Below are positions 1 through 64,000 of a DNA stretch of 64,000 bases, piece by piece (within the stretch, counting starts at the first letter, position 1; every line of letters begins with the position of its first letter). The stretch is from assembly GCA_027622375.1 (NCBI GenBank), contig JAQCAB010000006.1:27514-91513 (forward strand). Direction: 5' to 3'. Source of the DNA: Bacteroidota bacterium (GTDB taxonomy: Bacteria; Bacteroidota; Ignavibacteria; UBA10030; UBA8401). The position numbers were made by a program, and so were the translations under genes. The notes under the pieces are model-generated. The model had not been told where the DNA came from. It was given only the letters and a program-made list of their open reading frames with translations, and searched no databases.

Positions 1-594
1 CACAGAAAGTTTTGCAAGTGAATCAAATGGCCTTTCATCAACAAAAGAACTTATTGGAAAAAATTTATAATTATCTTTTTTAGGAACTCCATGTGGATGT
101 AAAATTGGATATGCTTCCCAAATTATTTTTGAAGAATCTAAAGATTTATCATCTTCTGGGATAAAAGGACCGATTGCATGAATAACATTATGCGACATAT
201 TTGAATATTGCAGAAATTGAGATTGTTCTAAATCGGTAGATTCATTTGATCGAACTTTTGGAAAAAAATAATCTACTCCGATTGCTTTTGCACCATAGCT
301 TTCCATAATTGCAAACAAAGCGCCAAATTGATCACGCGGAATTGGATAAAGCAGTTCGTTTAATGTTGCCTCATCAATTGTAACTACAACTAAATTATTT
401 GTATGAGGTCGAGTTCCACGGACATTTAAATATGTGTCATAAGCTTTTTTATCGAGAGTTGAAAAAATATTCGATCCAAAAAGTTTATCCATCAAACTCG
501 TATGGAAAAGTGAAAAAGTAATCCCAACGCATAAAACAGGTATACTTACACCAACAAAAACTTTATAAAGTTTCTTCTTTGTGCGAGAAGTCAT
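1..594 (-). CDS. CHASE2-domain membrane protein, C-terminal part cut off by the window edge
   Basis: Not in ORF track. Own reverse-strand translation is open from ATG at 594 to position 1: MTSRTKKKLYKVFVGVSIPVLCVGITFSLFHTSLMDKLFGSNIFSTLDKKAYDTYLNVRGTRPHTNNLVVVTIDEATLNELLYPIPRDQFGALFAIMESYGAKAIGVDYFFPKV; matches the CHASE2 pattern (YD..R, IDE.SL, P.PR..., GAKAIG.D..F). Confidence 0.8.
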   Translation of the reverse strand, partial: MTSRTKKKLYKVFVGVSIPVLCVGITFSLFHTSLMDKLFGSNIFSTLDKKAYDTYLNVRGTRPHTNNLVVVTIDEATLNELLYPIPRDQFGALFAIMESYGAKAIGVDYFFPKVRSNESTDLEQSQFLQYSNMSHNVIHAIGPFIPEDDKSLDSSKIIWEAYPILHPHGVPKKDNYKFFPISSFVDERPFDSLAKLSV

Positions 595-623
595 CCAGTT
601 ATTTTTGAATAATATCTAATTTT

Positions 624-3119
624 TTATATTTCTTTCCAATATAGAAAATCTTTTATATTACTCAATGCAGTTGGATCAATTCCACGACGACCACCAAAAA
701 TAAACTTATTTTCACCCTTTCGGATTGATTTTTCTTTTGATTTCACATCCTTTTTAGCATTTACATCTTGAAGTGCTGATGACAACAAATTTCTTAATTC
801 ACCTTTATCAATTGATTGAGTTTTTTCTGCAGCACGAGTTTGTCCCATTTCTGCTACAATATTATCAATTCCTAATTTTGTATATGCTTCTTCTTTTGAT
901 GGAAATTTTTTAATAGCAGCTGAAAAAGATTCTACAGTTGCAGTTGGCTCGCCACCTAAAAATTGCAGCAAACCAAAATTAATATTTATTCCACCATCTT
1001 TAACATCAACTTTTAAAGCTGAAGCGTAACTATTATAAGCATTTGCAGAATCACCTTTTAGCAAAAATACATTTCCACGATTATTTAAAGTTGCGGCCGA
1101 AGAATATTTTTTTAGAACTTCAATAGCTTCATCAAATCTTCCAACATTTGATAAAAGTTGAGATGCTTTTTGTGCTCCCTTTTCAGTACCTTGATTTTTA
1201 TATGAGGCAACTACAGTTTCAACTTGTTCTTTATAATTTGCAACAACACTATTTATATCTTCATTTAGTAAAATTGCAATTTTTTCAGCTGCTGGTGGCT
1301 CACTAAGTTTTACATTTGCTGCCAAGTTTGATGGAGGAAATTGCTCCCACGCTTTTCGAACATCTATTAAATCCAATTTTCCTTGAGAATCTACAGTTTT
1401 GTGATATCCTTCTGCGCCCATCGACCAAGCTTGAGTAAATGGTTTTCCAATAATTGTAGTTTCAAGTGGAATCCAAACTGTATTATCTTTTACAACATAT
1501 TCTTTTTCATTCAAACTAATTCTCGATGCATTTTTAGCATTTACTCCGGTATCAAACATTATAAAAACATGATCCGAAGTGCCAATTAAAAATGTTCTAA
1601 TACCAATATTTTCTAAACATGAAGCAAGTAAAACAGAACTATCATCGCAATCTCCAGCTTTATTTGCAAGAGTCTCACGTGGAAATTGAATATCATCCAA
1701 TACATCTCCTTCAGCAACTCTCCATGGATCAACTACATAATTAATTTGAAATGCACGAATAGCATCCCAAATTGCCATTGCGTTAATTAAATTTCGCGGA
1801 GCATCTGGATAAGATGTTTTATCTGGTTTTAAATTACCAACAACATATCTGGAAAAATTTTTAACTGCTTCATCATTTGGAGTTATAAAAGCACCAATTG
1901 CATTTGGTCTTGACCATGTTACACTATTGCGGCTATAAATTGTAACAGTTTTTGTGATGCTTCTATTTTTTTCTTGTCCATCTACAACAAAAGTTATTTT
2001 ACCTTGAACTTGAGCAACTGTATTATCTTTTACTTCCTGCAAAGCGATATTATCCAAAGTTGCTTTTACAGGGATTTCTTTTTTCTCTTTTGCTTTTAAT
2101 AATGGAATAATTTCTTCAGATGCAAGTTGCATATATTTTGGAACCATCACAGATACTTTTATATTTTTTATATCAGTTTTGCCAGTATTCTCAATTGTCA
2201 TATTCCCAATCGGATTATACGCATAATAATTAAATTGAGCTGGAAATAAATTTTCAACTTTAAATTCTGATATTTCCAATTCTGGTGGAATGTATGCTGA
2301 TATTTTTTTTGCACCTTTTGTATCTGTTGATACATCAAGTCTGCTACCGGTAAATCCAACAACTTTATATTCTGGGAAAGAAACAAATTGCGAACGCAAA
2401 TCATCAATCGATCCTTGAATTGTAACATCAAGCATTGCAATATCACCTTCGATGTAGCGAACTTTTAATTTTTTAATCATTGCAATTTTTGTTGGAAGTC
2501 TTTTTTCTTCTTCTAATAATGATGCATCATTAACACCAAGTAATGCGAGTTGAATTACAATTGGCTTATCTTTCATTTCTTTTAATTTCTTATCGATCTT
2601 TGCAACAACATCTGATGCTAATTTTTTTCCTAATTCCTCAAGAGATTTTGATGCTGATCTAGATTTCGATTGATCTTTTGCTTTTGCATCAGCACTTGTT
2701 ACTGCAAGAATTTCTCCAACATCAGTTAAAATAATTTTTACAGAACCATCGGCCATATAGTCAGCATATTTAGTTCCGTAAACTTCAATATCTCCACCAA
2801 AATTAGTTTGAACTCCACCAGAAATAATTATTTCTGCGCCAAATCTTTTACCGAGCGCTTTTGCTTTTGCAGGATTCGTTAAATCAAGTGAAAGGTCACG
2901 TGCTAATACTTCTCCAAACTGCGCTTTATCAACTAGACGATATCCTTTTTCCAAAAGTGCTTCTTCAATTTTGCTGACAACTTTTTTTGCAGAAGTAGAT
3001 TGATCATCTATTTTTTCGTCAACAACAACCATCACTCTTGGCAAATCAATATCCTGTGAAGTTACGATTGTAAAGATGCTTAAAACTAAAACAATTGTTT
3101 TTGTAATTATATTTTTCAT
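624..3119 (-). CDS. Secreted protein: N-terminal CsgG/FlgO-like domain, central transglutaminase-like domain, C-terminal TPRs
   Basis: Signal peptide ...IVTSQ; GYRLVDKAQFGEVLARDL..LGKRFGAEIIISG resembles CsgG-like domains; AGDCDDSSVLLASCLENIGIRTFLIGTSDHVFIMF..WIPLETT resembles the transglutaminase core; TPR-like repeats near the C-terminus. Confidence 0.7.
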   Translation of the reverse strand: MKNIITKTIVLVLSIFTIVTSQDIDLPRVMVVVDEKIDDQSTSAKKVVSKIEEALLEKGYRLVDKAQFGEVLARDLSLDLTNPAKAKALGKRFGAEIIISGGVQTNFGGDIEVYGTKYADYMADGSVKIILTDVGEILAVTSADAKAKDQSKSRSASKSLEELGKKLASDVVAKIDKKLKEMKDKPIVIQLALLGVNDASLLEEEKRLPTKIAMIKKLKVRYIEGDIAMLDVTIQGSIDDLRSQFVSFPEYKVVGFTGSRLDVSTDTKGAKKISAYIPPELEISEFKVENLFPAQFNYYAYNPIGNMTIENTGKTDIKNIKVSVMVPKYMQLASEEIIPLLKAKEKKEIPVKATLDNIALQEVKDNTVAQVQGKITFVVDGQEKNRSITKTVTIYSRNSVTWSRPNAIGAFITPNDEAVKNFSRYVVGNLKPDKTSYPDAPRNLINAMAIWDAIRAFQINYVVDPWRVAEGDVLDDIQFPRETLANKAGDCDDSSVLLASCLENIGIRTFLIGTSDHVFIMFDTGVNAKNASRISLNEKEYVVKDNTVWIPLETTIIGKPFTQAWSMGAEGYHKTVDSQGKLDLIDVRKAWEQFPPSNLAANVKLSEPPAAEKIAILLNEDINSVVANYKEQVETVVASYKNQGTEKGAQKASQLLSNVGRFDEAIEVLKKYSSAATLNNRGNVFLLKGDSANAYNSYASALKVDVKDGGININFGLLQFLGGEPTATVESFSAAIKKFPSKEEAYTKLGIDNIVAEMGQTRAAEKTQSIDKGELRNLLSSALQDVNAKKDVKSKEKSIRKGENKFIFGGRRGIDPTALSNIKDFLYWKEI

Positions 3120-3132
3120 AGCTAACTCCTTT

Positions 3133-3894
3133 TTATTTTATTTTTGATAAAATTGTTTTCACTTGTTGGACTTTTTCTTTTGCTGGTAAATAATTTGGTG
3201 ATTTTGAAGATGCATCTTGATAAAGCTTTAATGCTTTTTGATAACCTGCTTTTGCTTTTACTAAATCTCCTGATTTTTCTTTATACCGAGCTTCATCTTC
3301 TAAAGCAATTGCTTCAGAAAAAGAAACATATGCTTCAAAGTTTCCTTCTAATTCTGCATCAAGATAATCTTCTTCTTCTGAAGTAAGCTTTACATTTAAA
3401 TCTTTTGCAACACTTTTAGCAATTGATCTAAGTAAAGTTACAAATTGTCTCACATCTCCAGTTTCTTCTTCGGCATTAATTGTTTCTCCAGTTTCAGTTC
3501 TAACAATTCTGACATCAATTCTAATTTCATCTTCATCAGATTTTGTGAAAGAACCAAACATCATATTTTTTGCGCCGAGCAATTTTCCAATTTTTTGTGT
3601 AGATGATTCATCGAGGATTCCAGTTTCCTGTAAATTCATTTCGTCAATTATACTTTTGATTCTATTTCGTTCAACTAATTTTAAACCTTTAATTTTAGAC
3701 ATTTCTGAAGACATCATATCTGCAAGACCTTTACTTAGCGGTTGCATTTTTTCGCGGTCAAGAAGACAATTATTTTCAAAATTTAAAATTGCCATTGTCT
3801 GTTGTTGTTTGTCTTGCGAGATTGCAAAATTAAATATTATCAAAAAACTGAAAAATAATTTTTTATAATTTTTGGACATTAGTTTTTCCTTCAT
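3133..3894 (-). CDS. CsgG-like domain + TPR secreted protein
   Basis: Signal peptide ...NFAISQ; LADMMSSEMSKIKGLKLVERNRIKSIIDEMNLQETGILDESSTQKIGKLLGAKNMMFGSF is CsgG/FlgO-like; TPR-like C-terminus. Confidence 0.7.
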   Translation of the reverse strand: MKEKLMSKNYKKLFFSFLIIFNFAISQDKQQQTMAILNFENNCLLDREKMQPLSKGLADMMSSEMSKIKGLKLVERNRIKSIIDEMNLQETGILDESSTQKIGKLLGAKNMMFGSFTKSDEDEIRIDVRIVRTETGETINAEEETGDVRQFVTLLRSIAKSVAKDLNVKLTSEEEDYLDAELEGNFEAYVSFSEAIALEDEARYKEKSGDLVKAKAGYQKALKLYQDASSKSPNYLPAKEKVQQVKTILSKIK

Positions 3895-3902
3895 AAATAT
3901 TT

Positions 3903-5168
3903 TTATAATGAAACCTTTAGACCAAAACCAAAATCAACTCCTGATGCGTTATACTCAGTTCCTTCAACCACTAATTTACCATTTCCTAATTTAGTTGCCA
4001 ACATTATAACAATCCAATCAGTAACGGGATAAGTTATATCAACTCCATAATTTAGCATATTAACATTGCCTGTTTTCATTATTTTATCACCAAGTGGAAA
4101 TTGATCTTCTGTGTGGAATTTATATTCCAAACTTCCATTTATTGTAAAAATTTGCGCCGGACTCCAACTAATATTGTATTGGAATTCAAGTTGAGTAGCG
4201 CTCGGATATTCTGTTGGAGTATTTAAAGAATCAGAACTAAAAATTTTATTTTTTAATCGAAATCTAGCTTTTAACAATGCAAGATTATTTGTTGGACCAA
4301 ACTTCTGTGAAAATAAAAATAATCCATTAATACGAGCTCCGGTTTGAAAAGTATTTTTTTCATTAATTTGATCGGGCAAATAATATGAAAATGTTACATC
4401 ACTTGAGAAACGTTGATCTTTATTTACAGATATATAATTAACTCCACTATTAAAAGAAAATTCTTCACCAGGGTTGTAATCAACTTTTGGTTTTGCAGCA
4501 CTTGTGTCCAAAATATCAATTTGAACCGGCTCGAAAGTACTTTTAAAAGTTCCTGATGCGCCAAAACCGAGAACGATTCTGCGTGAATATGAATAAGCAT
4601 AAGTCAATCCTAAATTTGTATTTACACCTTGACCGGTTGATGGAACGCGAAATCCTAAACCAGCTTGCGAAATCATTTTTGAAACTTTGAATTGATCGGT
4701 TGATAATTTTTTAATTCCAGTTGGTAAATTTATTCCTCCATTAATCCAAAGTTTATCATTAGGCGCTACATACGAAAGTGAAACTCGAGTATCCGACATT
4801 CCTTCCATCTCATTTGCAGGTTGATCCAAAGAAGTTGTTTTTCCAGAAGTATCTACTACAACTTCAGGCGCTTTACTTTTTGATGTGACAAGAGAACTAT
4901 TAATAGTTATCAATAATCTATTTGTAATTGGAATTGAAGTTGAAATTGGAGTTGAAACTTGAGTCACATCAGTATTATTATCACTTGAATCAGTCAACTT
5001 CCAAGTTTGCGAAACAAAAGACAAATTTAATCCACGAACGTTTTTAAAAAGTAAACGCTCGTCATATTTTGGACCTTTTAATTGACCAATCAAATTATTC
5101 ATATTAATTATGCATAAAGTTAAAATAATATAGAACGATTTGAATTTGTTAGTTGTATTCAGCATCAC
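3903..5168 (-). CDS. Predicted outer-membrane beta-barrel (transporter-like) protein
   Basis: N-terminal signal sequence, alternating amphipathic strands, C-terminal GVDFGFGLKVSL. Confidence 0.55.
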   Translation of the reverse strand: MMLNTTNKFKSFYIILTLCIINMNNLIGQLKGPKYDERLLFKNVRGLNLSFVSQTWKLTDSSDNNTDVTQVSTPISTSIPITNRLLITINSSLVTSKSKAPEVVVDTSGKTTSLDQPANEMEGMSDTRVSLSYVAPNDKLWINGGINLPTGIKKLSTDQFKVSKMISQAGLGFRVPSTGQGVNTNLGLTYAYSYSRRIVLGFGASGTFKSTFEPVQIDILDTSAAKPKVDYNPGEEFSFNSGVNYISVNKDQRFSSDVTFSYYLPDQINEKNTFQTGARINGLFLFSQKFGPTNNLALLKARFRLKNKIFSSDSLNTPTEYPSATQLEFQYNISWSPAQIFTINGSLEYKFHTEDQFPLGDKIMKTGNVNMLNYGVDITYPVTDWIVIMLATKLGNGKLVVEGTEYNASGVDFGFGLKVSL

Positions 5169-5170
5169 AT

Positions 5171-8100
5171 TTATTTGATTAATAACATTTTCTTAGATGA
5201 TAAATAATTGCCTGATTTTATTTGATAAAAATAGATTCCAGCACTTACACTTTCACCAACTTCATTTTTGCCATCCCAAAAAGTTTTATAATTACCAATT
5301 TTTTGTTCTTGACTTACTAATACTTTTACTTTCTGTCCGAGTGAATTGTATATCACAAGATTTACATGTCCGCTGTATGAAAGTGAATATTGAATTGAAG
5401 TTTGTGGATTAAAAGGATTTGGATAATTCTGTAACAAATGATAATCTGGCGGATTTAATGGAACTCCATCAGAATTATTTATTATAAAACCTTCTCGACC
5501 GACAAGTAATTTAAAATTTCTTGTTAATTCATTTTTTCGGAATTTAAAAATGTAACCTGAATTTTTAATATCGAATAATCGTTCTTCAGTTTTATCTAAA
5601 AGTAAAATTTTAAATCCTTCTGGCAAATCTTTTTCGATCTCGCAAATTATTTTTGATTCGAGCAAATTAAAGTTTGTTGAAACTTCAAAATTCCAAAATG
5701 CTCCTTCATCAGCTACTGGTCTAATATCAGAAGAATAAATTCCATTATTCTCATTCCACTCATTTTTACGAAAAGCAAGTTGAATATAATTTGATGGCGA
5801 AGCTGGTGGTTCAGAAAAATCAAATTCATCTTTTGCAACTTTTGCATTCGGATTCATTCCAATAAAATTATCTTCATCAGTTGCAATAAGTGAAAGCGCA
5901 CGCAATCTTACACTCCAATTTGAATTTGTAATTTTTGTGCCGGGATCATTTTTTGGTGTGCCAACTTTTGCAGGATTTATTAAAACTTTTAAAATGTTAT
6001 TAGTTAAATTTTTTACCCAATATCCTTCAAAAGGTAACATGTTTGTTGTAACAGCTTCATATCTAGTTTTATTCCAACGCCATAATTTATTTTCAATTCC
6101 TGAATCAATTTTTGAATTTTCCCAACTTACTGTGTATGGAAAAGGATTGCCAATCAAATTATAACCGGGATATAAAATTAATTCATGATAACCTGTTGTT
6201 GATGATAATGTTGCATTGCCAAAATTAATTGACTTCTCTCCTTTTGTGATTAGCCAATAACCATCTCCTCTATTAAAGTTTGAAAATATCGGATTTGGAA
6301 ATTCTAAAAAAGTTTGTTTATCCGCTGCCCATTTAAACAATCTCCAATTTACAGGATTTATTGTTCCTAAATCTTTTAATACTTGAGAAATATTAAATGA
6401 ATTTAAATCATACGGAATTGTAAAAAGCATATATCTTTCATTCAAAGTTTGTTGTGGCATCTTAACTTCAAAATTTTGTTTTGATGAAACCATATTCAAC
6501 AAAAATGTCAAATTAGATTTTGCAAAAATTCCTCCCAACATTTCTCCAGTATTTGCTACTTTATAATTTGGTGTTTCACTCCAGATATCCATATCACCCA
6601 ATAAAATTATATTTCCCTTCCCAATTTGAGAGACACCAATTAAAGTTGGACGAAGTGAATCAGGTTGTTTTGTAGAATTGTTAATTGTAAAAGTTGTAGA
6701 TTCACCACGTAAAAAGATACTTGCTTTCCCTTCCTGAACTTTTATATTTGTGCTTCCAAAAAATATTAATGTGTCAACATTTTTTAAAAAAGGATGAGCT
6801 TTATTTATAAATTGCCTTGCCAAAATATTCCGTGGATTTCCTTGATAAGCTAAAGTAGAATCAACAATATAAGTATCTGTTTGAATTGAAAGACCTGTAC
6901 TATCTTTTAAATCTGCCTTCCAACGAAAATCATTTAAAATCTCATTCAAATAAATATTTCCTTGATTTGTTGAAGCATCAGCCAACATCACAATTGTACC
7001 ACCTCGTGAAACAAATTTTTGAATTGCTAAAATCTCACTTTGACTATATTTTTTTGCTGGAGGTGGAAGAATAATTAATTCAAATCCTGTTGTATCAAAA
7101 GCAGTTTGATTATAAGTAACTTGCATTCCACTTTCGGTTAAAGTTTTTATCAATCCCGAAAAATGCTTTGGAACTGTAATTGATATATCTGGTAGATTTA
7201 TTCCGTGTAAAGAATCAATTAATATTTTTTTTGCAACAACTGCTCTTGCAATTCCTTTTCCATTTAAAACATATTTCACATTTTTAAAATCAGGATCATT
7301 TGTAGTGAAATAAATATTTGTTGCTAAAACACCTGCAGTTAATGGTTGAAATTTTATAGATTGAGAACTTTCAGCTCGTGGTTGAATTGTTATTGTTTGA
7401 TTTTTTTTAGCATAAAAATCTTTTGCATTATCTGCTGAATCAAGTCTAATTATCAAATCTTGCGAACCAACGTTTTTAAATGGAAGCAAAATTGTCTTGG
7501 CTTCACCAATTGACGCAGAACCAATATCAATAGTTGATTTTTGAATTAATACTGCAGGTTCGCTAGAATAAAATTCAGTATAGGCACCACTTTTTGTTGC
7601 TAAATAAAATTGGAATTTGTTTTTTTCAGATGAAATGATTCTATCAATTTCTCCAAGAGTTGAATCAGCACTTGTTTGAATCCAGCTTGTTCCAAAATTC
7701 TTACTGAAAAAAGTTTTGTTTGAACTCGACACATATGCATAATTTTTATTTTTTTTATCGATTACTACCGCGCTTGCATTTAAATTTGTTGAAGTCCAAT
7801 TTCCGTAATTTGTAGTTACATACATCAACTCTTTTTTAGATAAATCATGCCTTGTAATATAAACTAAAGAATCAACATTTGAGGAAGTATGAATTCTATA
7901 AGTGTAAACAGGATTACCAAATGAATTTGTTGTAGGTAGATTGCCAGTAATATCAATCCAAGTTGTTCCCAAATCATTACTCATCCAAACACTTTGATTT
8001 GCTGCAAAAATAGTTTTGTCGAAGTAAGAATGAAATCCTAAGGCTGTTCTTGTTGACGAACGAATAAAATTAGCTGGTAAATTTAATTTTTGCCAACTTG

Positions 8101-9568
8101 CTCCACCATTAATAGAATATTGAGATTCTGTTCTTGGACTATGAACAATTATATTGTTTGGATTTTTATTTGAGATTGAAAGGCTGCCTCTAAAATTTTG
8201 ATTTACATATTCATTATTGACAGCCGGTATAATTAATCTATTCCAAGATTCACCTCCATTAATTGATTTATAAACATCTAATCTGTTCATCGCATAAATT
8301 ATAGATGCATTTGTTAGATCAATTTGAAAATTTTTAACAAACGGATCTTCCAAGCCAGAATTCATTGTTCGCCAAGAAGTTCCAAAATCAATCGAGCGAT
8401 ACACTCCTCCACCTTGAGATGATATATATAATGTATCTCCATTTTTTGATGGTGCAAATTTTGTAACATCAAGAAAATTCAATCCAACATTTTTACGTTC
8501 CCAGGAATTCCCTTTTGTTGAAGAGTAATAAACACCATCAGAGGTTCCAACAAAAATTGTTGCTGGCAAATTTTGAGGAATATAAAAACATTGAGTATAA
8601 ATTGTCTGCTTAAATTTTGATTCCCATGATTGAAAAGTTCCTTGTAAAATTGAAGATCGATATAATCCACCTCTACTTGGATACACAAAATTGCTATTTA
8701 ATGTTGGAAGAGTTGCCATGTATAAATTATTTGGCCCACCGGGATCCAGTGAATTATCTGAAACCATTGAAAGTTGTTTTACAATACTATCTCTATTTTC
8801 TAATCCTAAATTTAATGATATCCAACTTCCACCACGTGATAAGGAAAAATAAGCACCATCATCAGTCCCCATAAGCACAGAGTTTGAAAAATTTGCATCT
8901 TGCGAAATAACAATTGTATTTACTCTTTTTTTAGGATGACTAACTTCCAATGTGCTAAAATTACTATTAATATTTTGCCAATTACTACCTCTATCGGTTG
9001 ATTGAAAAATTCCAGCACCATTTGTTCCAATAAAAATTAAAGAATCTTTTACAGGATCAATTGCAATAGATAAAATTAGCAATGCTTCAGATTGCAATCC
9101 ATTATTTACAAGTTCCCAATTTACAAATCCATCAAGCGAACGTGCAACACCATTAAATCCTGTACCATTTAATCCAGCAAAAATTATATTCGGATTTTTT
9201 TTAGAAATTGCAATCGTTTGTACATTACCAATCAGAGTAGTATTTGACCAATTTTTTCCACCATCAGCACTTTTATACAAGCCATTATTAGTACCTGCAT
9301 AAGCTATTTGTTGATTTGCGGGATTGAAGGCAAAACAATTTACAGTAACATTTGTAAGATTTGTCGCTAGCCAATTATTTGCTTGTGTTGTGGAATAAAA
9401 AATCCCTTTTTCTTTTACACCAATTAAAATCATCTCGGCACTTGTTGTGCCACCAATTGCTGTAATATCGCCACCAGTTGGTCCAACAAAATTTTTTGTT
9501 CCAAATTGAGAAATCGCAATTGAGGAAAACAAAAATAAAATTAAAATATTTAAAAAAACTTTTCTCAT
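5171..9568 (-). CDS. Giant BNR/sortilin-like repeat protein with T9SS C-terminal sorting domain
   Basis: 1465 aa; repeated 'YKSADGGKNWSN', 'YRSIDFGTSWRTMNSGL', 'YKSINGGESWNRL' motifs; ASH/choice-of-anchor-like module (DIGSASIGEAKTILLPFKNVGSQDL); DUF4350/GATase-like segment (ELIILPPPAKKYSQSEILAIQKFVSRGGTIVMLAD); C-terminal LLQNYPNPFNPQTSIQYSL...GIYFYQIKSG. Confidence 0.8.
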   Translation of the reverse strand: MRKVFLNILILFLFSSIAISQFGTKNFVGPTGGDITAIGGTTSAEMILIGVKEKGIFYSTTQANNWLATNLTNVTVNCFAFNPANQQIAYAGTNNGLYKSADGGKNWSNTTLIGNVQTIAISKKNPNIIFAGLNGTGFNGVARSLDGFVNWELVNNGLQSEALLILSIAIDPVKDSLIFIGTNGAGIFQSTDRGSNWQNINSNFSTLEVSHPKKRVNTIVISQDANFSNSVLMGTDDGAYFSLSRGGSWISLNLGLENRDSIVKQLSMVSDNSLDPGGPNNLYMATLPTLNSNFVYPSRGGLYRSSILQGTFQSWESKFKQTIYTQCFYIPQNLPATIFVGTSDGVYYSSTKGNSWERKNVGLNFLDVTKFAPSKNGDTLYISSQGGGVYRSIDFGTSWRTMNSGLEDPFVKNFQIDLTNASIIYAMNRLDVYKSINGGESWNRLIIPAVNNEYVNQNFRGSLSISNKNPNNIIVHSPRTESQYSINGGASWQKLNLPANFIRSSTRTALGFHSYFDKTIFAANQSVWMSNDLGTTWIDITGNLPTTNSFGNPVYTYRIHTSSNVDSLVYITRHDLSKKELMYVTTNYGNWTSTNLNASAVVIDKKNKNYAYVSSSNKTFFSKNFGTSWIQTSADSTLGEIDRIISSEKNKFQFYLATKSGAYTEFYSSEPAVLIQKSTIDIGSASIGEAKTILLPFKNVGSQDLIIRLDSADNAKDFYAKKNQTITIQPRAESSQSIKFQPLTAGVLATNIYFTTNDPDFKNVKYVLNGKGIARAVVAKKILIDSLHGINLPDISITVPKHFSGLIKTLTESGMQVTYNQTAFDTTGFELIILPPPAKKYSQSEILAIQKFVSRGGTIVMLADASTNQGNIYLNEILNDFRWKADLKDSTGLSIQTDTYIVDSTLAYQGNPRNILARQFINKAHPFLKNVDTLIFFGSTNIKVQEGKASIFLRGESTTFTINNSTKQPDSLRPTLIGVSQIGKGNIILLGDMDIWSETPNYKVANTGEMLGGIFAKSNLTFLLNMVSSKQNFEVKMPQQTLNERYMLFTIPYDLNSFNISQVLKDLGTINPVNWRLFKWAADKQTFLEFPNPIFSNFNRGDGYWLITKGEKSINFGNATLSSTTGYHELILYPGYNLIGNPFPYTVSWENSKIDSGIENKLWRWNKTRYEAVTTNMLPFEGYWVKNLTNNILKVLINPAKVGTPKNDPGTKITNSNWSVRLRALSLIATDEDNFIGMNPNAKVAKDEFDFSEPPASPSNYIQLAFRKNEWNENNGIYSSDIRPVADEGAFWNFEVSTNFNLLESKIICEIEKDLPEGFKILLLDKTEERLFDIKNSGYIFKFRKNELTRNFKLLVGREGFIINNSDGVPLNPPDYHLLQNYPNPFNPQTSIQYSLSYSGHVNLVIYNSLGQKVKVLVSQEQKIGNYKTFWDGKNEVGESVSAGIYFYQIKSGNYLSSKKMLLIK

Positions 9569-10929
9569 TACATTGGTGGTTTTGGAGGAGCTGGTAATGG
9601 ACTTGTTAAAATTGATGGTGGACCTTGTGATGAGCCGGGAGTTGTTGTAAATCCACCAGAAGCATTTACTTGCGAAGTATTTGCTCTATCTGTAACATTA
9701 TTAATTATATCTTTTGTTGCTGCGCTACTTGGTGGAGGAGGTGGAGTTGTTGTACTTACTCCAGAGCCACGTCCAGTTGAACGAGTTCCAGCGGAAGAAG
9801 AAGTTGTAGTTGAAATTATATTTGATATCTGTTTTGCAGATGATAAATTACTATTTGCTTGTGAAAATTTTGGATCAGCTTGAACAGCTGCTGAATAAGC
9901 GGTTATTGCTTGGTTATACATTCCTTTATCTTCAAAATCAATTCCTTGTGAATATTGTAAAAACGCAAACATATTTTCCGTTGGGATTGTAAGAATTGCT
10001 TCTCTTTCAGAATCAGAAATTTTAATATTTAATTCATCAATAATTTTAAATACTAATTCTTTTTGGAGTCTGAAAAATTCAGTTGTTTTCCCTGAAATAT
10101 CAATTGAACCGACTAAACTACCAGTTCTTGTTTGTGCAATAATTGCATCAATTCTAACTTGGTCATTTGATAAATCGAAATAAGATCCTTTAACTAATTT
10201 TGCAGCGCCAAGTAATTTACCAACTCGAGGTGCAGTTGCATCATCAACTAAACCAGTTTCGCCAAAATTCATCTCTTCAACTAATTTTTGTAATCTTACA
10301 CGTTCAACAACTTTTAAAGCTTTTACTTTTGAAAGATCTGTGATTGTCATCTCAGCTAATCCTTTTTGTAAAGGATCCAATTCTTTTTTTCCACTTTTAT
10401 TTTCAAAATTTAATACAGCAATTGTGTTAAGTGGGATTTTTTGGACATCAAGCATCGATTCTTCGAGCAAAGCTTTTGTGGCTTCAATTTCCATTTGACT
10501 TTTATAAAGTATCTTCATTCTGGCTTCAACATGTTCTCGATATTCTCCAAAAACTGTAAGCTTGTTATATCTTTGATAAAATTGAATTGCTTTTGGATAT
10601 TCAATCAATGCTTCAAATGTTGAAGCTAAATAATAAATATTTTGGTCATCTTCCGGATCAACTTTGAAAACGTTTTGAAAATATGGCAAAGCATCTGCAT
10701 AATATTTTTTATTATAGAGTGCAATCCCCATAAATTTTATCAAGTGTATATCACCAGAATTTTTTGATAATCCTTCTCTAACTTCCCCAATCACTTCATC
10801 ATTTTTGCCAGCATCAAGTTTCTGTAAAATTAAATCATAAGTAGTTGGTGCACAGCTTAATAACATTAAACTGAGAACTATAAAAAAATGTAATTTTATA
10901 TTTAATTTATTGGACATATTGCGCTTCAT
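9568..10929 (-). CDS. Lipoprotein with N-terminal TPRs, CsgG-like domain and Pro-rich tail
   Basis: Lipobox MLLSCAPTT; TPR region; LAEMTITDLSKVKALKVVERVRLQKLVEEMNFGETGLVDDATAPRVGKLLGAAKLVKGSYF; tail TTTPPPPPSS...SPLPAPPKPPM. Confidence 0.7.
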   Translation of the reverse strand: MKRNMSNKLNIKLHFFIVLSLMLLSCAPTTYDLILQKLDAGKNDEVIGEVREGLSKNSGDIHLIKFMGIALYNKKYYADALPYFQNVFKVDPEDDQNIYYLASTFEALIEYPKAIQFYQRYNKLTVFGEYREHVEARMKILYKSQMEIEATKALLEESMLDVQKIPLNTIAVLNFENKSGKKELDPLQKGLAEMTITDLSKVKALKVVERVRLQKLVEEMNFGETGLVDDATAPRVGKLLGAAKLVKGSYFDLSNDQVRIDAIIAQTRTGSLVGSIDISGKTTEFFRLQKELVFKIIDELNIKISDSEREAILTIPTENMFAFLQYSQGIDFEDKGMYNQAITAYSAAVQADPKFSQANSNLSSAKQISNIISTTTSSSAGTRSTGRGSGVSTTTPPPPPSSAATKDIINNVTDRANTSQVNASGGFTTTPGSSQGPPSILTSPLPAPPKPPM

Positions 10930-11001
10930 ATTGCTTAAATTTTAAGATTCAATCAAGAGCCGCAAACAACGATGTAATCTATATCACAATCAATATAAAC
11001 T

Positions 11002-11037
11002 AAAAAAGAGTAACAATTTTATATAATTGCACTCTTT
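11002..11037 (-). terminator. Candidate intrinsic terminator downstream of tkt
   Basis: Minus-strand hairpin AAAGAGTGCAATT-atataa-AATTGTTACTCTTT (7 bp perfect base, one wobble, one bulge) followed by a T tract (TTTTTTAG). Confidence 0.45.
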
Positions 11038-11095
11038 ATTAAAAATTGAAGTAATTCAATAAATTTTAATGATTTTTTAAAAATTCGAAATTAAT

Positions 11096-13099
11096 TTATA
11101 AAAATAATTTTTTGGCTTTTGAGATTATATTTTCAACTGTGAAACCGAACTCTTGCATTAAAACATCTCCCGGAGCAGATGCGCCAAAATGGTCAATTGT
11201 AATTAATTGGTTTTTTGATTCAACATATTTAAACCAACTTTGTGAAGAACCTGCTTCAATCACAATTCGTTTTTTTATTTTTGATGGAAGAACTTTTTCT
11301 TTATAAGATTCATCTTGTTCTTCAAATAATTCAATCGATGGCATTGAAACAACTCGGACTTTTAGATTTTCTTTAATCAATTCGAAATAAGCTTTTAAAG
11401 TAATGTTAACTTCAGAGCCAGAAGAAATTAAAATTAATTCGGGATCGGAATTATTTTCAATTAAAATATATCCACCATTTTTTAAATTTGAATAATTATT
11501 TGTAATCGCTCGATCAATATGTGGTAACTTTTGCCGAGTTAATATTAAAGCAACTGGGCCACTTTTGTGTTGGATTGCAAACTTCCATGCTTCAACGGTT
11601 TCATTTGCATCTGCTGGACGAATAACTTTTAAATTTGGAATTGCTCTTAAACTTGACAAATGCTCAATTGGTTGATGTGTTGGACCATCTTCACCAAGTG
11701 CGATACTATCATGAGTAAAAACATAAATGACTTTCTTTCTCATAATTGCAGCCAAACGAATTGCAGGACGCATGTAATCTGAAAAAACTAAAAAAGTTGC
11801 GCAATATGGAATCATCCCATTTGTAAGTGCAATTCCATTTGCGATTGATGCCATTGCATGCTCACGAACTCCGAAGCGAATGTATTTGCCACTATAATTT
11901 CCAAATTGAAAATCGGTTGATGATTTTGGTTTTGTATTATTTGATGGCGTTAAATCTGCAGAGCCACCAATTAATGTTGGTAAATGGGGAAAAATAGATT
12001 CTAAAACTTTTCCTGAAGCTTCGCGAGTTGCAATATTTCCATTTTCAGAATTAAAAATGGGTAAACTTTTTTTCCATTCATTTCCAAAATCAGAATTAAT
12101 TATTTTTTGGATTTCATTAAATTCAGAATTGTATTTTTTTGAATATTCTTTAAAAAGTTCATTCCATTTTGCTTCTTTGTTTTTTCCTTCATTTGAATTT
12201 ACTTGAAAATTTTGATAAACAGTTGAAGAAACTTCAAAATATTTTTCAGGATCCAAATTGTAAAACTTTTTTGTTTGCTTTACCTCATCATCACCAAGTG
12301 GTGAACCGTGCGCATCAGCTGTATTTTGTTTATTTGGACTCCCAAAACCAATTTGAGTTCTAATTTGTATTAAAGATGGACGATCTGAATTTGTAGTTGC
12401 ATTTGAAATTGCTTCAAAAATTTTTTCTAAATTATTTCCATCTTCAACTTTTTGAGTGTGCCAACCATAACTATTAAATCTTTCTGAAACATTTTCAGAA
12501 AAAGATAAATCAGTACTTCCATCAATACTAATTTTGTTATCATCATATAAATAAATAATATTTCCCAATTTTAAATGTCCGGCAAGTGAAGCTGCCTCGG
12601 ATGAGACACCTTCCATCAAATCGCCGTCACTTACAATCCCAAAAATTTTGTAATCAAAAATCAGAAAATCAGGTTTATTATATTTTGCGGATAAATATTT
12701 TTGCGCAATTGCCATTCCAATTCCATTTGCAAATCCTTGTCCGAGTGGACCGCTTGTTGTTTCAACTCCTTTTATTAAATGATTTTCTGGATGACCGGGG
12801 GTTAAACTTCCAAATTGACGAAATTTTTTTAAATCATCAATTGTCAATCCATAACCAAATAAATGCATCAAACTGTAAAGCAACATCGAGCCATGTCCGG
12901 CTGAAAGCACAAATCTATCTCTTGAAATCCAATCAGGATTTGTGGGATTGTGTTTTAAAAATCTTGTCCATAAAACATAAGCCATTGGCGCACAACCCAT
13001 CGGCATACCGGGATGCCCGGATTTTGCTTTTTGTACTGCATCAATTGATAATGTTCTAATTGTTTGAAGGCTTAAAGTATCAAGTTCAGTAAATTTCAT
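11096..13099 (-). CDS. tkt: Transketolase
   Basis: 667 aa; TIRTLSIDAVQKAKSGHPGMPMGCAPMAYVLW, GDLMEGVSSEAASLAGHL, GEDGPTHQPIEHLSSLRAIPN. Confidence 0.96.
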   Translation of the reverse strand: MKFTELDTLSLQTIRTLSIDAVQKAKSGHPGMPMGCAPMAYVLWTRFLKHNPTNPDWISRDRFVLSAGHGSMLLYSLMHLFGYGLTIDDLKKFRQFGSLTPGHPENHLIKGVETTSGPLGQGFANGIGMAIAQKYLSAKYNKPDFLIFDYKIFGIVSDGDLMEGVSSEAASLAGHLKLGNIIYLYDDNKISIDGSTDLSFSENVSERFNSYGWHTQKVEDGNNLEKIFEAISNATTNSDRPSLIQIRTQIGFGSPNKQNTADAHGSPLGDDEVKQTKKFYNLDPEKYFEVSSTVYQNFQVNSNEGKNKEAKWNELFKEYSKKYNSEFNEIQKIINSDFGNEWKKSLPIFNSENGNIATREASGKVLESIFPHLPTLIGGSADLTPSNNTKPKSSTDFQFGNYSGKYIRFGVREHAMASIANGIALTNGMIPYCATFLVFSDYMRPAIRLAAIMRKKVIYVFTHDSIALGEDGPTHQPIEHLSSLRAIPNLKVIRPADANETVEAWKFAIQHKSGPVALILTRQKLPHIDRAITNNYSNLKNGGYILIENNSDPELILISSGSEVNITLKAYFELIKENLKVRVVSMPSIELFEEQDESYKEKVLPSKIKKRIVIEAGSSQSWFKYVESKNQLITIDHFGASAPGDVLMQEFGFTVENIISKAKKLFL

Positions 13100-13101
13100 A
13101 T

Positions 13102-13842
13102 TTATATTTTTCCAAAATTATTTTCATTTATCCAGCCAATTTTTCCATCAGCTAATTTTAATTTATACCAACCATTTACTTTATCAAGCAAAATAAATTT
13201 TGTTCCTTCGTGCAACAAAAATGCATCTTCACTTTCAATTGATGGAGTGAGTTTGATATTTATTATTGATGTTGTGATAATTCCTTGGTTTTTATTTTCA
13301 GATTCATAATTGCCATATTCATAAATCAAAATAGAAAAAAAGGTTAAAAGAAATAATAAAACTCCAGAATAAAATAAATTTTTATTTATCACAGTAAATA
13401 AATAGATGCAAATAACAAGCGATAATCCAATTACAAACAAAATATAAAGAAATGTAAAACCAATTTTAGTTAAAATAAATTCATACCAATTATTAATCCA
13501 AATTTTTAAAAAGAATTCTGGAATAACATCTATTTTATCAATTTTTCGTGACTCTGCAAACCTTAAATTAAACAGAACATCTTCATCTGTGGGATTAATT
13601 TTTTTTGCCTTTTCAAAGTAATAAATTGATTTTCCTAAATTATTAATTTTAAAATAAGTTGTTCCAAGATTATAATACAACTCAAAACTTTGATTACCTG
13701 AATTTATAATAGTTTCGTATTCAACAATTGCATCGGAATATTTTTTATTGGAAAAATACTCATTCCCTTTTTGAAAATTTTTATTAAAATCTTGCGAGCT
13801 TAAATTTGAAAATATAAATAAGATAAAAATTATTTTTTTCAC
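13102..13842 (-). CDS. batE: BatE-like TPR + SH3 protein
   Basis: Signal peptide, TPRs, two TMs, C-terminal SH3-like GWYKLKLADGKIGWINENN; last gene of the bat cluster. Confidence 0.75.
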   Translation of the reverse strand: MKKIIFILFIFSNLSSQDFNKNFQKGNEYFSNKKYSDAIVEYETIINSGNQSFELYYNLGTTYFKINNLGKSIYYFEKAKKINPTDEDVLFNLRFAESRKIDKIDVIPEFFLKIWINNWYEFILTKIGFTFLYILFVIGLSLVICIYLFTVINKNLFYSGVLLFLLTFFSILIYEYGNYESENKNQGIITTSIINIKLTPSIESEDAFLLHEGTKFILLDKVNGWYKLKLADGKIGWINENNFGKI

Positions 13843-15662
13843 TTAATTTCTTCTTCCAATCTTGAAATAACTTTGATTGAGTCGTTAAACAATTCACCTT
13901 TTGTAGAATTAATTTCTGATTTTGGTGCAAACCTAAGAACCTCGCAACTTTGTTGAAGATTTACAAACAAATCAATTGTTGATTGATTAATTTTACGATT
14001 TGTTAGTTGCTTAATTATTTCATCAATGGTTAATTGTGAAAATGGAATATTAATTTTATCGCAAATATATTTTGTAAGTGTATATGAAAGTTCATCAACA
14101 AATTTAGAATCATCACCATTTTTTAATAAACTTTCAACAAGCTTTAATTTGTTTTTTGCAACCCGCGACGCTTTTTTAGATTTGTATCCGATAATATCAA
14201 ATTTTGCTTTTTCATTTTTAATTCTAAAAAATAAAATTCCACCTGCAATTAAAATTGGCAACAAATATAAAATTATTCTTAAAATGAAATTTGAATTTTC
14301 ATTATTTATGTTTGTAAATGCAAACGATTTTGTTTTAATAAATCTAACATCTTGATTTAAAAATTCAATTTCCTCTTTTGAAATTGAGCTAGTTTGCCCA
14401 GCTACAACTGCACCCTGATTAATTTTTAATTTAATTTCCTTGCTATTAAGTGTTACATAATTATTTGAACTCGGATTAAAATAACTCCATTCAATTTGCG
14501 GAATTTTTTTATTACCGGGATACTTAGGAATTACAAGCCACTCATAAGTTCGTGTCCCTGATACATATTTAGATTGGAGGTTTACATTATCATTTGTTTT
14601 TGGATCGTACAATTCAAATTCATTTGAAAGTTCAAGTTTTGGAGTTTCAATTAATTTTAAATTTCCTGTTCCTGAAATTTTCATTTTTAAAGTAATTGCT
14701 TCGTTAGTTTGAGTTTCAGTTTTTGATGTGGAAATATTCATTTCATATTTGCCAACTGCGCCTGAAAAACTTTTAGGAATATTATTTTGCGGCAAACTCA
14801 TCACATTAATTTTTACTGGCTGACTTTTTATTTGGATATTTTGAGTTTGTACTGAACTAAAAAAAGGATCATTGAAAATATCAAATGGATTATTTGATCT
14901 TCTTCTAGTTGGAACTTGAACTTGACAATTTATCTCAAATGGTTTTATTTCTAAACTTCCTGATTGCGTTGGAAAAAGTGCAATCCTTTTTAACTCGCCA
15001 ACTTGATACTGAATTCCATTTACAACTTCGTTTGTAAGTTGAACTTGTTGATTTTGCGGAATTTCTTCAACCCAAAATCCTTGTGTTGATGGAAATGCTT
15101 TTATCGAATAATTTGAAATCTTTAATCGAGTATAAATTTTGTATGTAACATTTATTTGTTCTCCAACGTAAACTTTTGAGCGATCAACAAATGCTTGCAA
15201 AAATAGATTTTCACTCGAAGTAATATTACTTTGTTGTTTTGGTTGACTTTGTGAACTTTTTAAAATATTTAATTCAATTGTGTTAGATGAATATTGTTTT
15301 CCACCGGCTTCAATTGTAGCAGAACCAATTATTATTTTTCCTTCTTTATTTGGTTGGATATCAAACGAAATTGAAAATGAGGATGAAACATTTCCATTAA
15401 TAAACTGCATACTTGTGGATTGATTTGGTCCACTTAAAATTGAAAAATTACTTAAATCTGGCTGACGGAAATTGCGAGCGCCACCAACACCTGCACCACT
15501 TAATGAAAAAGTTAAAGAAATTGGTTCGCCAATTTGTGGATTTGTATTATTTACAGATGCAGTAAAAGATTCATCTTGCGAGAGCAAGCAAGCAATAAAA
15601 ATAAAATTTGTAAAAATTACTTTTATAAAATTCATTAAATTCTTACCAATCTTTTTCAACAT
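13839..15662 (-). CDS. batD: BatD-like oxygen tolerance protein; start may be internal ATG at 15635
   Basis: FTASVNNTNPQIGEPISLTFSLSGAGVGGARNFRQPDLSNFSILSGPNQSTSMQFINGNVSSSFSI is typical of BatD; C-terminal TM; adjacent to batC. Confidence 0.85.
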   Translation of the reverse strand: MLKKIGKNLMNFIKVIFTNFIFIACLLSQDESFTASVNNTNPQIGEPISLTFSLSGAGVGGARNFRQPDLSNFSILSGPNQSTSMQFINGNVSSSFSISFDIQPNKEGKIIIGSATIEAGGKQYSSNTIELNILKSSQSQPKQQSNITSSENLFLQAFVDRSKVYVGEQINVTYKIYTRLKISNYSIKAFPSTQGFWVEEIPQNQQVQLTNEVVNGIQYQVGELKRIALFPTQSGSLEIKPFEINCQVQVPTRRRSNNPFDIFNDPFFSSVQTQNIQIKSQPVKINVMSLPQNNIPKSFSGAVGKYEMNISTSKTETQTNEAITLKMKISGTGNLKLIETPKLELSNEFELYDPKTNDNVNLQSKYVSGTRTYEWLVIPKYPGNKKIPQIEWSYFNPSSNNYVTLNSKEIKLKINQGAVVAGQTSSISKEEIEFLNQDVRFIKTKSFAFTNINNENSNFILRIILYLLPILIAGGILFFRIKNEKAKFDIIGYKSKKASRVAKNKLKLVESLLKNGDDSKFVDELSYTLTKYICDKINIPFSQLTIDEIIKQLTNRKINQSTIDLFVNLQQSCEVLRFAPKSEINSTKGELFNDSIKVISRLEEEIK

Positions 15663-16347
15663 TAAGTTTTATCAAAGCACGTTTTTTTAAGTTTTTTTGA
15701 ACATCCTTTTCGTTTTTATTTATTGCCTGTAATATCTGCTCGGCATTTTCTTTTGTAATTTTGGATTTTTGTTTTTGCGGTTCTTGTTTTTGCTCATCTT
15801 TACTTTGTTGCTGGTTTTTATTTTTTTGTTCCTCTTTATTTTGATCTTGTTTGTTTTGATCTTCTTTTTTTTCTTCCTTCTGATTTTCTTTTTTATTTTG
15901 ATTTTTATTACCAGATGAATCTTTTTGCAATTGCATTTGCTGTAATGCGTAACTTAAATTGTGGCGAGTATCCTCATCATTAGGATTTAATTTTAGAGAT
16001 TGTTTATAATTTTCAATTGCCTTTTCATAATTTTTATTATTTAACGCAATATTGCCAACATTATAATTTATTTTACTTTTGATTTCTTTATTCACCGTTT
16101 TTGTTAACGAGTTTAAATATTCCCTTTCGGCAAGCGAGTCTTTGTTTTGTTTATACAAAGAGTTTCCACGATTATAATAACCATAAACTTCATTTTTATT
16201 TTTTTCAATTCCTTTTAAATATTCAATTTCAGCTTCAGAATATTTTTCAGTATTGTACAATTCATTTCCGTTTTTAATTAATTTACGAAGTGATTGGGCT
16301 TCAATATCCATAGAAAAGAAAAAAATTATAAAAATTAAAATCTTCAT
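15643..16347 (-). CDS. batC: BatC-like TPR protein with Lys/Gln/Glu-rich region
   Basis: TPRs followed by NKNQNKKENQKEEKKEDQNKQDQNKEEQKNKNQQQSKDEQKQEPQ; located between batB and batD. Confidence 0.75.
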   Translation of the reverse strand: MKILIFIIFFFSMDIEAQSLRKLIKNGNELYNTEKYSEAEIEYLKGIEKNKNEVYGYYNRGNSLYKQNKDSLAEREYLNSLTKTVNKEIKSKINYNVGNIALNNKNYEKAIENYKQSLKLNPNDEDTRHNLSYALQQMQLQKDSSGNKNQNKKENQKEEKKEDQNKQDQNKEEQKNKNQQQSKDEQKQEPQKQKSKITKENAEQILQAINKNEKDVQKNLKKRALIKLNVEKDW

Positions 16348-17387
16348 TGATTATTATTCAACTTTTTTAAAATATTAAATTTGCTAAACCACTTTGATTT
16401 TTTATCGCTGATAAAAATTTCTAAAACCAATAAAAGAAATCCGGCAAAACAAAAATATTGATACTCAGTTTCAAATTCTGTAAATATTTTTTGACCAAAT
16501 TCTCTTTTTTGCAATTTGTTAATTTCATTAAAAATTTCATTTAAAGCATCAATATTCGTATTTGCATTTACATATTTACCACCACCATTTTTTGCAATTT
16601 CAATTAAACCAGCTTCATCTAATTTTGTTAAAACAATATTTCCATCTTTATCACGTTTATAATCTTCGCTTCCATATTGATTACGTACAGGAATCGGGGT
16701 GCCTGCGATTGTTCCAACACCAATTGTATAAATTATTACACCATTTTTATTTGCTTCTTCAGCGGCTTTTATTGCATCCCCTTCGGTTGATTCTCCATCT
16801 GTAATTATTATTAAAACTTTTGATGTTGGTTTATCTTGATAAAAACTTTTTGCAGATAAATTAATTGCATCTTCCAAAATAGAGCCGGGAGTTGGCATAG
16901 CTTCAACTCCCAAAACATCTATAAACATTTTTGCTGCATCGTAATCAATTGTTAATGGCAATTGTACAAAACTTGTACCCGAGAATGTAATTAATCCAAT
17001 TCTATCTCCACTTAATTTTTCGATTAATTTATTTATTTCAAATTTTGCTTTTTCAATTCTATTTGGTGCAACATCTTCAGCTGTCATCGAAAGCGAAACA
17101 TCAAGTGCTATAAAAATATCAAGTCCCTCTTGTTTAACTTCTTCAAGTTTTGTGCCTCGCAACGGATTTGCGATTGCAATTATCAAAAATAAAAGTGCAG
17201 TTACAGAAATAATAAATTTAAAATGTTTTTTCTTTCTACTTATTTCGGAAGTCAACCGATCCCACAAAGTTTCTGAGATTTTATTTTGTGATTTTTTAAT
17301 TTGATTCGCTACAATAAAATAAATAAAAAATAAAATCGGGAGCGAAATTAAAATCCACAAATAATCATAATTACCGAACTGCAACAT
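16344..17387 (-). CDS. batB: BatB-like VWA-domain membrane protein
   Basis: FIALDVSLSMTAEDVAPNRIEKAKFEI MIDAS motif; flanking TMs. Confidence 0.88.
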   Translation of the reverse strand: MLQFGNYDYLWILISLPILFFIYFIVANQIKKSQNKISETLWDRLTSEISRKKKHFKFIISVTALLFLIIAIANPLRGTKLEEVKQEGLDIFIALDVSLSMTAEDVAPNRIEKAKFEINKLIEKLSGDRIGLITFSGTSFVQLPLTIDYDAAKMFIDVLGVEAMPTPGSILEDAINLSAKSFYQDKPTSKVLIIITDGESTEGDAIKAAEEANKNGVIIYTIGVGTIAGTPIPVRNQYGSEDYKRDKDGNIVLTKLDEAGLIEIAKNGGGKYVNANTNIDALNEIFNEINKLQKREFGQKIFTEFETEYQYFCFAGFLLLVLEIFISDKKSKWFSKFNILKKLNNNQ

Positions 17388-18383
17388 TTATGGAATCCTC
17401 TTCAAATAAGTTTGCGAAATTGTTAATTCCAAAAAAAGAAAAACTAAACAAAGTGAAAGTGGAAAATAAAATAAATCTTTATGCCGTGTATAAGAACGAA
17501 CATTAATTTTAGTTTTTTCTAATTTATCAATTTCAGAATAAATATTTTTTAACTCTGAATATTTTGTTGCACGATAAAATTTTCCACCTGTTCTATTTGA
17601 AACTTGCCTCAAAGTTTTTTCATCAATTTCAACAGGCACCATTTGATATTGCTTTCCAAAAGGAGTTTCAATTGGATAAGGCGCAGTACCAAAAGTTCCC
17701 GTTGCAACTGTGTAAATTTTAATTCCGAACTGAAGCGCAATTTCTGCAGCAGTAAGTGGATCAATTTCACCACGATTATTTACACCATCGGTTAATAAAA
17801 TTATAACTTTACTTTTTGATTTACTTTCTTTTAAACGATTTATACTATTTGCAATTCCCAAACCAATTGCAGTTCCATCCTCAACAACTCCATGTTTAAT
17901 ATTTTGAATTGAGTTTTGTAAAATATTATAATCGATTGTTAATGGGCATTGTGTAAAACTTTCACCACTAAAAACAACAAGACCAATTCTATCGTTCATG
18001 CGTTGAGTTACAAACTGCTGTCCAACTTTTTTAGCAGCTTCAATTCTATTTGGTTTTAAATCTTCAGCCAACATACTTGCCGAAATATCAATTGCAAGAA
18101 TTATATCAATCCCTTCGGTTTTTACTACTTCACTTTTAATTTTGGATTGTGGACGAGCTAAAGCTAAAATTGCAAATAATATTACAAGAATTCGTAAAAT
18201 ATTTGGTAAATTTTTTATTTTTTCACGAAGTGTTAATGGAATTACTTCAAGATTTTTTAATGTTGGATAATCAATTGCAGTAACTTTATTTTTTTTGTAA
18301 AAGAAGAACCAATAAACTATAATTGGAACTACTAAAAGTAAAATTAAAAATAATGGATTTGCAAAATTATAATTTTCAAACAT
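17388..18383 (-). CDS. batA: BatA-like VWA-domain membrane protein
   Basis: ILAIDISASMLAEDLKPNRIEAAKKVGQQFV; flanking TMs; paralogous to batB. Confidence 0.88.
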   Translation of the reverse strand: MFENYNFANPLFLILLLVVPIIVYWFFFYKKNKVTAIDYPTLKNLEVIPLTLREKIKNLPNILRILVILFAILALARPQSKIKSEVVKTEGIDIILAIDISASMLAEDLKPNRIEAAKKVGQQFVTQRMNDRIGLVVFSGESFTQCPLTIDYNILQNSIQNIKHGVVEDGTAIGLGIANSINRLKESKSKSKVIILLTDGVNNRGEIDPLTAAEIALQFGIKIYTVATGTFGTAPYPIETPFGKQYQMVPVEIDEKTLRQVSNRTGGKFYRATKYSELKNIYSEIDKLEKTKINVRSYTRHKDLFYFPLSLCLVFLFLELTISQTYLKRIP

Positions 18384-19305
18384 TTTGTAATTCTGTTTTA
18401 TAAATAGGAGTTGTTTCTAATATAATTTTTTTTGCAATCGGGATTACTCTATCGCATATACTTTTTTCTGGAATAAATTTTGCAAACTTAACTAAATCAC
18501 TTTCCTCTAATATTTCTTTAATTGTAAGATGTAAATTGATTTCTATCGGATAATTTTTGAGTTCATTTAAGATTTCGGTTGTTGTTTGCTCAACAGCTAA
18601 AAATTTATACCGCATCTCAAAATACAATCTTAAACAATCACTGATTTTTGAATAAAACAATTTATATTTTCCTTCTAAAATTAAATTTCCATTTTCAATT
18701 TCTGCTAATTTTTGCAAAGCAATTACTTCGGGAGGTAAAATTATTTCTGGTTTTTCTTCAACTTTGGTTTGTTTTTTTCTATTTCGCAAAAAATAAATTA
18801 AATATGCAACGGATAATACCGCTATAATTATTAAACTAATTTCTGCAATATCACTCCACTTAATTGGCACTTCGAGCGGATTTTTGATTTCCCGAATTTT
18901 TGCAAGTGTATCAAGCGCAATTGGCAAAACCGATAAAATTAAAGTGTCCGATTCAGCAAAATATTTAATGCTATCATTCGGATTTGTATAACTGATTTTA
19001 AATGGAGGAATTTTTAGAGAATCTAAAGTAAAATTAATAAGTGTAAGTTTTTTACTTGTAATTATTTTTCCATCGCGAGTTGAGTTTTCAAGTTTTGACT
19101 CGCTTATAATTTCAAAATCTTTAGATGAGTTTTCAAGTTTTGGAAATTGAACATAATAATTTCCATTTATTTCTGCTTCCAATATTATTTTAAAAGGAGT
19201 TGCGAGTTTAATTTTTGAAGAATCAGTTTTAGCTCTTAAAATAACTTTTTGCGAAAATAAATTTACAGTCAAAAACAAAATCAAAATAAATATTTTTACA
19301 AACAT
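18376..19305 (-). CDS. BatD/DUF4381-like membrane protein of the bat cluster
   Basis: Signal peptide ...NLFSQ, beta-rich ectodomain, one TM, cytoplasmic helical C-terminus; located between DUF58 and batA. Confidence 0.55.
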   Translation of the reverse strand: MFVKIFILILFLTVNLFSQKVILRAKTDSSKIKLATPFKIILEAEINGNYYVQFPKLENSSKDFEIISESKLENSTRDGKIITSKKLTLINFTLDSLKIPPFKISYTNPNDSIKYFAESDTLILSVLPIALDTLAKIREIKNPLEVPIKWSDIAEISLIIIAVLSVAYLIYFLRNRKKQTKVEEKPEIILPPEVIALQKLAEIENGNLILEGKYKLFYSKISDCLRLYFEMRYKFLAVEQTTTEILNELKNYPIEINLHLTIKEILEESDLVKFAKFIPEKSICDRVIPIAKKIILETTPIYKTELQNV

Positions 19306-19308
19306 AAA

Positions 19309-20208
19309 TTAAATTGCCATTCTTTTTTCTCTTGCCTTAAAAAATTGTTGCAACGGCTTGTAATAACTTTCCCCGGTTTTGACAGTAATTACATCAACCT
19401 TATTTTTTTTAAAAATGTTATTTAATATTTCCTGATGTTTTAAAAATTGGCTTGCAAATTTTAATTGAAAATTTTTTTGAGATGTATCAACTAGTCTCAT
19501 TTGTCCGGTTTCAGAATCACGCAATTGTAGAAGACCAGCTTTTGGAATTGACTCTTCCAATTTATCTACAATACGAACTGCAATTACATCATGTTTATTT
19601 TTTGCAATTCTGAGTGGTTTTTCAAAATCGGTATCAATAAAATCGGAAAGAATAAAGAGAATTGTTTTCTTTTTAATCATCGCGCTCACATATTCCAAAA
19701 CTTTTGAAATATTTGTCCCCTTATTTTTTGGTTCAAAAGTCAAAAGTTCTCGCAAAATTCTAAAAATATGCGGCTTCCCTTTTTTAGGTAAAATTACCTT
19801 TTCGATTTCGTCTGAAAATAAAATCAATCCAACTTTATCATTATTTTTTATAGCAGAAAATCCCAAGGCACCACAAATTTCTGTTGCAAGTTCATTTTTA
19901 AATTGCAGATTTGTACCAAAATTGCTCGATTTACTTGCATCAACCAAAAGCAAAACCGAAAGCTCACGCTCTTCTTCAAAAATTTTTACAAAAAGTTTTT
20001 CAAACCTTTTGCTGTAATCAAATCTCGCGCTAACATTCCAATCAATATTCCTGATATCGTCACCATATTGATATTCTCGAACTTCCGAAAAACTCATTCC
20101 TCTCCCTTTAAAAACAGAATGATATTCTCCTGAAAATAATTGATTTACAAGTTTGCGAGTGTGGATTTCAACAAGCCTGATTTGTTTTAGTAATTCTTGT
20201 GGAGTCAT
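19309..20208 (-). CDS. DUF58 domain-containing protein
   Basis: GRGMSFSEVREYQYGDDIRNIDWNVSARF signature. Confidence 0.93.
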   Translation of the reverse strand: MTPQELLKQIRLVEIHTRKLVNQLFSGEYHSVFKGRGMSFSEVREYQYGDDIRNIDWNVSARFDYSKRFEKLFVKIFEEERELSVLLLVDASKSSNFGTNLQFKNELATEICGALGFSAIKNNDKVGLILFSDEIEKVILPKKGKPHIFRILRELLTFEPKNKGTNISKVLEYVSAMIKKKTILFILSDFIDTDFEKPLRIAKNKHDVIAVRIVDKLEESIPKAGLLQLRDSETGQMRLVDTSQKNFQLKFASQFLKHQEILNNIFKKNKVDVITVKTGESYYKPLQQFFKAREKRMAI

Positions 20209-20217
20209 TAAAAAATT

Positions 20218-21207
20218 TTATGGGACTTCAATTTTGTTTAAAATTTCTTCAACAATTTTATCAGTTGTAATTTCTTCAGCTTCGGCTTCATAAGTTAAAC
20301 CAATTCGGTGGCGCATTACATCTTTACTAATTTCTCGGATATCTTCGGGCACAACGTATCCTCTTCGTTTTATGAACGCAAAAGCTTTTGCGCCGAGCGC
20401 TAAATTTATTGTTGCTCGTGGACTTGCTCCATAATTAATTAAACTTTTTATTTTTTCAAGCCCATATTCTTTTGGATATCGTGATGCAAAAACAATATCC
20501 AAAATATATTTTTCAATTTTTTCGTCCATATAAATTTCGTTAATAACTTTGCGTGCATTTAAAATATCATTTGACGAAACAACTTGTTTTGGTAAATAAT
20601 TTTCACCCGAAATATTTCTTTTTAAGATTTCTTTTTCTTCATCTTTTGATGGATAATCAATTTTAATTTTTAACATAAAGCGATCAAGTTGCGCTTCTGG
20701 TAGTGGATAAGTTCCTTCTTGCTCGAGTGGATTTTGTGTTGCCAAAACTAAAAACGGTTCATCTAATTTATAACTTGTGTGGCCAATTGTAACTTGACGC
20801 TCTTGCATTGCTTCGAGTAACGCGCTTTGTACTTTTGCAGGAGATCGGTTAATTTCATCTGCCAAAATAAAATTTGCAAATATTGGTCCCTTTTTTGTTT
20901 CGAAGTCCGATTTTTTTGGATCGTAAACTAAAGTTCCAATTAAATCCGCTGGTAATAAATCTGGAGTAAATTGTATTCGTTGAAATTTTGCCGAAATTGA
21001 ATTTGCAAGTGATTTTACAGCTAAAGTTTTTGCAAGCCCGGGAACTCCTTCCAGCAAAATGTGGCCGTTTGATAATAATCCAATCATCAATCTTTCCATC
21101 ATTTGTTTTTGGCCAACAATAACTTTATTAAGTTCCATAAAAAGCAAATCAACAAAACCTGATTCGTTTTTTACTTTTTCATTTATTTGTTTGATGTCTG
21201 TATTCAT
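20218..21207 (-). CDS. MoxR family AAA+ ATPase
   Basis: VIVGQKQMMERLMIGLLSNGHILLEGVPGLAKTLAVKSLA, FILADEINRSPAKVQSALLEAMQERQVTIG. Confidence 0.95.
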   Translation of the reverse strand: MNTDIKQINEKVKNESGFVDLLFMELNKVIVGQKQMMERLMIGLLSNGHILLEGVPGLAKTLAVKSLANSISAKFQRIQFTPDLLPADLIGTLVYDPKKSDFETKKGPIFANFILADEINRSPAKVQSALLEAMQERQVTIGHTSYKLDEPFLVLATQNPLEQEGTYPLPEAQLDRFMLKIKIDYPSKDEEKEILKRNISGENYLPKQVVSSNDILNARKVINEIYMDEKIEKYILDIVFASRYPKEYGLEKIKSLINYGASPRATINLALGAKAFAFIKRRGYVVPEDIREISKDVMRHRIGLTYEAEAEEITTDKIVEEILNKIEVP

Positions 21208-21241
21208 ATTTTTCCTGATATTATTTGCAAAATTTACAAAT

Positions 21242-21284
21242 TTTTCACTTTTTAAAAAACTTTTTCTTTTTTAAAAAGTGAAAA
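21242..21284. repeat. Perfect 18-bp inverted repeat with 7-nt spacer between divergent genes
   Basis: TTTTCACTTTTTAAAAAA - CTTTTTC - TTTTTTAAAAAGTGAAAA. Confidence 0.85.
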
Positions 21285-21301
21285 GTGCTTTATATTTGAT
21301 T

Positions 21302-21685
21302 ATGAAAAATTTAATTCTAGCAATTTTAGTTCCCTTAATTTTTATGAGCTGTTCTACTAAAAATATAGATTCAGAAACTTTTATAAAATTAACAAAGTTA
21401 GTTGATAGTGGCAAGTACGAGACTGCACTCCCTATTTTTGATTCACTTTCAACAATTTATGATGATAAAAATCTTAAAGCTGCGCATGTTCGCTCGTTAG
21501 TTTTATATGGTAATTATTTAATGTACGAATCGGATTTTCCACCAAAAGTAAAATATCCGGGGGCGTTAAAACAGTACAAACAAGCATTACAAATTGATCC
21601 CAATAATACCGAAGCAAGAGAAAATGCAAAGTTAATAACTTCAATTTATTCACAAATGGGGAGAGAAATACCGGAACAGAATTAA
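21302..21685 (+). CDS. Small TPR-like lipoprotein
   Basis: ATG at 21302 gives MKNLILAILVPLIFMSCSTK (lipobox), preferred over the ORF-track start at 21278; YPGALKQYKQALQIDPNNTEARENAKLI. Confidence 0.75.
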   Translation: MKNLILAILVPLIFMSCSTKNIDSETFIKLTKLVDSGKYETALPIFDSLSTIYDDKNLKAAHVRSLVLYGNYLMYESDFPPKVKYPGALKQYKQALQIDPNNTEARENAKLITSIYSQMGREIPEQN

Positions 21686-21692
21686 AAAATTC

Positions 21693-21767
21693 GGGCATTT
21701 AGCTCAGTTGGTCCAGAGCGTACGCCTCACACGCGTAAGGTCGCAGGTTCGAGCCCCGCAATGCCCA
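21693..21767 (+). tRNA. tRNA-Val (anticodon CAC)
   Basis: Cloverleaf: GGGCATT/AATGCCC acceptor, GCTC/GAGC D stem, TACGC-CTCACAC-GCGTA anticodon arm, GCAGG-TTCGAGC-CCCGC T arm (one A-C mismatch); CCA not encoded. Confidence 0.9.
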
Positions 21768-21794
21768 CAAGAAAAATTCCAATAATTTATTATC

Positions 21795-21826
21795 AAAAAA
21801 AATCCCGACTTTAATCGGGATTTTTT
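21795..21826. terminator. Bidirectional intrinsic terminator
   Basis: AAAAAAAATCCCGA-ctttaa-TCGGGATTTTTT between tRNA-Val (+) and the convergent PuuD-like gene (-). Confidence 0.85.
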
Positions 21827-21854
21827 GTAAATCTAAAAATAATAATTTTAAAAA

Positions 21855-22643
21855 TTAAAAGCCTTTTACTTTGCCTGACTTTTTATAAAACTGAAAAACC
21901 ACATGCCATCCAAATAAAATTATTACTAACCAACCAATCCAGGCAGTTGCTTCAGTTAATCCTAAATTTCCACCTGCAAAATAAGTTGTATGTGCAGCGA
22001 GCATACTAAATAATAAAGGGACAGACATATAAGTATTATGTCGCGAGCGTTGACCGGCAAGAGCAACTAAACTTGCATCTGGTGCTTCTCCATTTTTTAC
22101 TGCAGTAATTATTTTTTGCTGCGATGGCCAAATCCTGAACCAAACATTAACTGCCATAATTGTTCCGAACATAACACCTGTGTGCATAATCATTCCGCGG
22201 TAACTAAACATTCCGTAGCTGCTGTATAAATAAATTATTCCGGCTAAAACTACAAATGCAATTACACCGAATTTTTTTGCATCTTTACCAAAACTTTTTG
22301 CGAGATAATCGTAAAGATAAAATGCTAAAAAAGTAACTGCAACCATAACCCAGGTGGCAGAAGAAATTGTTGCGGGATCAGCTACAATTGCTTTTCCGCG
22401 ATAGTAAATATATTCGAGCATAAAAATACCTGTAATCCAGGTCCAAACCGCCCCCCAACGGAACCAAAATAATGCGCGTGGCAAAAGTTCAGGTACAACT
22501 TTCTTTTTTGTTTCTGGATCCAATGTTGCTACGAATTGTGCATTTACAAAATTAAAAAAATATAAATATCCAATCCAAATTATTCCAAACACAACATGAA
22601 GCCATCTAGACAATACCTGTAGTAATTCAAAAAATTGATCCAT
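21855..22643 (-). CDS. Urate hydroxylase PuuD-like (Urate_ox_N) membrane protein
   Basis: LSRWLHVVFGIIWIGYLYFFNFVNAQF, RALFWFRWGAVWTWITGIFMLEYIYY, multiple TMs; no C-terminal cytochrome c domain. Confidence 0.7.
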   Translation of the reverse strand: MDQFFELLQVLSRWLHVVFGIIWIGYLYFFNFVNAQFVATLDPETKKKVVPELLPRALFWFRWGAVWTWITGIFMLEYIYYRGKAIVADPATISSATWVMVAVTFLAFYLYDYLAKSFGKDAKKFGVIAFVVLAGIIYLYSSYGMFSYRGMIMHTGVMFGTIMAVNVWFRIWPSQQKIITAVKNGEAPDASLVALAGQRSRHNTYMSVPLLFSMLAAHTTYFAGGNLGLTEATAWIGWLVIILFGWHVVFQFYKKSGKVKGF

Positions 22644-22661
22644 TATAAATCCTTTCTTTAA

Positions 22662-24530
22662 TTAATTTGAAAAATATTCTTTAATTCTTTCTGCAATCTT
22701 TTCACCAACAACTTCCTCAATTTGTTCCGCAGTTGCAAATTTTACACCTTGAACAGAACCAAATGTTTCAAGTAGTTCTTTTGCTTTTTTCTTACCGACA
22801 CCATTTATTAAATCGAGTTCAGTTTGAAGTGTCCTCTTATTTCGTAATAATCTGTGATAAGTTACTGCAAATCTATGTGCTTCATCGCGTATTTGTTGAA
22901 ATATACGAAGCGATGAAGAAGTTCTTGGAATTTGGAATGGATCACTTTCATTTGGTAAAAATACTTCTTCAAGTCGTTTGGCTAAACTAATAATCGGAAT
23001 TTTTAATTCTAATTTTTCCAAAGATTCCATTGCACTTGAAAGTTGCCCTTTGCCACCATCAATAATTATTAAATCTGGAAAAAGTAATTCTTCATTTTTA
23101 ATTCTATTATATCTTCGGAATACAACTTCACGCATACTTGCGAAATCATCAATTTTATTTTCTTCGGAAGTTTCAATTTTGAAACGGCGATATTCCCCTT
23201 TCTTCGGTTTTCCATCAACAAACTGAACCATCGATGCAACAGTATCCGCACCTTGAATGTGCGAAATATCAAAGCATTCAATTTTGCGTGGTGCAGTTTT
23301 TAATCTTAAATCTCTTTGAACAGATTTTACTGCATTCGGAATAAAATCTTTGTACTTAATTTTGTGGATTAAAAACTCGTTTAAAAGATAAGCTGCATTT
23401 TTTTTTGCCATTTCAATTAACTCAATCATTTTATCATTTTTTGGTAATGATATTTCAACTTCAGTATTTGATTTTGATTTAAGCCAGTTTTGAATTATTA
23501 ATTTATTCAATGGTTCATCTTGTAAAATAATTTCATTCGGGATTTCGGCATCATTTAAATAAAACCTTTCTAAAATTACTTCAAATAATTCTGCATTACT
23601 TTTATCCTGAAAATTTGATAAGTAAAAATGCTGACGCCCTGTTAATTTGCCTTCGCGAACATTTAATACAACCCCGCATGCATTATTTTTTTCAATTGAA
23701 ATTGCAAAATAATCACGATCGTGCAATTCTAGATCAACAATGTTTTGGTCGTTTTCGTAAATTTCGAGTAAATTAATTTGATTCCGGATTTCTGCGGCTG
23801 CTTCAAATTTTTGCTCGTTTGCAAAGACGAGCATCTTAGATTTCATTTCTTTTTTTAGAGAATTTGTTCTGCCTCGCAAAAGTTTTTCAACATTCGAGAT
23901 CATCAAATTATAATCTTTTTGGGAAATTAATCCTTCGCACGGCCCATCACATTTTTTAATATGATAATCAAGACAAACGCGAGTTTTCTTTTTACGAATA
24001 AATTCATCATCAATTGAAAAATTACAACTCCGGATTTTAAAAATATCACGAATTAATTTTAAAGCTCCACGCATTCTAAATGTTTCGGTAAATGGACCAA
24101 AATATTTTGATCCATCACGAATAATATTTCTTGTAACAAAAACTCTTGGATAATCTTCTTTTGTAATTACGATGTAAGGATAGGTTTTTCCATCCTTCAT
24201 CAAAATATTGTAACGAGGTTTTTTGGATTTTATTAAAGTTGCTTCTAAAATTAATGCGTCAATTTCAGAATCAGTAGTAATAATTTCAATTGTCTCAACT
24301 TTGCCAACTAATGCCTCAATTCGTAAATCTATATTTCTACTTTTTTGAAAATATTGCCGAACACGATTCCGTAAATTTTTTGCTTTGCCGATATATAAAT
24401 TATTTCCAGCTAAATCATAAAATTGATATACACCAGAAGTTGTTGGAAGTGTTGAGAGAGTTTGAACTACTGTTAAATTATTAACACCCGAAATTTTTAT
24501 TGTTTTATTTTTTGAAGCCATTGCTTTCAA
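22662..24530 (-). CDS. uvrC: Excinuclease ABC subunit C
   Basis: GIY-YIG TSGVYQFYDLAGNNLYIGKAKNLRNRVRQYF; ECFDISHIQGADTVASMVQFVDGKPKKGEYRRF; C-terminal HhH. Confidence 0.96.
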   Translation of the reverse strand: MKAMASKNKTIKISGVNNLTVVQTLSTLPTTSGVYQFYDLAGNNLYIGKAKNLRNRVRQYFQKSRNIDLRIEALVGKVETIEIITTDSEIDALILEATLIKSKKPRYNILMKDGKTYPYIVITKEDYPRVFVTRNIIRDGSKYFGPFTETFRMRGALKLIRDIFKIRSCNFSIDDEFIRKKKTRVCLDYHIKKCDGPCEGLISQKDYNLMISNVEKLLRGRTNSLKKEMKSKMLVFANEQKFEAAAEIRNQINLLEIYENDQNIVDLELHDRDYFAISIEKNNACGVVLNVREGKLTGRQHFYLSNFQDKSNAELFEVILERFYLNDAEIPNEIILQDEPLNKLIIQNWLKSKSNTEVEISLPKNDKMIELIEMAKKNAAYLLNEFLIHKIKYKDFIPNAVKSVQRDLRLKTAPRKIECFDISHIQGADTVASMVQFVDGKPKKGEYRRFKIETSEENKIDDFASMREVVFRRYNRIKNEELLFPDLIIIDGGKGQLSSAMESLEKLELKIPIISLAKRLEEVFLPNESDPFQIPRTSSSLRIFQQIRDEAHRFAVTYHRLLRNKRTLQTELDLINGVGKKKAKELLETFGSVQGVKFATAEQIEEVVGEKIAERIKEYFSN

Positions 24531-24549
24531 ATATCAGGAATTTAAACCT

Positions 24550-24951
24550 TTATTGCTTTTGGCAAAGCTCTATCAAAACTCCATTTGTAGATTTTGGATT
24601 AAGGAATGAAATTAAAAACCCTTCGCCACCAACAGTTGGTTCATTATTTATAAAAGTAAAACCTAATTTTTTAAGTCGATTAATTTCATATTTAATATCA
24701 TCAACTTCCAAACAAATGTGATGAAGCCCTTCACCTCGTTTATTAATAAAGCTGGATAAACTAGAAGAAGCATCAGTTGGTTCAATCAATTCTAAAATGG
24801 AATCGCTAATCGGGAAAAAAGATAAATTTACTTTTTCTTGCGGAACGTGTTCTGTGTATGGGTTGTTTTGAGCAAATAATTTTGAAAATAGTTCGTTTGA
24901 GGATTCTAAATCTTTAACAGCAATACCGATATGTGAGATTTTCAGGATCAT
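24550..24951 (-). CDS. mce: Methylmalonyl-CoA epimerase (VOC family)
   Basis: ISHIGIAVKDLESSNELFSKLF ... GEGLHHICLEVDDI ... LNPKSTNGVLIELCQK. Confidence 0.88.
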   Translation of the reverse strand: MILKISHIGIAVKDLESSNELFSKLFAQNNPYTEHVPQEKVNLSFFPISDSILELIEPTDASSSLSSFINKRGEGLHHICLEVDDIKYEINRLKKLGFTFINNEPTVGGEGFLISFLNPKSTNGVLIELCQKQ

Positions 24952-24978
24952 AAATCAAAAAAAATAATTTAAAATTTT

Positions 24979-25896
24979 TTAATCCGATAATTTTTTTTGA
25001 GTGAAAAGTTTAATAAAATCCTGAAGGTTTGCAAGTATAATCCCTAATAAAACAAGTGTAGTTCCAAAATAAATTTCTTTTGAAACTGTTTCGTTGGCAA
25101 AAGTAATTCCTAAATAAATTGCAACAACTGGTGTTATAAATGCTGTAAAAGAAAGTAAAACTGCCTCAACTTTTTTTACAAGCCACCAATATGATACAAA
25201 TGTAATTATCGATCCAAAAACTGCGAGGTATAAAATTGAAACTGAGGCTTTTAAAGTAAAATTTACTTTTGAGTAATCTTCAATAAAATAACTTACAAGA
25301 AGTGTAGTTATTGCAGCATATAACATTGGTTGGTAACTCATAACAAACGGACTAATATTTTGACCTTTTGTTTTTACAAGTAAAAGTGAATATGCCTGGG
25401 CAAATGCGCTAATTAAAATTGAACCCATTCCGACTATTGCCATAAAGTTCGAGTTTTCAAAAGAAATATTTTCAGCAAATAAAAAATAAACTCCTGAAAA
25501 TCCTGAAATCATTCCGATAATTTTATATGCATTTATTTTTTCGTTATCGAGCATAAAGTAAGATAAAATTGCAACCATAAATGGATACATTGCAAATAAA
25601 ATTGCAGATAACCCTGACGGTATAAATTGTGCAGCAAAATAATTTAAAGCAAAAGGGACACTAAATGCCGTTAATGAAACAATTATAAATAATTTAAAAG
25701 AATCTGCGTCTTTTGGAATTTCAATTTTTTTCCTCTTAATAATTATAAAGAGTCCAACACATGCTAATGCAAATCTAGTGCCCGATGCTAAAAGTGGAGT
25801 AACATCTTGAACATTCCACTTCATCGCAAGCCACGAAGATCCCCAAACAAAACAAACTACTATGTATAAAAAAACAATTTTAGTTTTTTCGTTCAT
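24979..25896 (-). CDS. EamA/DMT family transporter
   Basis: About 10 TMs; FVWGSSWLAMKWNVQDVTPLLASGTRF. Confidence 0.88.
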   Translation of the reverse strand: MNEKTKIVFLYIVVCFVWGSSWLAMKWNVQDVTPLLASGTRFALACVGLFIIIKRKKIEIPKDADSFKLFIIVSLTAFSVPFALNYFAAQFIPSGLSAILFAMYPFMVAILSYFMLDNEKINAYKIIGMISGFSGVYFLFAENISFENSNFMAIVGMGSILISAFAQAYSLLLVKTKGQNISPFVMSYQPMLYAAITTLLVSYFIEDYSKVNFTLKASVSILYLAVFGSIITFVSYWWLVKKVEAVLLSFTAFITPVVAIYLGITFANETVSKEIYFGTTLVLLGIILANLQDFIKLFTQKKLSD

Positions 25897-27167
25897 TAAT
25901 TTTCAAGAATACGTAAAACCAATCCCGAAATCAATTTTGGATAAAAAAATGTTGATTTTTGTGGCATTGTAAAACCTATATTTGCTACAGATTTTAATTG
26001 ATTAATTGTTGTTGGATTCATTATAAACGCAATTTGTGAATCGCCTGTTAATATTTTGTTTTCACACTCATAAACATTTTGTATGTATTTAATATAAATT
26101 TTCTTCTCTTGTGCCGCAATATCTATTCCTAAAAGTTTTTCAAGAATGTAATTATGCAATAAAGTAATATCAAGCGATTTTAATTCATTTGGTAAATTTT
26201 TAGATAAAATAGTGTCGATTTTTGAAATATCTTTAAGTTTGATAATAAAATATTTTTCAATTGAGGATACAATTATTCCTAAGCTAAAACTTCCCTTTTC
26301 TTCTAATTTTTCTTCTAATTCGACAATTGATTTACAAATATTAATTTTAAAATGGTCTGATAATTTATATTGTAAACTATCCCAGTTAAAATCAGACAAT
26401 GAATGGATTACACGATGTGTTGGGAAAACAACTAAATTATTATCTGACAGGTTTGTGAAAAACATTGTCACAAATTCGCTATCAAAAGAATTTGATTTAT
26501 TTTCTTTTTGATAATTTCTATAATCTAACGCTGTTTCGTATCTGTGATGACCATCTGCGATATAAACTTTTTTATTTTTTACTAACTGAGTTAAGATTTG
26601 AATTTCATTTTGATTTGTGATTTTCCAAATTTTATTTACAACATTTTCAAATTCAACTTCAATAAACGGAGTTTGAGAAAAATAATTTTGGTAAATTTTT
26701 TCTGCCGTTAAAGTTTCATCTTCATAGATTCCAAAGATTTGGTCAAAATTAGTTTTGGTTTTTGAAATTAAGTTAAAGCGATCTTCCTTTGGTTTTGATA
26801 AAGTTTTTTCGTGCGGAAGAATAATTTTTTTATCAAACTCTTCTAATTTACAAAGAGCAATTATTCCGCTACGAGTAATTAAATTGCCTTTTAAATTTTT
26901 GAATGATTGTGAAAGTAAATAAATTGATTCTTGAGAATCTTTTATTAAAATATTTTCTGAAATCCATTTATCTAAAAATAATTTGGCAGAATTATATCTA
27001 TCAGCTTCTCTTCCCAAAATAAGCCGAACAATATTTTCATCAGATTTCTCGTAAAGTTTATTTTGATATTCTTCATTAATTACATCGTACGGTGGAGCAA
27101 CAACGTTACCTAAATTTATCTTGCTTTGATTATAAAAAGTTCCTTTAAATGGTTTTATTTCGGCCAT
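25896..27167 (-). CDS. DUF1015 family protein
   Basis: IKPFKGTFYNQSKINLGNVVAPPYDVINEEYQ; VYIADGHHRYETALDYR; VVFPTHRVIH. Confidence 0.88.
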   Translation of the reverse strand: MAEIKPFKGTFYNQSKINLGNVVAPPYDVINEEYQNKLYEKSDENIVRLILGREADRYNSAKLFLDKWISENILIKDSQESIYLLSQSFKNLKGNLITRSGIIALCKLEEFDKKIILPHEKTLSKPKEDRFNLISKTKTNFDQIFGIYEDETLTAEKIYQNYFSQTPFIEVEFENVVNKIWKITNQNEIQILTQLVKNKKVYIADGHHRYETALDYRNYQKENKSNSFDSEFVTMFFTNLSDNNLVVFPTHRVIHSLSDFNWDSLQYKLSDHFKINICKSIVELEEKLEEKGSFSLGIIVSSIEKYFIIKLKDISKIDTILSKNLPNELKSLDITLLHNYILEKLLGIDIAAQEKKIYIKYIQNVYECENKILTGDSQIAFIMNPTTINQLKSVANIGFTMPQKSTFFYPKLISGLVLRILEN

Positions 27168-27172
27168 AAAAT

Positions 27173-28084
27173 TTATTCTTCGCTATAACCAAATTCTGAT
27201 AATCTGTTTTTACTATTTCTCCAATTTTCTCTGACTTTAACAAATAATTCTAAATACACTTGATGTTCTAAAAATTCTTCGATTCTTTTGCGGGAGAGTT
27301 CGCCAAGTTTTTTTAATGATGCACCCTTTTTACCGATTAAAATTATTTTTTGGCTTTTGCGTTCAACAATAATTTCAGCATGTATGTAAAATTTATTTTT
27401 TGTGCGTTCTTTAAATTCTATTATCGAAACTGTAGTTGAATATGGAACTTCCTTTGTAAATAATTTAAAAATGTTTTCTCGTATCATTTCGCTCACAAAA
27501 AACTTTTCAGATTTATCTGAAAGTTGTTCGGTGTCATAATATGGTTCGTGAATTGGGAGGTATTTTGTGATTACTTTTTTTAATTCTTCAAGATTGTATT
27601 TTTTTATAGCCGAAACTGGAATAATTTCGTCCCATTTTAAAAGTTGACTTAGTTTATTAATTAATTCCAGTGTTTCTTCTTTTTTTAATAAATCAATTTT
27701 ATTTATCACTAAAAATGATTTTTGATTTTTATTTAAGTTTAATTTAATTGGAAAAAGTTTTTCAACATTATTTACTTCTTTTGCATCAACGATATACAAA
27801 ATCAAATCAGAATCTTTTGTGGCAGATGTTGCGTAATTCATCATCACTTGTTGAAGTAAATATTCCGGCTTTAAAAGTCCGGGTGTATCTATAAAAACAA
27901 TTTGAGAATTATTATCTGATGAAATTCCTAAAATTTTATTTCGAGTTGTTTGTGGTTTTGGAGTTACGATTGATAAGTTTTGATTGATTAAAGAATTTAA
28001 CAATGTCGATTTACCAACATTTGGAAGACCAATAATTGCAACAAATCCTGAACGGAATTCTGAAAGTTTATTCATATTTAACAA
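27173..28084 (-). CDS. era: GTPase Era
   Basis: GFVAIIGLPNVGKSTLLNSLINQNLSIVTPKPQTTRNKILGI, DTPGLL, NKID, C-terminal KH-like KIILIGKKGASLKKLGELSRKRIEEFL. Confidence 0.95.
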   Translation of the reverse strand: MLNMNKLSEFRSGFVAIIGLPNVGKSTLLNSLINQNLSIVTPKPQTTRNKILGISSDNNSQIVFIDTPGLLKPEYLLQQVMMNYATSATKDSDLILYIVDAKEVNNVEKLFPIKLNLNKNQKSFLVINKIDLLKKEETLELINKLSQLLKWDEIIPVSAIKKYNLEELKKVITKYLPIHEPYYDTEQLSDKSEKFFVSEMIRENIFKLFTKEVPYSTTVSIIEFKERTKNKFYIHAEIIVERKSQKIILIGKKGASLKKLGELSRKRIEEFLEHQVYLELFVKVRENWRNSKNRLSEFGYSEE

Positions 28085-30071
28085 AATAAGTTTTTTTATT
28101 ATTTACTAAAAACTGCGCTGATTGAATAAATGAGTTTGCGTAGTTTTTCATTTTATCAGCTACTTGTTTGTTTTGGTAAATAATATTTTCAGTTCCATTA
28201 AGTTTGTACTCAAATAAACTTTCTCCGACAGATAAATTATTTATGTAATAATAATTCTCATCAATACATCCTATTTTATCATCGGCAGAAAAATATGCAA
28301 AAGGTTTTTTATCATTAATTAAATCAGTCCCAAGAGTATTATTAACATAATTAATTTTTAATAAACCCATAATTGTTGGAAAAATATCCATTTGCGATCC
28401 AAAATTATTATTTTTTGAAGGTGAAATATTATTTGGTGAATAAATTATTAGTGGAATGTGGTGGTATGATAATGGAATGTCATAATTATTTTTTCCCCAT
28501 TTAGCACCATGATCGCCAGTAATTATAAAAATTGTATTTTTAAACCAACTTTGTTTTTCAGCTGATTTAAAAAATTGTTCTAATGACCAATCAACATATT
28601 CAACTGCTTTTTCTTTTTCTTGTTTGCTAGTTGGAATAAAAGAAATATTTTTTGGTATTACATATGGCGAGTGATCGCTTGCGGTTAAAAATGTTGTAAA
28701 AAAAGTTTTCTCATTATTTGCAATCTTATTTATTTCTGAAATACCAAAATTAAATAAATAATGATCCGGAACTCCCAAATTGCTTAAAATTTCTTCAGCA
28801 GGGTAATCATCATCACTAAATACTTGATCAAAATTATTAGCTCGCAAAAATCCCCCCATGTTATCAAATTGATCATCACAAGTCATTAAAAAATTATTTT
28901 TATAACCATTTTCACCTAAAATTTTTGGTAAACCGCTGTACTCTTTAATTTCACTATCTTTTAAAGTATGCCTCTTCATTAATGACGGCATCGAAGTGAG
29001 TGTAGAAAAAAGTCCGTTGTAAGTATGAATCCCGGCACTATAAATATTTGAAAATAAAATTCCATTTTTAGAAATTTTATCCAAAAAAGGTGTTAATGAT
29101 TTTTTCTCATTTGTATAAATCCCCATTTTATCTGTCGACATACTTTCGAGTAAAATTAATACAACATTATATTTTTTTTCATCAGTATTAAAATTAATTT
29201 TTCTGGCAATTGGTGGATAATTTAATTCCGATTTTACATTTAAGAAATTTTTAACATTCTCAAGCGCTTCATCATTATTCATTAAAGAATATTCTTTATT
29301 TATTTCCTGCAAATCATCTAAATAACTTCTTGCAAAAGTGTAAATTGGACTCAAACCTAATTGGTTTGCGAGAGGATATTTAGTTGTGTAAGCAGTTCCG
29401 ATTCTGATTGGCGATTTTACATCAAGTCTGCCGCGAGCGCCTAAAATTGTGAACACACTTGTTAAAACAAAAAAGAAAAATAAATAATTAGTTTCATGAT
29501 TTAGAAAAACTTGTTGTTTTTCCAAAATCAATTTATTACAAAAGTTTAAAATGATTTTTATATAAAAAAATAAAATTCCACTTAGCGCAAAAAAGTAAAC
29601 TAAAAATAAGGGCTCTCTTAAAATCATTTCAAAGGAAAAAGCAAAATTATTCATTAATGGAAAAAGAGCTGTTGTTAGGTGCGTAAAGAAGTGATTAAAA
29701 TATGGAATATCAGTTGACCAAATTAAAAATGCGATTGAGTAAAATAAAATAATTATCCATAAAGTTATTTTATAAACCAAGTCAAAATCTTTTTTAAAGA
29801 ATGAAAGAACTGAGGTAATTAAAATCGGAAAAAATAAAATGTAACAGCTAATTACTGTATCAAATCTCAATCCCATTAAAAAAGAATTGAAAAATATTAA
29901 AGTTGAATCTGGAATTAACTTAACTTGTTCAATCTGAGTTAAAAATAAAATAATTCTAAAAGCGGTAAAAAATAAAATCCCAATTAAATAAATAGTTGCA
30001 AAATAATAAATATTAAATGGAAGGAGCTTTTTTAGTTTTAAAATCATTTTAAGCTGGGAGAGTTTTCCCAA
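28068..30071 (-). CDS. LTA synthase/MdoB-like sulfatase-family membrane protein
   Basis: Five N-terminal TMs then NVVLILLESMSTDKMGIY, SAGIHTYNGLFSTLTSMPSL, FIITGDHGAKW. Confidence 0.88.
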   Translation of the reverse strand: MGKLSQLKMILKLKKLLPFNIYYFATIYLIGILFFTAFRIILFLTQIEQVKLIPDSTLIFFNSFLMGLRFDTVISCYILFFPILITSVLSFFKKDFDLVYKITLWIIILFYSIAFLIWSTDIPYFNHFFTHLTTALFPLMNNFAFSFEMILREPLFLVYFFALSGILFFYIKIILNFCNKLILEKQQVFLNHETNYLFFFFVLTSVFTILGARGRLDVKSPIRIGTAYTTKYPLANQLGLSPIYTFARSYLDDLQEINKEYSLMNNDEALENVKNFLNVKSELNYPPIARKINFNTDEKKYNVVLILLESMSTDKMGIYTNEKKSLTPFLDKISKNGILFSNIYSAGIHTYNGLFSTLTSMPSLMKRHTLKDSEIKEYSGLPKILGENGYKNNFLMTCDDQFDNMGGFLRANNFDQVFSDDDYPAEEILSNLGVPDHYLFNFGISEINKIANNEKTFFTTFLTASDHSPYVIPKNISFIPTSKQEKEKAVEYVDWSLEQFFKSAEKQSWFKNTIFIITGDHGAKWGKNNYDIPLSYHHIPLIIYSPNNISPSKNNNFGSQMDIFPTIMGLLKINYVNNTLGTDLINDKKPFAYFSADDKIGCIDENYYYINNLSVGESLFEYKLNGTENIIYQNKQVADKMKNYANSFIQSAQFLVNNKKTYFVKYE

Positions 30072-30089
30072 AAGATACTCAACTAAAAT

Positions 30090-32957
30090 TTATTGCTCAA
30101 TATATGATTCTGTTGGAGGACATGAGCAAATTAAATTTCTATCGCCAAAAGAATTATTTACTCTCGCAATTGATGGCCAAAATTTATTTTGACGTAAATA
30201 CATCAATGGATAAACTGCTTTAAATCTTGTATAAGAATGATTCCACATTTCGCTCAAAGCTTCATTCGCAGTGTGCGGAGAATTTTTTACAACATTATCT
30301 TTTATATCAGCTTTGCCATTAATTATATCATCAATTTCATCTTTAATAGAAATGAGTGCATTTGCAAATCTATCTAATTCTGTTTTTGATTCACTTTCAG
30401 TTGGTTCAATCATTAAAGTTCCCACAACTGGGAATGAAACTGTCGGCGCATGAAAACCATAATCAATTAAACGTTTAGCAATATCTTCAACTTCAATTGC
30501 TGCAGAATTTTTAAACTCGCGCATATCCAAAATAAATTCATGTGCGCATTTATTTAATTTGCCTTGATATAAAACTTTAAAATGTTTTTCCAGTTTCGAT
30601 TTTAAATAATTTGCATTCAAGATTGCAATTTTAGTTGCGTTAGTAATTCCTTCAGAGCCGAGCATTCTAATATACCCGTACGAAATTAAAAGTATACTCG
30701 CGCTCCCCCAGGGAGTTGATGAAATTGCAGAAATATTTTTTTTGCCACCTGTTTTAATTACAGAGTGTCCCGGTAAAAATTGTTTTAAATGTTCAGCAAC
30801 ACAAATTGGTCCCATTCCCGGTCCACCACCACCATGCGGAATTGCAAAAGTTTTATGCAAGTTAATGTGATTTACATCTGCACCAATTAATGCTGGTTGT
30901 GTTAATCCAACTTGAGCATTCATATTTGCGCCATCCATATAAACTTGTCCACCATGAGAATGAATCAATGCGCAAATTTCTCGAATCTCTTCTTCAAAAA
31001 CTCCGTGTGTTGATGGATATGTTACCATTAAAGCTGCAATTTTTGAATTATGTTCTTCAACTTTTTTTCTGAGGTCATTAAAATCGATATTTCCATTTTC
31101 ATCACAATTAATAATTATAACTTTATAACCAGCCATTACTGCACTTGCTGGATTTGTTCCGTGAGCAGATGATGGAATTAAAACAATGTTTCGATTTGAT
31201 TGATTTTTACTTTCGTGATATGCTTTGATAACTAAAAGTCCAGCATACTCTCCTTGCGCGCCAGAATTTGGTTGTAAAGAACACGCAGCAAATCCTGAAA
31301 TGTTTGATAAATATTTTTCTAACTCATTAAAAATAAATTGATATCCTTCTGTTTGATCAATTGGCGCAAATGGATGAACTGAAGAAAATTCTTTTAAACT
31401 GATTGGAATCATTTCGCTTGTTGCATTCAACTTCATCGTGCAAGAGCCGAGCGGCATCATTGAGTGCGTTAAAGATAGATCTCTGTTTTCTAAAAATTTT
31501 AGATAACGCAACATCTCATGCTCTGAGTGATAAGAATTAAAAACTGGATGTGTTAAATATTCTGACTTTCTGAGAAGTGATCCCAAAATTGAAATTCCAG
31601 TTTTTGAAATATCTTCATCTTGAATTATAATTTGTTTTGTCCCGATTGATTCTGAAAAAATTGAAAGAATTGTATTAATCTCATTTACAGTTACAGCTTC
31701 ATCTAACGAGATTCCAATTGTTCCATCTGTAAAATAGCGGAAGTTTATTAATTCATTTTCAGCTAATATTTTTATTTTTATTGAATCTGCTCCTTTAATT
31801 TTTATTGAATCAAAATATTGCGAGTTGAGTTGTTCAAAACCAAGTAATTTTAATTTGTTAGAAAGTAAAGTTGTTGTTCTGTGAATATTTTCTGCAATTC
31901 TTTTTATCCCTTTTGAGCCATGATAAACTGCAAACATTGCAGCTACATTTGCAAGTAAAGCTTGAGCAGTACAAATATTTGAAGTTGCTTTTTCTCTTCG
32001 GATATGTTGCTCGCGAGTTTGCAAAGTCATTCTAAATGCTTTATTGCCTTGCGTGTCAACAGAAACACCAATAATTCTACCTGGCATTAATCGGATAAAT
32101 TCATTTTTTGTGGCAAAAAACGCAGCATGCGGTCCGCCATAACCCATTGGCACACCAAACCTTTGTGAATTTCCAACAACTACATCAGCTCCCATTTCAC
32201 CCGGTGGAGTAATTAATGCATTTGAAAGTAAATCAGTTGCAACGCAAATTAAAATATTTTTACTGTGTAGTTCTTTTATTTTTTCCGTTAAATCGATAGC
32301 GCAACCATTATCATCGGGAGTTTGTAATAACGCTCCAAAAATTGAATCATCTAAATTTATATTATTTATATTTCCGACAATAATTTCGATTCCAATTGGT
32401 GTTGCGCGTGTTTTTAATATATCAATTGTGTAAGCAAAAGTTTTTTCGGATACAAAAAATTTGTGAGCGTTTGGCTTATTTTTTTCTGAAATGTGATATA
32501 ACATTGACATTGCTTCGGCTGCTGCGGTTCCTTCATCAAGTAAAGATGCATTTGCAACTTCCATTTTAGTTAAATCACAAATCATTGTTTGAAAATTTAA
32601 GAGAGATTCCAATCTGCCTTGTGCAACTTCAGCTTGATATGGTGTGTATTGTGTATACCAACCTGGATTTTCAATAACATTTCTTAAAATTACAGTTGGA
32701 ATAATTGTCTCATAAAATCCCATTCCAATAAATGATCGAAATGGTTTATTTTTTTCACCCAAAAATTTTATATGATTTAAAAATTCAAACTCACTCATCG
32801 GTTTTGGAATTTCTAAACTTCCCCTAAATCTTATACTTGCAGGAATTGTTTCATCAATTAATTGGTCTAAAGAGTTTACGCCAATTGAAGTTAACATCTC
32901 AGTTACTTCTTCAGATTTTGATCCAATATGCCTTGATTGAAATAATTCTTTTTCCAT
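30090..32957 (-). CDS. gcvP: Glycine dehydrogenase (aminomethyl-transferring), P protein, single chain
   Basis: 955 aa; SRHIGSKSEEVTEML, MIPLGSCTMKLNATSEM-like MMPLGSCTMKLNATSEM, NLHKTFAIPHGGGGPGMGPI. Confidence 0.96.
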   Translation of the reverse strand: MEKELFQSRHIGSKSEEVTEMLTSIGVNSLDQLIDETIPASIRFRGSLEIPKPMSEFEFLNHIKFLGEKNKPFRSFIGMGFYETIIPTVILRNVIENPGWYTQYTPYQAEVAQGRLESLLNFQTMICDLTKMEVANASLLDEGTAAAEAMSMLYHISEKNKPNAHKFFVSEKTFAYTIDILKTRATPIGIEIIVGNINNINLDDSIFGALLQTPDDNGCAIDLTEKIKELHSKNILICVATDLLSNALITPPGEMGADVVVGNSQRFGVPMGYGGPHAAFFATKNEFIRLMPGRIIGVSVDTQGNKAFRMTLQTREQHIRREKATSNICTAQALLANVAAMFAVYHGSKGIKRIAENIHRTTTLLSNKLKLLGFEQLNSQYFDSIKIKGADSIKIKILAENELINFRYFTDGTIGISLDEAVTVNEINTILSIFSESIGTKQIIIQDEDISKTGISILGSLLRKSEYLTHPVFNSYHSEHEMLRYLKFLENRDLSLTHSMMPLGSCTMKLNATSEMIPISLKEFSSVHPFAPIDQTEGYQFIFNELEKYLSNISGFAACSLQPNSGAQGEYAGLLVIKAYHESKNQSNRNIVLIPSSAHGTNPASAVMAGYKVIIINCDENGNIDFNDLRKKVEEHNSKIAALMVTYPSTHGVFEEEIREICALIHSHGGQVYMDGANMNAQVGLTQPALIGADVNHINLHKTFAIPHGGGGPGMGPICVAEHLKQFLPGHSVIKTGGKKNISAISSTPWGSASILLISYGYIRMLGSEGITNATKIAILNANYLKSKLEKHFKVLYQGKLNKCAHEFILDMREFKNSAAIEVEDIAKRLIDYGFHAPTVSFPVVGTLMIEPTESESKTELDRFANALISIKDEIDDIINGKADIKDNVVKNSPHTANEALSEMWNHSYTRFKAVYPLMYLRQNKFWPSIARVNNSFGDRNLICSCPPTESYIEQ

Positions 32958-32974
32958 TATTTTAAAATATTTTT

Positions 32975-33355
32975 TTATTTTCCAATTAAATTTTTGTATG
33001 ATGTAACATCTAACAAATCATTTATATTTGAGTCAGAAGAAATTTTAACTTTTATCATCCATCCATTTTCGTATGGAGATTTATTTACTAATTCTGGAGT
33101 TGAATTTAAATTTTGATTTACTTCAACAACTTCACCTTTAATAGGCAGATAAAGATCTGATACAGCTTTTACAGCTTCAATTGTTCCAAAAGTTGCACCT
33201 TGCTCAAAATTTTTACCGACTGCTGGTAAATCTACAAAAACAACATCACCAAGTTCACCCTGTGCAAACTCCGTAATTCCGATTGTACCAATTTCACCAT
33301 CAATTTTAATCCATTCATGTTCTTTTGTGTATTTTAAATTTTCTGGAAAGTTCAT
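32975..33355 (-). CDS. gcvH: Glycine cleavage system H protein
   Basis: LKYTKEHEWIKIDGEIGTIGITEFAQGELGDVVFVDLPAVG, lipoyl site GTIEAVKAVSDLY. Confidence 0.96.
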   Translation of the reverse strand: MNFPENLKYTKEHEWIKIDGEIGTIGITEFAQGELGDVVFVDLPAVGKNFEQGATFGTIEAVKAVSDLYLPIKGEVVEVNQNLNSTPELVNKSPYENGWMIKVKISSDSNINDLLDVTSYKNLIGK

Positions 33356-33366
33356 TTCAATAATCC

Positions 33367-34707
33367 TTAAATATTTAATGAGTCAATAAAATTTGTATCA
33401 AATTTTCCACTTTTGAAAACTTCATTTTGCATAACTTTTCTATGGAATGGAATTGTAGTTGCAATACCTTCAATAATACATTCCTCCAAAGTATGGTACA
33501 TTTTATTAATTGCAGCCTCACGATTTATATCGTGAACAATAATCTTAGCAATAAGAGAATCGTAATAAGGTGGAACAACACAACCTGAATATATATGTGA
33601 ATCAACTCTAACCCCCGGGCCACCACCAAAATGCGCTGATGTAATTTTTCCTGGTGATGGACGAAAATTATTTTTTGGATCTTCAGCATTTATTCTAACT
33701 TCAATTGCGTGACCAATTGGTTTAATTTTTTTCTTATTTAATTTTTCACCTTCAGACATTTCAATTTGCATTTTAATTAAATCAAGTCCGGTTACAAATT
33801 CAGTGACTGGATGCTCAACTTGAATTCTCGTATTCATTTCCATAAAATAAAAATTATTATCTTTATCCACCAAAAATTCAATTGTACCCGCACCAAGATA
33901 TTTTACACTTTTTGCTCCTTTAACTGCTGAGTCTCCCATTAATTTTCGAAGTTTATCATCAACAATTGGTGAAGGTGATTCTTCAATTAATTTTTGATGA
34001 CGTCGTTGAACTGTACAATCACGCTCTCCCAAATGAATCACATTTCCAAATTGATCACCCATAATTTGTATTTCAACATGTCGTGGTTCTAAAATATATT
34101 TTTCGATATAAACACTTGAATTTGCAAAAGCAATTTCGGCTTCACCTTGTGCAGAAAGATATGCGTTGTCTAATTCTTCAATATTATTTACAACTCGCAT
34201 TCCCCGACCACCACCACCAGCAACTGCTTTAATAATTACCGGGAATCCCATTTCTTTTGAAATTTTATGTGCTTCATTTAAATCTGTTACGATGCCCTTG
34301 CTTCCAGGAACTGTCGGAACACCTGCTTTCTTCATTGTTTCTTTTGCAAATGCTTTATCCCCCATTGCAGTAATCATTTCAGGAGATGGACCAATGAAAG
34401 TCATATTATGAGATGAAACAATTTCAGAAAATTTTGCATTCTCTGATAAAAATCCATAACCGGGATGTATTGCATCAGCATTTGTAATTTCTGCGGCTGA
34501 AAGAATTCTTGAAATATTTAAATAACTATCAGTTGATTTGGCAGGACCGATACAAATTGCTTCGTCAGCAAATTTAACATGTAAACTTTCTTTATCTGCT
34601 TCAGAATAAACTGCAACTGTTTTAATATCTAATTCGCGACAAGCACGAATAATTCTTAATGCAATTTCACCACGATTAGAAATTAATACTTTTTTAAATT
34701 TTGGCAT
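33367..34707 (-). CDS. accC: Biotin carboxylase subunit of acetyl-CoA carboxylase
   Basis: [57 protein letters not shown]. Confidence 0.96.
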
Positions 34708-34734
34708 CTGAAAATAATTTATTAAAACTGTAAA

Positions 34735-35223
34735 TTAAACTTCAACTAAAAATAAAGGTTGATTGTATTCAACAGGTTTTCCATTTTCAACCAAAATTTT
34801 TAAAATTTTACCTTTTACCTCACTTTGAATTTCGTTCATTAACTTCATCGCTTCAATTATACAAAGTGGTGTTCCAGAATCAATTAATGATCCAACTTCT
34901 ATAAATGATGGTGAATCAGGTGATGGTGATCGGTAAAATGTCCCCACAATTGGAGATTTAATTTCATGTAAGTTTTTGTTCGATTCCGTTGCTGCAACCT
35001 CATATGACACATTTTTTACTTTATCAATTGTTTGATGAATTGGAACTTGTACTGAATGCTGAATTGGGGCTTGAATAATTTCTTGAGTTTTTGAACTTTT
35101 GACAACTTTTATTTTTACACCCTCTTCTTCAAGCTCAATTTCATTTACTTCGCTTGATTCAATAATTTTAATTAATTTTTTTACAAGCGATAAATCTAAT
35201 TTGTACTTTTCTGAACTGCCCAT
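34735..35223 (-). CDS. accB: Biotin carboxyl carrier protein
   Basis: [51 protein letters not shown]. Confidence 0.95.
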
Positions 35224-35250
35224 TTTATATCCTCATAATTAAGTGAATAA

Positions 35251-35811
35251 TTATTTTACTCGTTCTAAATATTTTCCTGTTCGAGTATCTACTTTAATTT
35301 TATCTCCCTCATTTATAAAAAGAGGAACATTAATTGTTGCACCTGTTTCAGTTGTTGCAGGTTTTGTAGCACCAGTTGCAGTATCACCTTTGACTCCGGG
35401 AATAGTTTCTACAATTTTTAACTCAACATTAAAAGGTAAAATTGTTCCAACGGGTTCTGATCCATCAAAAAGAACTTCAATAACTTCAGATTCTTTTAAA
35501 AATTTTGATCCTTCACCAAGTAATTTATTATCGATCGGAATTTGTTCATAAGATTGTTGATCCATAAAGTAATAATTAGAACCATCGTTATATAAATACT
35601 GATATTCTTTTCTTTCAACTCTCGCTAAATCAATCTCTGCTCCCGAACGGAAACGATTTTCAACAATTTTACTGTTTCTGATATTTCGCATCTTAACTTG
35701 GTAAAATGCTCGCAGGTTTCCAGGAGTTCTGTGTTGAGATTCTTCAACTATGTGTAATTCATTATTAAATCTTATATAAACGCCAATTTTCAAATCTGAT
35801 GTTGTAGCCAC
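35251..35811 (-). CDS. efp: Elongation factor P, GTG start
   Basis: VATTSDLKIGVYIRFNNELHIVEESQHRTPGNLRAFYQVKMRN...; GTG at 35811-35809 preceded by AAAGGA; ORF-track start at 35901 would add a non-conserved 30-aa extension. Confidence 0.9.
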   Translation of the reverse strand: MATTSDLKIGVYIRFNNELHIVEESQHRTPGNLRAFYQVKMRNIRNSKIVENRFRSGAEIDLARVERKEYQYLYNDGSNYYFMDQQSYEQIPIDNKLLGEGSKFLKESEVIEVLFDGSEPVGTILPFNVELKIVETIPGVKGDTATGATKPATTETGATINVPLFINEGDKIKVDTRTGKYLERVK

Positions 35812-35847
35812 TAAAACTAATATCCTTTCTGCGGTTAAGTTTAGGTT

Positions 35848-35872
35848 AAATAGTTGCAAAAAACAACTATTT
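35848..35872. repeat. Hairpin (9-bp perfect inverted repeat plus T run) between divergent efp and lipoprotein gene
   Basis: AAATAGTTG-caaaaaa-CAACTATTT followed by TTTG. Confidence 0.65.
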
Positions 35873-35904
35873 TTTGTTAAATTTATGCTAAAAAGTAACA
35901 AAAA

Positions 35905-36225
35905 ATGACAAAATATGCAATTTTTTTAACGGCTTTTTTAGGATTTATTTTGTTGGATGGTTGCACAAAAACTGATCCTTTAACTCAAGATGAGCTTAAT
36001 TTATCAAAAGCTCATGGATCTTTACTTTATAATTATAATAAATTTAAGCTTCATGGCATTAGTACTGATTCGGTTTATTTTTTTAAACGAGATTCAATTC
36101 TAAATAATTTTGGATTTACAAAAGAAATCTATGAATCAAAAATTAAGGATCTTGAAAAGAAAAGTGATAAGTGGAAAAAATTTATTACTTCAAGTTTAGA
36201 AAATTACGACAATATATCTCGTTGA
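35905..36225 (+). CDS. Small lipoprotein (possibly DUF4296-like)
   Basis: Lipobox FILLDGCTK; short helical protein LSKAHGSLLYNYNKFKLHGISTDSVYFFKRDSILNNFGFTKEIYESKI. Confidence 0.6.
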   Translation: MTKYAIFLTAFLGFILLDGCTKTDPLTQDELNLSKAHGSLLYNYNKFKLHGISTDSVYFFKRDSILNNFGFTKEIYESKIKDLEKKSDKWKKFITSSLENYDNISR

Positions 36226-36232
36226 TTTTTTG

Positions 36233-37237
36233 TTAAAACACTTTTCCAATAATAAATGGCTTTTCACCAATTAATTTAAGTTGATTTAAAACCAAATTGA
36301 TTTTGTTTTTATTCACGATAAAAACTAATCCAATTCCTAAATTAAATGTTCGGCGCATATCTTTTTCAGGAACACTTCCTTCTCGCTGAATAAAATTAAA
36401 AATATTTGGTCGCTTCCAACTCAACCAATCGATTTTAACAGACATACCTTTTGGGATAATTCTATTTGTGTTCCCAATAATTCCACCACCAGTAATATGC
36501 GCTACTCCATTTATTAAATTCTTTTTATGAAGTAATTGAATTTGCTTTAAATATGAACGATGAACTTTAAGCAATGCATCCCCAATTGTAGATTTTAACT
36601 CTGCGAGATATTTATTCGTATTATATTTTGGTAATAATATTTTCCGAGCAAGTGAATATCCATTTGTATGTAAACCAGTGGAAGGTAATGCAACCAAAAT
36701 ATTTCCACTTTTTATTTTTGAGCCATCAATAATTTTCTTTTTTTCTGCAACACCAACGATCATTCCTGCAATATCAAATTCTCCATTTGTATAAAAACCT
36801 GGCATCTCTGCAGTTTCTCCACCAATAATTGAACATTTATTTTCAATACAAGCTTTCGAAATTCCTTTTACAACTTCGATAGCAATTTTTCTATTTAATT
36901 TTCCTGTCGCAAAATAATCCATAAAAAAAAGTGGAGTTGCACCACAAACTGCAATATCATTCACACAATGATTTACGAGATCTTGACCTATTGAATTATA
37001 TTTTTCCATCATGAATGCAACTTTTAATTTTGTACCAACTCCATCAACACTTGAAACTAAACATGGATCCTTAATGCCTTTAAAATTTGCGTCAAATATT
37101 CCACTAAAATGTCCAATTCCGCTTAAAACTTTTTTTGTGTGAGTTTGCTTTACAGATTTTTTAATTGAATTAACAAAACTATCCCCCTCCGAAATATTAA
37201 CACCTGAAATCTTATATGTTATTTTTTTACTTTTCAT
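36233..37237 (-). CDS. purM: Phosphoribosylformylglycinamidine cyclo-ligase
   Basis: SSVDGVGTKLKVAFMMEKYNSIGQDLVNHCVNDIAVCGATPLFFMDYFATGKL; GGETAEMPGFY; HITGGGIIGNTNRIIP. Confidence 0.95.
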   Translation of the reverse strand: MKSKKITYKISGVNISEGDSFVNSIKKSVKQTHTKKVLSGIGHFSGIFDANFKGIKDPCLVSSVDGVGTKLKVAFMMEKYNSIGQDLVNHCVNDIAVCGATPLFFMDYFATGKLNRKIAIEVVKGISKACIENKCSIIGGETAEMPGFYTNGEFDIAGMIVGVAEKKKIIDGSKIKSGNILVALPSTGLHTNGYSLARKILLPKYNTNKYLAELKSTIGDALLKVHRSYLKQIQLLHKKNLINGVAHITGGGIIGNTNRIIPKGMSVKIDWLSWKRPNIFNFIQREGSVPEKDMRRTFNLGIGLVFIVNKNKINLVLNQLKLIGEKPFIIGKVF

Positions 37238-37371
37238 TTCCTTTTTTGATTAAGCAAATAATGCAAAATATGGGCATTTTAAATCTTATGATAAAACTCA
37301 ATATTATTTAACATTTTCTTGAATTAAACGAATCACTTAAATATATTTCTTAACAAAATTGAATAAATCTA

Positions 37372-38034
37372 ATGAAAACTATCTTATTTAAAAAGGATAC
37401 ATCTGTTGTTGAAAAAATTGAAGTCGGTAAAATTTTGTGTTTGGGTAAAAATTATTTAAATCATGCAAAAGAAATGGGAGGAGATATTCCCAAATCACCA
37501 ATCATTTTTATGAAACCATCTTCTTCAATTGCAGAAGATTTTGTAATTGAGATTCCAAAAATTTCAAATGAATTACATCATGAAGTTGAATTAGCAGTTT
37601 TAATTGGCAAAAAAGGGAAAAATATTAATTTATCTGATGCAAATAATTTTGTTTCTGGTTATGCAGTGGGGCTCGATATGACTTTGAGAGATCAACAAGC
37701 ACTCGCAAAAAAAGAAGGAACGCCATGGACAATTGCAAAAGCTTTTGACACATCAGCAATTTTTGGAACTTTTATTCCTCAAAATGAAATTGCAAATCCA
37801 GATAATTTAGAAATTAAATTAAGTGTAAATGGAAATGTAAAACAACATTCCAACACTAATTTTATGATTTACAAAATTGATTTTATAATTTCATATTTAT
37901 CTGAAATATTTTTATTAGAGCCGGGTGATATAATTTTTATGGGAACACCTGAAGGAGTTGGAAAAGTAGTTTCCGGCGATACTATTGAAGCAGAAATCGA
38001 AGGCCTTCCAAAATTGATTGCAAAAATAAAATAA
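37372..38034 (+). CDS. Fumarylacetoacetate hydrolase family protein
   Basis: ILCLGKNYLNHAKEMGGDIPKSPIIFMKPSSSI; LLEPGDIIFMGTPEGVGKV. Confidence 0.93.
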   Translation: MKTILFKKDTSVVEKIEVGKILCLGKNYLNHAKEMGGDIPKSPIIFMKPSSSIAEDFVIEIPKISNELHHEVELAVLIGKKGKNINLSDANNFVSGYAVGLDMTLRDQQALAKKEGTPWTIAKAFDTSAIFGTFIPQNEIANPDNLEIKLSVNGNVKQHSNTNFMIYKIDFIISYLSEIFLLEPGDIIFMGTPEGVGKVVSGDTIEAEIEGLPKLIAKIK

Positions 38035-40299
38035 ATGTTCAAAATATTTCTAAATTTTTATTTAATATTTTTTACTTTAAATTTTTTATTTGCTCGTGAT
38101 AACAATTCCAAAAATTTATTTAATACGGATATTTACGATTATAATTGGCCGATAAAAGCAAAACCATATATCACTTCATCATTTGCAGAATATCGTCCAA
38201 CACACTTCCATGCTGGTATTGATATCAGTACTGAACATGTAATTGGTGTTGAGGTTTATGCTGCGCGTGATGGATATATTAAAAATATTTCTGTTTCTCC
38301 ATCAGGGTACGGAAAATTTTTAGTGATAAAGCATCATGATAATTTTTTTACAACTTATGCGCATTTACATTCTTTTAAAACTGAAATTGAAAAATTAATT
38401 CTTGAAGCTCAAACAAGAGAAAAAAATTATGCTGTTGAATTAAGTTTTACTCCTGAACAATTTAAAGTTAAAAAAGGTGAATTAGTTGCTTATAGCGGAG
38501 AAAGTGGAGCCGGACCACCACATTTACATTTCGAAATTCGTGATAATCTTTTTAATCCGATTAATCCTTTACTCTTCCCTAATTTGAGAAATTATAATGA
38601 TATTTTTCCACCCGTATTTAAAAAAATTGCTTTCACGCCACTAAACGAAAAATCATTTGTGAATCATGAATTTACATCTCAAATTTTTACTCCAAAGTTA
38701 AAAAATAGTCGAAGCTACTCAATTAGTGATACATTATTTTTTACAGGTTCAATCGGTTTGGCAACAGATGTTTTTGATAGAACTTCTGAACGAGGAGACA
38801 GAATTACAATTTATGGATTGGAATTATTTATTGATGATAAGCCCTATTTTATTTCAGAGCGAAACGCTTTTTTAACTGCACAATACGGGCAAGTTAGTTT
38901 GTATTACGATTGGAATTTATTGCAATCTCAAGAAGGAAGATTTCATAAACTTTATTTGGAAGGAACAAACACACTTTCTTTTTATCCTCTTTCGGTTTTT
39001 GCAGATAAAATGAATGAGTATTCCGGAAAAATTTCTTTAGATAATTTAACTGAAGGGAGACATAAATTTACAATTCGCGCAATTGATTACGACGGATTAA
39101 TAAGTGAATGCTCAGGAAATTTTATTTTGAATCATCCCACACTTATTGAAGTAAAAGAAATTTCAAAACAAAATATTCTTATGAATGTTTTAAATTTAAA
39201 GGATGTTAATTCTCTTGAAATTGCCGGTAAAACTTTTAACTCAAATAATTGGGAAGTTATTTCTTACGGTGTTACCACATTCAATCCCAATCAAACTGAT
39301 ATTCAAATTCCCATAAATTTAAAAACTCCGGATATTGTTAGAATTACAGCAACTAATAAATATGGAACTATTTCTTTTCCACAATATTTTATTTTAAATC
39401 CAAAATTTTCTTTTGAGCAAACAAAAATAGAAAAGAAAATAAAATCAAATAAAATTTTTATCACATTAAAAAATAAAATTGGATTTACAAAAGCTCCTTC
39501 ACTTGTTGCTTATGATAAACAACATTCATATCCAGTTACTTTAATTCCACGCTCTGTTTACGAATATGAAGGTGTTTTTAAAATTCCAGAACACAGTGAG
39601 AAAAAAATATTCCTTAAAGGATTTTTATCAATCGGATATTTTACCACAGAAATCACAGATTCAGTTGAGTTTTTACTTTTAAAACCAGAAACCGGAACAA
39701 TTTTTACTTCAGGTGATAATAATTTTATTTCCAGTTTTGATAAAGATGCAGTTTATGAACATGTTCCAATTTTTATTAAAAAAGAAAAATCTGGTAACTA
39801 TTCTATAAGCGCAAAAAATGTTTTCTTAAGAAGTGGTTTAAATATACAATTAAGATGTAGCGAAGATAAAATTTTAGATTATAAAAATGCTGTTTATGTT
39901 TTAGCAGGAACAGTTCCGATTTATTTATCCAACGAAAGAAATTTAAAAAACAATTCGTTTATTGTTCGTAAAACTTCTCGACTTGGTGAGTATGTAATTC
40001 TTGCTGATGAAAAAGCGCCAGAAATTTATAATTGGAAAACAAATCGATGGTTTAATAGAACTAATTATTTATTTAGTTTTAAAATAAAAGATAATTTATC
40101 CGGTGTTGATGTAGATAAAATTGATGTGTATCTTGACGGAGAAAAGATTTTTCCAGTTTATGATATCGAAAAAAAATCTGTTAGTCATTACAACTTTACA
40201 GATAACAAAATAAAATCAGGAAAACATATTATTGACATTAATTTAGAGGATAAAGTTGGCAACAGTTCCTCATTCTCAAAAATGATTTGGACAAACTAA
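38035..40299 (+). CDS. M23 family metallopeptidase with long C-terminal Ig-like region
   Basis: ITSSFAEYRPTHFHAGIDIS ... GAGPPHLHFEIRDNLFNPINPLLF. Confidence 0.9.
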   Translation: MFKIFLNFYLIFFTLNFLFARDNNSKNLFNTDIYDYNWPIKAKPYITSSFAEYRPTHFHAGIDISTEHVIGVEVYAARDGYIKNISVSPSGYGKFLVIKHHDNFFTTYAHLHSFKTEIEKLILEAQTREKNYAVELSFTPEQFKVKKGELVAYSGESGAGPPHLHFEIRDNLFNPINPLLFPNLRNYNDIFPPVFKKIAFTPLNEKSFVNHEFTSQIFTPKLKNSRSYSISDTLFFTGSIGLATDVFDRTSERGDRITIYGLELFIDDKPYFISERNAFLTAQYGQVSLYYDWNLLQSQEGRFHKLYLEGTNTLSFYPLSVFADKMNEYSGKISLDNLTEGRHKFTIRAIDYDGLISECSGNFILNHPTLIEVKEISKQNILMNVLNLKDVNSLEIAGKTFNSNNWEVISYGVTTFNPNQTDIQIPINLKTPDIVRITATNKYGTISFPQYFILNPKFSFEQTKIEKKIKSNKIFITLKNKIGFTKAPSLVAYDKQHSYPVTLIPRSVYEYEGVFKIPEHSEKKIFLKGFLSIGYFTTEITDSVEFLLLKPETGTIFTSGDNNFISSFDKDAVYEHVPIFIKKEKSGNYSISAKNVFLRSGLNIQLRCSEDKILDYKNAVYVLAGTVPIYLSNERNLKNNSFIVRKTSRLGEYVILADEKAPEIYNWKTNRWFNRTNYLFSFKIKDNLSGVDVDKIDVYLDGEKIFPVYDIEKKSVSHYNFTDNKIKSGKHIIDINLEDKVGNSSSFSKMIWTN

Positions 40300-40300
40300 A

Positions 40301-41458
40301 ATGGTAAGTAGTACTCTAAAATATTTTAGATCCTTATTTAAAAATGAGCTTGTTTTAATTGGCACATTTTTATTTCTTGTTTTTTATTTTGCAGCTCTTT
40401 TTGTCTATCTTATCGAGCAAAGTTCAAATCCACAATTTCAAACTTTTGCAGATGGATTGTGGTGGTCAATTGTAACTGTTGCAACAGTTGGATATGGTGA
40501 TAAAGCACCAATTACAGGATTTGGAAGAATTGTAGCATCATTAACGATTGTTGGCAGCGTAGTTTTAGTTTCACTTTTTACAGCAACTATTTCTTCACTT
40601 TTTGTTGCACGAAAAATAAAGGAGAGTCAAGGATTGAACGAAGTTAATTTAAAAAATCATTTGTTAATCTGCGGTTGGAATAATAATGTCGAAAATTTAC
40701 TTGCAAGATTAAACTCCAGCAGTAAAAAAAATTCTAAATTACCTGTTGCACTAGTAAATGATATTTCACCTGAAAAAATTGAAGGATTACTTTCGAACTA
40801 TTCAAATTTAGAGTTACAATTTACTCGTGGCGATCACTCAAAAGAATTAATACTTGAGCGTGGTAATATTAAAGAAGCAAAGTCAGTTGTAATTTTGCCA
40901 GATAATTTAAATCCATCCGGATTACCGAGCGATGATAAAACATTATCAACTTTAATTACAATTAAAGGAATTTCTCCAAAAACAAAAGTGTTTGTTCATA
41001 TAATGAACAGCGAAAATTATCAACCGTTGAAGCGCGCAAACGCTGATGAAGTAATTGTCAGCGATCAGTATGTTGATTTCTTTCTCGCAAATCATGTAAT
41101 AAATCCCGGAACTGCTGAATTAACTTTAGATTTATTAAATGGCAATTCTGAAAATGATATTCAAAGAATTCAAATTCCAAAAAAATTTATTGGAAAAACT
41201 TTTGAAGAACTTTTCATCGATTTTAAAAAAGAAAAAAATATAACAGTAATCGGTATTGTAGTTGAAGAAGAATCAGTCGGGTTGGAACAATTAATTTCGC
41301 ACGATCTTTCGGCAATTGATCAATTTATTGAACGCAAATTTCAAGAAGCTGGTGTAAATGTTTCGGAAAAAACTAACATGCGAATTAGTATTAATCCATT
41401 ACCAAATTATATAATTCAGGAAAAAGATTTAGCAATTGTGATAGGAAGTATTTCATGA
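40301..41458 (+). CDS. Two-TM potassium channel with TrkA-N/RCK-like domain
   Basis: LWWSIVTVATVGYGDKAPITGFGRI selectivity filter; NHLLICGWNNNVENLLARL RCK-like region. Confidence 0.9.
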   Translation: MVSSTLKYFRSLFKNELVLIGTFLFLVFYFAALFVYLIEQSSNPQFQTFADGLWWSIVTVATVGYGDKAPITGFGRIVASLTIVGSVVLVSLFTATISSLFVARKIKESQGLNEVNLKNHLLICGWNNNVENLLARLNSSSKKNSKLPVALVNDISPEKIEGLLSNYSNLELQFTRGDHSKELILERGNIKEAKSVVILPDNLNPSGLPSDDKTLSTLITIKGISPKTKVFVHIMNSENYQPLKRANADEVIVSDQYVDFFLANHVINPGTAELTLDLLNGNSENDIQRIQIPKKFIGKTFEELFIDFKKEKNITVIGIVVEEESVGLEQLISHDLSAIDQFIERKFQEAGVNVSEKTNMRISINPLPNYIIQEKDLAIVIGSIS

Positions 41459-41967
41459 AGAATATTTCAATTTCGGATATAAAAAATATTCCTCTTTTTA
41501 ATGGATTAACTGATTCACATTTGAACGACCTCATTAATATTATGGAACTTCGCAATATTGATGAAAATACAATTTTTATTAAAGAAGGCGACATCGGAAG
41601 TGAAATGTTTATTTTATTAAATGGAACAGTTGAAATAAGCAGATCATTAATCCTAAAAAAATCTGGAGAAGGTTTAAATAGAAGTGATAAATCATTTTTA
41701 CAACTTGATTCATCAACAAAACCTTTTTTTGGTGAAGTGGGATTATTTGACGAAAACAGTAAACGAAGTGCATCTGTAATGACTAAAAAAAATTCAGTTG
41801 TCGCCGTATTAAAAAAAGAATCTTTTTTTAATTTGATTGAATCGAATAATACAATTGGATATAAAATTTTATACAATCTTGTTAAAATTGTAAGTTCACG
41901 ATTGGATAAAACTTCGCAAGATGTTTTAAAACTTGCTACTGCTTTAAGCCTAGCGCTTGAACGATAA
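41455..41967 (+). CDS. Cyclic nucleotide-binding domain protein
   Basis: IPLFNGLTDSHLNDLINIMELRNIDENTIFIKEGDIGSEMFILLNGTVEI; FGEVGLFDENSKRSASVMT phosphate-binding cassette. Confidence 0.88.
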   Translation: MKNISISDIKNIPLFNGLTDSHLNDLINIMELRNIDENTIFIKEGDIGSEMFILLNGTVEISRSLILKKSGEGLNRSDKSFLQLDSSTKPFFGEVGLFDENSKRSASVMTKKNSVVAVLKKESFFNLIESNNTIGYKILYNLVKIVSSRLDKTSQDVLKLATALSLALER

Positions 41968-41990
41968 AAAGCATTTCTATCTAAAATTTA

Positions 41991-44666
41991 ATGAGTGACA
42001 TTTTAAAAAATTACGATCCTACTATCGTTGAAGACAAATGGTATTCTTTTTGGGAAAAAAATAAATTATTTAAAGCAAATTCAAAATCCACAAAAAAACC
42101 ATTTACGATTGTAATTCCCCCACCAAATGTTACCGGGATTTTAACTATGGGGCATGTTTTAAATAACACCTTGCAAGATCTTTTAATTAGATGGCGAAAA
42201 ATGCAAGGTTACGAAGCTTGTTGGGTTCCAGGAACTGATCACGCAGGAATTGCAACTCAAAACGTTGTTGAAAAATCTTTAGCCAAACAAGGTTTAAAAC
42301 GAAAAGAAATGAAGCGTGAAGATTTTGTTGACCACATTTGGAAATGGAAGAATGAATATGGGGGCACAATCATCAAACAATTACGCAAACTTGGTGCCAG
42401 TTGCGATTGGGATCGTGAAAAATTTACACTCGATACAAAATTATCTGAAGCAGTTGTTGAAGCATTCGTTCAACTGCACGAAAAAAAATTAATTTACAAA
42501 GGTAAATATATTGTTAATTGGTGCCCGAAAGATCACACTGCAATTAGTGAAGAGGAAGTAAATTATTCTGAGCAACAAACAAATTTGTGGTTTATTAAAT
42601 ATCCAATTGAAAATTCAAATGAAGAAATTGTTGTTGCAACCACTCGTCCCGAAACAATGTTGGGTGATACTGCAGTTGCAGTAAATCCAAAAGATGAGAG
42701 ATATAAAAAATTTATCGGGATAAATGTTTTATTACCAATTGCAAATCGGAAAATCCCAATTATTGCTGATGATCATGTAAATATGGAATTTGGAACAGGA
42801 GCAGTAAAAGTAACTCCCGCACATGATTTAAATGATTTTCAAATTGCACAAAGACATAATCTTGAAAAAATAATAATTTTTAATTCTTCAGCTTTTACAA
42901 ATGAAAATGTTCCTCAGAATTATCGTGACTTGGAAAGATTTGCTTGCAGAAAAAAAATAATATCCGATTTAGAAAAAATAAATCTTTTACAAAAAACCGA
43001 AACACATACTCATTCAGTTGGAAAATGTTATAGATGCGAAACTATAATTGAGCCATATTTATCAGATCAATGGTTTGTAAAAATGAAACCACTTTCTGAA
43101 ATGGCTTTAAAAGTTGTAAGTGATGGTGAAATAAAATTTTATCCTCCACATTGGGAAAAAGTTTACGAGCATTGGATGAAAAATATCCGTGATTGGTGCA
43201 TTTCACGACAACTTTGGTGGGGACATAGAATACCGGCATGGTATTGTGTCGGTGGTGACAAATCCAATCTCGATTGCAGAAATCCAATTGTTGCAAAAAC
43301 AAAACCTGAAAAATGTCCATATTGTGGATCCAAAAATTTACGTCAAGATGAAGACGTTCTTGATACTTGGTTTTCATCTTGGTTGTGGCCACTTTCTGTT
43401 TTTGATTGGCCAGATAAAACTGATGACTTAAAATATTTTTATCCAACTCACACACTTGTTACTGGTCCTGATATAATCTTTTTTTGGGTTGCAAGAATGA
43501 TTATGGCAGGATTGGAATTCAAAAAACAAATTCCTTTTAAGCATGTTTATTTTACAAGTATAATCCGTGATCTAAAAGGAAGAAAGATGTCAAAATCTCT
43601 TGGCAACTCTCCTGATCCACTTGAAGTAATTTCAACTTTCGGTGCAGATGCCTTAAGATTTACTGTAATTTATTTATCCCCAATTGGACAAGATGTACTT
43701 TACTCGAATGAGAAATGTGAATTGGGAAGAAATTTTGCAAATAAAATTTGGAATGCTGGTAGGTTTTTATTGATGAATCAAGTTTTGAAAACTGAAAATG
43801 GATTATCAATTACAACAAAAAATATAACAAATGATTTAGTAGATGAATGGATAATTACTCGATGCAATGAAACTGTTAAAAAAGTTACAGATGCACTTGA
43901 GAATTTTAATATCAATGAATCAGCAAAATTGATTTATGACTTTTTATGGCATGATTTTTGCGATTGGTACATTGAATTTATAAAAATCAAAATTCAACTT
44001 ACTGATGATGATAATTTAAAAAATAGCATTATAAATAGAGCGCTTAAAATCTACGAAACTGGATTAAAATTATTGCATCCGATTATGCCATTTATAACTG
44101 AGGAATTATGGCAAAATATTTTTACTCGTAAACAAAATGAAAGTATAATGCAATCAAATTGGCCAGTATTTGAAGAAAAATATTTTTTCCCAGAAAAAGA
44201 AAAGGAAATGTTTTTCATTCAAAAACTTATTTCTGAAATTCGTTCTATTAAAAATGAAATGAATATTTCAACCTCAAAATCACTCTCGGTTTATGTTAAT
44301 TCGCACAATCAAAAATTAAAAAATATTTTATTGGAAAATCAGACATTGGTTCAAAAATTATCAAGGATAGAATCAATTACAGTTGAAGATAATTTAAAAC
44401 GCCCACAACACTCAGCAAGCTCGGTAGTTGATGGCGAAGAAATTTTTATTCCACTTGCTGGAATAATTGACTTTGAAAAAGAAAAACTGAGACTTGAAAA
44501 AGAAGTCAAAAGATTACAAATTCAATTATCAGCAGTTCAATCAAAACTGCAAAATAAAAGTTTTGTTGAAAAAGCTCCTGATGATATTTTAAATAAAGAA
44601 AAAGAAAAAGAAAAAAATTTTAATGAAACTATTAATAAACTTAAAACCAGTATTAAATATTTATAG
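41991..44666 (+). CDS. valS: Valyl-tRNA synthetase
   Basis: PPPNVTGILTMGHVLNNTLQDLLIRWRKMQGYEACWVPGTDHAGIATQ; KMSKSLGNSPDPLEV; C-terminal coiled coil. Confidence 0.97.
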   Translation: MSDILKNYDPTIVEDKWYSFWEKNKLFKANSKSTKKPFTIVIPPPNVTGILTMGHVLNNTLQDLLIRWRKMQGYEACWVPGTDHAGIATQNVVEKSLAKQGLKRKEMKREDFVDHIWKWKNEYGGTIIKQLRKLGASCDWDREKFTLDTKLSEAVVEAFVQLHEKKLIYKGKYIVNWCPKDHTAISEEEVNYSEQQTNLWFIKYPIENSNEEIVVATTRPETMLGDTAVAVNPKDERYKKFIGINVLLPIANRKIPIIADDHVNMEFGTGAVKVTPAHDLNDFQIAQRHNLEKIIIFNSSAFTNENVPQNYRDLERFACRKKIISDLEKINLLQKTETHTHSVGKCYRCETIIEPYLSDQWFVKMKPLSEMALKVVSDGEIKFYPPHWEKVYEHWMKNIRDWCISRQLWWGHRIPAWYCVGGDKSNLDCRNPIVAKTKPEKCPYCGSKNLRQDEDVLDTWFSSWLWPLSVFDWPDKTDDLKYFYPTHTLVTGPDIIFFWVARMIMAGLEFKKQIPFKHVYFTSIIRDLKGRKMSKSLGNSPDPLEVISTFGADALRFTVIYLSPIGQDVLYSNEKCELGRNFANKIWNAGRFLLMNQVLKTENGLSITTKNITNDLVDEWIITRCNETVKKVTDALENFNINESAKLIYDFLWHDFCDWYIEFIKIKIQLTDDDNLKNSIINRALKIYETGLKLLHPIMPFITEELWQNIFTRKQNESIMQSNWPVFEEKYFFPEKEKEMFFIQKLISEIRSIKNEMNISTSKSLSVYVNSHNQKLKNILLENQTLVQKLSRIESITVEDNLKRPQHSASSVVDGEEIFIPLAGIIDFEKEKLRLEKEVKRLQIQLSAVQSKLQNKSFVEKAPDDILNKEKEKEKNFNETINKLKTSIKYL

Positions 44667-46122
44667 TAAAATATTTTTAGTAATTTTATTATTTAAAGTC
44701 TCACTTCCCTCTCAATCACCACAAAGTTTTACGCAATTTATAAATTCTTTAAATTCTATAAACTCATCTGATAGAATTATAAAAATTGATAGCTTCATTA
44801 CAAATCAAAAAATAAAAGGTTTTCCTATTATTGAAAGTACTTCAGTTTATTTTATTTATCGAGGAAATGTAAGTGTAAATATCGGTGTAACAGGAGATCA
44901 CACTATTTGGAATTTGCCAACAACTTTTTTGCAACGTGTTTTAGACACTGATTTATATTTTATAAAAAAAGAGTTTGAGCTTGATGCTCGTATCGATTAT
45001 AAATTTGTAAAAGATGGATCTTGGATTTTGGATCCTTTAAATCAAAATACAATTATGGGAGGTTTTGGTCCAAACTCTGAACTTGCAATGCCAAATTATA
45101 TTCAACCGAAAGAAATAATTTATAATCCAACAATTCCAAAAGGAGTTACAACGAGTCACACAATTTCAAGTTCATATTTAAATAATTCTCGAACTATAAA
45201 AACTTACATTCGTACTGCGCCAAATCCAAATTATGAGTATCCTGTAATTTATGTGCAAGATGGAAATGATTATATTAATTTGGGATCGATGACGACAATT
45301 GTTGATAATTTATTTAACGACAAAAATATTGAACCACTAATTTGTGTTTTTATACCACCAATTGACCGATCGAATGAATATCGACAAACAAAAATTTTAC
45401 AATATTCTAATTTTATTACAAAAGAAGTAATTCCGTTTATTGATTCCAATTATAAGACAATTAAAAGTGCAAGCAGGAGAGCAATTTTTGGTTCATCGGA
45501 TGGCGGACATATTTCACTTTTTTTGGGAATTAATTATCCAAATTATTTTGGATTTGCAGCTGGCCAATCAAGTACAATTTCAAATAGATTAATTGATTCG
45601 GTAAAAAGTAAAAATTCAAACTCAACTTTAATTTACATGGATTGCGGAACTTATGATATAAATAATTCCAGCTACAATTTTTTAGAATTAAACCGAAATT
45701 TTAATTCACTTTTAAAATCTAAAAATTATAATGTAAAATATTTTGAATATCATGAAGGTCATAGTTGGGGAAATTGGAGAGCCCATATTGATGATGTTTT
45801 AAAATTTTTTCAAGTTGTAACTAAATCCAAAAAAGATAATAATATTCTTCCTTCTCATGGTTCAATTGAAGTATTGCCAAATTATCCGAACCCATTTAAT
45901 CCGTCAACAAATATTACTTTTGTTTTAGCTGATAAAAAATTTGTTACTATAACTATCTCCGATTTACTCGGTAGGAATTTAAAAACTATTTCTGCAGATT
46001 ATTATAATCAAGGCAAACACACAATTAAATTTAAGGCCGATGAAATTAAAAGCGGAAATTATTTTTACACATTAAAAACTGAAGATAATAGCATTACAAG
46101 AAAATTAACAATCTTAAAATGA
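44623..46122 (+). CDS. Secreted esterase (enterochelin esterase/EsD-like) with T9SS sorting domain
   Basis: YPVIYVQDGNDYINLG; RRAIFGSSDGGHISLFLGINYP; C-terminal EVLPNYPNPFNPSTNITF. Start overlaps valS by 44 nt. Confidence 0.8.
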   Translation: MKLLINLKPVLNIYSKIFLVILLFKVSLPSQSPQSFTQFINSLNSINSSDRIIKIDSFITNQKIKGFPIIESTSVYFIYRGNVSVNIGVTGDHTIWNLPTTFLQRVLDTDLYFIKKEFELDARIDYKFVKDGSWILDPLNQNTIMGGFGPNSELAMPNYIQPKEIIYNPTIPKGVTTSHTISSSYLNNSRTIKTYIRTAPNPNYEYPVIYVQDGNDYINLGSMTTIVDNLFNDKNIEPLICVFIPPIDRSNEYRQTKILQYSNFITKEVIPFIDSNYKTIKSASRRAIFGSSDGGHISLFLGINYPNYFGFAAGQSSTISNRLIDSVKSKNSNSTLIYMDCGTYDINNSSYNFLELNRNFNSLLKSKNYNVKYFEYHEGHSWGNWRAHIDDVLKFFQVVTKSKKDNNILPSHGSIEVLPNYPNPFNPSTNITFVLADKKFVTITISDLLGRNLKTISADYYNQGKHTIKFKADEIKSGNYFYTLKTEDNSITRKLTILK

Positions 46123-48509
46123 AAATTATAATTTCAATATTTTTATTTTTTTGTATCACATTTTCACAAGAAAAATATTCTCAAATTAGAGTCGAGCTTT
46201 CACAAAATATTTCAATAAAAAAATTAGCTTCTCTCGGATTGGCAGTTGATCATACTTCAAGTAGAAAAAATCATTTTGTAGATTTCTTTATTAATTCAGA
46301 TGAAATGCAAATACTTGAAAATAATGGAATTCCCTTTTCAATAATTATCGACGACTGGAATAATTTTTACAATGAAAGACAAAAATCTGAATCAAAAGAA
46401 AAAACATTAATTCAATATTCATCTGAAATAATTAAAAACTTCCGATTTGGTTCAATGGGAGGATATTTTACTTTAAACGAAATTTATGCTGAATTAGATT
46501 CCATGAGAAAGTATTATCCAAATTTAATTTCTAAAAATGATACACTTGGATTTTCAGTCGAAAACAGACCAATAATTGGATTTAAGATTACAAACTTTTC
46601 ATCACAACATTTAAATAAACCAAAAGCATTTTACAACGCATTGCATCATGCACGCGAGCCTGAAGGAATGATGCAATTGATTTATTTTATTTGGTATTTG
46701 ATGGAAAATTTTGGAATTGATGAAGAATCAACAAACATTTTAAATAAGCGGGAATTATTTTTTGTGCTATGCGTAAATCCTGATGGTTATTTTTATAATC
46801 AAACTAAAAATCCAAATGGTGGCGGAATGTGGCGGAAGAACAGAAAATTAAATTCAGGAACAACTTACGGTGTAGATTTAAATCGTAATTATGGTTTTAA
46901 TTGGGGATTTAATGATGTTGGTTCAAGTCCGAATATGACAAGTGAAACCTATCGTGGCTTATCTCCTTTTTCGGAACCTGAAACAAAAGCAATTAGAGAT
47001 TTTGCAATCAAAAATAAATTTAATGTTGCGTTTAATACTCACACTTATAGTAATTTATTAATTTATCCTTGGGGTTATAATGACATTGAAACTGTTGATT
47101 CAATTTTGTTTCGATCCCTTGCGCAAGAGTTGATAAAGACAAATCGTTATTCATACGGAACTGGAATCCAAACTGTTGGTTACAATGTAAATGGTGACGC
47201 TGATGATTGGTTGTATGGTGATACAATTTCAAAACCAAAAGTAATTTCATATACACCTGAAATTGGAAATCATGTTGATTTATTTTGGCCAAAAAAAGAA
47301 AGAATATTGCCACTTTGTTTAGAAAATCTTTCAATGAATTTAAAAATGGCACATGCTGCAGGTGAGTTTATAAATGTAAAATTAATTTCTGTTGATGTAA
47401 TAAATGATTCAATTAAAGTTTCTATATTATTAAATAATATAGGTGCACAAAATATATCTGATAATTTTAATATTAAATTCAAAAATATATCTTCAATAAA
47501 ATATATAACCACTTCTGATTCTGTTATTTCGAATGCAAAATTAAACAAACCTATTAATTTATATTTTAAAATAAATGTTGATTGGTTTAAGGCAAATGGT
47601 CATACAACAAAAATATTTTTTAAGATAGATGGAAATGATGCAACTTCATTTGATACAATAAGTTTTAAACTCGGGAAACCTAAAATTATTTTTTCAGATT
47701 CCGCTGAAAATGGTTTAGTAAATTGGATTGCAACAGGCGATTGGAATACATCACCAATTGATAAATATTCTGGCCTATTTTCATTTACAGATAGCCCAAT
47801 TGGAATGAGTCAAAATAATTTTTCAACTTCTTTGACTTTAAAAAATTATATCAGCTTAACGCCTTTACAAAGTTCATCGATTTATTTTACTAGCGAGTTG
47901 CGTTTTTTTGCAAAATGGCATATTGAAGCAAGTTATGATTTTTTAAAAGTTCAAATTTCAACGGATAGCGGAAAAACTTGGCAATCTTTAAATGGAAAGT
48001 ACACACAACAAGCATCGGGAACTGCAAAACAAGTACCAATTTATTCTCCAGGTTATGACGGAATTATGCACAATTGGGTTGAAGAGGTAATTGACTTGCA
48101 ACAATTCGTACAAAAGCCGGCGATTAAAATTAGATTTTTGATGGAAACTGACGCTTATGAATCTTATGATGGATTTTATTTAGATAACATTTCAATTTTA
48201 GGTTACGAACAATATGTTGGAAGTGTAAATAATTTATTAATTCCAGATAAAATTACTTTGTATCAAAATTATCCAAATCCGTGGAATCCAAAAACAACAA
48301 TTAAATTTTATCTACCAAATAAAAATAATATAAAGCTTATTTTATATGACGTTTTAGGGCGTGAAGTAAAAGTTTTAACAAGTGGTGAATTTAATAAAGG
48401 TAATCATTCTATTAACTTGGATGGGAAAAACATTTCTTCTGGAATTTATTTTATACGACTTGAAGCTCATAATTATTTTTCAACTATAAAAACATTTTTA
48501 TCAAAATAG
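46119..48509 (+). CDS. M14 zinc carboxypeptidase with T9SS sorting domain
   Basis: ALHHAREPEGMMQLIYFIWYL, FFVLCVNPDGYFYNQ, GVDLNRNYGFNWG, C-terminal LYQNYPNPWNPKTTIKFYL. Confidence 0.9.
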   Translation: MKIIISIFLFFCITFSQEKYSQIRVELSQNISIKKLASLGLAVDHTSSRKNHFVDFFINSDEMQILENNGIPFSIIIDDWNNFYNERQKSESKEKTLIQYSSEIIKNFRFGSMGGYFTLNEIYAELDSMRKYYPNLISKNDTLGFSVENRPIIGFKITNFSSQHLNKPKAFYNALHHAREPEGMMQLIYFIWYLMENFGIDEESTNILNKRELFFVLCVNPDGYFYNQTKNPNGGGMWRKNRKLNSGTTYGVDLNRNYGFNWGFNDVGSSPNMTSETYRGLSPFSEPETKAIRDFAIKNKFNVAFNTHTYSNLLIYPWGYNDIETVDSILFRSLAQELIKTNRYSYGTGIQTVGYNVNGDADDWLYGDTISKPKVISYTPEIGNHVDLFWPKKERILPLCLENLSMNLKMAHAAGEFINVKLISVDVINDSIKVSILLNNIGAQNISDNFNIKFKNISSIKYITTSDSVISNAKLNKPINLYFKINVDWFKANGHTTKIFFKIDGNDATSFDTISFKLGKPKIIFSDSAENGLVNWIATGDWNTSPIDKYSGLFSFTDSPIGMSQNNFSTSLTLKNYISLTPLQSSSIYFTSELRFFAKWHIEASYDFLKVQISTDSGKTWQSLNGKYTQQASGTAKQVPIYSPGYDGIMHNWVEEVIDLQQFVQKPAIKIRFLMETDAYESYDGFYLDNISILGYEQYVGSVNNLLIPDKITLYQNYPNPWNPKTTIKFYLPNKNNIKLILYDVLGREVKVLTSGEFNKGNHSINLDGKNISSGIYFIRLEAHNYFSTIKTFLSK

Positions 48510-48510
48510 A

Positions 48511-48996
48511 TTGAAAACATTATTTTTATTTTGTTTTATTTTTTCAATTAATTTGCTTTCACAAAATAAATCAATTGACTCATTAAAAGATGGAGATCAA
48601 ATAATTTTAGAAGATTTTGAAAAATCTTTTAGCCCGATTCTTTATGATCATTCATTTAAGATTTTACCGAACAGAATGCCAACTAATATTTTGGATGATG
48701 AAATAACTGGAACATCTGAAGTAATTAAAATGGATACAGTTCGAGGTTTTAGAATTCAATTAATTACTACAGAAGATTATAATCAAGCTCTAAAATTAAA
48801 ATCGTATGTAAATATTTTGGATTCGTTAATTAATATTTATGTTTTGTTTGACGCACCAAATCATAAAGTTAGAATTGGAAATTTTAAAACTCGTTCTGAA
48901 GCAAATTTATATTTATCAAATTTAAAATCATCAGGATTTAATGATGCTTGGATTGTTCAAGATAGAATTATCATTGAACGAAAAATAAAAAAATAA
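48511..48996 (+). CDS. SPOR-domain protein (TTG start)
   Basis: Signal peptide ...NLLSQ; GFRIQLITTEDYNQALKLKSYVNI...HKVRIGNFKTRSEANLYLSNLKSSGFNDAWIV. Confidence 0.75.
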   Translation: MKTLFLFCFIFSINLLSQNKSIDSLKDGDQIILEDFEKSFSPILYDHSFKILPNRMPTNILDDEITGTSEVIKMDTVRGFRIQLITTEDYNQALKLKSYVNILDSLINIYVLFDAPNHKVRIGNFKTRSEANLYLSNLKSSGFNDAWIVQDRIIIERKIKK

Positions 48997-48997
48997 T

Positions 48998-50635
48998 TTA
49001 AGGGAAGTTAATATTCACTCCATCAATTGGCCATCTTGGTCTAATTCTGAGAGTATCGGGATAAAAAACATATTTTTCTGATGGTGTAAATGGAATAATT
49101 TTACCTTTATCAAATCTTCCATTTAAATTTTTATCGCAATAAGCAAAAAGTGAAATATTTCCAGGCTCAATATTTTCAATATTAAATTGTTTACCTCTCT
49201 TAGTTAAAAATATATTTTGAGCTTTGTATTTAATGGCATCAATTTTTGAGATTTGAAGAATATAATTTAATGTACTGTCAGTATTTTGTGAATTTATAAT
49301 TCCTGAAATACTTCCACGATTTTCAATTTCCGTTGTTGTAAATTTAAATTTATAAAGTGAATCCATTTTTAATTCAAAATAATATTTATTATTTGAACTC
49401 AATTTTGTTTTTGGAGAAATGTAAATTGTCCCTCCATTTATATCAATATTTACCGGAATTATAATACTATCAATTGAAATCAACTTGTAATCTATTTTAG
49501 CAATCTCTTTATTAATAATATTATCAAAAGTAAATTTTAAAATTGGATCTAATAGCTGTAAATAATTTGTGTCTCCCAAAGTTGAATAAATTAATTGATT
49601 TCTATATTTAAATATTTTTTTACTCCCAGTAATTCTTACAATACCATTTTCGGGTTTTAACATATTATCTTTTAGATCCAATATATTTCTCACTTGTAAG
49701 ATGTACGAGTTACTATTTAAATTTTCTGTAACAATAATCCCCTCATTTGCTTCTTCAGTTATAAAAATTAAACCCAATATTTTTTTATTTGCATTAGTTA
49801 TTGTGTCAATTACATTTAACTTTTCAATATTTATGGAAGAAGTTTTTACAGCTTCAGAAAATATAATTTTAATTCTTGTTTCATCTAAAAATTGCGCTGA
49901 AATTAATCTTGGTGGAGTAATATCATCTTTTTCTAAAGTAAAATTTAAAATATTTACTGTTGAATCGTTTTGAAAAATTCCAACATCATTAGTTGGGATT
50001 CCAATTGCATCAACTTCAACATCGTATTTCAAATTTCTATATTCATCTTTAAAACAAAATATGCGGTAGTTACCGGCTGATAAATTTAAGAATTGATAAT
50101 TTCCCCATCTCCCAGTTTGAGTGATATAATCTGGAATTATTTTAGATGGATCAATTTGATCATTTTTATTTAAAAGTTTATAAGCACCTACTATAATTCC
50201 ATCTGATTTTTCATAAAAAATTTTTCCAATAATTTTTCCTTTATCAATATTATTTCCGGTTGAAAAAGAATAATTGAATGATTCCCCCATTCTATTTCTA
50301 TTATTTAAATCAACAATATCTGTGCCAAACGAAATTGAATAAGTAGTATTTTTTTTTAAGTTGTCAGTAAATTGAATTGCTATTTCAGTTCCATTCCATA
50401 AATATTCAATTTTTCCCGGAATGGGCGAAATAAAAATTGATTCTTCAACCGATCGCTTATCAACATATTCAGAAAACTCAAAATAAATTTTATTTAAATT
50501 AAAATTTGTGCCATTATTCGGGAAAGATGAACTGATAATCATGGGAGAATCAAAATCAATTGCACCACCATCAGGTGGAATTTGGCCTGCGCAACCAGCA
50601 ATTAAAATCAAACTAAAATAGAAAGTTAACTTCAT
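48998..50635 (-). CDS. Lipoprotein with bacterial Ig-like (Big_5/SbsA-type) domain
   Basis: Lipobox LIAGCAGQIPPDGGAIDFDSPMIISSSFPNNGTNFNLNKIYFEFSEYVDKRSVEESIFISP. Confidence 0.75.
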   Translation of the reverse strand: MKLTFYFSLILIAGCAGQIPPDGGAIDFDSPMIISSSFPNNGTNFNLNKIYFEFSEYVDKRSVEESIFISPIPGKIEYLWNGTEIAIQFTDNLKKNTTYSISFGTDIVDLNNRNRMGESFNYSFSTGNNIDKGKIIGKIFYEKSDGIIVGAYKLLNKNDQIDPSKIIPDYITQTGRWGNYQFLNLSAGNYRIFCFKDEYRNLKYDVEVDAIGIPTNDVGIFQNDSTVNILNFTLEKDDITPPRLISAQFLDETRIKIIFSEAVKTSSINIEKLNVIDTITNANKKILGLIFITEEANEGIIVTENLNSNSYILQVRNILDLKDNMLKPENGIVRITGSKKIFKYRNQLIYSTLGDTNYLQLLDPILKFTFDNIINKEIAKIDYKLISIDSIIIPVNIDINGGTIYISPKTKLSSNNKYYFELKMDSLYKFKFTTTEIENRGSISGIINSQNTDSTLNYILQISKIDAIKYKAQNIFLTKRGKQFNIENIEPGNISLFAYCDKNLNGRFDKGKIIPFTPSEKYVFYPDTLRIRPRWPIDGVNINFP

Positions 50636-50713
50636 TTTCTGAAAACTACGCAGATTAATTTATATTTAGAAGTAAAACTTTGTATTTGAGGTTCTCTTTT
50701 AATAAATTTTTAG

Positions 50714-51640
50714 ATGAAATATTTAGTTTTACTATTTTTAATGGCACCAGATTTATTTTCAAACTCACCAACTTATTTATTTTTACGAAGCGACATAAGT
50801 GCTCGAGCTGCTGCACTGGGTGGTAGTTTTGTATCTGCTAAAAATGATCCAAATGGAATTTTTTATAATCCCTCTTTAATTTCTACAATTGATAAAGAAA
50901 AATTTTCTTTTGGGTACTCATCTTATTTAACAGATTTAAAAACTACACATTTTAGTTTCAACAAAAATTATGACTCGCTAAATGATTTTGGGCTTGGAAT
51001 TATTTACAATTCTTATGGCGATTTTATTGAGAAAGATGAATTTAATAATGAACTGGGAATATTTTCGGCAAGCGATTTAGTTTTGATAACTTCTTATTCG
51101 TACAAACTTGAAGAAAATTTATTTGTCGGAGTTTCATCAAAATTTATAAATAGTACAATTGCAAATTATAAATCAAGCGCAATCGCAGTAGACTGCGGAA
51201 TTTATTATTTCCTTCCCGGAAGTAATCCATTAACATTTGGAGCAAGTATTCAAAATTTTGGAAAACAAATTAAATCTTACAACACTACAAAAGAGGATTT
51301 GCCATTTGATATTAAAATTGGAATGACTATAAAGCCTGAACATTTACCCATGGATATAAATTTAAATTTTAACAAAATAAATGAAGATCAAAAAAATGAT
51401 TTGGATCGACTTCGTTATTTTTCAATTGGTGGAGAGTTTACAATGAGTGCTTCTTTAAAATTTAGATTTGGATATAATAATGAAAAACGAAAAGATTTAA
51501 AACTTGGAACTTCATCCGATATGGCTGGATTTTCATTCGGATTTGGATTTGCAAAAGAAACTTACATTATTGATTACGCATATTCATCTTTGGGAAAAAT
51601 CGGAGAAGTAAATCGGATTAATTTAAGTTTAATTTTTTAA
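50714..51640 (+). CDS. PorV/PorQ-like (UPF0164-type) outer-membrane protein
   Basis: SARAAALGGSFVSAKNDPNGIFYNPSLIS; beta-barrel repeats; C-terminal GEVNRINLSLIF. Confidence 0.75.
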   Translation: MKYLVLLFLMAPDLFSNSPTYLFLRSDISARAAALGGSFVSAKNDPNGIFYNPSLISTIDKEKFSFGYSSYLTDLKTTHFSFNKNYDSLNDFGLGIIYNSYGDFIEKDEFNNELGIFSASDLVLITSYSYKLEENLFVGVSSKFINSTIANYKSSAIAVDCGIYYFLPGSNPLTFGASIQNFGKQIKSYNTTKEDLPFDIKIGMTIKPEHLPMDINLNFNKINEDQKNDLDRLRYFSIGGEFTMSASLKFRFGYNNEKRKDLKLGTSSDMAGFSFGFGFAKETYIIDYAYSSLGKIGEVNRINLSLIF

Positions 51641-52390
51641 ACCAAATTCAATTAATTCTTTGCTGATATAAAAAAGCAACATTCCAACAAAAACAATAAT
51701 TGGTGTAATTCTGTTTTCGCTTCTGTTTACTTCTGGGATTAAATCACTTCCACCAATATAAAGTGCATTGCCAGCAGAAAAAGCAAAAATATATCCCAAA
51801 TAAGTTGTATTGAATGATGAAATAAAAAATACTGTAATAATTCCCAAAAGTGTTCCTGATGAGACAAATATAATTGTTCGCATAATTACAGAAACTGATT
51901 CAGTTGCTTTGCTCATTATTGTTGCAACTGTTAATCCTTCAGGAAATTTGTGAAGAATAATTCCGATAAACACAGCGATTCCGACTGCAAAATTAAATTG
52001 AAGAGCTGATGAAATCATAAATCCATCAAAAAAAGCATGAATAAATAATCCAGTTGAGGTGGAAAATCCAACAAATTTATTTACGTTAATTTTATCATGA
52101 TGTGTTTCCTCTCCAAAATGCAAATGCCCGACAACTGTGTGTTCAAAAAAATGCATCGCACTAAAACCAAATAAAATCCATAAACTTGCATTTGCAAAAG
52201 ATATTTCATTAAAACTTAATGGAATTAGTTCAATTATAACAAGTGCGATCAAAAATCCTGAACCGAGAGCCAAAAAATATTCATTAGAAATTTGAAACCA
52301 TTTTCTTTTTTTAACTACAAGCCAACCGCCAAATATTTCTGCAGCCATTGCCAGTAATCCTAAAAGTATTATGGTAATTTTTACACTCAT
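51629..52390 (-). CDS. ZIP family metal transporter
   Basis: GFLIALVIIELIPLSF, HKFPEGLTVATIMSK, FSAGNALYIGGSDLIPEV. Confidence 0.85.
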   Translation of the reverse strand: MSVKITIILLGLLAMAAEIFGGWLVVKKRKWFQISNEYFLALGSGFLIALVIIELIPLSFNEISFANASLWILFGFSAMHFFEHTVVGHLHFGEETHHDKINVNKFVGFSTSTGLFIHAFFDGFMISSALQFNFAVGIAVFIGIILHKFPEGLTVATIMSKATESVSVIMRTIIFVSSGTLLGIITVFFISSFNTTYLGYIFAFSAGNALYIGGSDLIPEVNRSENRITPIIVFVGMLLFYISKELIEFGLKN

Positions 52391-52408
52391 ATCCGAAATT
52401 AAGAATTA

Positions 52409-53554
52409 TTAATTTATGTTACGAATAAATTGTTCTGCTTTTTTATGCGAACCATCGTAATCTGGGAAACTTAATATTTTGTTATACTGGTCAATTGCAA
52501 ATTTTCTTTTTTTCTGACGATCGTAAATCATTCCTATTTTTAAATTTGATTGAATCATAAATCCAGATGGTCCTTCTTTATCAAGTGAACGTGATAACTT
52601 ATCAGAATTGTAAAAATATTTTAATGCTTTGCTAAGATCATTTTCATCCATCCAGAATGTTCCCAAATAATAATTTGCTTCGCGTTGAATATATTTTTTT
52701 GCCTCTTCTGGAATTTCTTTTACAGTTTCCGTTAATTTTAAGATTTCAGAAAATGTTTTAAAATATTTATCACGTTGACCTAATAAAATTTGATTTCGAC
52801 CAATGTATCTCTTGAATTGTGTATTTTTTGGAAACTCATTACTCAATTCTTCAGCATACTTTAATGATGTTGGGTAATCTTTTTCGAATTGTAAATAAAG
52901 TTGCATCAAAAAATATTTTGCTTCATACTTTGCAAATTGAGCTTTTTTGGATGCAGAGTTCAACATTTCAATTCCATTTTTTTTATTTCCTTTTGGGAAA
53001 AAAATCATAACAGGTTTTACAATTGGATATTCTTCAGGAATTACAAATGCATAATAATTATAAATTCCAATCCCAAGTAAAATATCTTGATTTGTTGGTG
53101 CGACTTTAAATGCATGTTGAACTATTGGTAATGCAATCCGTCCATCATTTGCTGCAGAAAACCATTCGCGACGGTTAACTCTTAATCTGCCTCGATATCC
53201 GATTGATCCACCTTTAAAAAACAGTGCAGAAACATCATCCCGATTTTTTTTAAGCAAATCATCACACATTTCAATGACATGATTTATTTTTTTATAAAAA
53301 ACTTCATCATGAGATTTATCATCTATGTATAATAACAACTTCCACCAATCAACCATTGCATCAAAAAAATATCCTGATGGATGACTTGGATAATTTTTAA
53401 TTACATCTTTAAAATTTTTTTCAGCTTGCTCAAATTCAAGATTGTAAACATGCTTTATCCCATTATTTATTAACTTATTAAACTCATTATCGTAAATCCA
53501 TTGCGAAAACGAATTATTAACAAAAAATAAAATAAGTAGTAATAATTTTTTCAT
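52409..53554 (-). CDS. TPR-containing secreted protein
   Basis: Signal peptide NNSFSQ; helical repeats EFEQAEKNFKDVIKNYPSHPSGYFFDAMVDWW. Confidence 0.7.
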   Translation of the reverse strand: MKKLLLLILFFVNNSFSQWIYDNEFNKLINNGIKHVYNLEFEQAEKNFKDVIKNYPSHPSGYFFDAMVDWWKLLLYIDDKSHDEVFYKKINHVIEMCDDLLKKNRDDVSALFFKGGSIGYRGRLRVNRREWFSAANDGRIALPIVQHAFKVAPTNQDILLGIGIYNYYAFVIPEEYPIVKPVMIFFPKGNKKNGIEMLNSASKKAQFAKYEAKYFLMQLYLQFEKDYPTSLKYAEELSNEFPKNTQFKRYIGRNQILLGQRDKYFKTFSEILKLTETVKEIPEEAKKYIQREANYYLGTFWMDENDLSKALKYFYNSDKLSRSLDKEGPSGFMIQSNLKIGMIYDRQKKRKFAIDQYNKILSFPDYDGSHKKAEQFIRNIN

Positions 53555-54384
53555 TTATCAGATTTTTTAAGAAGATAGAAAGTTAGTAAAGCTCCAATAA
53601 TAATTCCAATTGTACCTATTAATCCACCTTCGGGACCAAAATTTCCTCCTGTAAACCATTCTGGACCAAATATCAAATTAATTCCAGGTTGATAATTTTC
53701 AAACTTAATTCCACTTACTATAAATGAATATTTATATGCAAGCGAATAATTCCATCCAACATGTAACATAATTGTAATCCACAAAGTTTTACTTAAAATT
53801 CTAGCAATAGCAAACCAAATTCCTCCTAAAAAAATATTTATAAATGCAAAAACCGACATTGATGGATTAAATAAATGAGAGGCTGAAAATAAAATTGAAG
53901 TTATAATTACAGCAGTTGTTTTATTTGTAGTTGTTATCAATTCTTGAAATACAACTCCACGAAATAATAATTCCTCAAGTATTGCACTATTTAAAAAAAT
54001 TATGAAAGAAAAAAAAGATAAGTTTATTATATATGTAAAATCATAATTTTTTGAAATATAAATTGAAAAACTTGCAATATTTAGAATTAGATAAATAATA
54101 GTGACTGAAATAGCACTACTTAAAAAACCAATTAAAAAATATTTTAATTTTTTAATTGAAAGATTTAATCCAAGTTCAGAATATGGTTTTTGGAAAATTT
54201 TTAAACATAAAAATGAGACTCCTAAAATTAATAAGTTTTGGAGTAATTGTATTATTATAAAATTTTCACCAAAAATAAAATTATAAAGCAGAAAATATGG
54301 TGACCCAAAAAATGTACCATAAATAATTAAACAACAAAAAATAAATTTAAAAACTTGAATTAATTTTGGAGATAAATTATTCAG
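53551..54384 (-). CDS. CPBP family intramembrane metalloprotease; 5' end extended beyond the ORF track
   Basis: Own translation: the frame is open upstream of the tracked TTG start (53940) to 54387; adds LNSAILEELLFRGVVFQE (EExxxR motif) and TMs. No in-frame ATG/GTG/TTG upstream; CTG at 54384-54382 is one candidate start. Confidence 0.75.
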   Translation of the reverse strand: MNNLSPKLIQVFKFIFCCLIIYGTFFGSPYFLLYNFIFGENFIIIQLLQNLLILGVSFLCLKIFQKPYSELGLNLSIKKLKYFLIGFLSSAISVTIIYLILNIASFSIYISKNYDFTYIINLSFFSFIIFLNSAILEELLFRGVVFQELITTTNKTTAVIITSILFSASHLFNPSMSVFAFINIFLGGIWFAIARILSKTLWITIMLHVGWNYSLAYKYSFIVSGIKFENYQPGINLIFGPEWFTGGNFGPEGGLIGTIGIIIGALLTFYLLKKSDK

Positions 54385-54393
54385 CTTTCAGTC

Positions 54394-55743
54394 TCACAAG
54401 CCGGCATTAAATAAATAATTTGAAATTTTATCAGAAGAAATTCTTGTTTGCTTCATTGAATCTCTTTCCCGAATAGTTACTGAATCATCTTTCATTGTGT
54501 CAGAATCAATTGTAACACAAAATGGCGTTCCAATTTCATCTTGTCTTCGATATCTTCTGCCGATTGCTCCGCTATCATCATAAAAAGTTTTATAATTTTT
54601 TTGAAGTTCATCCGAAATTTGTTTTGCTTTCTCGTCCATACCATCTCTGTTTACAAGTGGCAAAACTGCAATTTTTATTGGCGCAATTTTTGGATGAAGT
54701 TTTAAAACAACTCTTTTATCTTCTTTTCCATCTGCTGTCGGTGCTAATTCCTCTTCGTAAGCTGCGCATAAAAATGCCATAAAAGATCTGCTTGCGCCAG
54801 CGGATGTTTCAATTACAAATGGAGTAAATTTTTCTTTTGTTGATTCATCAAAATATTTTAAACTTTTTCCGGAATACTCTTCATGTTGCGACAAATCAAA
54901 ATCGGTTCTATTATGAATCCCTTCAATTTCTCCCCAACCAAATGGAAATTCAAATTCTATATCAAATGCGTTTTTTGCATAATGAGCTAATTTTTCATGC
55001 TTACGCCATTGTAATTTATTCTGATTTATTCCGTGATCGATGAACCAATTCATCCTTTCATCTTTCCAATAATCAAACCATTTTTCATCATCACCAGGTT
55101 TTACAAAATATTGCATTTCCATTTGTTCAAATTCTCTTGTACGAAAAAGAAAATTTTTAGTATTGATTTCATTTCTAAAAGCTTTTCCAACTTGAGCAAT
55201 CCCGAATGGAATTTTTTGGCGAGATGAACTTTGGATATTTAAAAAGTTAGTAAAAATTCCTTGCGCAGTTTCTGGTCGGATGTAAACTACAGCGCTCGAA
55301 TCTTCAACCGGTCCAACAAAAGTTTTAAACATTAGATTAAAAGTTCGAGGTTCTGTAAATTTATTTTCTTGTTGACATTTAATTGCTTTTCTACCTTGAA
55401 AGGCTTTATTTGCGCACATTTCTTCTTCAATGGTATCAACTCTAAAACGGGCTTTGCAATCTTTACAATCAACCATCGGATCACTAAAATTTGCAACATG
55501 GCCAGATGCTTCCCAAACTTTTGGATGCATTAAAATTGAAGCATCAACACCTTCAATATCTTTTCTAAAAGTCATCGATTTCCACCACGATTGTTTGATG
55601 TTATTCAACATTTCAACTCCCAAAGGACCAAAATCCCAGCAACCATTTATTCCGCCATAAATTTCGCTTGATTGAAAAACAAAACCACGCCTTTTTGCAA
55701 GAGATACAATTTTTTCTAAAATATTATTCTTTTCGTTCGCCAT
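54394..55743 (-). CDS. glyS: Glycyl-tRNA synthetase, single-chain class II type
   Basis: [79 protein letters not shown]. Confidence 0.96.
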
Positions 55744-56157
55744 TTATTCTAAAATTAAAGTTGCAATAACTCGATCATGATTTACAACATGGATTGAATT
55801 TATTTTTGTTTTATAATTTTCTACAGATGAAATTTTAATATTTTTATTTTGAAACTCATCATTTAAAATTTTTAAAAAATCGGGTACAGAAAATTTTATT
55901 GGAACATCAATTAAAATTTCTGTGCGGGCATTTTTATCATTTTTAATTATAACTACTCTCACCCGTTTTTTTTTAACATCATCGCCAAGCTCAGTAATTT
56001 TTTGATTTAATATTTTTATAACTTCTTGTGATTCAAGTAAAGAATTATTTCCATTTGGAATTGAAACTGTATATTTTGAAATCCCCCAATTAATCAAAAC
56101 CAAACTAAAAAAACCTGCAGATAAATAAAAAATTATTTTGGATTGTTTTAAACTCAT
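55744..56157 (-). CDS. Hypothetical single-TM protein
   Basis: Intact 137-aa ORF with N-terminal TM; 1 nt from glyS and 3 nt from the nucleotidyltransferase gene; no recognised family. Confidence 0.6.
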   Translation of the reverse strand: MSLKQSKIIFYLSAGFFSLVLINWGISKYTVSIPNGNNSLLESQEVIKILNQKITELGDDVKKKRVRVVIIKNDKNARTEILIDVPIKFSVPDFLKILNDEFQNKNIKISSVENYKTKINSIHVVNHDRVIATLILE

Positions 56158-56160
56158 CTT

Positions 56161-57228
56161 TTAAGAAATTTCAATTCTACTTTGATCGCCAATCATAAAC
56201 CTATGAACTCGCGGTTTACCATTTGCATCAACAACTTCAACATCATTTCCTAAAATACTTCCTTCGATTCTAATGCCAACATTATTAATTTTGCAATCAC
56301 GCAAAACAATACTGTATTCAACTTCGCTATTTTTAATTTGCGTGTTATTTCCGATTGCAGTAAAAGGACCAATATAACTTCCTTCAATTAAACAATTTTT
56401 ACCAACTATTACAGGACCTCGAATCGTGCTATCTTTAATAATTGCCCCATCTTCAATAATTACTTTTCCAAGTACTTTAGATTTTTTATCTACTTTGCCA
56501 TTATTTGATGATGATATGTTATCTAAAACTAACCTGTTTGCTTCCAACAAATCTGCTGGCTTGCCTGTATCTTTCCACCAGCCAGTTATTTCGCTATAAC
56601 CGATTGTAAATCCATTTTCTAATAGCCACTGATGTGCGTCAGAAATTTCCAGTTCACCACGTTTACTTGGCTTTATTGATTTACATGCTTTAAAAATATT
56701 TTTATCATAAAAATACATTCCAGTAACTGCAAAATCGCTTTTTGGTTTTTTTGGTTTTTCTTCGATTGAAATTATTTTACCTTTTTTTATTTCTGGCACT
56801 CCAAATCTATTTGGATCAGGAACTTTTGAAAGTGTTAACCAACAATTTTTATTTGAATTCAAAAATTCCTTTTTAAATTTTTCAATTCCGCCAACAACCA
56901 TATTATCACCTAAATAGAAAACGAACTTATCATTGCCAACAAAATCTTCAGCAAGTAAAACTACTTCTGCTAATCCACCTGGTGTTTTTTGCGCAATGTA
57001 GGTCAATTTTATCCCCCACCGTTCAATTCCATCTCCAATATATTCTGGAACATCGTTTGAATCTGCATTATAAACAATTGCAATATCTTTAATACCAGCA
57101 TTTAGCGCGTTTTCGATTGCATAAAATAAAATTGGTTTATTCGCAACAGGAATAAGATGTTTATTTTGAGTATGCGTAATCGGGCGGAGCCTTGTACCAC
57201 GACCGCCAGATGCAATAAGTGCTTTCAT
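56161..57228 (-). CDS. Glucose-1-phosphate thymidylyltransferase-like sugar nucleotidyltransferase with left-handed beta-helix
   Basis: MKALIASGGRGTRLRPITHTQNKHLIPVANKPILFYAIENAL; start set at internal ATG 57228. Confidence 0.9.
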   Translation of the reverse strand: MKALIASGGRGTRLRPITHTQNKHLIPVANKPILFYAIENALNAGIKDIAIVYNADSNDVPEYIGDGIERWGIKLTYIAQKTPGGLAEVVLLAEDFVGNDKFVFYLGDNMVVGGIEKFKKEFLNSNKNCWLTLSKVPDPNRFGVPEIKKGKIISIEEKPKKPKSDFAVTGMYFYDKNIFKACKSIKPSKRGELEISDAHQWLLENGFTIGYSEITGWWKDTGKPADLLEANRLVLDNISSSNNGKVDKKSKVLGKVIIEDGAIIKDSTIRGPVIVGKNCLIEGSYIGPFTAIGNNTQIKNSEVEYSIVLRDCKINNVGIRIEGSILGNDVEVVDANGKPRVHRFMIGDQSRIEIS

Positions 57229-57291
57229 TTTATATGAATATTGAAAAAAATATGTTAGCTTCAAACTATTAAAAACTTTAAACGAAAGACT

Positions 57292-58707
57292 ATGAAAAAA
57301 CTTGTTTTGATTTTATTTTTTGTCTCATTTATTTTTTCAAATAATTTATTCTCACAAAATAAAATTGATTGGAATAAACTTAATGAGGAAACTCTAACTC
57401 ACTTTCAAGCAATTTTGCGATTTGATACAAGTGATCCTCCAGGAAAAGAATTACCTGTTGTGGAATATTTAAAATCTGTTTTGGACAAAGAAGGAATTGA
57501 AAATAAAATTTTTTCGTTCGATGCAAATCGTCCAAATTTAGTTGCACGCATTAAAGGAAGTGGAAAAAAACAACCACTCTTAATTATGGGGCACACTGAC
57601 GTTGTAAACGTTGATCCATCAAAATGGATTTATCCACCATTTTCAGCAACTAGAACTGATGGATATATTTATTCTCGCGGAACAGTTGACGACAAAGATA
57701 ATGTTGTAGCATGTTTGATGAACATGATAATGCTGAAAAGATTAAATATAAAATTGGATCGTGATGTTATTTTTTTAGCTGAAGCTGGTGAAGAAGGAAA
57801 TGTTAAATATGGAATTAAATTTATGGTTGAAAATCATTGGGACGAAATTAAAGCTGAATATTGTTTGGCTGAAGGGGGCGGAGTTGTACGTGAAGGAGGA
57901 AAAAATATTTTTGCAGGTATACAAACTACAGAAAAAATTCCATATCGAATTGACTTAATATCTCGAGGGACAGCTGGTCATGGTTCTCGTCCACTTAAAT
58001 CAAATTCAATTTTACATTTAGCAAGAGCAGTTGATAAAGCATCTTCATGGAGAACTCCGATGCGATTGAATGAAACAACAAAAATGTTTTTTGATAAAAT
58101 TGGAGAAGTAAGAAACCAAGAGACCTCTCACTTATTTAAAAATATTATTGATGGAAAAGATTTAGAATCAACACAAGATTATTTTCAAGATAAAATGCCT
58201 GGACTATATTCTGTTCTAAGAACTTCAATTTCACCGAATATAATTGATGGCGGATATCGAATAAATGTTATTCCATCAGTTTCTGAAGCTGCGCTTGATG
58301 TGAGAGCACTACCAGATGAAGATATACAAAAATTTATGCAAACATTGCGCGAAGTAATAAATGATCCACAAGTTGAAGTTAAACTTGCAGATCGTGATAC
58401 ACGCCCGGGAGCTGCACCATCAAAATTAAATTCAGAAGCATACAAAGCAATCGAGCAAATTGTTACTAAAATTTATAATGTTTCAACAATTCCAGTAATG
58501 AGCACAGGTGCAAGTGATATGGCATATTTGCGTCAAAAAGGTGTGTAATGTTATGGTGTCGGCCCAGCTCTTGATGAAGAAGATGGAGCAAAAGGTTTTA
58601 GCGCGCATTCTGATCAAGAAAGAATTCTTGAAGATGCTTTATATGATTTTGTAAAATTCCAATTTGAAGTAATAAAACAAATTGCTGGGAATGGAAATCC
58701 AAAATAA
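57292..58707 (+). pseudogene. M20 family peptidase interrupted by in-frame TAA at 58546-58548
   Basis: ORF to 58548 has LLIMGHTDVVNVDPSKW, GTVDDKDNV, AEAGEEGNVKYG, CLAEGGGV; the same frame continues after TAA as CYGVGPALDEEDGAKGFSAHSDQERILEDALYDFVKFQFEVIKQIAGNGNPK*, the expected M20 C-terminus. Confidence 0.85.
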
Positions 58708-58711
58708 TAAA

Positions 58712-58742
58712 TTGTAGCTAAAAAAGAATTTCAGTAATTTTG
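58712..58742 (+). promoter_or_regulatory. Candidate Bacteroidota-type promoter (TTG-N20-TAATTTTG)
   Basis: TTG at 58712-58714, 20-nt spacer, TAATTTTG (TAnnTTTG) at 58735-58742, about 15 nt upstream of tRNA-Val. Confidence 0.5.
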
Positions 58743-58757
58743 TAGGATTAAATTTTA

Positions 58758-58832
58758 GGACGCTTAGCTCAGCAGGTTTAGAGCGCCGCCCTTACAAGGC
58801 GGAGGTCGTAAGTTCGATCCTTACAGCGTCCA
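58758..58832 (+). tRNA. tRNA-Val (anticodon TAC)
   Basis: GGACGCT/AGCGTCC acceptor, GCTC/GAGC D stem, CCGCC-CTTACAA-GGCGG anticodon arm, GTAAG-TTCGATC-CTTAC T arm; CCA not encoded. Confidence 0.95.
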
Positions 58833-58852
58833 CATTTACAATTTTCCAAAAA

Positions 58853-59665
58853 ATGAAAAACCCAATTATAATTTCAGGACCTTGCGCTGTAGAATCAAGA
58901 AATCAAATTATGTCTTGTGCATTAAGTTTGCAAGAAAGAAAAATCGAAATCATCCGAGCAAGTTTATGGAAACCGAGAACCAAACCAAGTTTTGATGGAG
59001 TTGGTGAAAATGGAATCCCTTGGTTTAGCGAAATTACTAAATTGGGATTAACTGCCGCAACTGAAGTTTTAACTCCGGATCATGTTTCAAGTTTGGCAAA
59101 TGGAATAAACAATTCAGAAGGAAATCTAAAAAATGTTTTACTTTGGATTGGTTCGAGAAATCAAAATCATTTTATTCAACAAGAAATTGCAAAAAGAATT
59201 TTAAATGAATTTCCTAAAGAAGTAAAACTTTTAATAAAAAACCAACCTTGGAAAGAAGACGAACATTGGTTCGGGATTGTTGAGTACATTTTAAATTCAG
59301 GGTTTGGAAAAGATAGAATTATTTTATGTCATCGAGGATTTTCGCACAACGATTTAACTCAAACTGAAAATTTTAGAAATCCACCAGATTTTAATTTAGC
59401 AATGAATGTTAAACTTAAAACTGGTTTGCCAATGTTAATTGATCCATCACATATTGGTGGAACAATTGAAAATGTTTTTTTAGCAGTTAATCAATCAAAA
59501 GTTTATGATTTTGATGGATTAATGGTTGAAGTCCACTCAACTCCAACTGAAGCTAAAACTGATCCTGAGCAACAATTAAGTTTTGCCCAATTTGATAAAT
59601 TGATAACGAATTATAATTCTCGGTCTTCAAATCCCAAATGGAAAGAGATAATTCAACAAAACTAA
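58853..59665 (+). CDS. 3-deoxy-7-phosphoheptulonate synthase (KDSA-like type Ibeta), no chorismate mutase domain
   Basis: NPIIISGPCAVESRNQIMSCALSL; RASLWKPRTKPSFDGVGENG; HRGFSHNDLTQTENFRNPPDF; DPSHIGGTIENV. Confidence 0.9.
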   Translation: MKNPIIISGPCAVESRNQIMSCALSLQERKIEIIRASLWKPRTKPSFDGVGENGIPWFSEITKLGLTAATEVLTPDHVSSLANGINNSEGNLKNVLLWIGSRNQNHFIQQEIAKRILNEFPKEVKLLIKNQPWKEDEHWFGIVEYILNSGFGKDRIILCHRGFSHNDLTQTENFRNPPDFNLAMNVKLKTGLPMLIDPSHIGGTIENVFLAVNQSKVYDFDGLMVEVHSTPTEAKTDPEQQLSFAQFDKLITNYNSRSSNPKWKEIIQQN

Positions 59666-60714
59666 TTAAGGGTAAGTATCCAATTTATATTGGAAAAGGA
59701 ATTTTAAAAAATTTAAACTCTCACTTCCCCACTAAAAAATTTTCTCAAGTAGCTGTTTTAACTGATACAAATGTTGAAAAATATTGGCTTTCAACTTTAA
59801 TCAGTTTTTCAAATAATAGATTTAAATCAATAATTATTCCTGCTGGAGAAAAATCAAAAAACATTTTTGAACTTGAATATATTTGGAAAAAAATGTTCGA
59901 ATTTGGTTTTGATAGAAAATCACTTTTAATCAATTTGGGTGGTGGAATGATTTGTGATATTGGGGGTTTTGCAGCTTCAACATTTATGCGAGGAATTGAT
60001 TTTATAAATATCCCAACAACTCTTTTAGCTCAAGTTGATGCAAGTATTGGCGGAAAAAATGGAATTAACTACGGTGAAATTAAAAATGGAGTCGGCTCAT
60101 TTAAAATGCCAATTGGTGTTTTAAGTGATACTGAAACTTTACAAACTTTAGATGAAAAAGAATTTGTTTCATCTTTTGCAGAAATAATTAAACATGGAAT
60201 TATATCTGGTAAAAAATATTTTAATTTAATCTCTAAAATAAAGCCACTTGAATTCCATCAGAATGAATTAATCAAAATTATTTTTGAATCAATTAAAATA
60301 AAAAAAAGAATTGTTGATAAAGATCCACATGAAAATAAACTTCGGAAAATTTTAAATTTTGGACATACAATTGGCCATGCAATTGAAATAGCAAGTTTAA
60401 AATTAAATAAACCATTACTACATGGTGATGCAATCGCGATTGGGATGATTGCTGAAAGCAGATTAGCATTAATGTTGGGCAAATTACCAGAAAAAGAATT
60501 TAATTTAATCGAGAATTTAATTATTAAAGCCAATTTAAAACGAAGTATTAAAAATATTCCAGTTAATTTGTTGCTTGATGTTATTAAACTTGATAAAAAA
60601 AATTTAAATGGAAATATTTTATTTTCTCTACCCTCAAGAATAGGAAAAGTTGAACCAAATATTAGAGTAAATGTAAATCAAATCACAAAATCAATAGAAT
60701 ACATTACTAAATGA
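59638..60714 (+). CDS. aroB: 3-dehydroquinate synthase
   Basis: NLGGGMICDIGGFAASTFMRGIDFINIPTTLLAQVDASIGGKNGINY; NFGHTIGHAIE. Confidence 0.96.
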   Translation: MERDNSTKLIKGKYPIYIGKGILKNLNSHFPTKKFSQVAVLTDTNVEKYWLSTLISFSNNRFKSIIIPAGEKSKNIFELEYIWKKMFEFGFDRKSLLINLGGGMICDIGGFAASTFMRGIDFINIPTTLLAQVDASIGGKNGINYGEIKNGVGSFKMPIGVLSDTETLQTLDEKEFVSSFAEIIKHGIISGKKYFNLISKIKPLEFHQNELIKIIFESIKIKKRIVDKDPHENKLRKILNFGHTIGHAIEIASLKLNKPLLHGDAIAIGMIAESRLALMLGKLPEKEFNLIENLIIKANLKRSIKNIPVNLLLDVIKLDKKNLNGNILFSLPSRIGKVEPNIRVNVNQITKSIEYITK

Positions 60715-61991
60715 ATTTAATTGAAATTCTCCCTTTTAAATCTCCAGTTGAGGCTAAATTAATAATTCCCGGTTCAAAAAGTATCACTAATCGCGTTTTA
60801 ATTTTATCAGTATTAGCAAAAGGTGTTTCAAGAATTTATAATTATTCAAAAAGTAGTGACAGTTTTGTTTTAATAAAAGCTCTCAAAAGTTTAGGTGTAA
60901 AAATAATTGTTAAAAATAAATATTTAGAAGTTTATGGTAACAATGGAAAGTTTGCTAAAAATAATAAAAGGATAAATATAAAAGATGCAGGAACAGCGAT
61001 GAGGTTTTTAACATCGCTTGCAACAATTATACCTGGCAAAATTATTTTATATGGCACTCCACAAATGAATAAAAGACCAATTAAAGAATTAGTTGACTCG
61101 TTAAAATTGTTAGGAGCGCAAATAATTTATAAAAATATAGTTGGATTCCCTCCGATAGAAATTATTGGGGGGACGTTAAATGCAAACTCGACAAAAATTA
61201 ATTCAGGAATAAGTAGTCAATTTATTTCATCTTTACTTTTGATTTCACCTGTTTTGATAAATGGACTTAAATTAAAATTAATAGGATCAAATGTTTCTAA
61301 ATCATATTTAAATTTAACATTGCATTGTTTAAAATCTTTTGGAATTAAAGTAATAAACAAAAAAAATACATTTATTATTTCAAAACAAAACGTTAATAAT
61401 CTTAAATATAAAGTTGAAAGCGATTTAACAAGTGCAGGTTATTTTTTTGGAATTGCAGCAATAACCGGAAGTAGGATTGTTATAGAAAATATTAATCCAA
61501 AATCTTTACAGGGAGATATTTTAATTTTAAATATTTTAAAAAAAATGGGATGCAAAATAAATCTCTCAAACGAACAAAATGGAATCGAAGTAATTGGACC
61601 AAAATTCTTAAAGCCAATTAAAGCGAATTTAAATAATCTCCCAGATAGTGCGCAAACATTAGGGGTTATATCAGCATTTGCAAAAGGAAAATCAAAATTT
61701 ACCGGACTTAAAACTTTAAAAATAAAAGAAACAAATAGACTTTTGGCTTTGAAAAACGAACTCGCAAAAATGAAAATAAAAACAATAATAGGGATAGATT
61801 TTATTGAAATTTTTGGTGGTAATCCAAAACCTTCAACCATTAATACTTACAACGATCATCGTATGGCAATGTCTTTTGCGATGGCAGGAACAAAATTAAA
61901 TGGAATAAAAATTCATAATCCAAAAGTTGTTGATAAATCTTTTCCAGAATTTTGGGATAAACTTTTACAAATTGGTGTCAATTTAAAATGA
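60711..61991 (+). CDS. aroA: 3-phosphoshikimate 1-carboxyvinyltransferase
   Basis: IIPGSKSITNRVLILSVLAKG; DAGTAMRFLTSLA; KETNRLLALKNELAKM; YNDHRMAMSFAMAG. Confidence 0.96.
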   Translation: MNLIEILPFKSPVEAKLIIPGSKSITNRVLILSVLAKGVSRIYNYSKSSDSFVLIKALKSLGVKIIVKNKYLEVYGNNGKFAKNNKRINIKDAGTAMRFLTSLATIIPGKIILYGTPQMNKRPIKELVDSLKLLGAQIIYKNIVGFPPIEIIGGTLNANSTKINSGISSQFISSLLLISPVLINGLKLKLIGSNVSKSYLNLTLHCLKSFGIKVINKKNTFIISKQNVNNLKYKVESDLTSAGYFFGIAAITGSRIVIENINPKSLQGDILILNILKKMGCKINLSNEQNGIEVIGPKFLKPIKANLNNLPDSAQTLGVISAFAKGKSKFTGLKTLKIKETNRLLALKNELAKMKIKTIIGIDFIEIFGGNPKPSTINTYNDHRMAMSFAMAGTKLNGIKIHNPKVVDKSFPEFWDKLLQIGVNLK

Positions 61992-62485
61992 ATATTGTTT
62001 TAATTGGATTTATGGGTTCTGGAAAAAGCACTGTTGGAAGATTACTTTCTGAATATTTACGATGTGATTTTTATGATTTAGATGAATTAATTTTGGATAA
62101 AACAAAATGCTCAAGTATTTCTGAAATATTTGATAAAATTGGTGAGGATTATTTTAGAGAAATTGAAAGAAATATTTTTGTGAACTTATTCAACTCTGAA
62201 TCTTCAATTATTTCAACTGGTGGTGGAATAATTACAAATAATAATGTTTTGGATGAAGTCAAATATAAATCTCAAATAATTTATTTAGAAACAGATTTAG
62301 ATATAATTAAAAAAAGAATTTCGAATTTTACTGATAGGCCATTATTTAAAAATCCGAAAGAAATCCAAAACTTATTTGAACATCGAAAACCATTTTACGA
62401 GAAATTTGCAAATCTAAAGATTAATACAAATTTATTAAATCCTCAAAATGTTGTGGATGAAATAATTAATTTTCTAAAGAATTAA
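61988..62485 (+). CDS. aroK: Shikimate kinase
   Basis: IVLIGFMGSGKSTVGRLLSEYLRCDFYDLDELI; ISTGGGI; RPLF. Confidence 0.96.
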   Translation: MNIVLIGFMGSGKSTVGRLLSEYLRCDFYDLDELILDKTKCSSISEIFDKIGEDYFREIERNIFVNLFNSESSIISTGGGIITNNNVLDEVKYKSQIIYLETDLDIIKKRISNFTDRPLFKNPKEIQNLFEHRKPFYEKFANLKINTNLLNPQNVVDEIINFLKN

Positions 62486-63307
62486 ATGCAAAAAGTTAAA
62501 AACTTTTTTTATGTGATTGGCGATCCAATTTCACATTCACTTTCACCAATTATGTATAATTCTGCATTTAAATTATTAAATATTCAAAAATATAATTATT
62601 TCAAATTAAAAAAGGTTAAAGAAAATAAATTATTTGTTGTTTTAAAAGAATTTAGAAATTCAAATGTAAAAGGTGTTGCTGTTACAATACCACACAAACA
62701 AAATGTTATTAAATTTTTGGATAAATTAGATTCTTCAGCAAAAACAATTGGAGCTGTTAACACTATTTTAAATCGAAATGGAAAACTTATTGGTTACAAC
62801 ACAGATTATATTGGGGCAATTAAGGCACTCCGAAAATTTACATCTCTAAAAAATAAAAAAATTGCTATTTTTGGGTCAGGTGGTTCTGCTAGAGCGATAA
62901 TTTTTGGACTAATAAAACAAAATGCGGAACTTTCAATTTTTAACAGGACTTTTAAAAATGCACTAACTCTTGCAAATGAATTTCATTGTAAAGCACTTCC
63001 CATTTCAAAATTAAACCAATTAATTAATTTTGATATAATAATTAATACAACCCCAGTTGGAATGATTAATAATAAGTCATTGATTCCCAAAAAATATATT
63101 TCTCATAAACAAATAATATTTGATATAATTTATAATCCTTACGAAACAATATTTATTAAAAATGGAATTTCAAATAATACCACTGTGATTCGTGGAGTTG
63201 AAATGTTTTTAGAACAAGCTTATGAACAATTCAAACTTTTCACAAATTTAAATCCACCAAAATCTTTAATGAGAGAAATTGTTTTAAAAAAATTATTAAA
63301 GAAATGA
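62486..63307 (+). CDS. aroE: Shikimate dehydrogenase
   Basis: VIGDPISHSLSPIMYNSAF; VTIPHKQNVIKFLD; GYNTDYIGAI; IFGSGGSARAIIFGL. Confidence 0.96.
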   Translation: MQKVKNFFYVIGDPISHSLSPIMYNSAFKLLNIQKYNYFKLKKVKENKLFVVLKEFRNSNVKGVAVTIPHKQNVIKFLDKLDSSAKTIGAVNTILNRNGKLIGYNTDYIGAIKALRKFTSLKNKKIAIFGSGGSARAIIFGLIKQNAELSIFNRTFKNALTLANEFHCKALPISKLNQLINFDIIINTTPVGMINNKSLIPKKYISHKQIIFDIIYNPYETIFIKNGISNNTTVIRGVEMFLEQAYEQFKLFTNLNPPKSLMREIVLKKLLKK

Positions 63308-63972
63308 GAAAGCCAATTATTTGCATCCCTGTTGTTGGTAACTCAATAAATGAATTTTTAAATAATTTATCTAAATCCCAAAAGATTTCAAATTTTGTAG
63401 AACTCAGAAGTGATTATATACAAAAATTAAATATTGAAGATATTCTTTTGTTGAAATCAAAAACTTTTAACAAATCAATTTTTACTTGCCGATCAAAAAA
63501 AGAAGGTGGTAAATTTACTTCTTCTCAAAGTACACGATGTTCAATTTTAGAATTTGCATCAAAAATTGGTTTTGATTTTGTTGATGTTGAACTTTCAACT
63601 TTAGAAAAATATAATTTAAAATTAAATTCTAAATTGATAATTTCATATCACAATTTTAATAAAACACCAAATTTTAATTTTCTTTTAAAAATAATTTCAA
63701 AAATGCAAAAGTATAAACCCGAAATTATTAAAATTGCAACTCTTGTAAAAAATAAAACTGATATAAAAACTTTATTACGTCTATGTTTAAATAAAGATTT
63801 TCAAAATAAGAGAATTATTATTGGAATGGGCCCTCTTGGAATTAGTACTCGGATTTTAGCCCCACTTTTTGGTTCTTATTTAACATATTCATATGCAATT
63901 AATAATAAAACTGCTTCAGGACAAATAGAATTTAGTACTTTAAAAAAACTTTATAATTATATTTATAAATAA
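63304..63972 (+). CDS. aroD: Type I 3-dehydroquinate dehydratase
   Basis: FVELRSDYI; FTCRSKKEGGKF; LIISYHNFNKTPN; GPLGISTRILAPLFGSYLTY. Confidence 0.92.
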   Translation: MRKPIICIPVVGNSINEFLNNLSKSQKISNFVELRSDYIQKLNIEDILLLKSKTFNKSIFTCRSKKEGGKFTSSQSTRCSILEFASKIGFDFVDVELSTLEKYNLKLNSKLIISYHNFNKTPNFNFLLKIISKMQKYKPEIIKIATLVKNKTDIKTLLRLCLNKDFQNKRIIIGMGPLGISTRILAPLFGSYLTYSYAINNKTASGQIEFSTLKKLYNYIYK

Positions 63973-63976
63973 ATTT

Positions 63977-64000
63977 ATGGCAGGCAATACTTTTGGACAA
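63977..64000 (+). CDS. aroC: Chorismate synthase, first 8 codons, truncated by window edge
   Basis: ATG GCA GGC AAT ACT TTT GGA CAA = MAGNTFGQ, the typical AroC N-terminus, 4 nt after aroD. Confidence 0.75.

Follow-up and report, generated by a model that had tools for sequence, protein, structure and literature searches.

The minus strand of the analysed stretch of DNA (64,000 nt from a Bacteroidota bacterium; hereafter, the window) carries six genes that probably form a hitherto unnamed trans-envelope signalling system, which would pass information from the cell surface and outer membrane to an inner-membrane enzyme that makes cAMP. This reading draws on the conserved order of the six genes, the linkage with CHASE2, the swapping of outputs, the intact cyclase residues, the presence of a CRP-like regulator, the retention of a sole cyclase and published precedent.

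Gene Order and Products

All six minus-strand ORFs of the initial annotation were found at their positions (Table 1), and the tight spacing was confirmed: a 1-nt overlap at 9568 is followed by gaps of 2, 8, 13 and 29 nt. The operon is completed by genome sequence outside the window, where the contig extends past position 1. A scan of the operon for promoters and terminators gave signals close to those of shuffled sequences.

Table 1. Genes of the operon and the evidence by which their products were assigned.
Product	Position	Strand	Evidence
Lipoprotein with N-terminal TPRs, CsgG-fold domain and Pro-rich C-terminus	9568..10929	-	Pfam CsgG, TPR_2
1465-aa secreted VPS10/BNR propeller protein with T9SS type A sorting tail	5171..9568	-	Pfam, TIGR04183
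Predicted outer-membrane beta-barrel, about 16 strands	3903..5168	-	AlphaFold, Foldseek
Exported protein with CsgG-fold domain and helical/TPR-like C-terminus	3133..3894	-	Pfam CsgG
831-aa predicted periplasmic CsgG/FlgT-like/Ig-like/transglutaminase-fold/TPR protein	624..3119	-	AlphaFold, Foldseek
CHASE2 adenylate cyclase (N-terminal 198 of 730 aa inside the window)	1..594	-	Pfam CHASE2

The CHASE2 Adenylate Cyclase

The CHASE2 domain already recognised in the last gene is matched in Pfam at 1.2e-14. The gene extends 1.6 kb past the window, to G000:C32:25915, and the full ORF (L003:13916-16108) specifies the CHASE2 domain, three to four TM helices and a class III cyclase catalytic domain; the effector, for which the initial annotation had pointed beyond position 1, is thus an adenylate cyclase domain. 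The best matches of the protein among solved structures are adenylate cyclases, and the catalytic residues are intact: the metal Asp residues D478 and D522, the ATP-type residues K518 and T592, and the transition-state residues N599 and R603. On this evidence, the protein is a class III adenylate cyclase with intact ATP-type residues, predicted to synthesise cAMP.

No second class III cyclase occurs in the source genome, which encodes a CRP-like regulator. Similarly, a sister genome (L075) keeps only the cyclase of the CHASE2 operon, while most relatives hold two to four cyclases. The source genome, 1.73 Mb in size, is reduced.

The Transglutaminase-Fold Protein and Its Linkage to CHASE2

In the 831-aa protein (AlphaFold model, pLDDT 78), a CsgG/FlgT-like N-terminal domain is followed by an alpha/beta domain, an Ig-like domain (residues 281-394), a transglutaminase-fold domain (405-600) and TPRs (611-750). 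The triad Cys491-His517-Glu553 is invariant in 22 orthologs, and an equivalent of His517, which lies outside the search patterns, is present in 79 of the 82 wider matches. By its triad, the protein is a predicted transglutaminase-fold cysteine enzyme. Its initial description as a CsgG-like-transglutaminase-TPR protein stands for the latter two parts; the CsgG part is not returned by Pfam and is seen only with hhalign, in which the N-terminus aligns with the profile of the CsgG-fold neighbour (E 1.3e-5, probability 81%), and with Foldseek, for which the nearest solved folds are FlgT, GNA1162, PelC and HpaA, in addition to TPRs.

The complete gene order (TPR/CsgG-fold lipoprotein, propeller/T9SS, barrel, CsgG-fold/TPR, CsgG-fold/Ig/transglutaminase/TPR, CHASE2 cyclase) was found in at least 10 genomes of one family, which bears out the initial view of a conserved, co-oriented set of envelope genes. 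Nearly all members of the family carry the locus; one complete genome (G463) lacks it. The core pair, i.e., the genes for the transglutaminase/TPR protein and the CHASE2 receptor, is also co-located in Gemmatimonadota, Latescibacterota, KSB1, Neomarinimicrobiota, Fibrobacter, Treponema and others. When the transglutaminase protein served as the sole query, so that the search was blind to CHASE2, a CHASE2 gene turned up in 27 of the 45 loci that lie outside the family and span 8 kb or more, against a chance expectation of roughly 0.02 per locus (given one to four CHASE2 genes per genome in the family), and the two genes are on the same strand in 27 of 28 linked loci. Half of the distant loci show no CHASE2 gene; many of their contigs are short. 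The distances of the two core-pair partners correlate almost perfectly (r 0.96); since shared species descent is a confounder, we have set this correlation aside as evidence.

The transglutaminase partner is constant, while the output of the CHASE2 protein varies: it is a cyclase, a histidine kinase (in Fibrobacter, L122, where a further CsgG protein and an NtrC-type regulator are encoded next to it) or a sigma-54 AAA+ module (in KSB1, Calditrichaeota and Ignavibacteria). This swapping of outputs speaks for signal transduction rather than export. The most widely conserved unit is the transglutaminase/TPR protein with a CHASE2 receptor of swappable cytoplasmic output.

The Propeller Protein, the Barrel and the CsgG Fold

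Pfam confirmed the giant BNR/T9SS protein, with a VPS10/BNR propeller, ASH/HYDIN Ig-like and DUF4350-like domains and a T9SS tail, the type A sorting domain scoring 33.7 bits (TIGR04183; cut-off 23). Considering this sorting domain and the T9SS gene product SprA in the source genome (838 bits), the propeller protein is a predicted T9SS cargo. Its N-terminus is variable among relatives, and in L036/L081 its gene is missing while the remaining operon genes are kept; the giant protein, which was initially supposed to form an assembly with the CsgG/TPR proteins and the barrel, is, hence, dispensable. The barrel protein has no match in Pfam or NCBIfam. AlphaFold nevertheless models it as a barrel (pLDDT 81.9, pTM 0.74) for which Foldseek finds outer-membrane channels in the PDB (OmpG, FadL/TodX, CymA and FapF; E 1e-9 to 1e-7), consistent with the outer-membrane beta-barrel predicted initially. 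In most of the orthologs, Phe is the last residue.

Whereas the 831-aa protein has no CsgG match in Pfam, the two other CsgG-fold proteins of the operon score over its cut-off, as the initial assignments had it. The lipoprotein (CsgG, 8e-10, at about residues 165-300; TPR_2, 4e-8) has an LLSC lipobox with a conserved Cys26 and a proline-rich C-terminal tail, and the shorter exported protein (CsgG, 1.8e-12) has orthologs that are 42-80% identical. The further reading of CsgG as a curli export pore was not supported. The intervals corresponding to the pore hairpins measure 8/14 aa in these two proteins and 22/22 aa in the 831-aa protein versus 30/45 in E. coli CsgG; hhalign gave no confident global alignment of the CsgG-fold profiles with the single E. 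coli CsgG sequence, so that the hairpin intervals were counted from motif anchors. Searched against the PDB by sequence only, the CsgG-fold and barrel profiles returned just TPRs or nothing useful. As the hairpin-forming intervals are missing from the two lipoprotein-type proteins, a curli-like pore is unlikely, and we rejected it on the intervals and on the Foldseek neighbours named above. The operon proteins thus resemble the FlgT/GNA1162/PelC/CsgG lipoprotein fold in the N-domain of the 831-aa protein (Foldseek) and in the Pfam matches of the other two, but they are without curli hairpins, carry additional TPR, Ig and transglutaminase-fold domains, and have no csgA/B/E/F recognisable by inspection of the operon neighbours.

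Alternative Explanations

PelC and FlgT form rings in the cell envelope, and the fold match to both could speak for an export or assembly complex, in which the propeller protein is brought to the surface or anchored there by the barrel together with the CsgG-fold/TPR proteins, and the cyclase reports assembly or sits alongside. The propeller, barrel and lipoprotein genes are tightly coupled within the family, and the Foldseek neighbours of the barrel include the exporters BcsC and FapF and a polysaccharide channel. We nevertheless consider such a complex rather unlikely: with its T9SS tail and SprA, the propeller protein already has an export route; its gene can be lost from an otherwise retained operon; the CsgG hairpins are absent; and the core pair is found in other phyla without orthologs of the barrel or the propeller protein.

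It is improbable that the operon is a module for outer-membrane/peptidoglycan integrity, whose LpoB/TolB/FlgO-like domains would touch peptidoglycan synthases or Tol-Pal, with wall peptides being remodelled by the transglutaminase-fold protein and cAMP serving as the stress output. The matches of the shorter exported protein to LpoB (2e-4), FlgO (3e-3) and TolB (9e-4) are weak, under the curated cut-offs and in a widely shared fold, and the locus has no penicillin-binding or Tol gene. Most relatives have SdhCAB genes after the operon, and the transcription unit may thus combine different functions; co-location of the six genes without any shared function is, however, very improbable, since the core pair is linked across many phyla, co-oriented and with its output swapped.

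Anti-phage defence, suggested by the similarity of the Ig-transglutaminase region (residues 301-593) to the N-terminus of ProA (NF058533, 82 bits) and of the cyclase to Pycsar cyclases (PADLOC PycC, 3e-24), is scarcely credible, given that the ProA match covers 300 of 1903 positions at a cut-off of 1500 bits, the PycC matches are general class III cyclase similarity, and a near-universal locus for exported proteins is unlike a defence island. We rejected ProA/Pycsar identity in favour of domain-level similarity, the other 1600 residues of ProA being absent from the 831-aa protein.

Proposed Function and Known CHASE2 Systems

In the signalling system that we favour, the T9SS-delivered propeller protein and the barrel would be oriented towards the exterior or the outer membrane, while the lipoprotein, the second CsgG/FlgT-fold TPR protein and the 831-aa protein would be periplasmic, probably at the outer membrane. 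The state sensed might be a bound ligand, an assembled or damaged complex, or a peptide that the transglutaminase-fold cysteine enzyme has cut. The inner-membrane protein would read this state through its periplasmic CHASE2 domain and then produce cAMP, which would act through a CRP-type regulator. The operon may thus offer a route from outer-membrane or surface state to cAMP in FCB-group bacteria.

For the most part, it is not known which signals CHASE2 domains detect (PMC5192318). We tentatively suggest, as a possibility short of an even chance, that a transglutaminase-fold/TPR protein associated with the outer membrane, its N-terminus being a CsgG fold or a PorV-type barrel, is a dedicated, phylum-spanning periplasmic activator of CHASE2 receptors, perhaps by clipping a partner, with cyclase, kinase and sigma-54 outputs exchangeable. 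If so, it would supply the input that a large class of these receptors has so far lacked; a conserved periplasmic partner of CHASE2 cyclases, kinases and sigma-54 activators is in any case a specific input candidate that can be put to the test.

CHASE2 receptors that have FecR, TPR or outer-membrane proteins as partners are already known, but we found no description of the present six-gene set in the open-access literature, nor of a module with a transglutaminase-fold protein and without FecR, in keeping with the initial impression that it matches no named system. In Sinorhizobium meliloti, the CHASE2 cyclases CyaD1, CyaD2 and CyaK respond via the outer-membrane barrel NsrA, with Clr (PMC13001267). 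Input through a barrel, alike at least in type, and a CRP-type output would be common to both systems, but the S. meliloti system as described includes no CsgG-fold, transglutaminase/TPR or T9SS protein (PMC13001267). The Burkholderia BiofilmReg operon (response regulator, LysM-FecR, CHASE2 histidine kinase, DUF4136) also combines a CHASE2 receptor with genes for periplasmic partners and has a kinase output as in Fibrobacter L122, but the partners are other proteins and the output is two-component instead of a cyclase (PMC5192318). Campylobacterota CHASE2 cyclases are likewise grouped with envelope and TPR proteins, in clusters with FecR and phosphodiesterase genes (PMC9239204) that were not found in the present operon; Pfam matched FecR in none of its six proteins. 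In one relative (L160), FecR (1.3e-13) adjoins a paralogous cyclase.

A Six-Gene Envelope Operon Ending in a CHASE2 Cyclase

The strand and spacing of the six genes proposed in the initial annotation were reproduced when the window ORFs were read again. As the window (G000:C32:27514-91513) sits inside a 1.73-Mb genome assembly, the CHASE2 gene cut at position 1 could be completed: in P0001, a CHASE2 domain and three to four hydrophobic helices are joined to a class III cyclase domain carrying residues typical of the ATP-using enzymes of this class. The operon is best read as an envelope-to-cytoplasm signalling system rather than a curli-like export complex, with its interactions, enzymology and trigger being putative.

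P0001 is the sole class III cyclase of the source genome, which also encodes a CRP-type protein with a C-terminus that reads as HTH. The window further encodes a potassium-channel/TrkA-type protein and, after it, a stand-alone protein with a cNMP-binding domain, which shows no obvious DNA-binding domain and is possibly another cAMP target. The cyclase gene is followed by sdhC, then sdhA and sdhB, as are most family loci, and a link of cAMP signalling to respiration is possible. The operon's first gene is preceded by a transketolase gene and, directly upstream of the latter, an ordinary Bat-type operon that is co-oriented with the six genes.

Features of the operon and its surroundings (window positions unless prefixed; L003, source-genome stretch that extends beyond the window; G521, a family member)
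Feature	Coordinates	Strand	Description
P0006	9568..10929	-	lipoprotein
P0005	5171..9568	-	1465-aa propeller/T9SS protein
P0004	3903..5168	-	barrel
P0003	3133..3894	-	CsgG-fold protein
P0002	624..3119	-	831-aa transglutaminase/TPR protein
P0001	1..594; complete, L003:13916-16108	-	CHASE2 adenylate cyclase, 730 aa
SdhCAB	L003:10552-13849		succinate dehydrogenase/fumarate reductase
Bat-type operon	13102-21207		TPR proteins, BatD-like, two VWA membrane proteins, DUF58-like, MoxR ATPase
Channel and cNMP-binding proteins	40301-41967		
T9SS-tail proteins, tandem pair	44623-48509		esterase-like, zinc carboxypeptidase-like
ProA-like gene	G521:C67:16276-19746		anti-phage ProA match

The Envelope Proteins

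The lipobox of P0006 reads LLSC, its Cys being invariant, and the protein further has TPRs at the N-terminus, a CsgG-fold domain and a proline-rich tail that is conserved; P0003 consists of a CsgG-fold domain and a helical C-terminus. P0005 combines a VPS10/BNR propeller, an ASH-type Ig, a DUF4350-like region and a T9SS tail; the genome has a gene for SprA. The window holds a further pair of T9SS-tail proteins. P0004 has no family match and is predicted to be an outer-membrane barrel (pLDDT 82) neighbouring OmpG/FadL/CymA/FapF-type folds. The P0002 model suggests, in order, a CsgG/FlgT-like domain, a small alpha/beta domain, Ig, a transglutaminase fold and TPRs; its nearest solved folds are HpaA, FlgT, GNA1162, PelC and TPR proteins.

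The CsgG proteins had been likened to the curli pore. Counted between matched motifs, the two intervals that form the membrane hairpins of E. coli CsgG span 30 and 45 residues in that protein; P0003 and P0006 have 8 and 14 in their place, P0002 has 22 and 22. These short intervals, together with the Foldseek neighbours, make a curli-like pore unlikely; within the CsgG superfamily, they belong with the periplasmic domains of FlgT/GNA1162/PelC/LpoB type.

Conservation among Relatives

The complete gene order recurs at nine family loci besides the window (L037, L075, L077, L079, L082, L083, L084, L085, L092), with partial contigs in several more. The propeller gene has a strongly variable N-terminus and is absent in L036/L081 (one and the same genome). 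The locus is missing from complete genome G463, which has only CHASE2 cyclase paralogs. In related family f2, adjacency is limited to the orthologs of the T9SS-tail protein and P0002, and L040 has a divergent cyclase; a more distant group (L095, L097, L098) has cyclase, small CsgG-domain protein and P0002 ortholog in succession.

CHASE2 cyclases occur in all 22 family genomes searched, two to four apiece in most; two 1.7-Mb genomes keep only this operon's. The two genomes of the source genus, G000 and G474 (L075), measure ~1.7 Mb versus 2.9-4.5 Mb elsewhere in the family, which suggests genome reduction with the operon retained. One family member carries, unlinked to the operon, a ProA-like gene (608 bits, strong yet below cut-off).

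Cys491-His517-Glu553 of P0002 is invariant in 22 orthologs. The wider conservation of Cys and Glu is partly by construction, as both fall inside the search motifs; His517, outside them, is kept in 79 of 82 wider matches. In L035 and L037, ANCSG replaces GDCDD around the catalytic Cys, which is kept while the acidic residues are lost; activity may have changed in this lineage.

The Core Pair beyond the Family

The gene set is real and more widespread than the window reveals. With the P0002 alignment as query, which is without information on CHASE2, a scan of 85,462 species genomes yielded 80 loci. A CHASE2 gene occurs in 28 of 56 distant loci (27 of the 45 of at least 8 kb), co-stranded in 27 of the 28 and with a cyclase domain in 21; about 0.02 per 20-kb locus are expected by chance, an estimate from the source family's 1-4 genes per genome from which the background of distant phyla may differ. 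Cyclase-less CHASE2 is joined to HisKA/HATPase in Fibrobacter L122, where its neighbours are a CsgG/PEGA protein and a regulator of NtrC type, and in L106, there with PAS; in L137, L138, L140, L142 and L154 it is joined to a sigma-54 AAA+ domain. In KSB1 (L109), a PorV/PorQ-family barrel replaces the N-terminal CsgG-fold domain of the transglutaminase protein (116 bits, cut-off 90). Thus, variation affects both the end on the outer-membrane side and the cytoplasmic output, while the pairing of the transglutaminase/TPR part with CHASE2 persists.

Relation to Known CHASE2 Systems

Sinorhizobium meliloti CHASE2 cyclases CyaD1/D2/K respond via the outer-membrane barrel NsrA (PMC13001267); all Campylobacterota adenylate cyclases carry CHASE2, most clustering with phosphodiesterase, FecR and TPR genes (PMC9239204); and in Burkholderia, LysM-FecR and DUF4136 cluster with a CHASE2 kinase (PMC5192318). 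The operon shares their logic of a CHASE2 receptor with envelope partners but lacks FecR and phosphodiesterase, and its partner family differs. Among the open-access papers searched, we found none combining CHASE2, CsgG and adenylate cyclase, nor a description of the transglutaminase/TPR partner as a system. Paralogous CHASE2 cyclase loci have other partners, FecR and a conserved 800-aa protein without Pfam match (L160, L162, L165) or an SH3/M48 protein and LPP20 (L163, L164), so that dedicated envelope partners look common for CHASE2 cyclases in these relatives.
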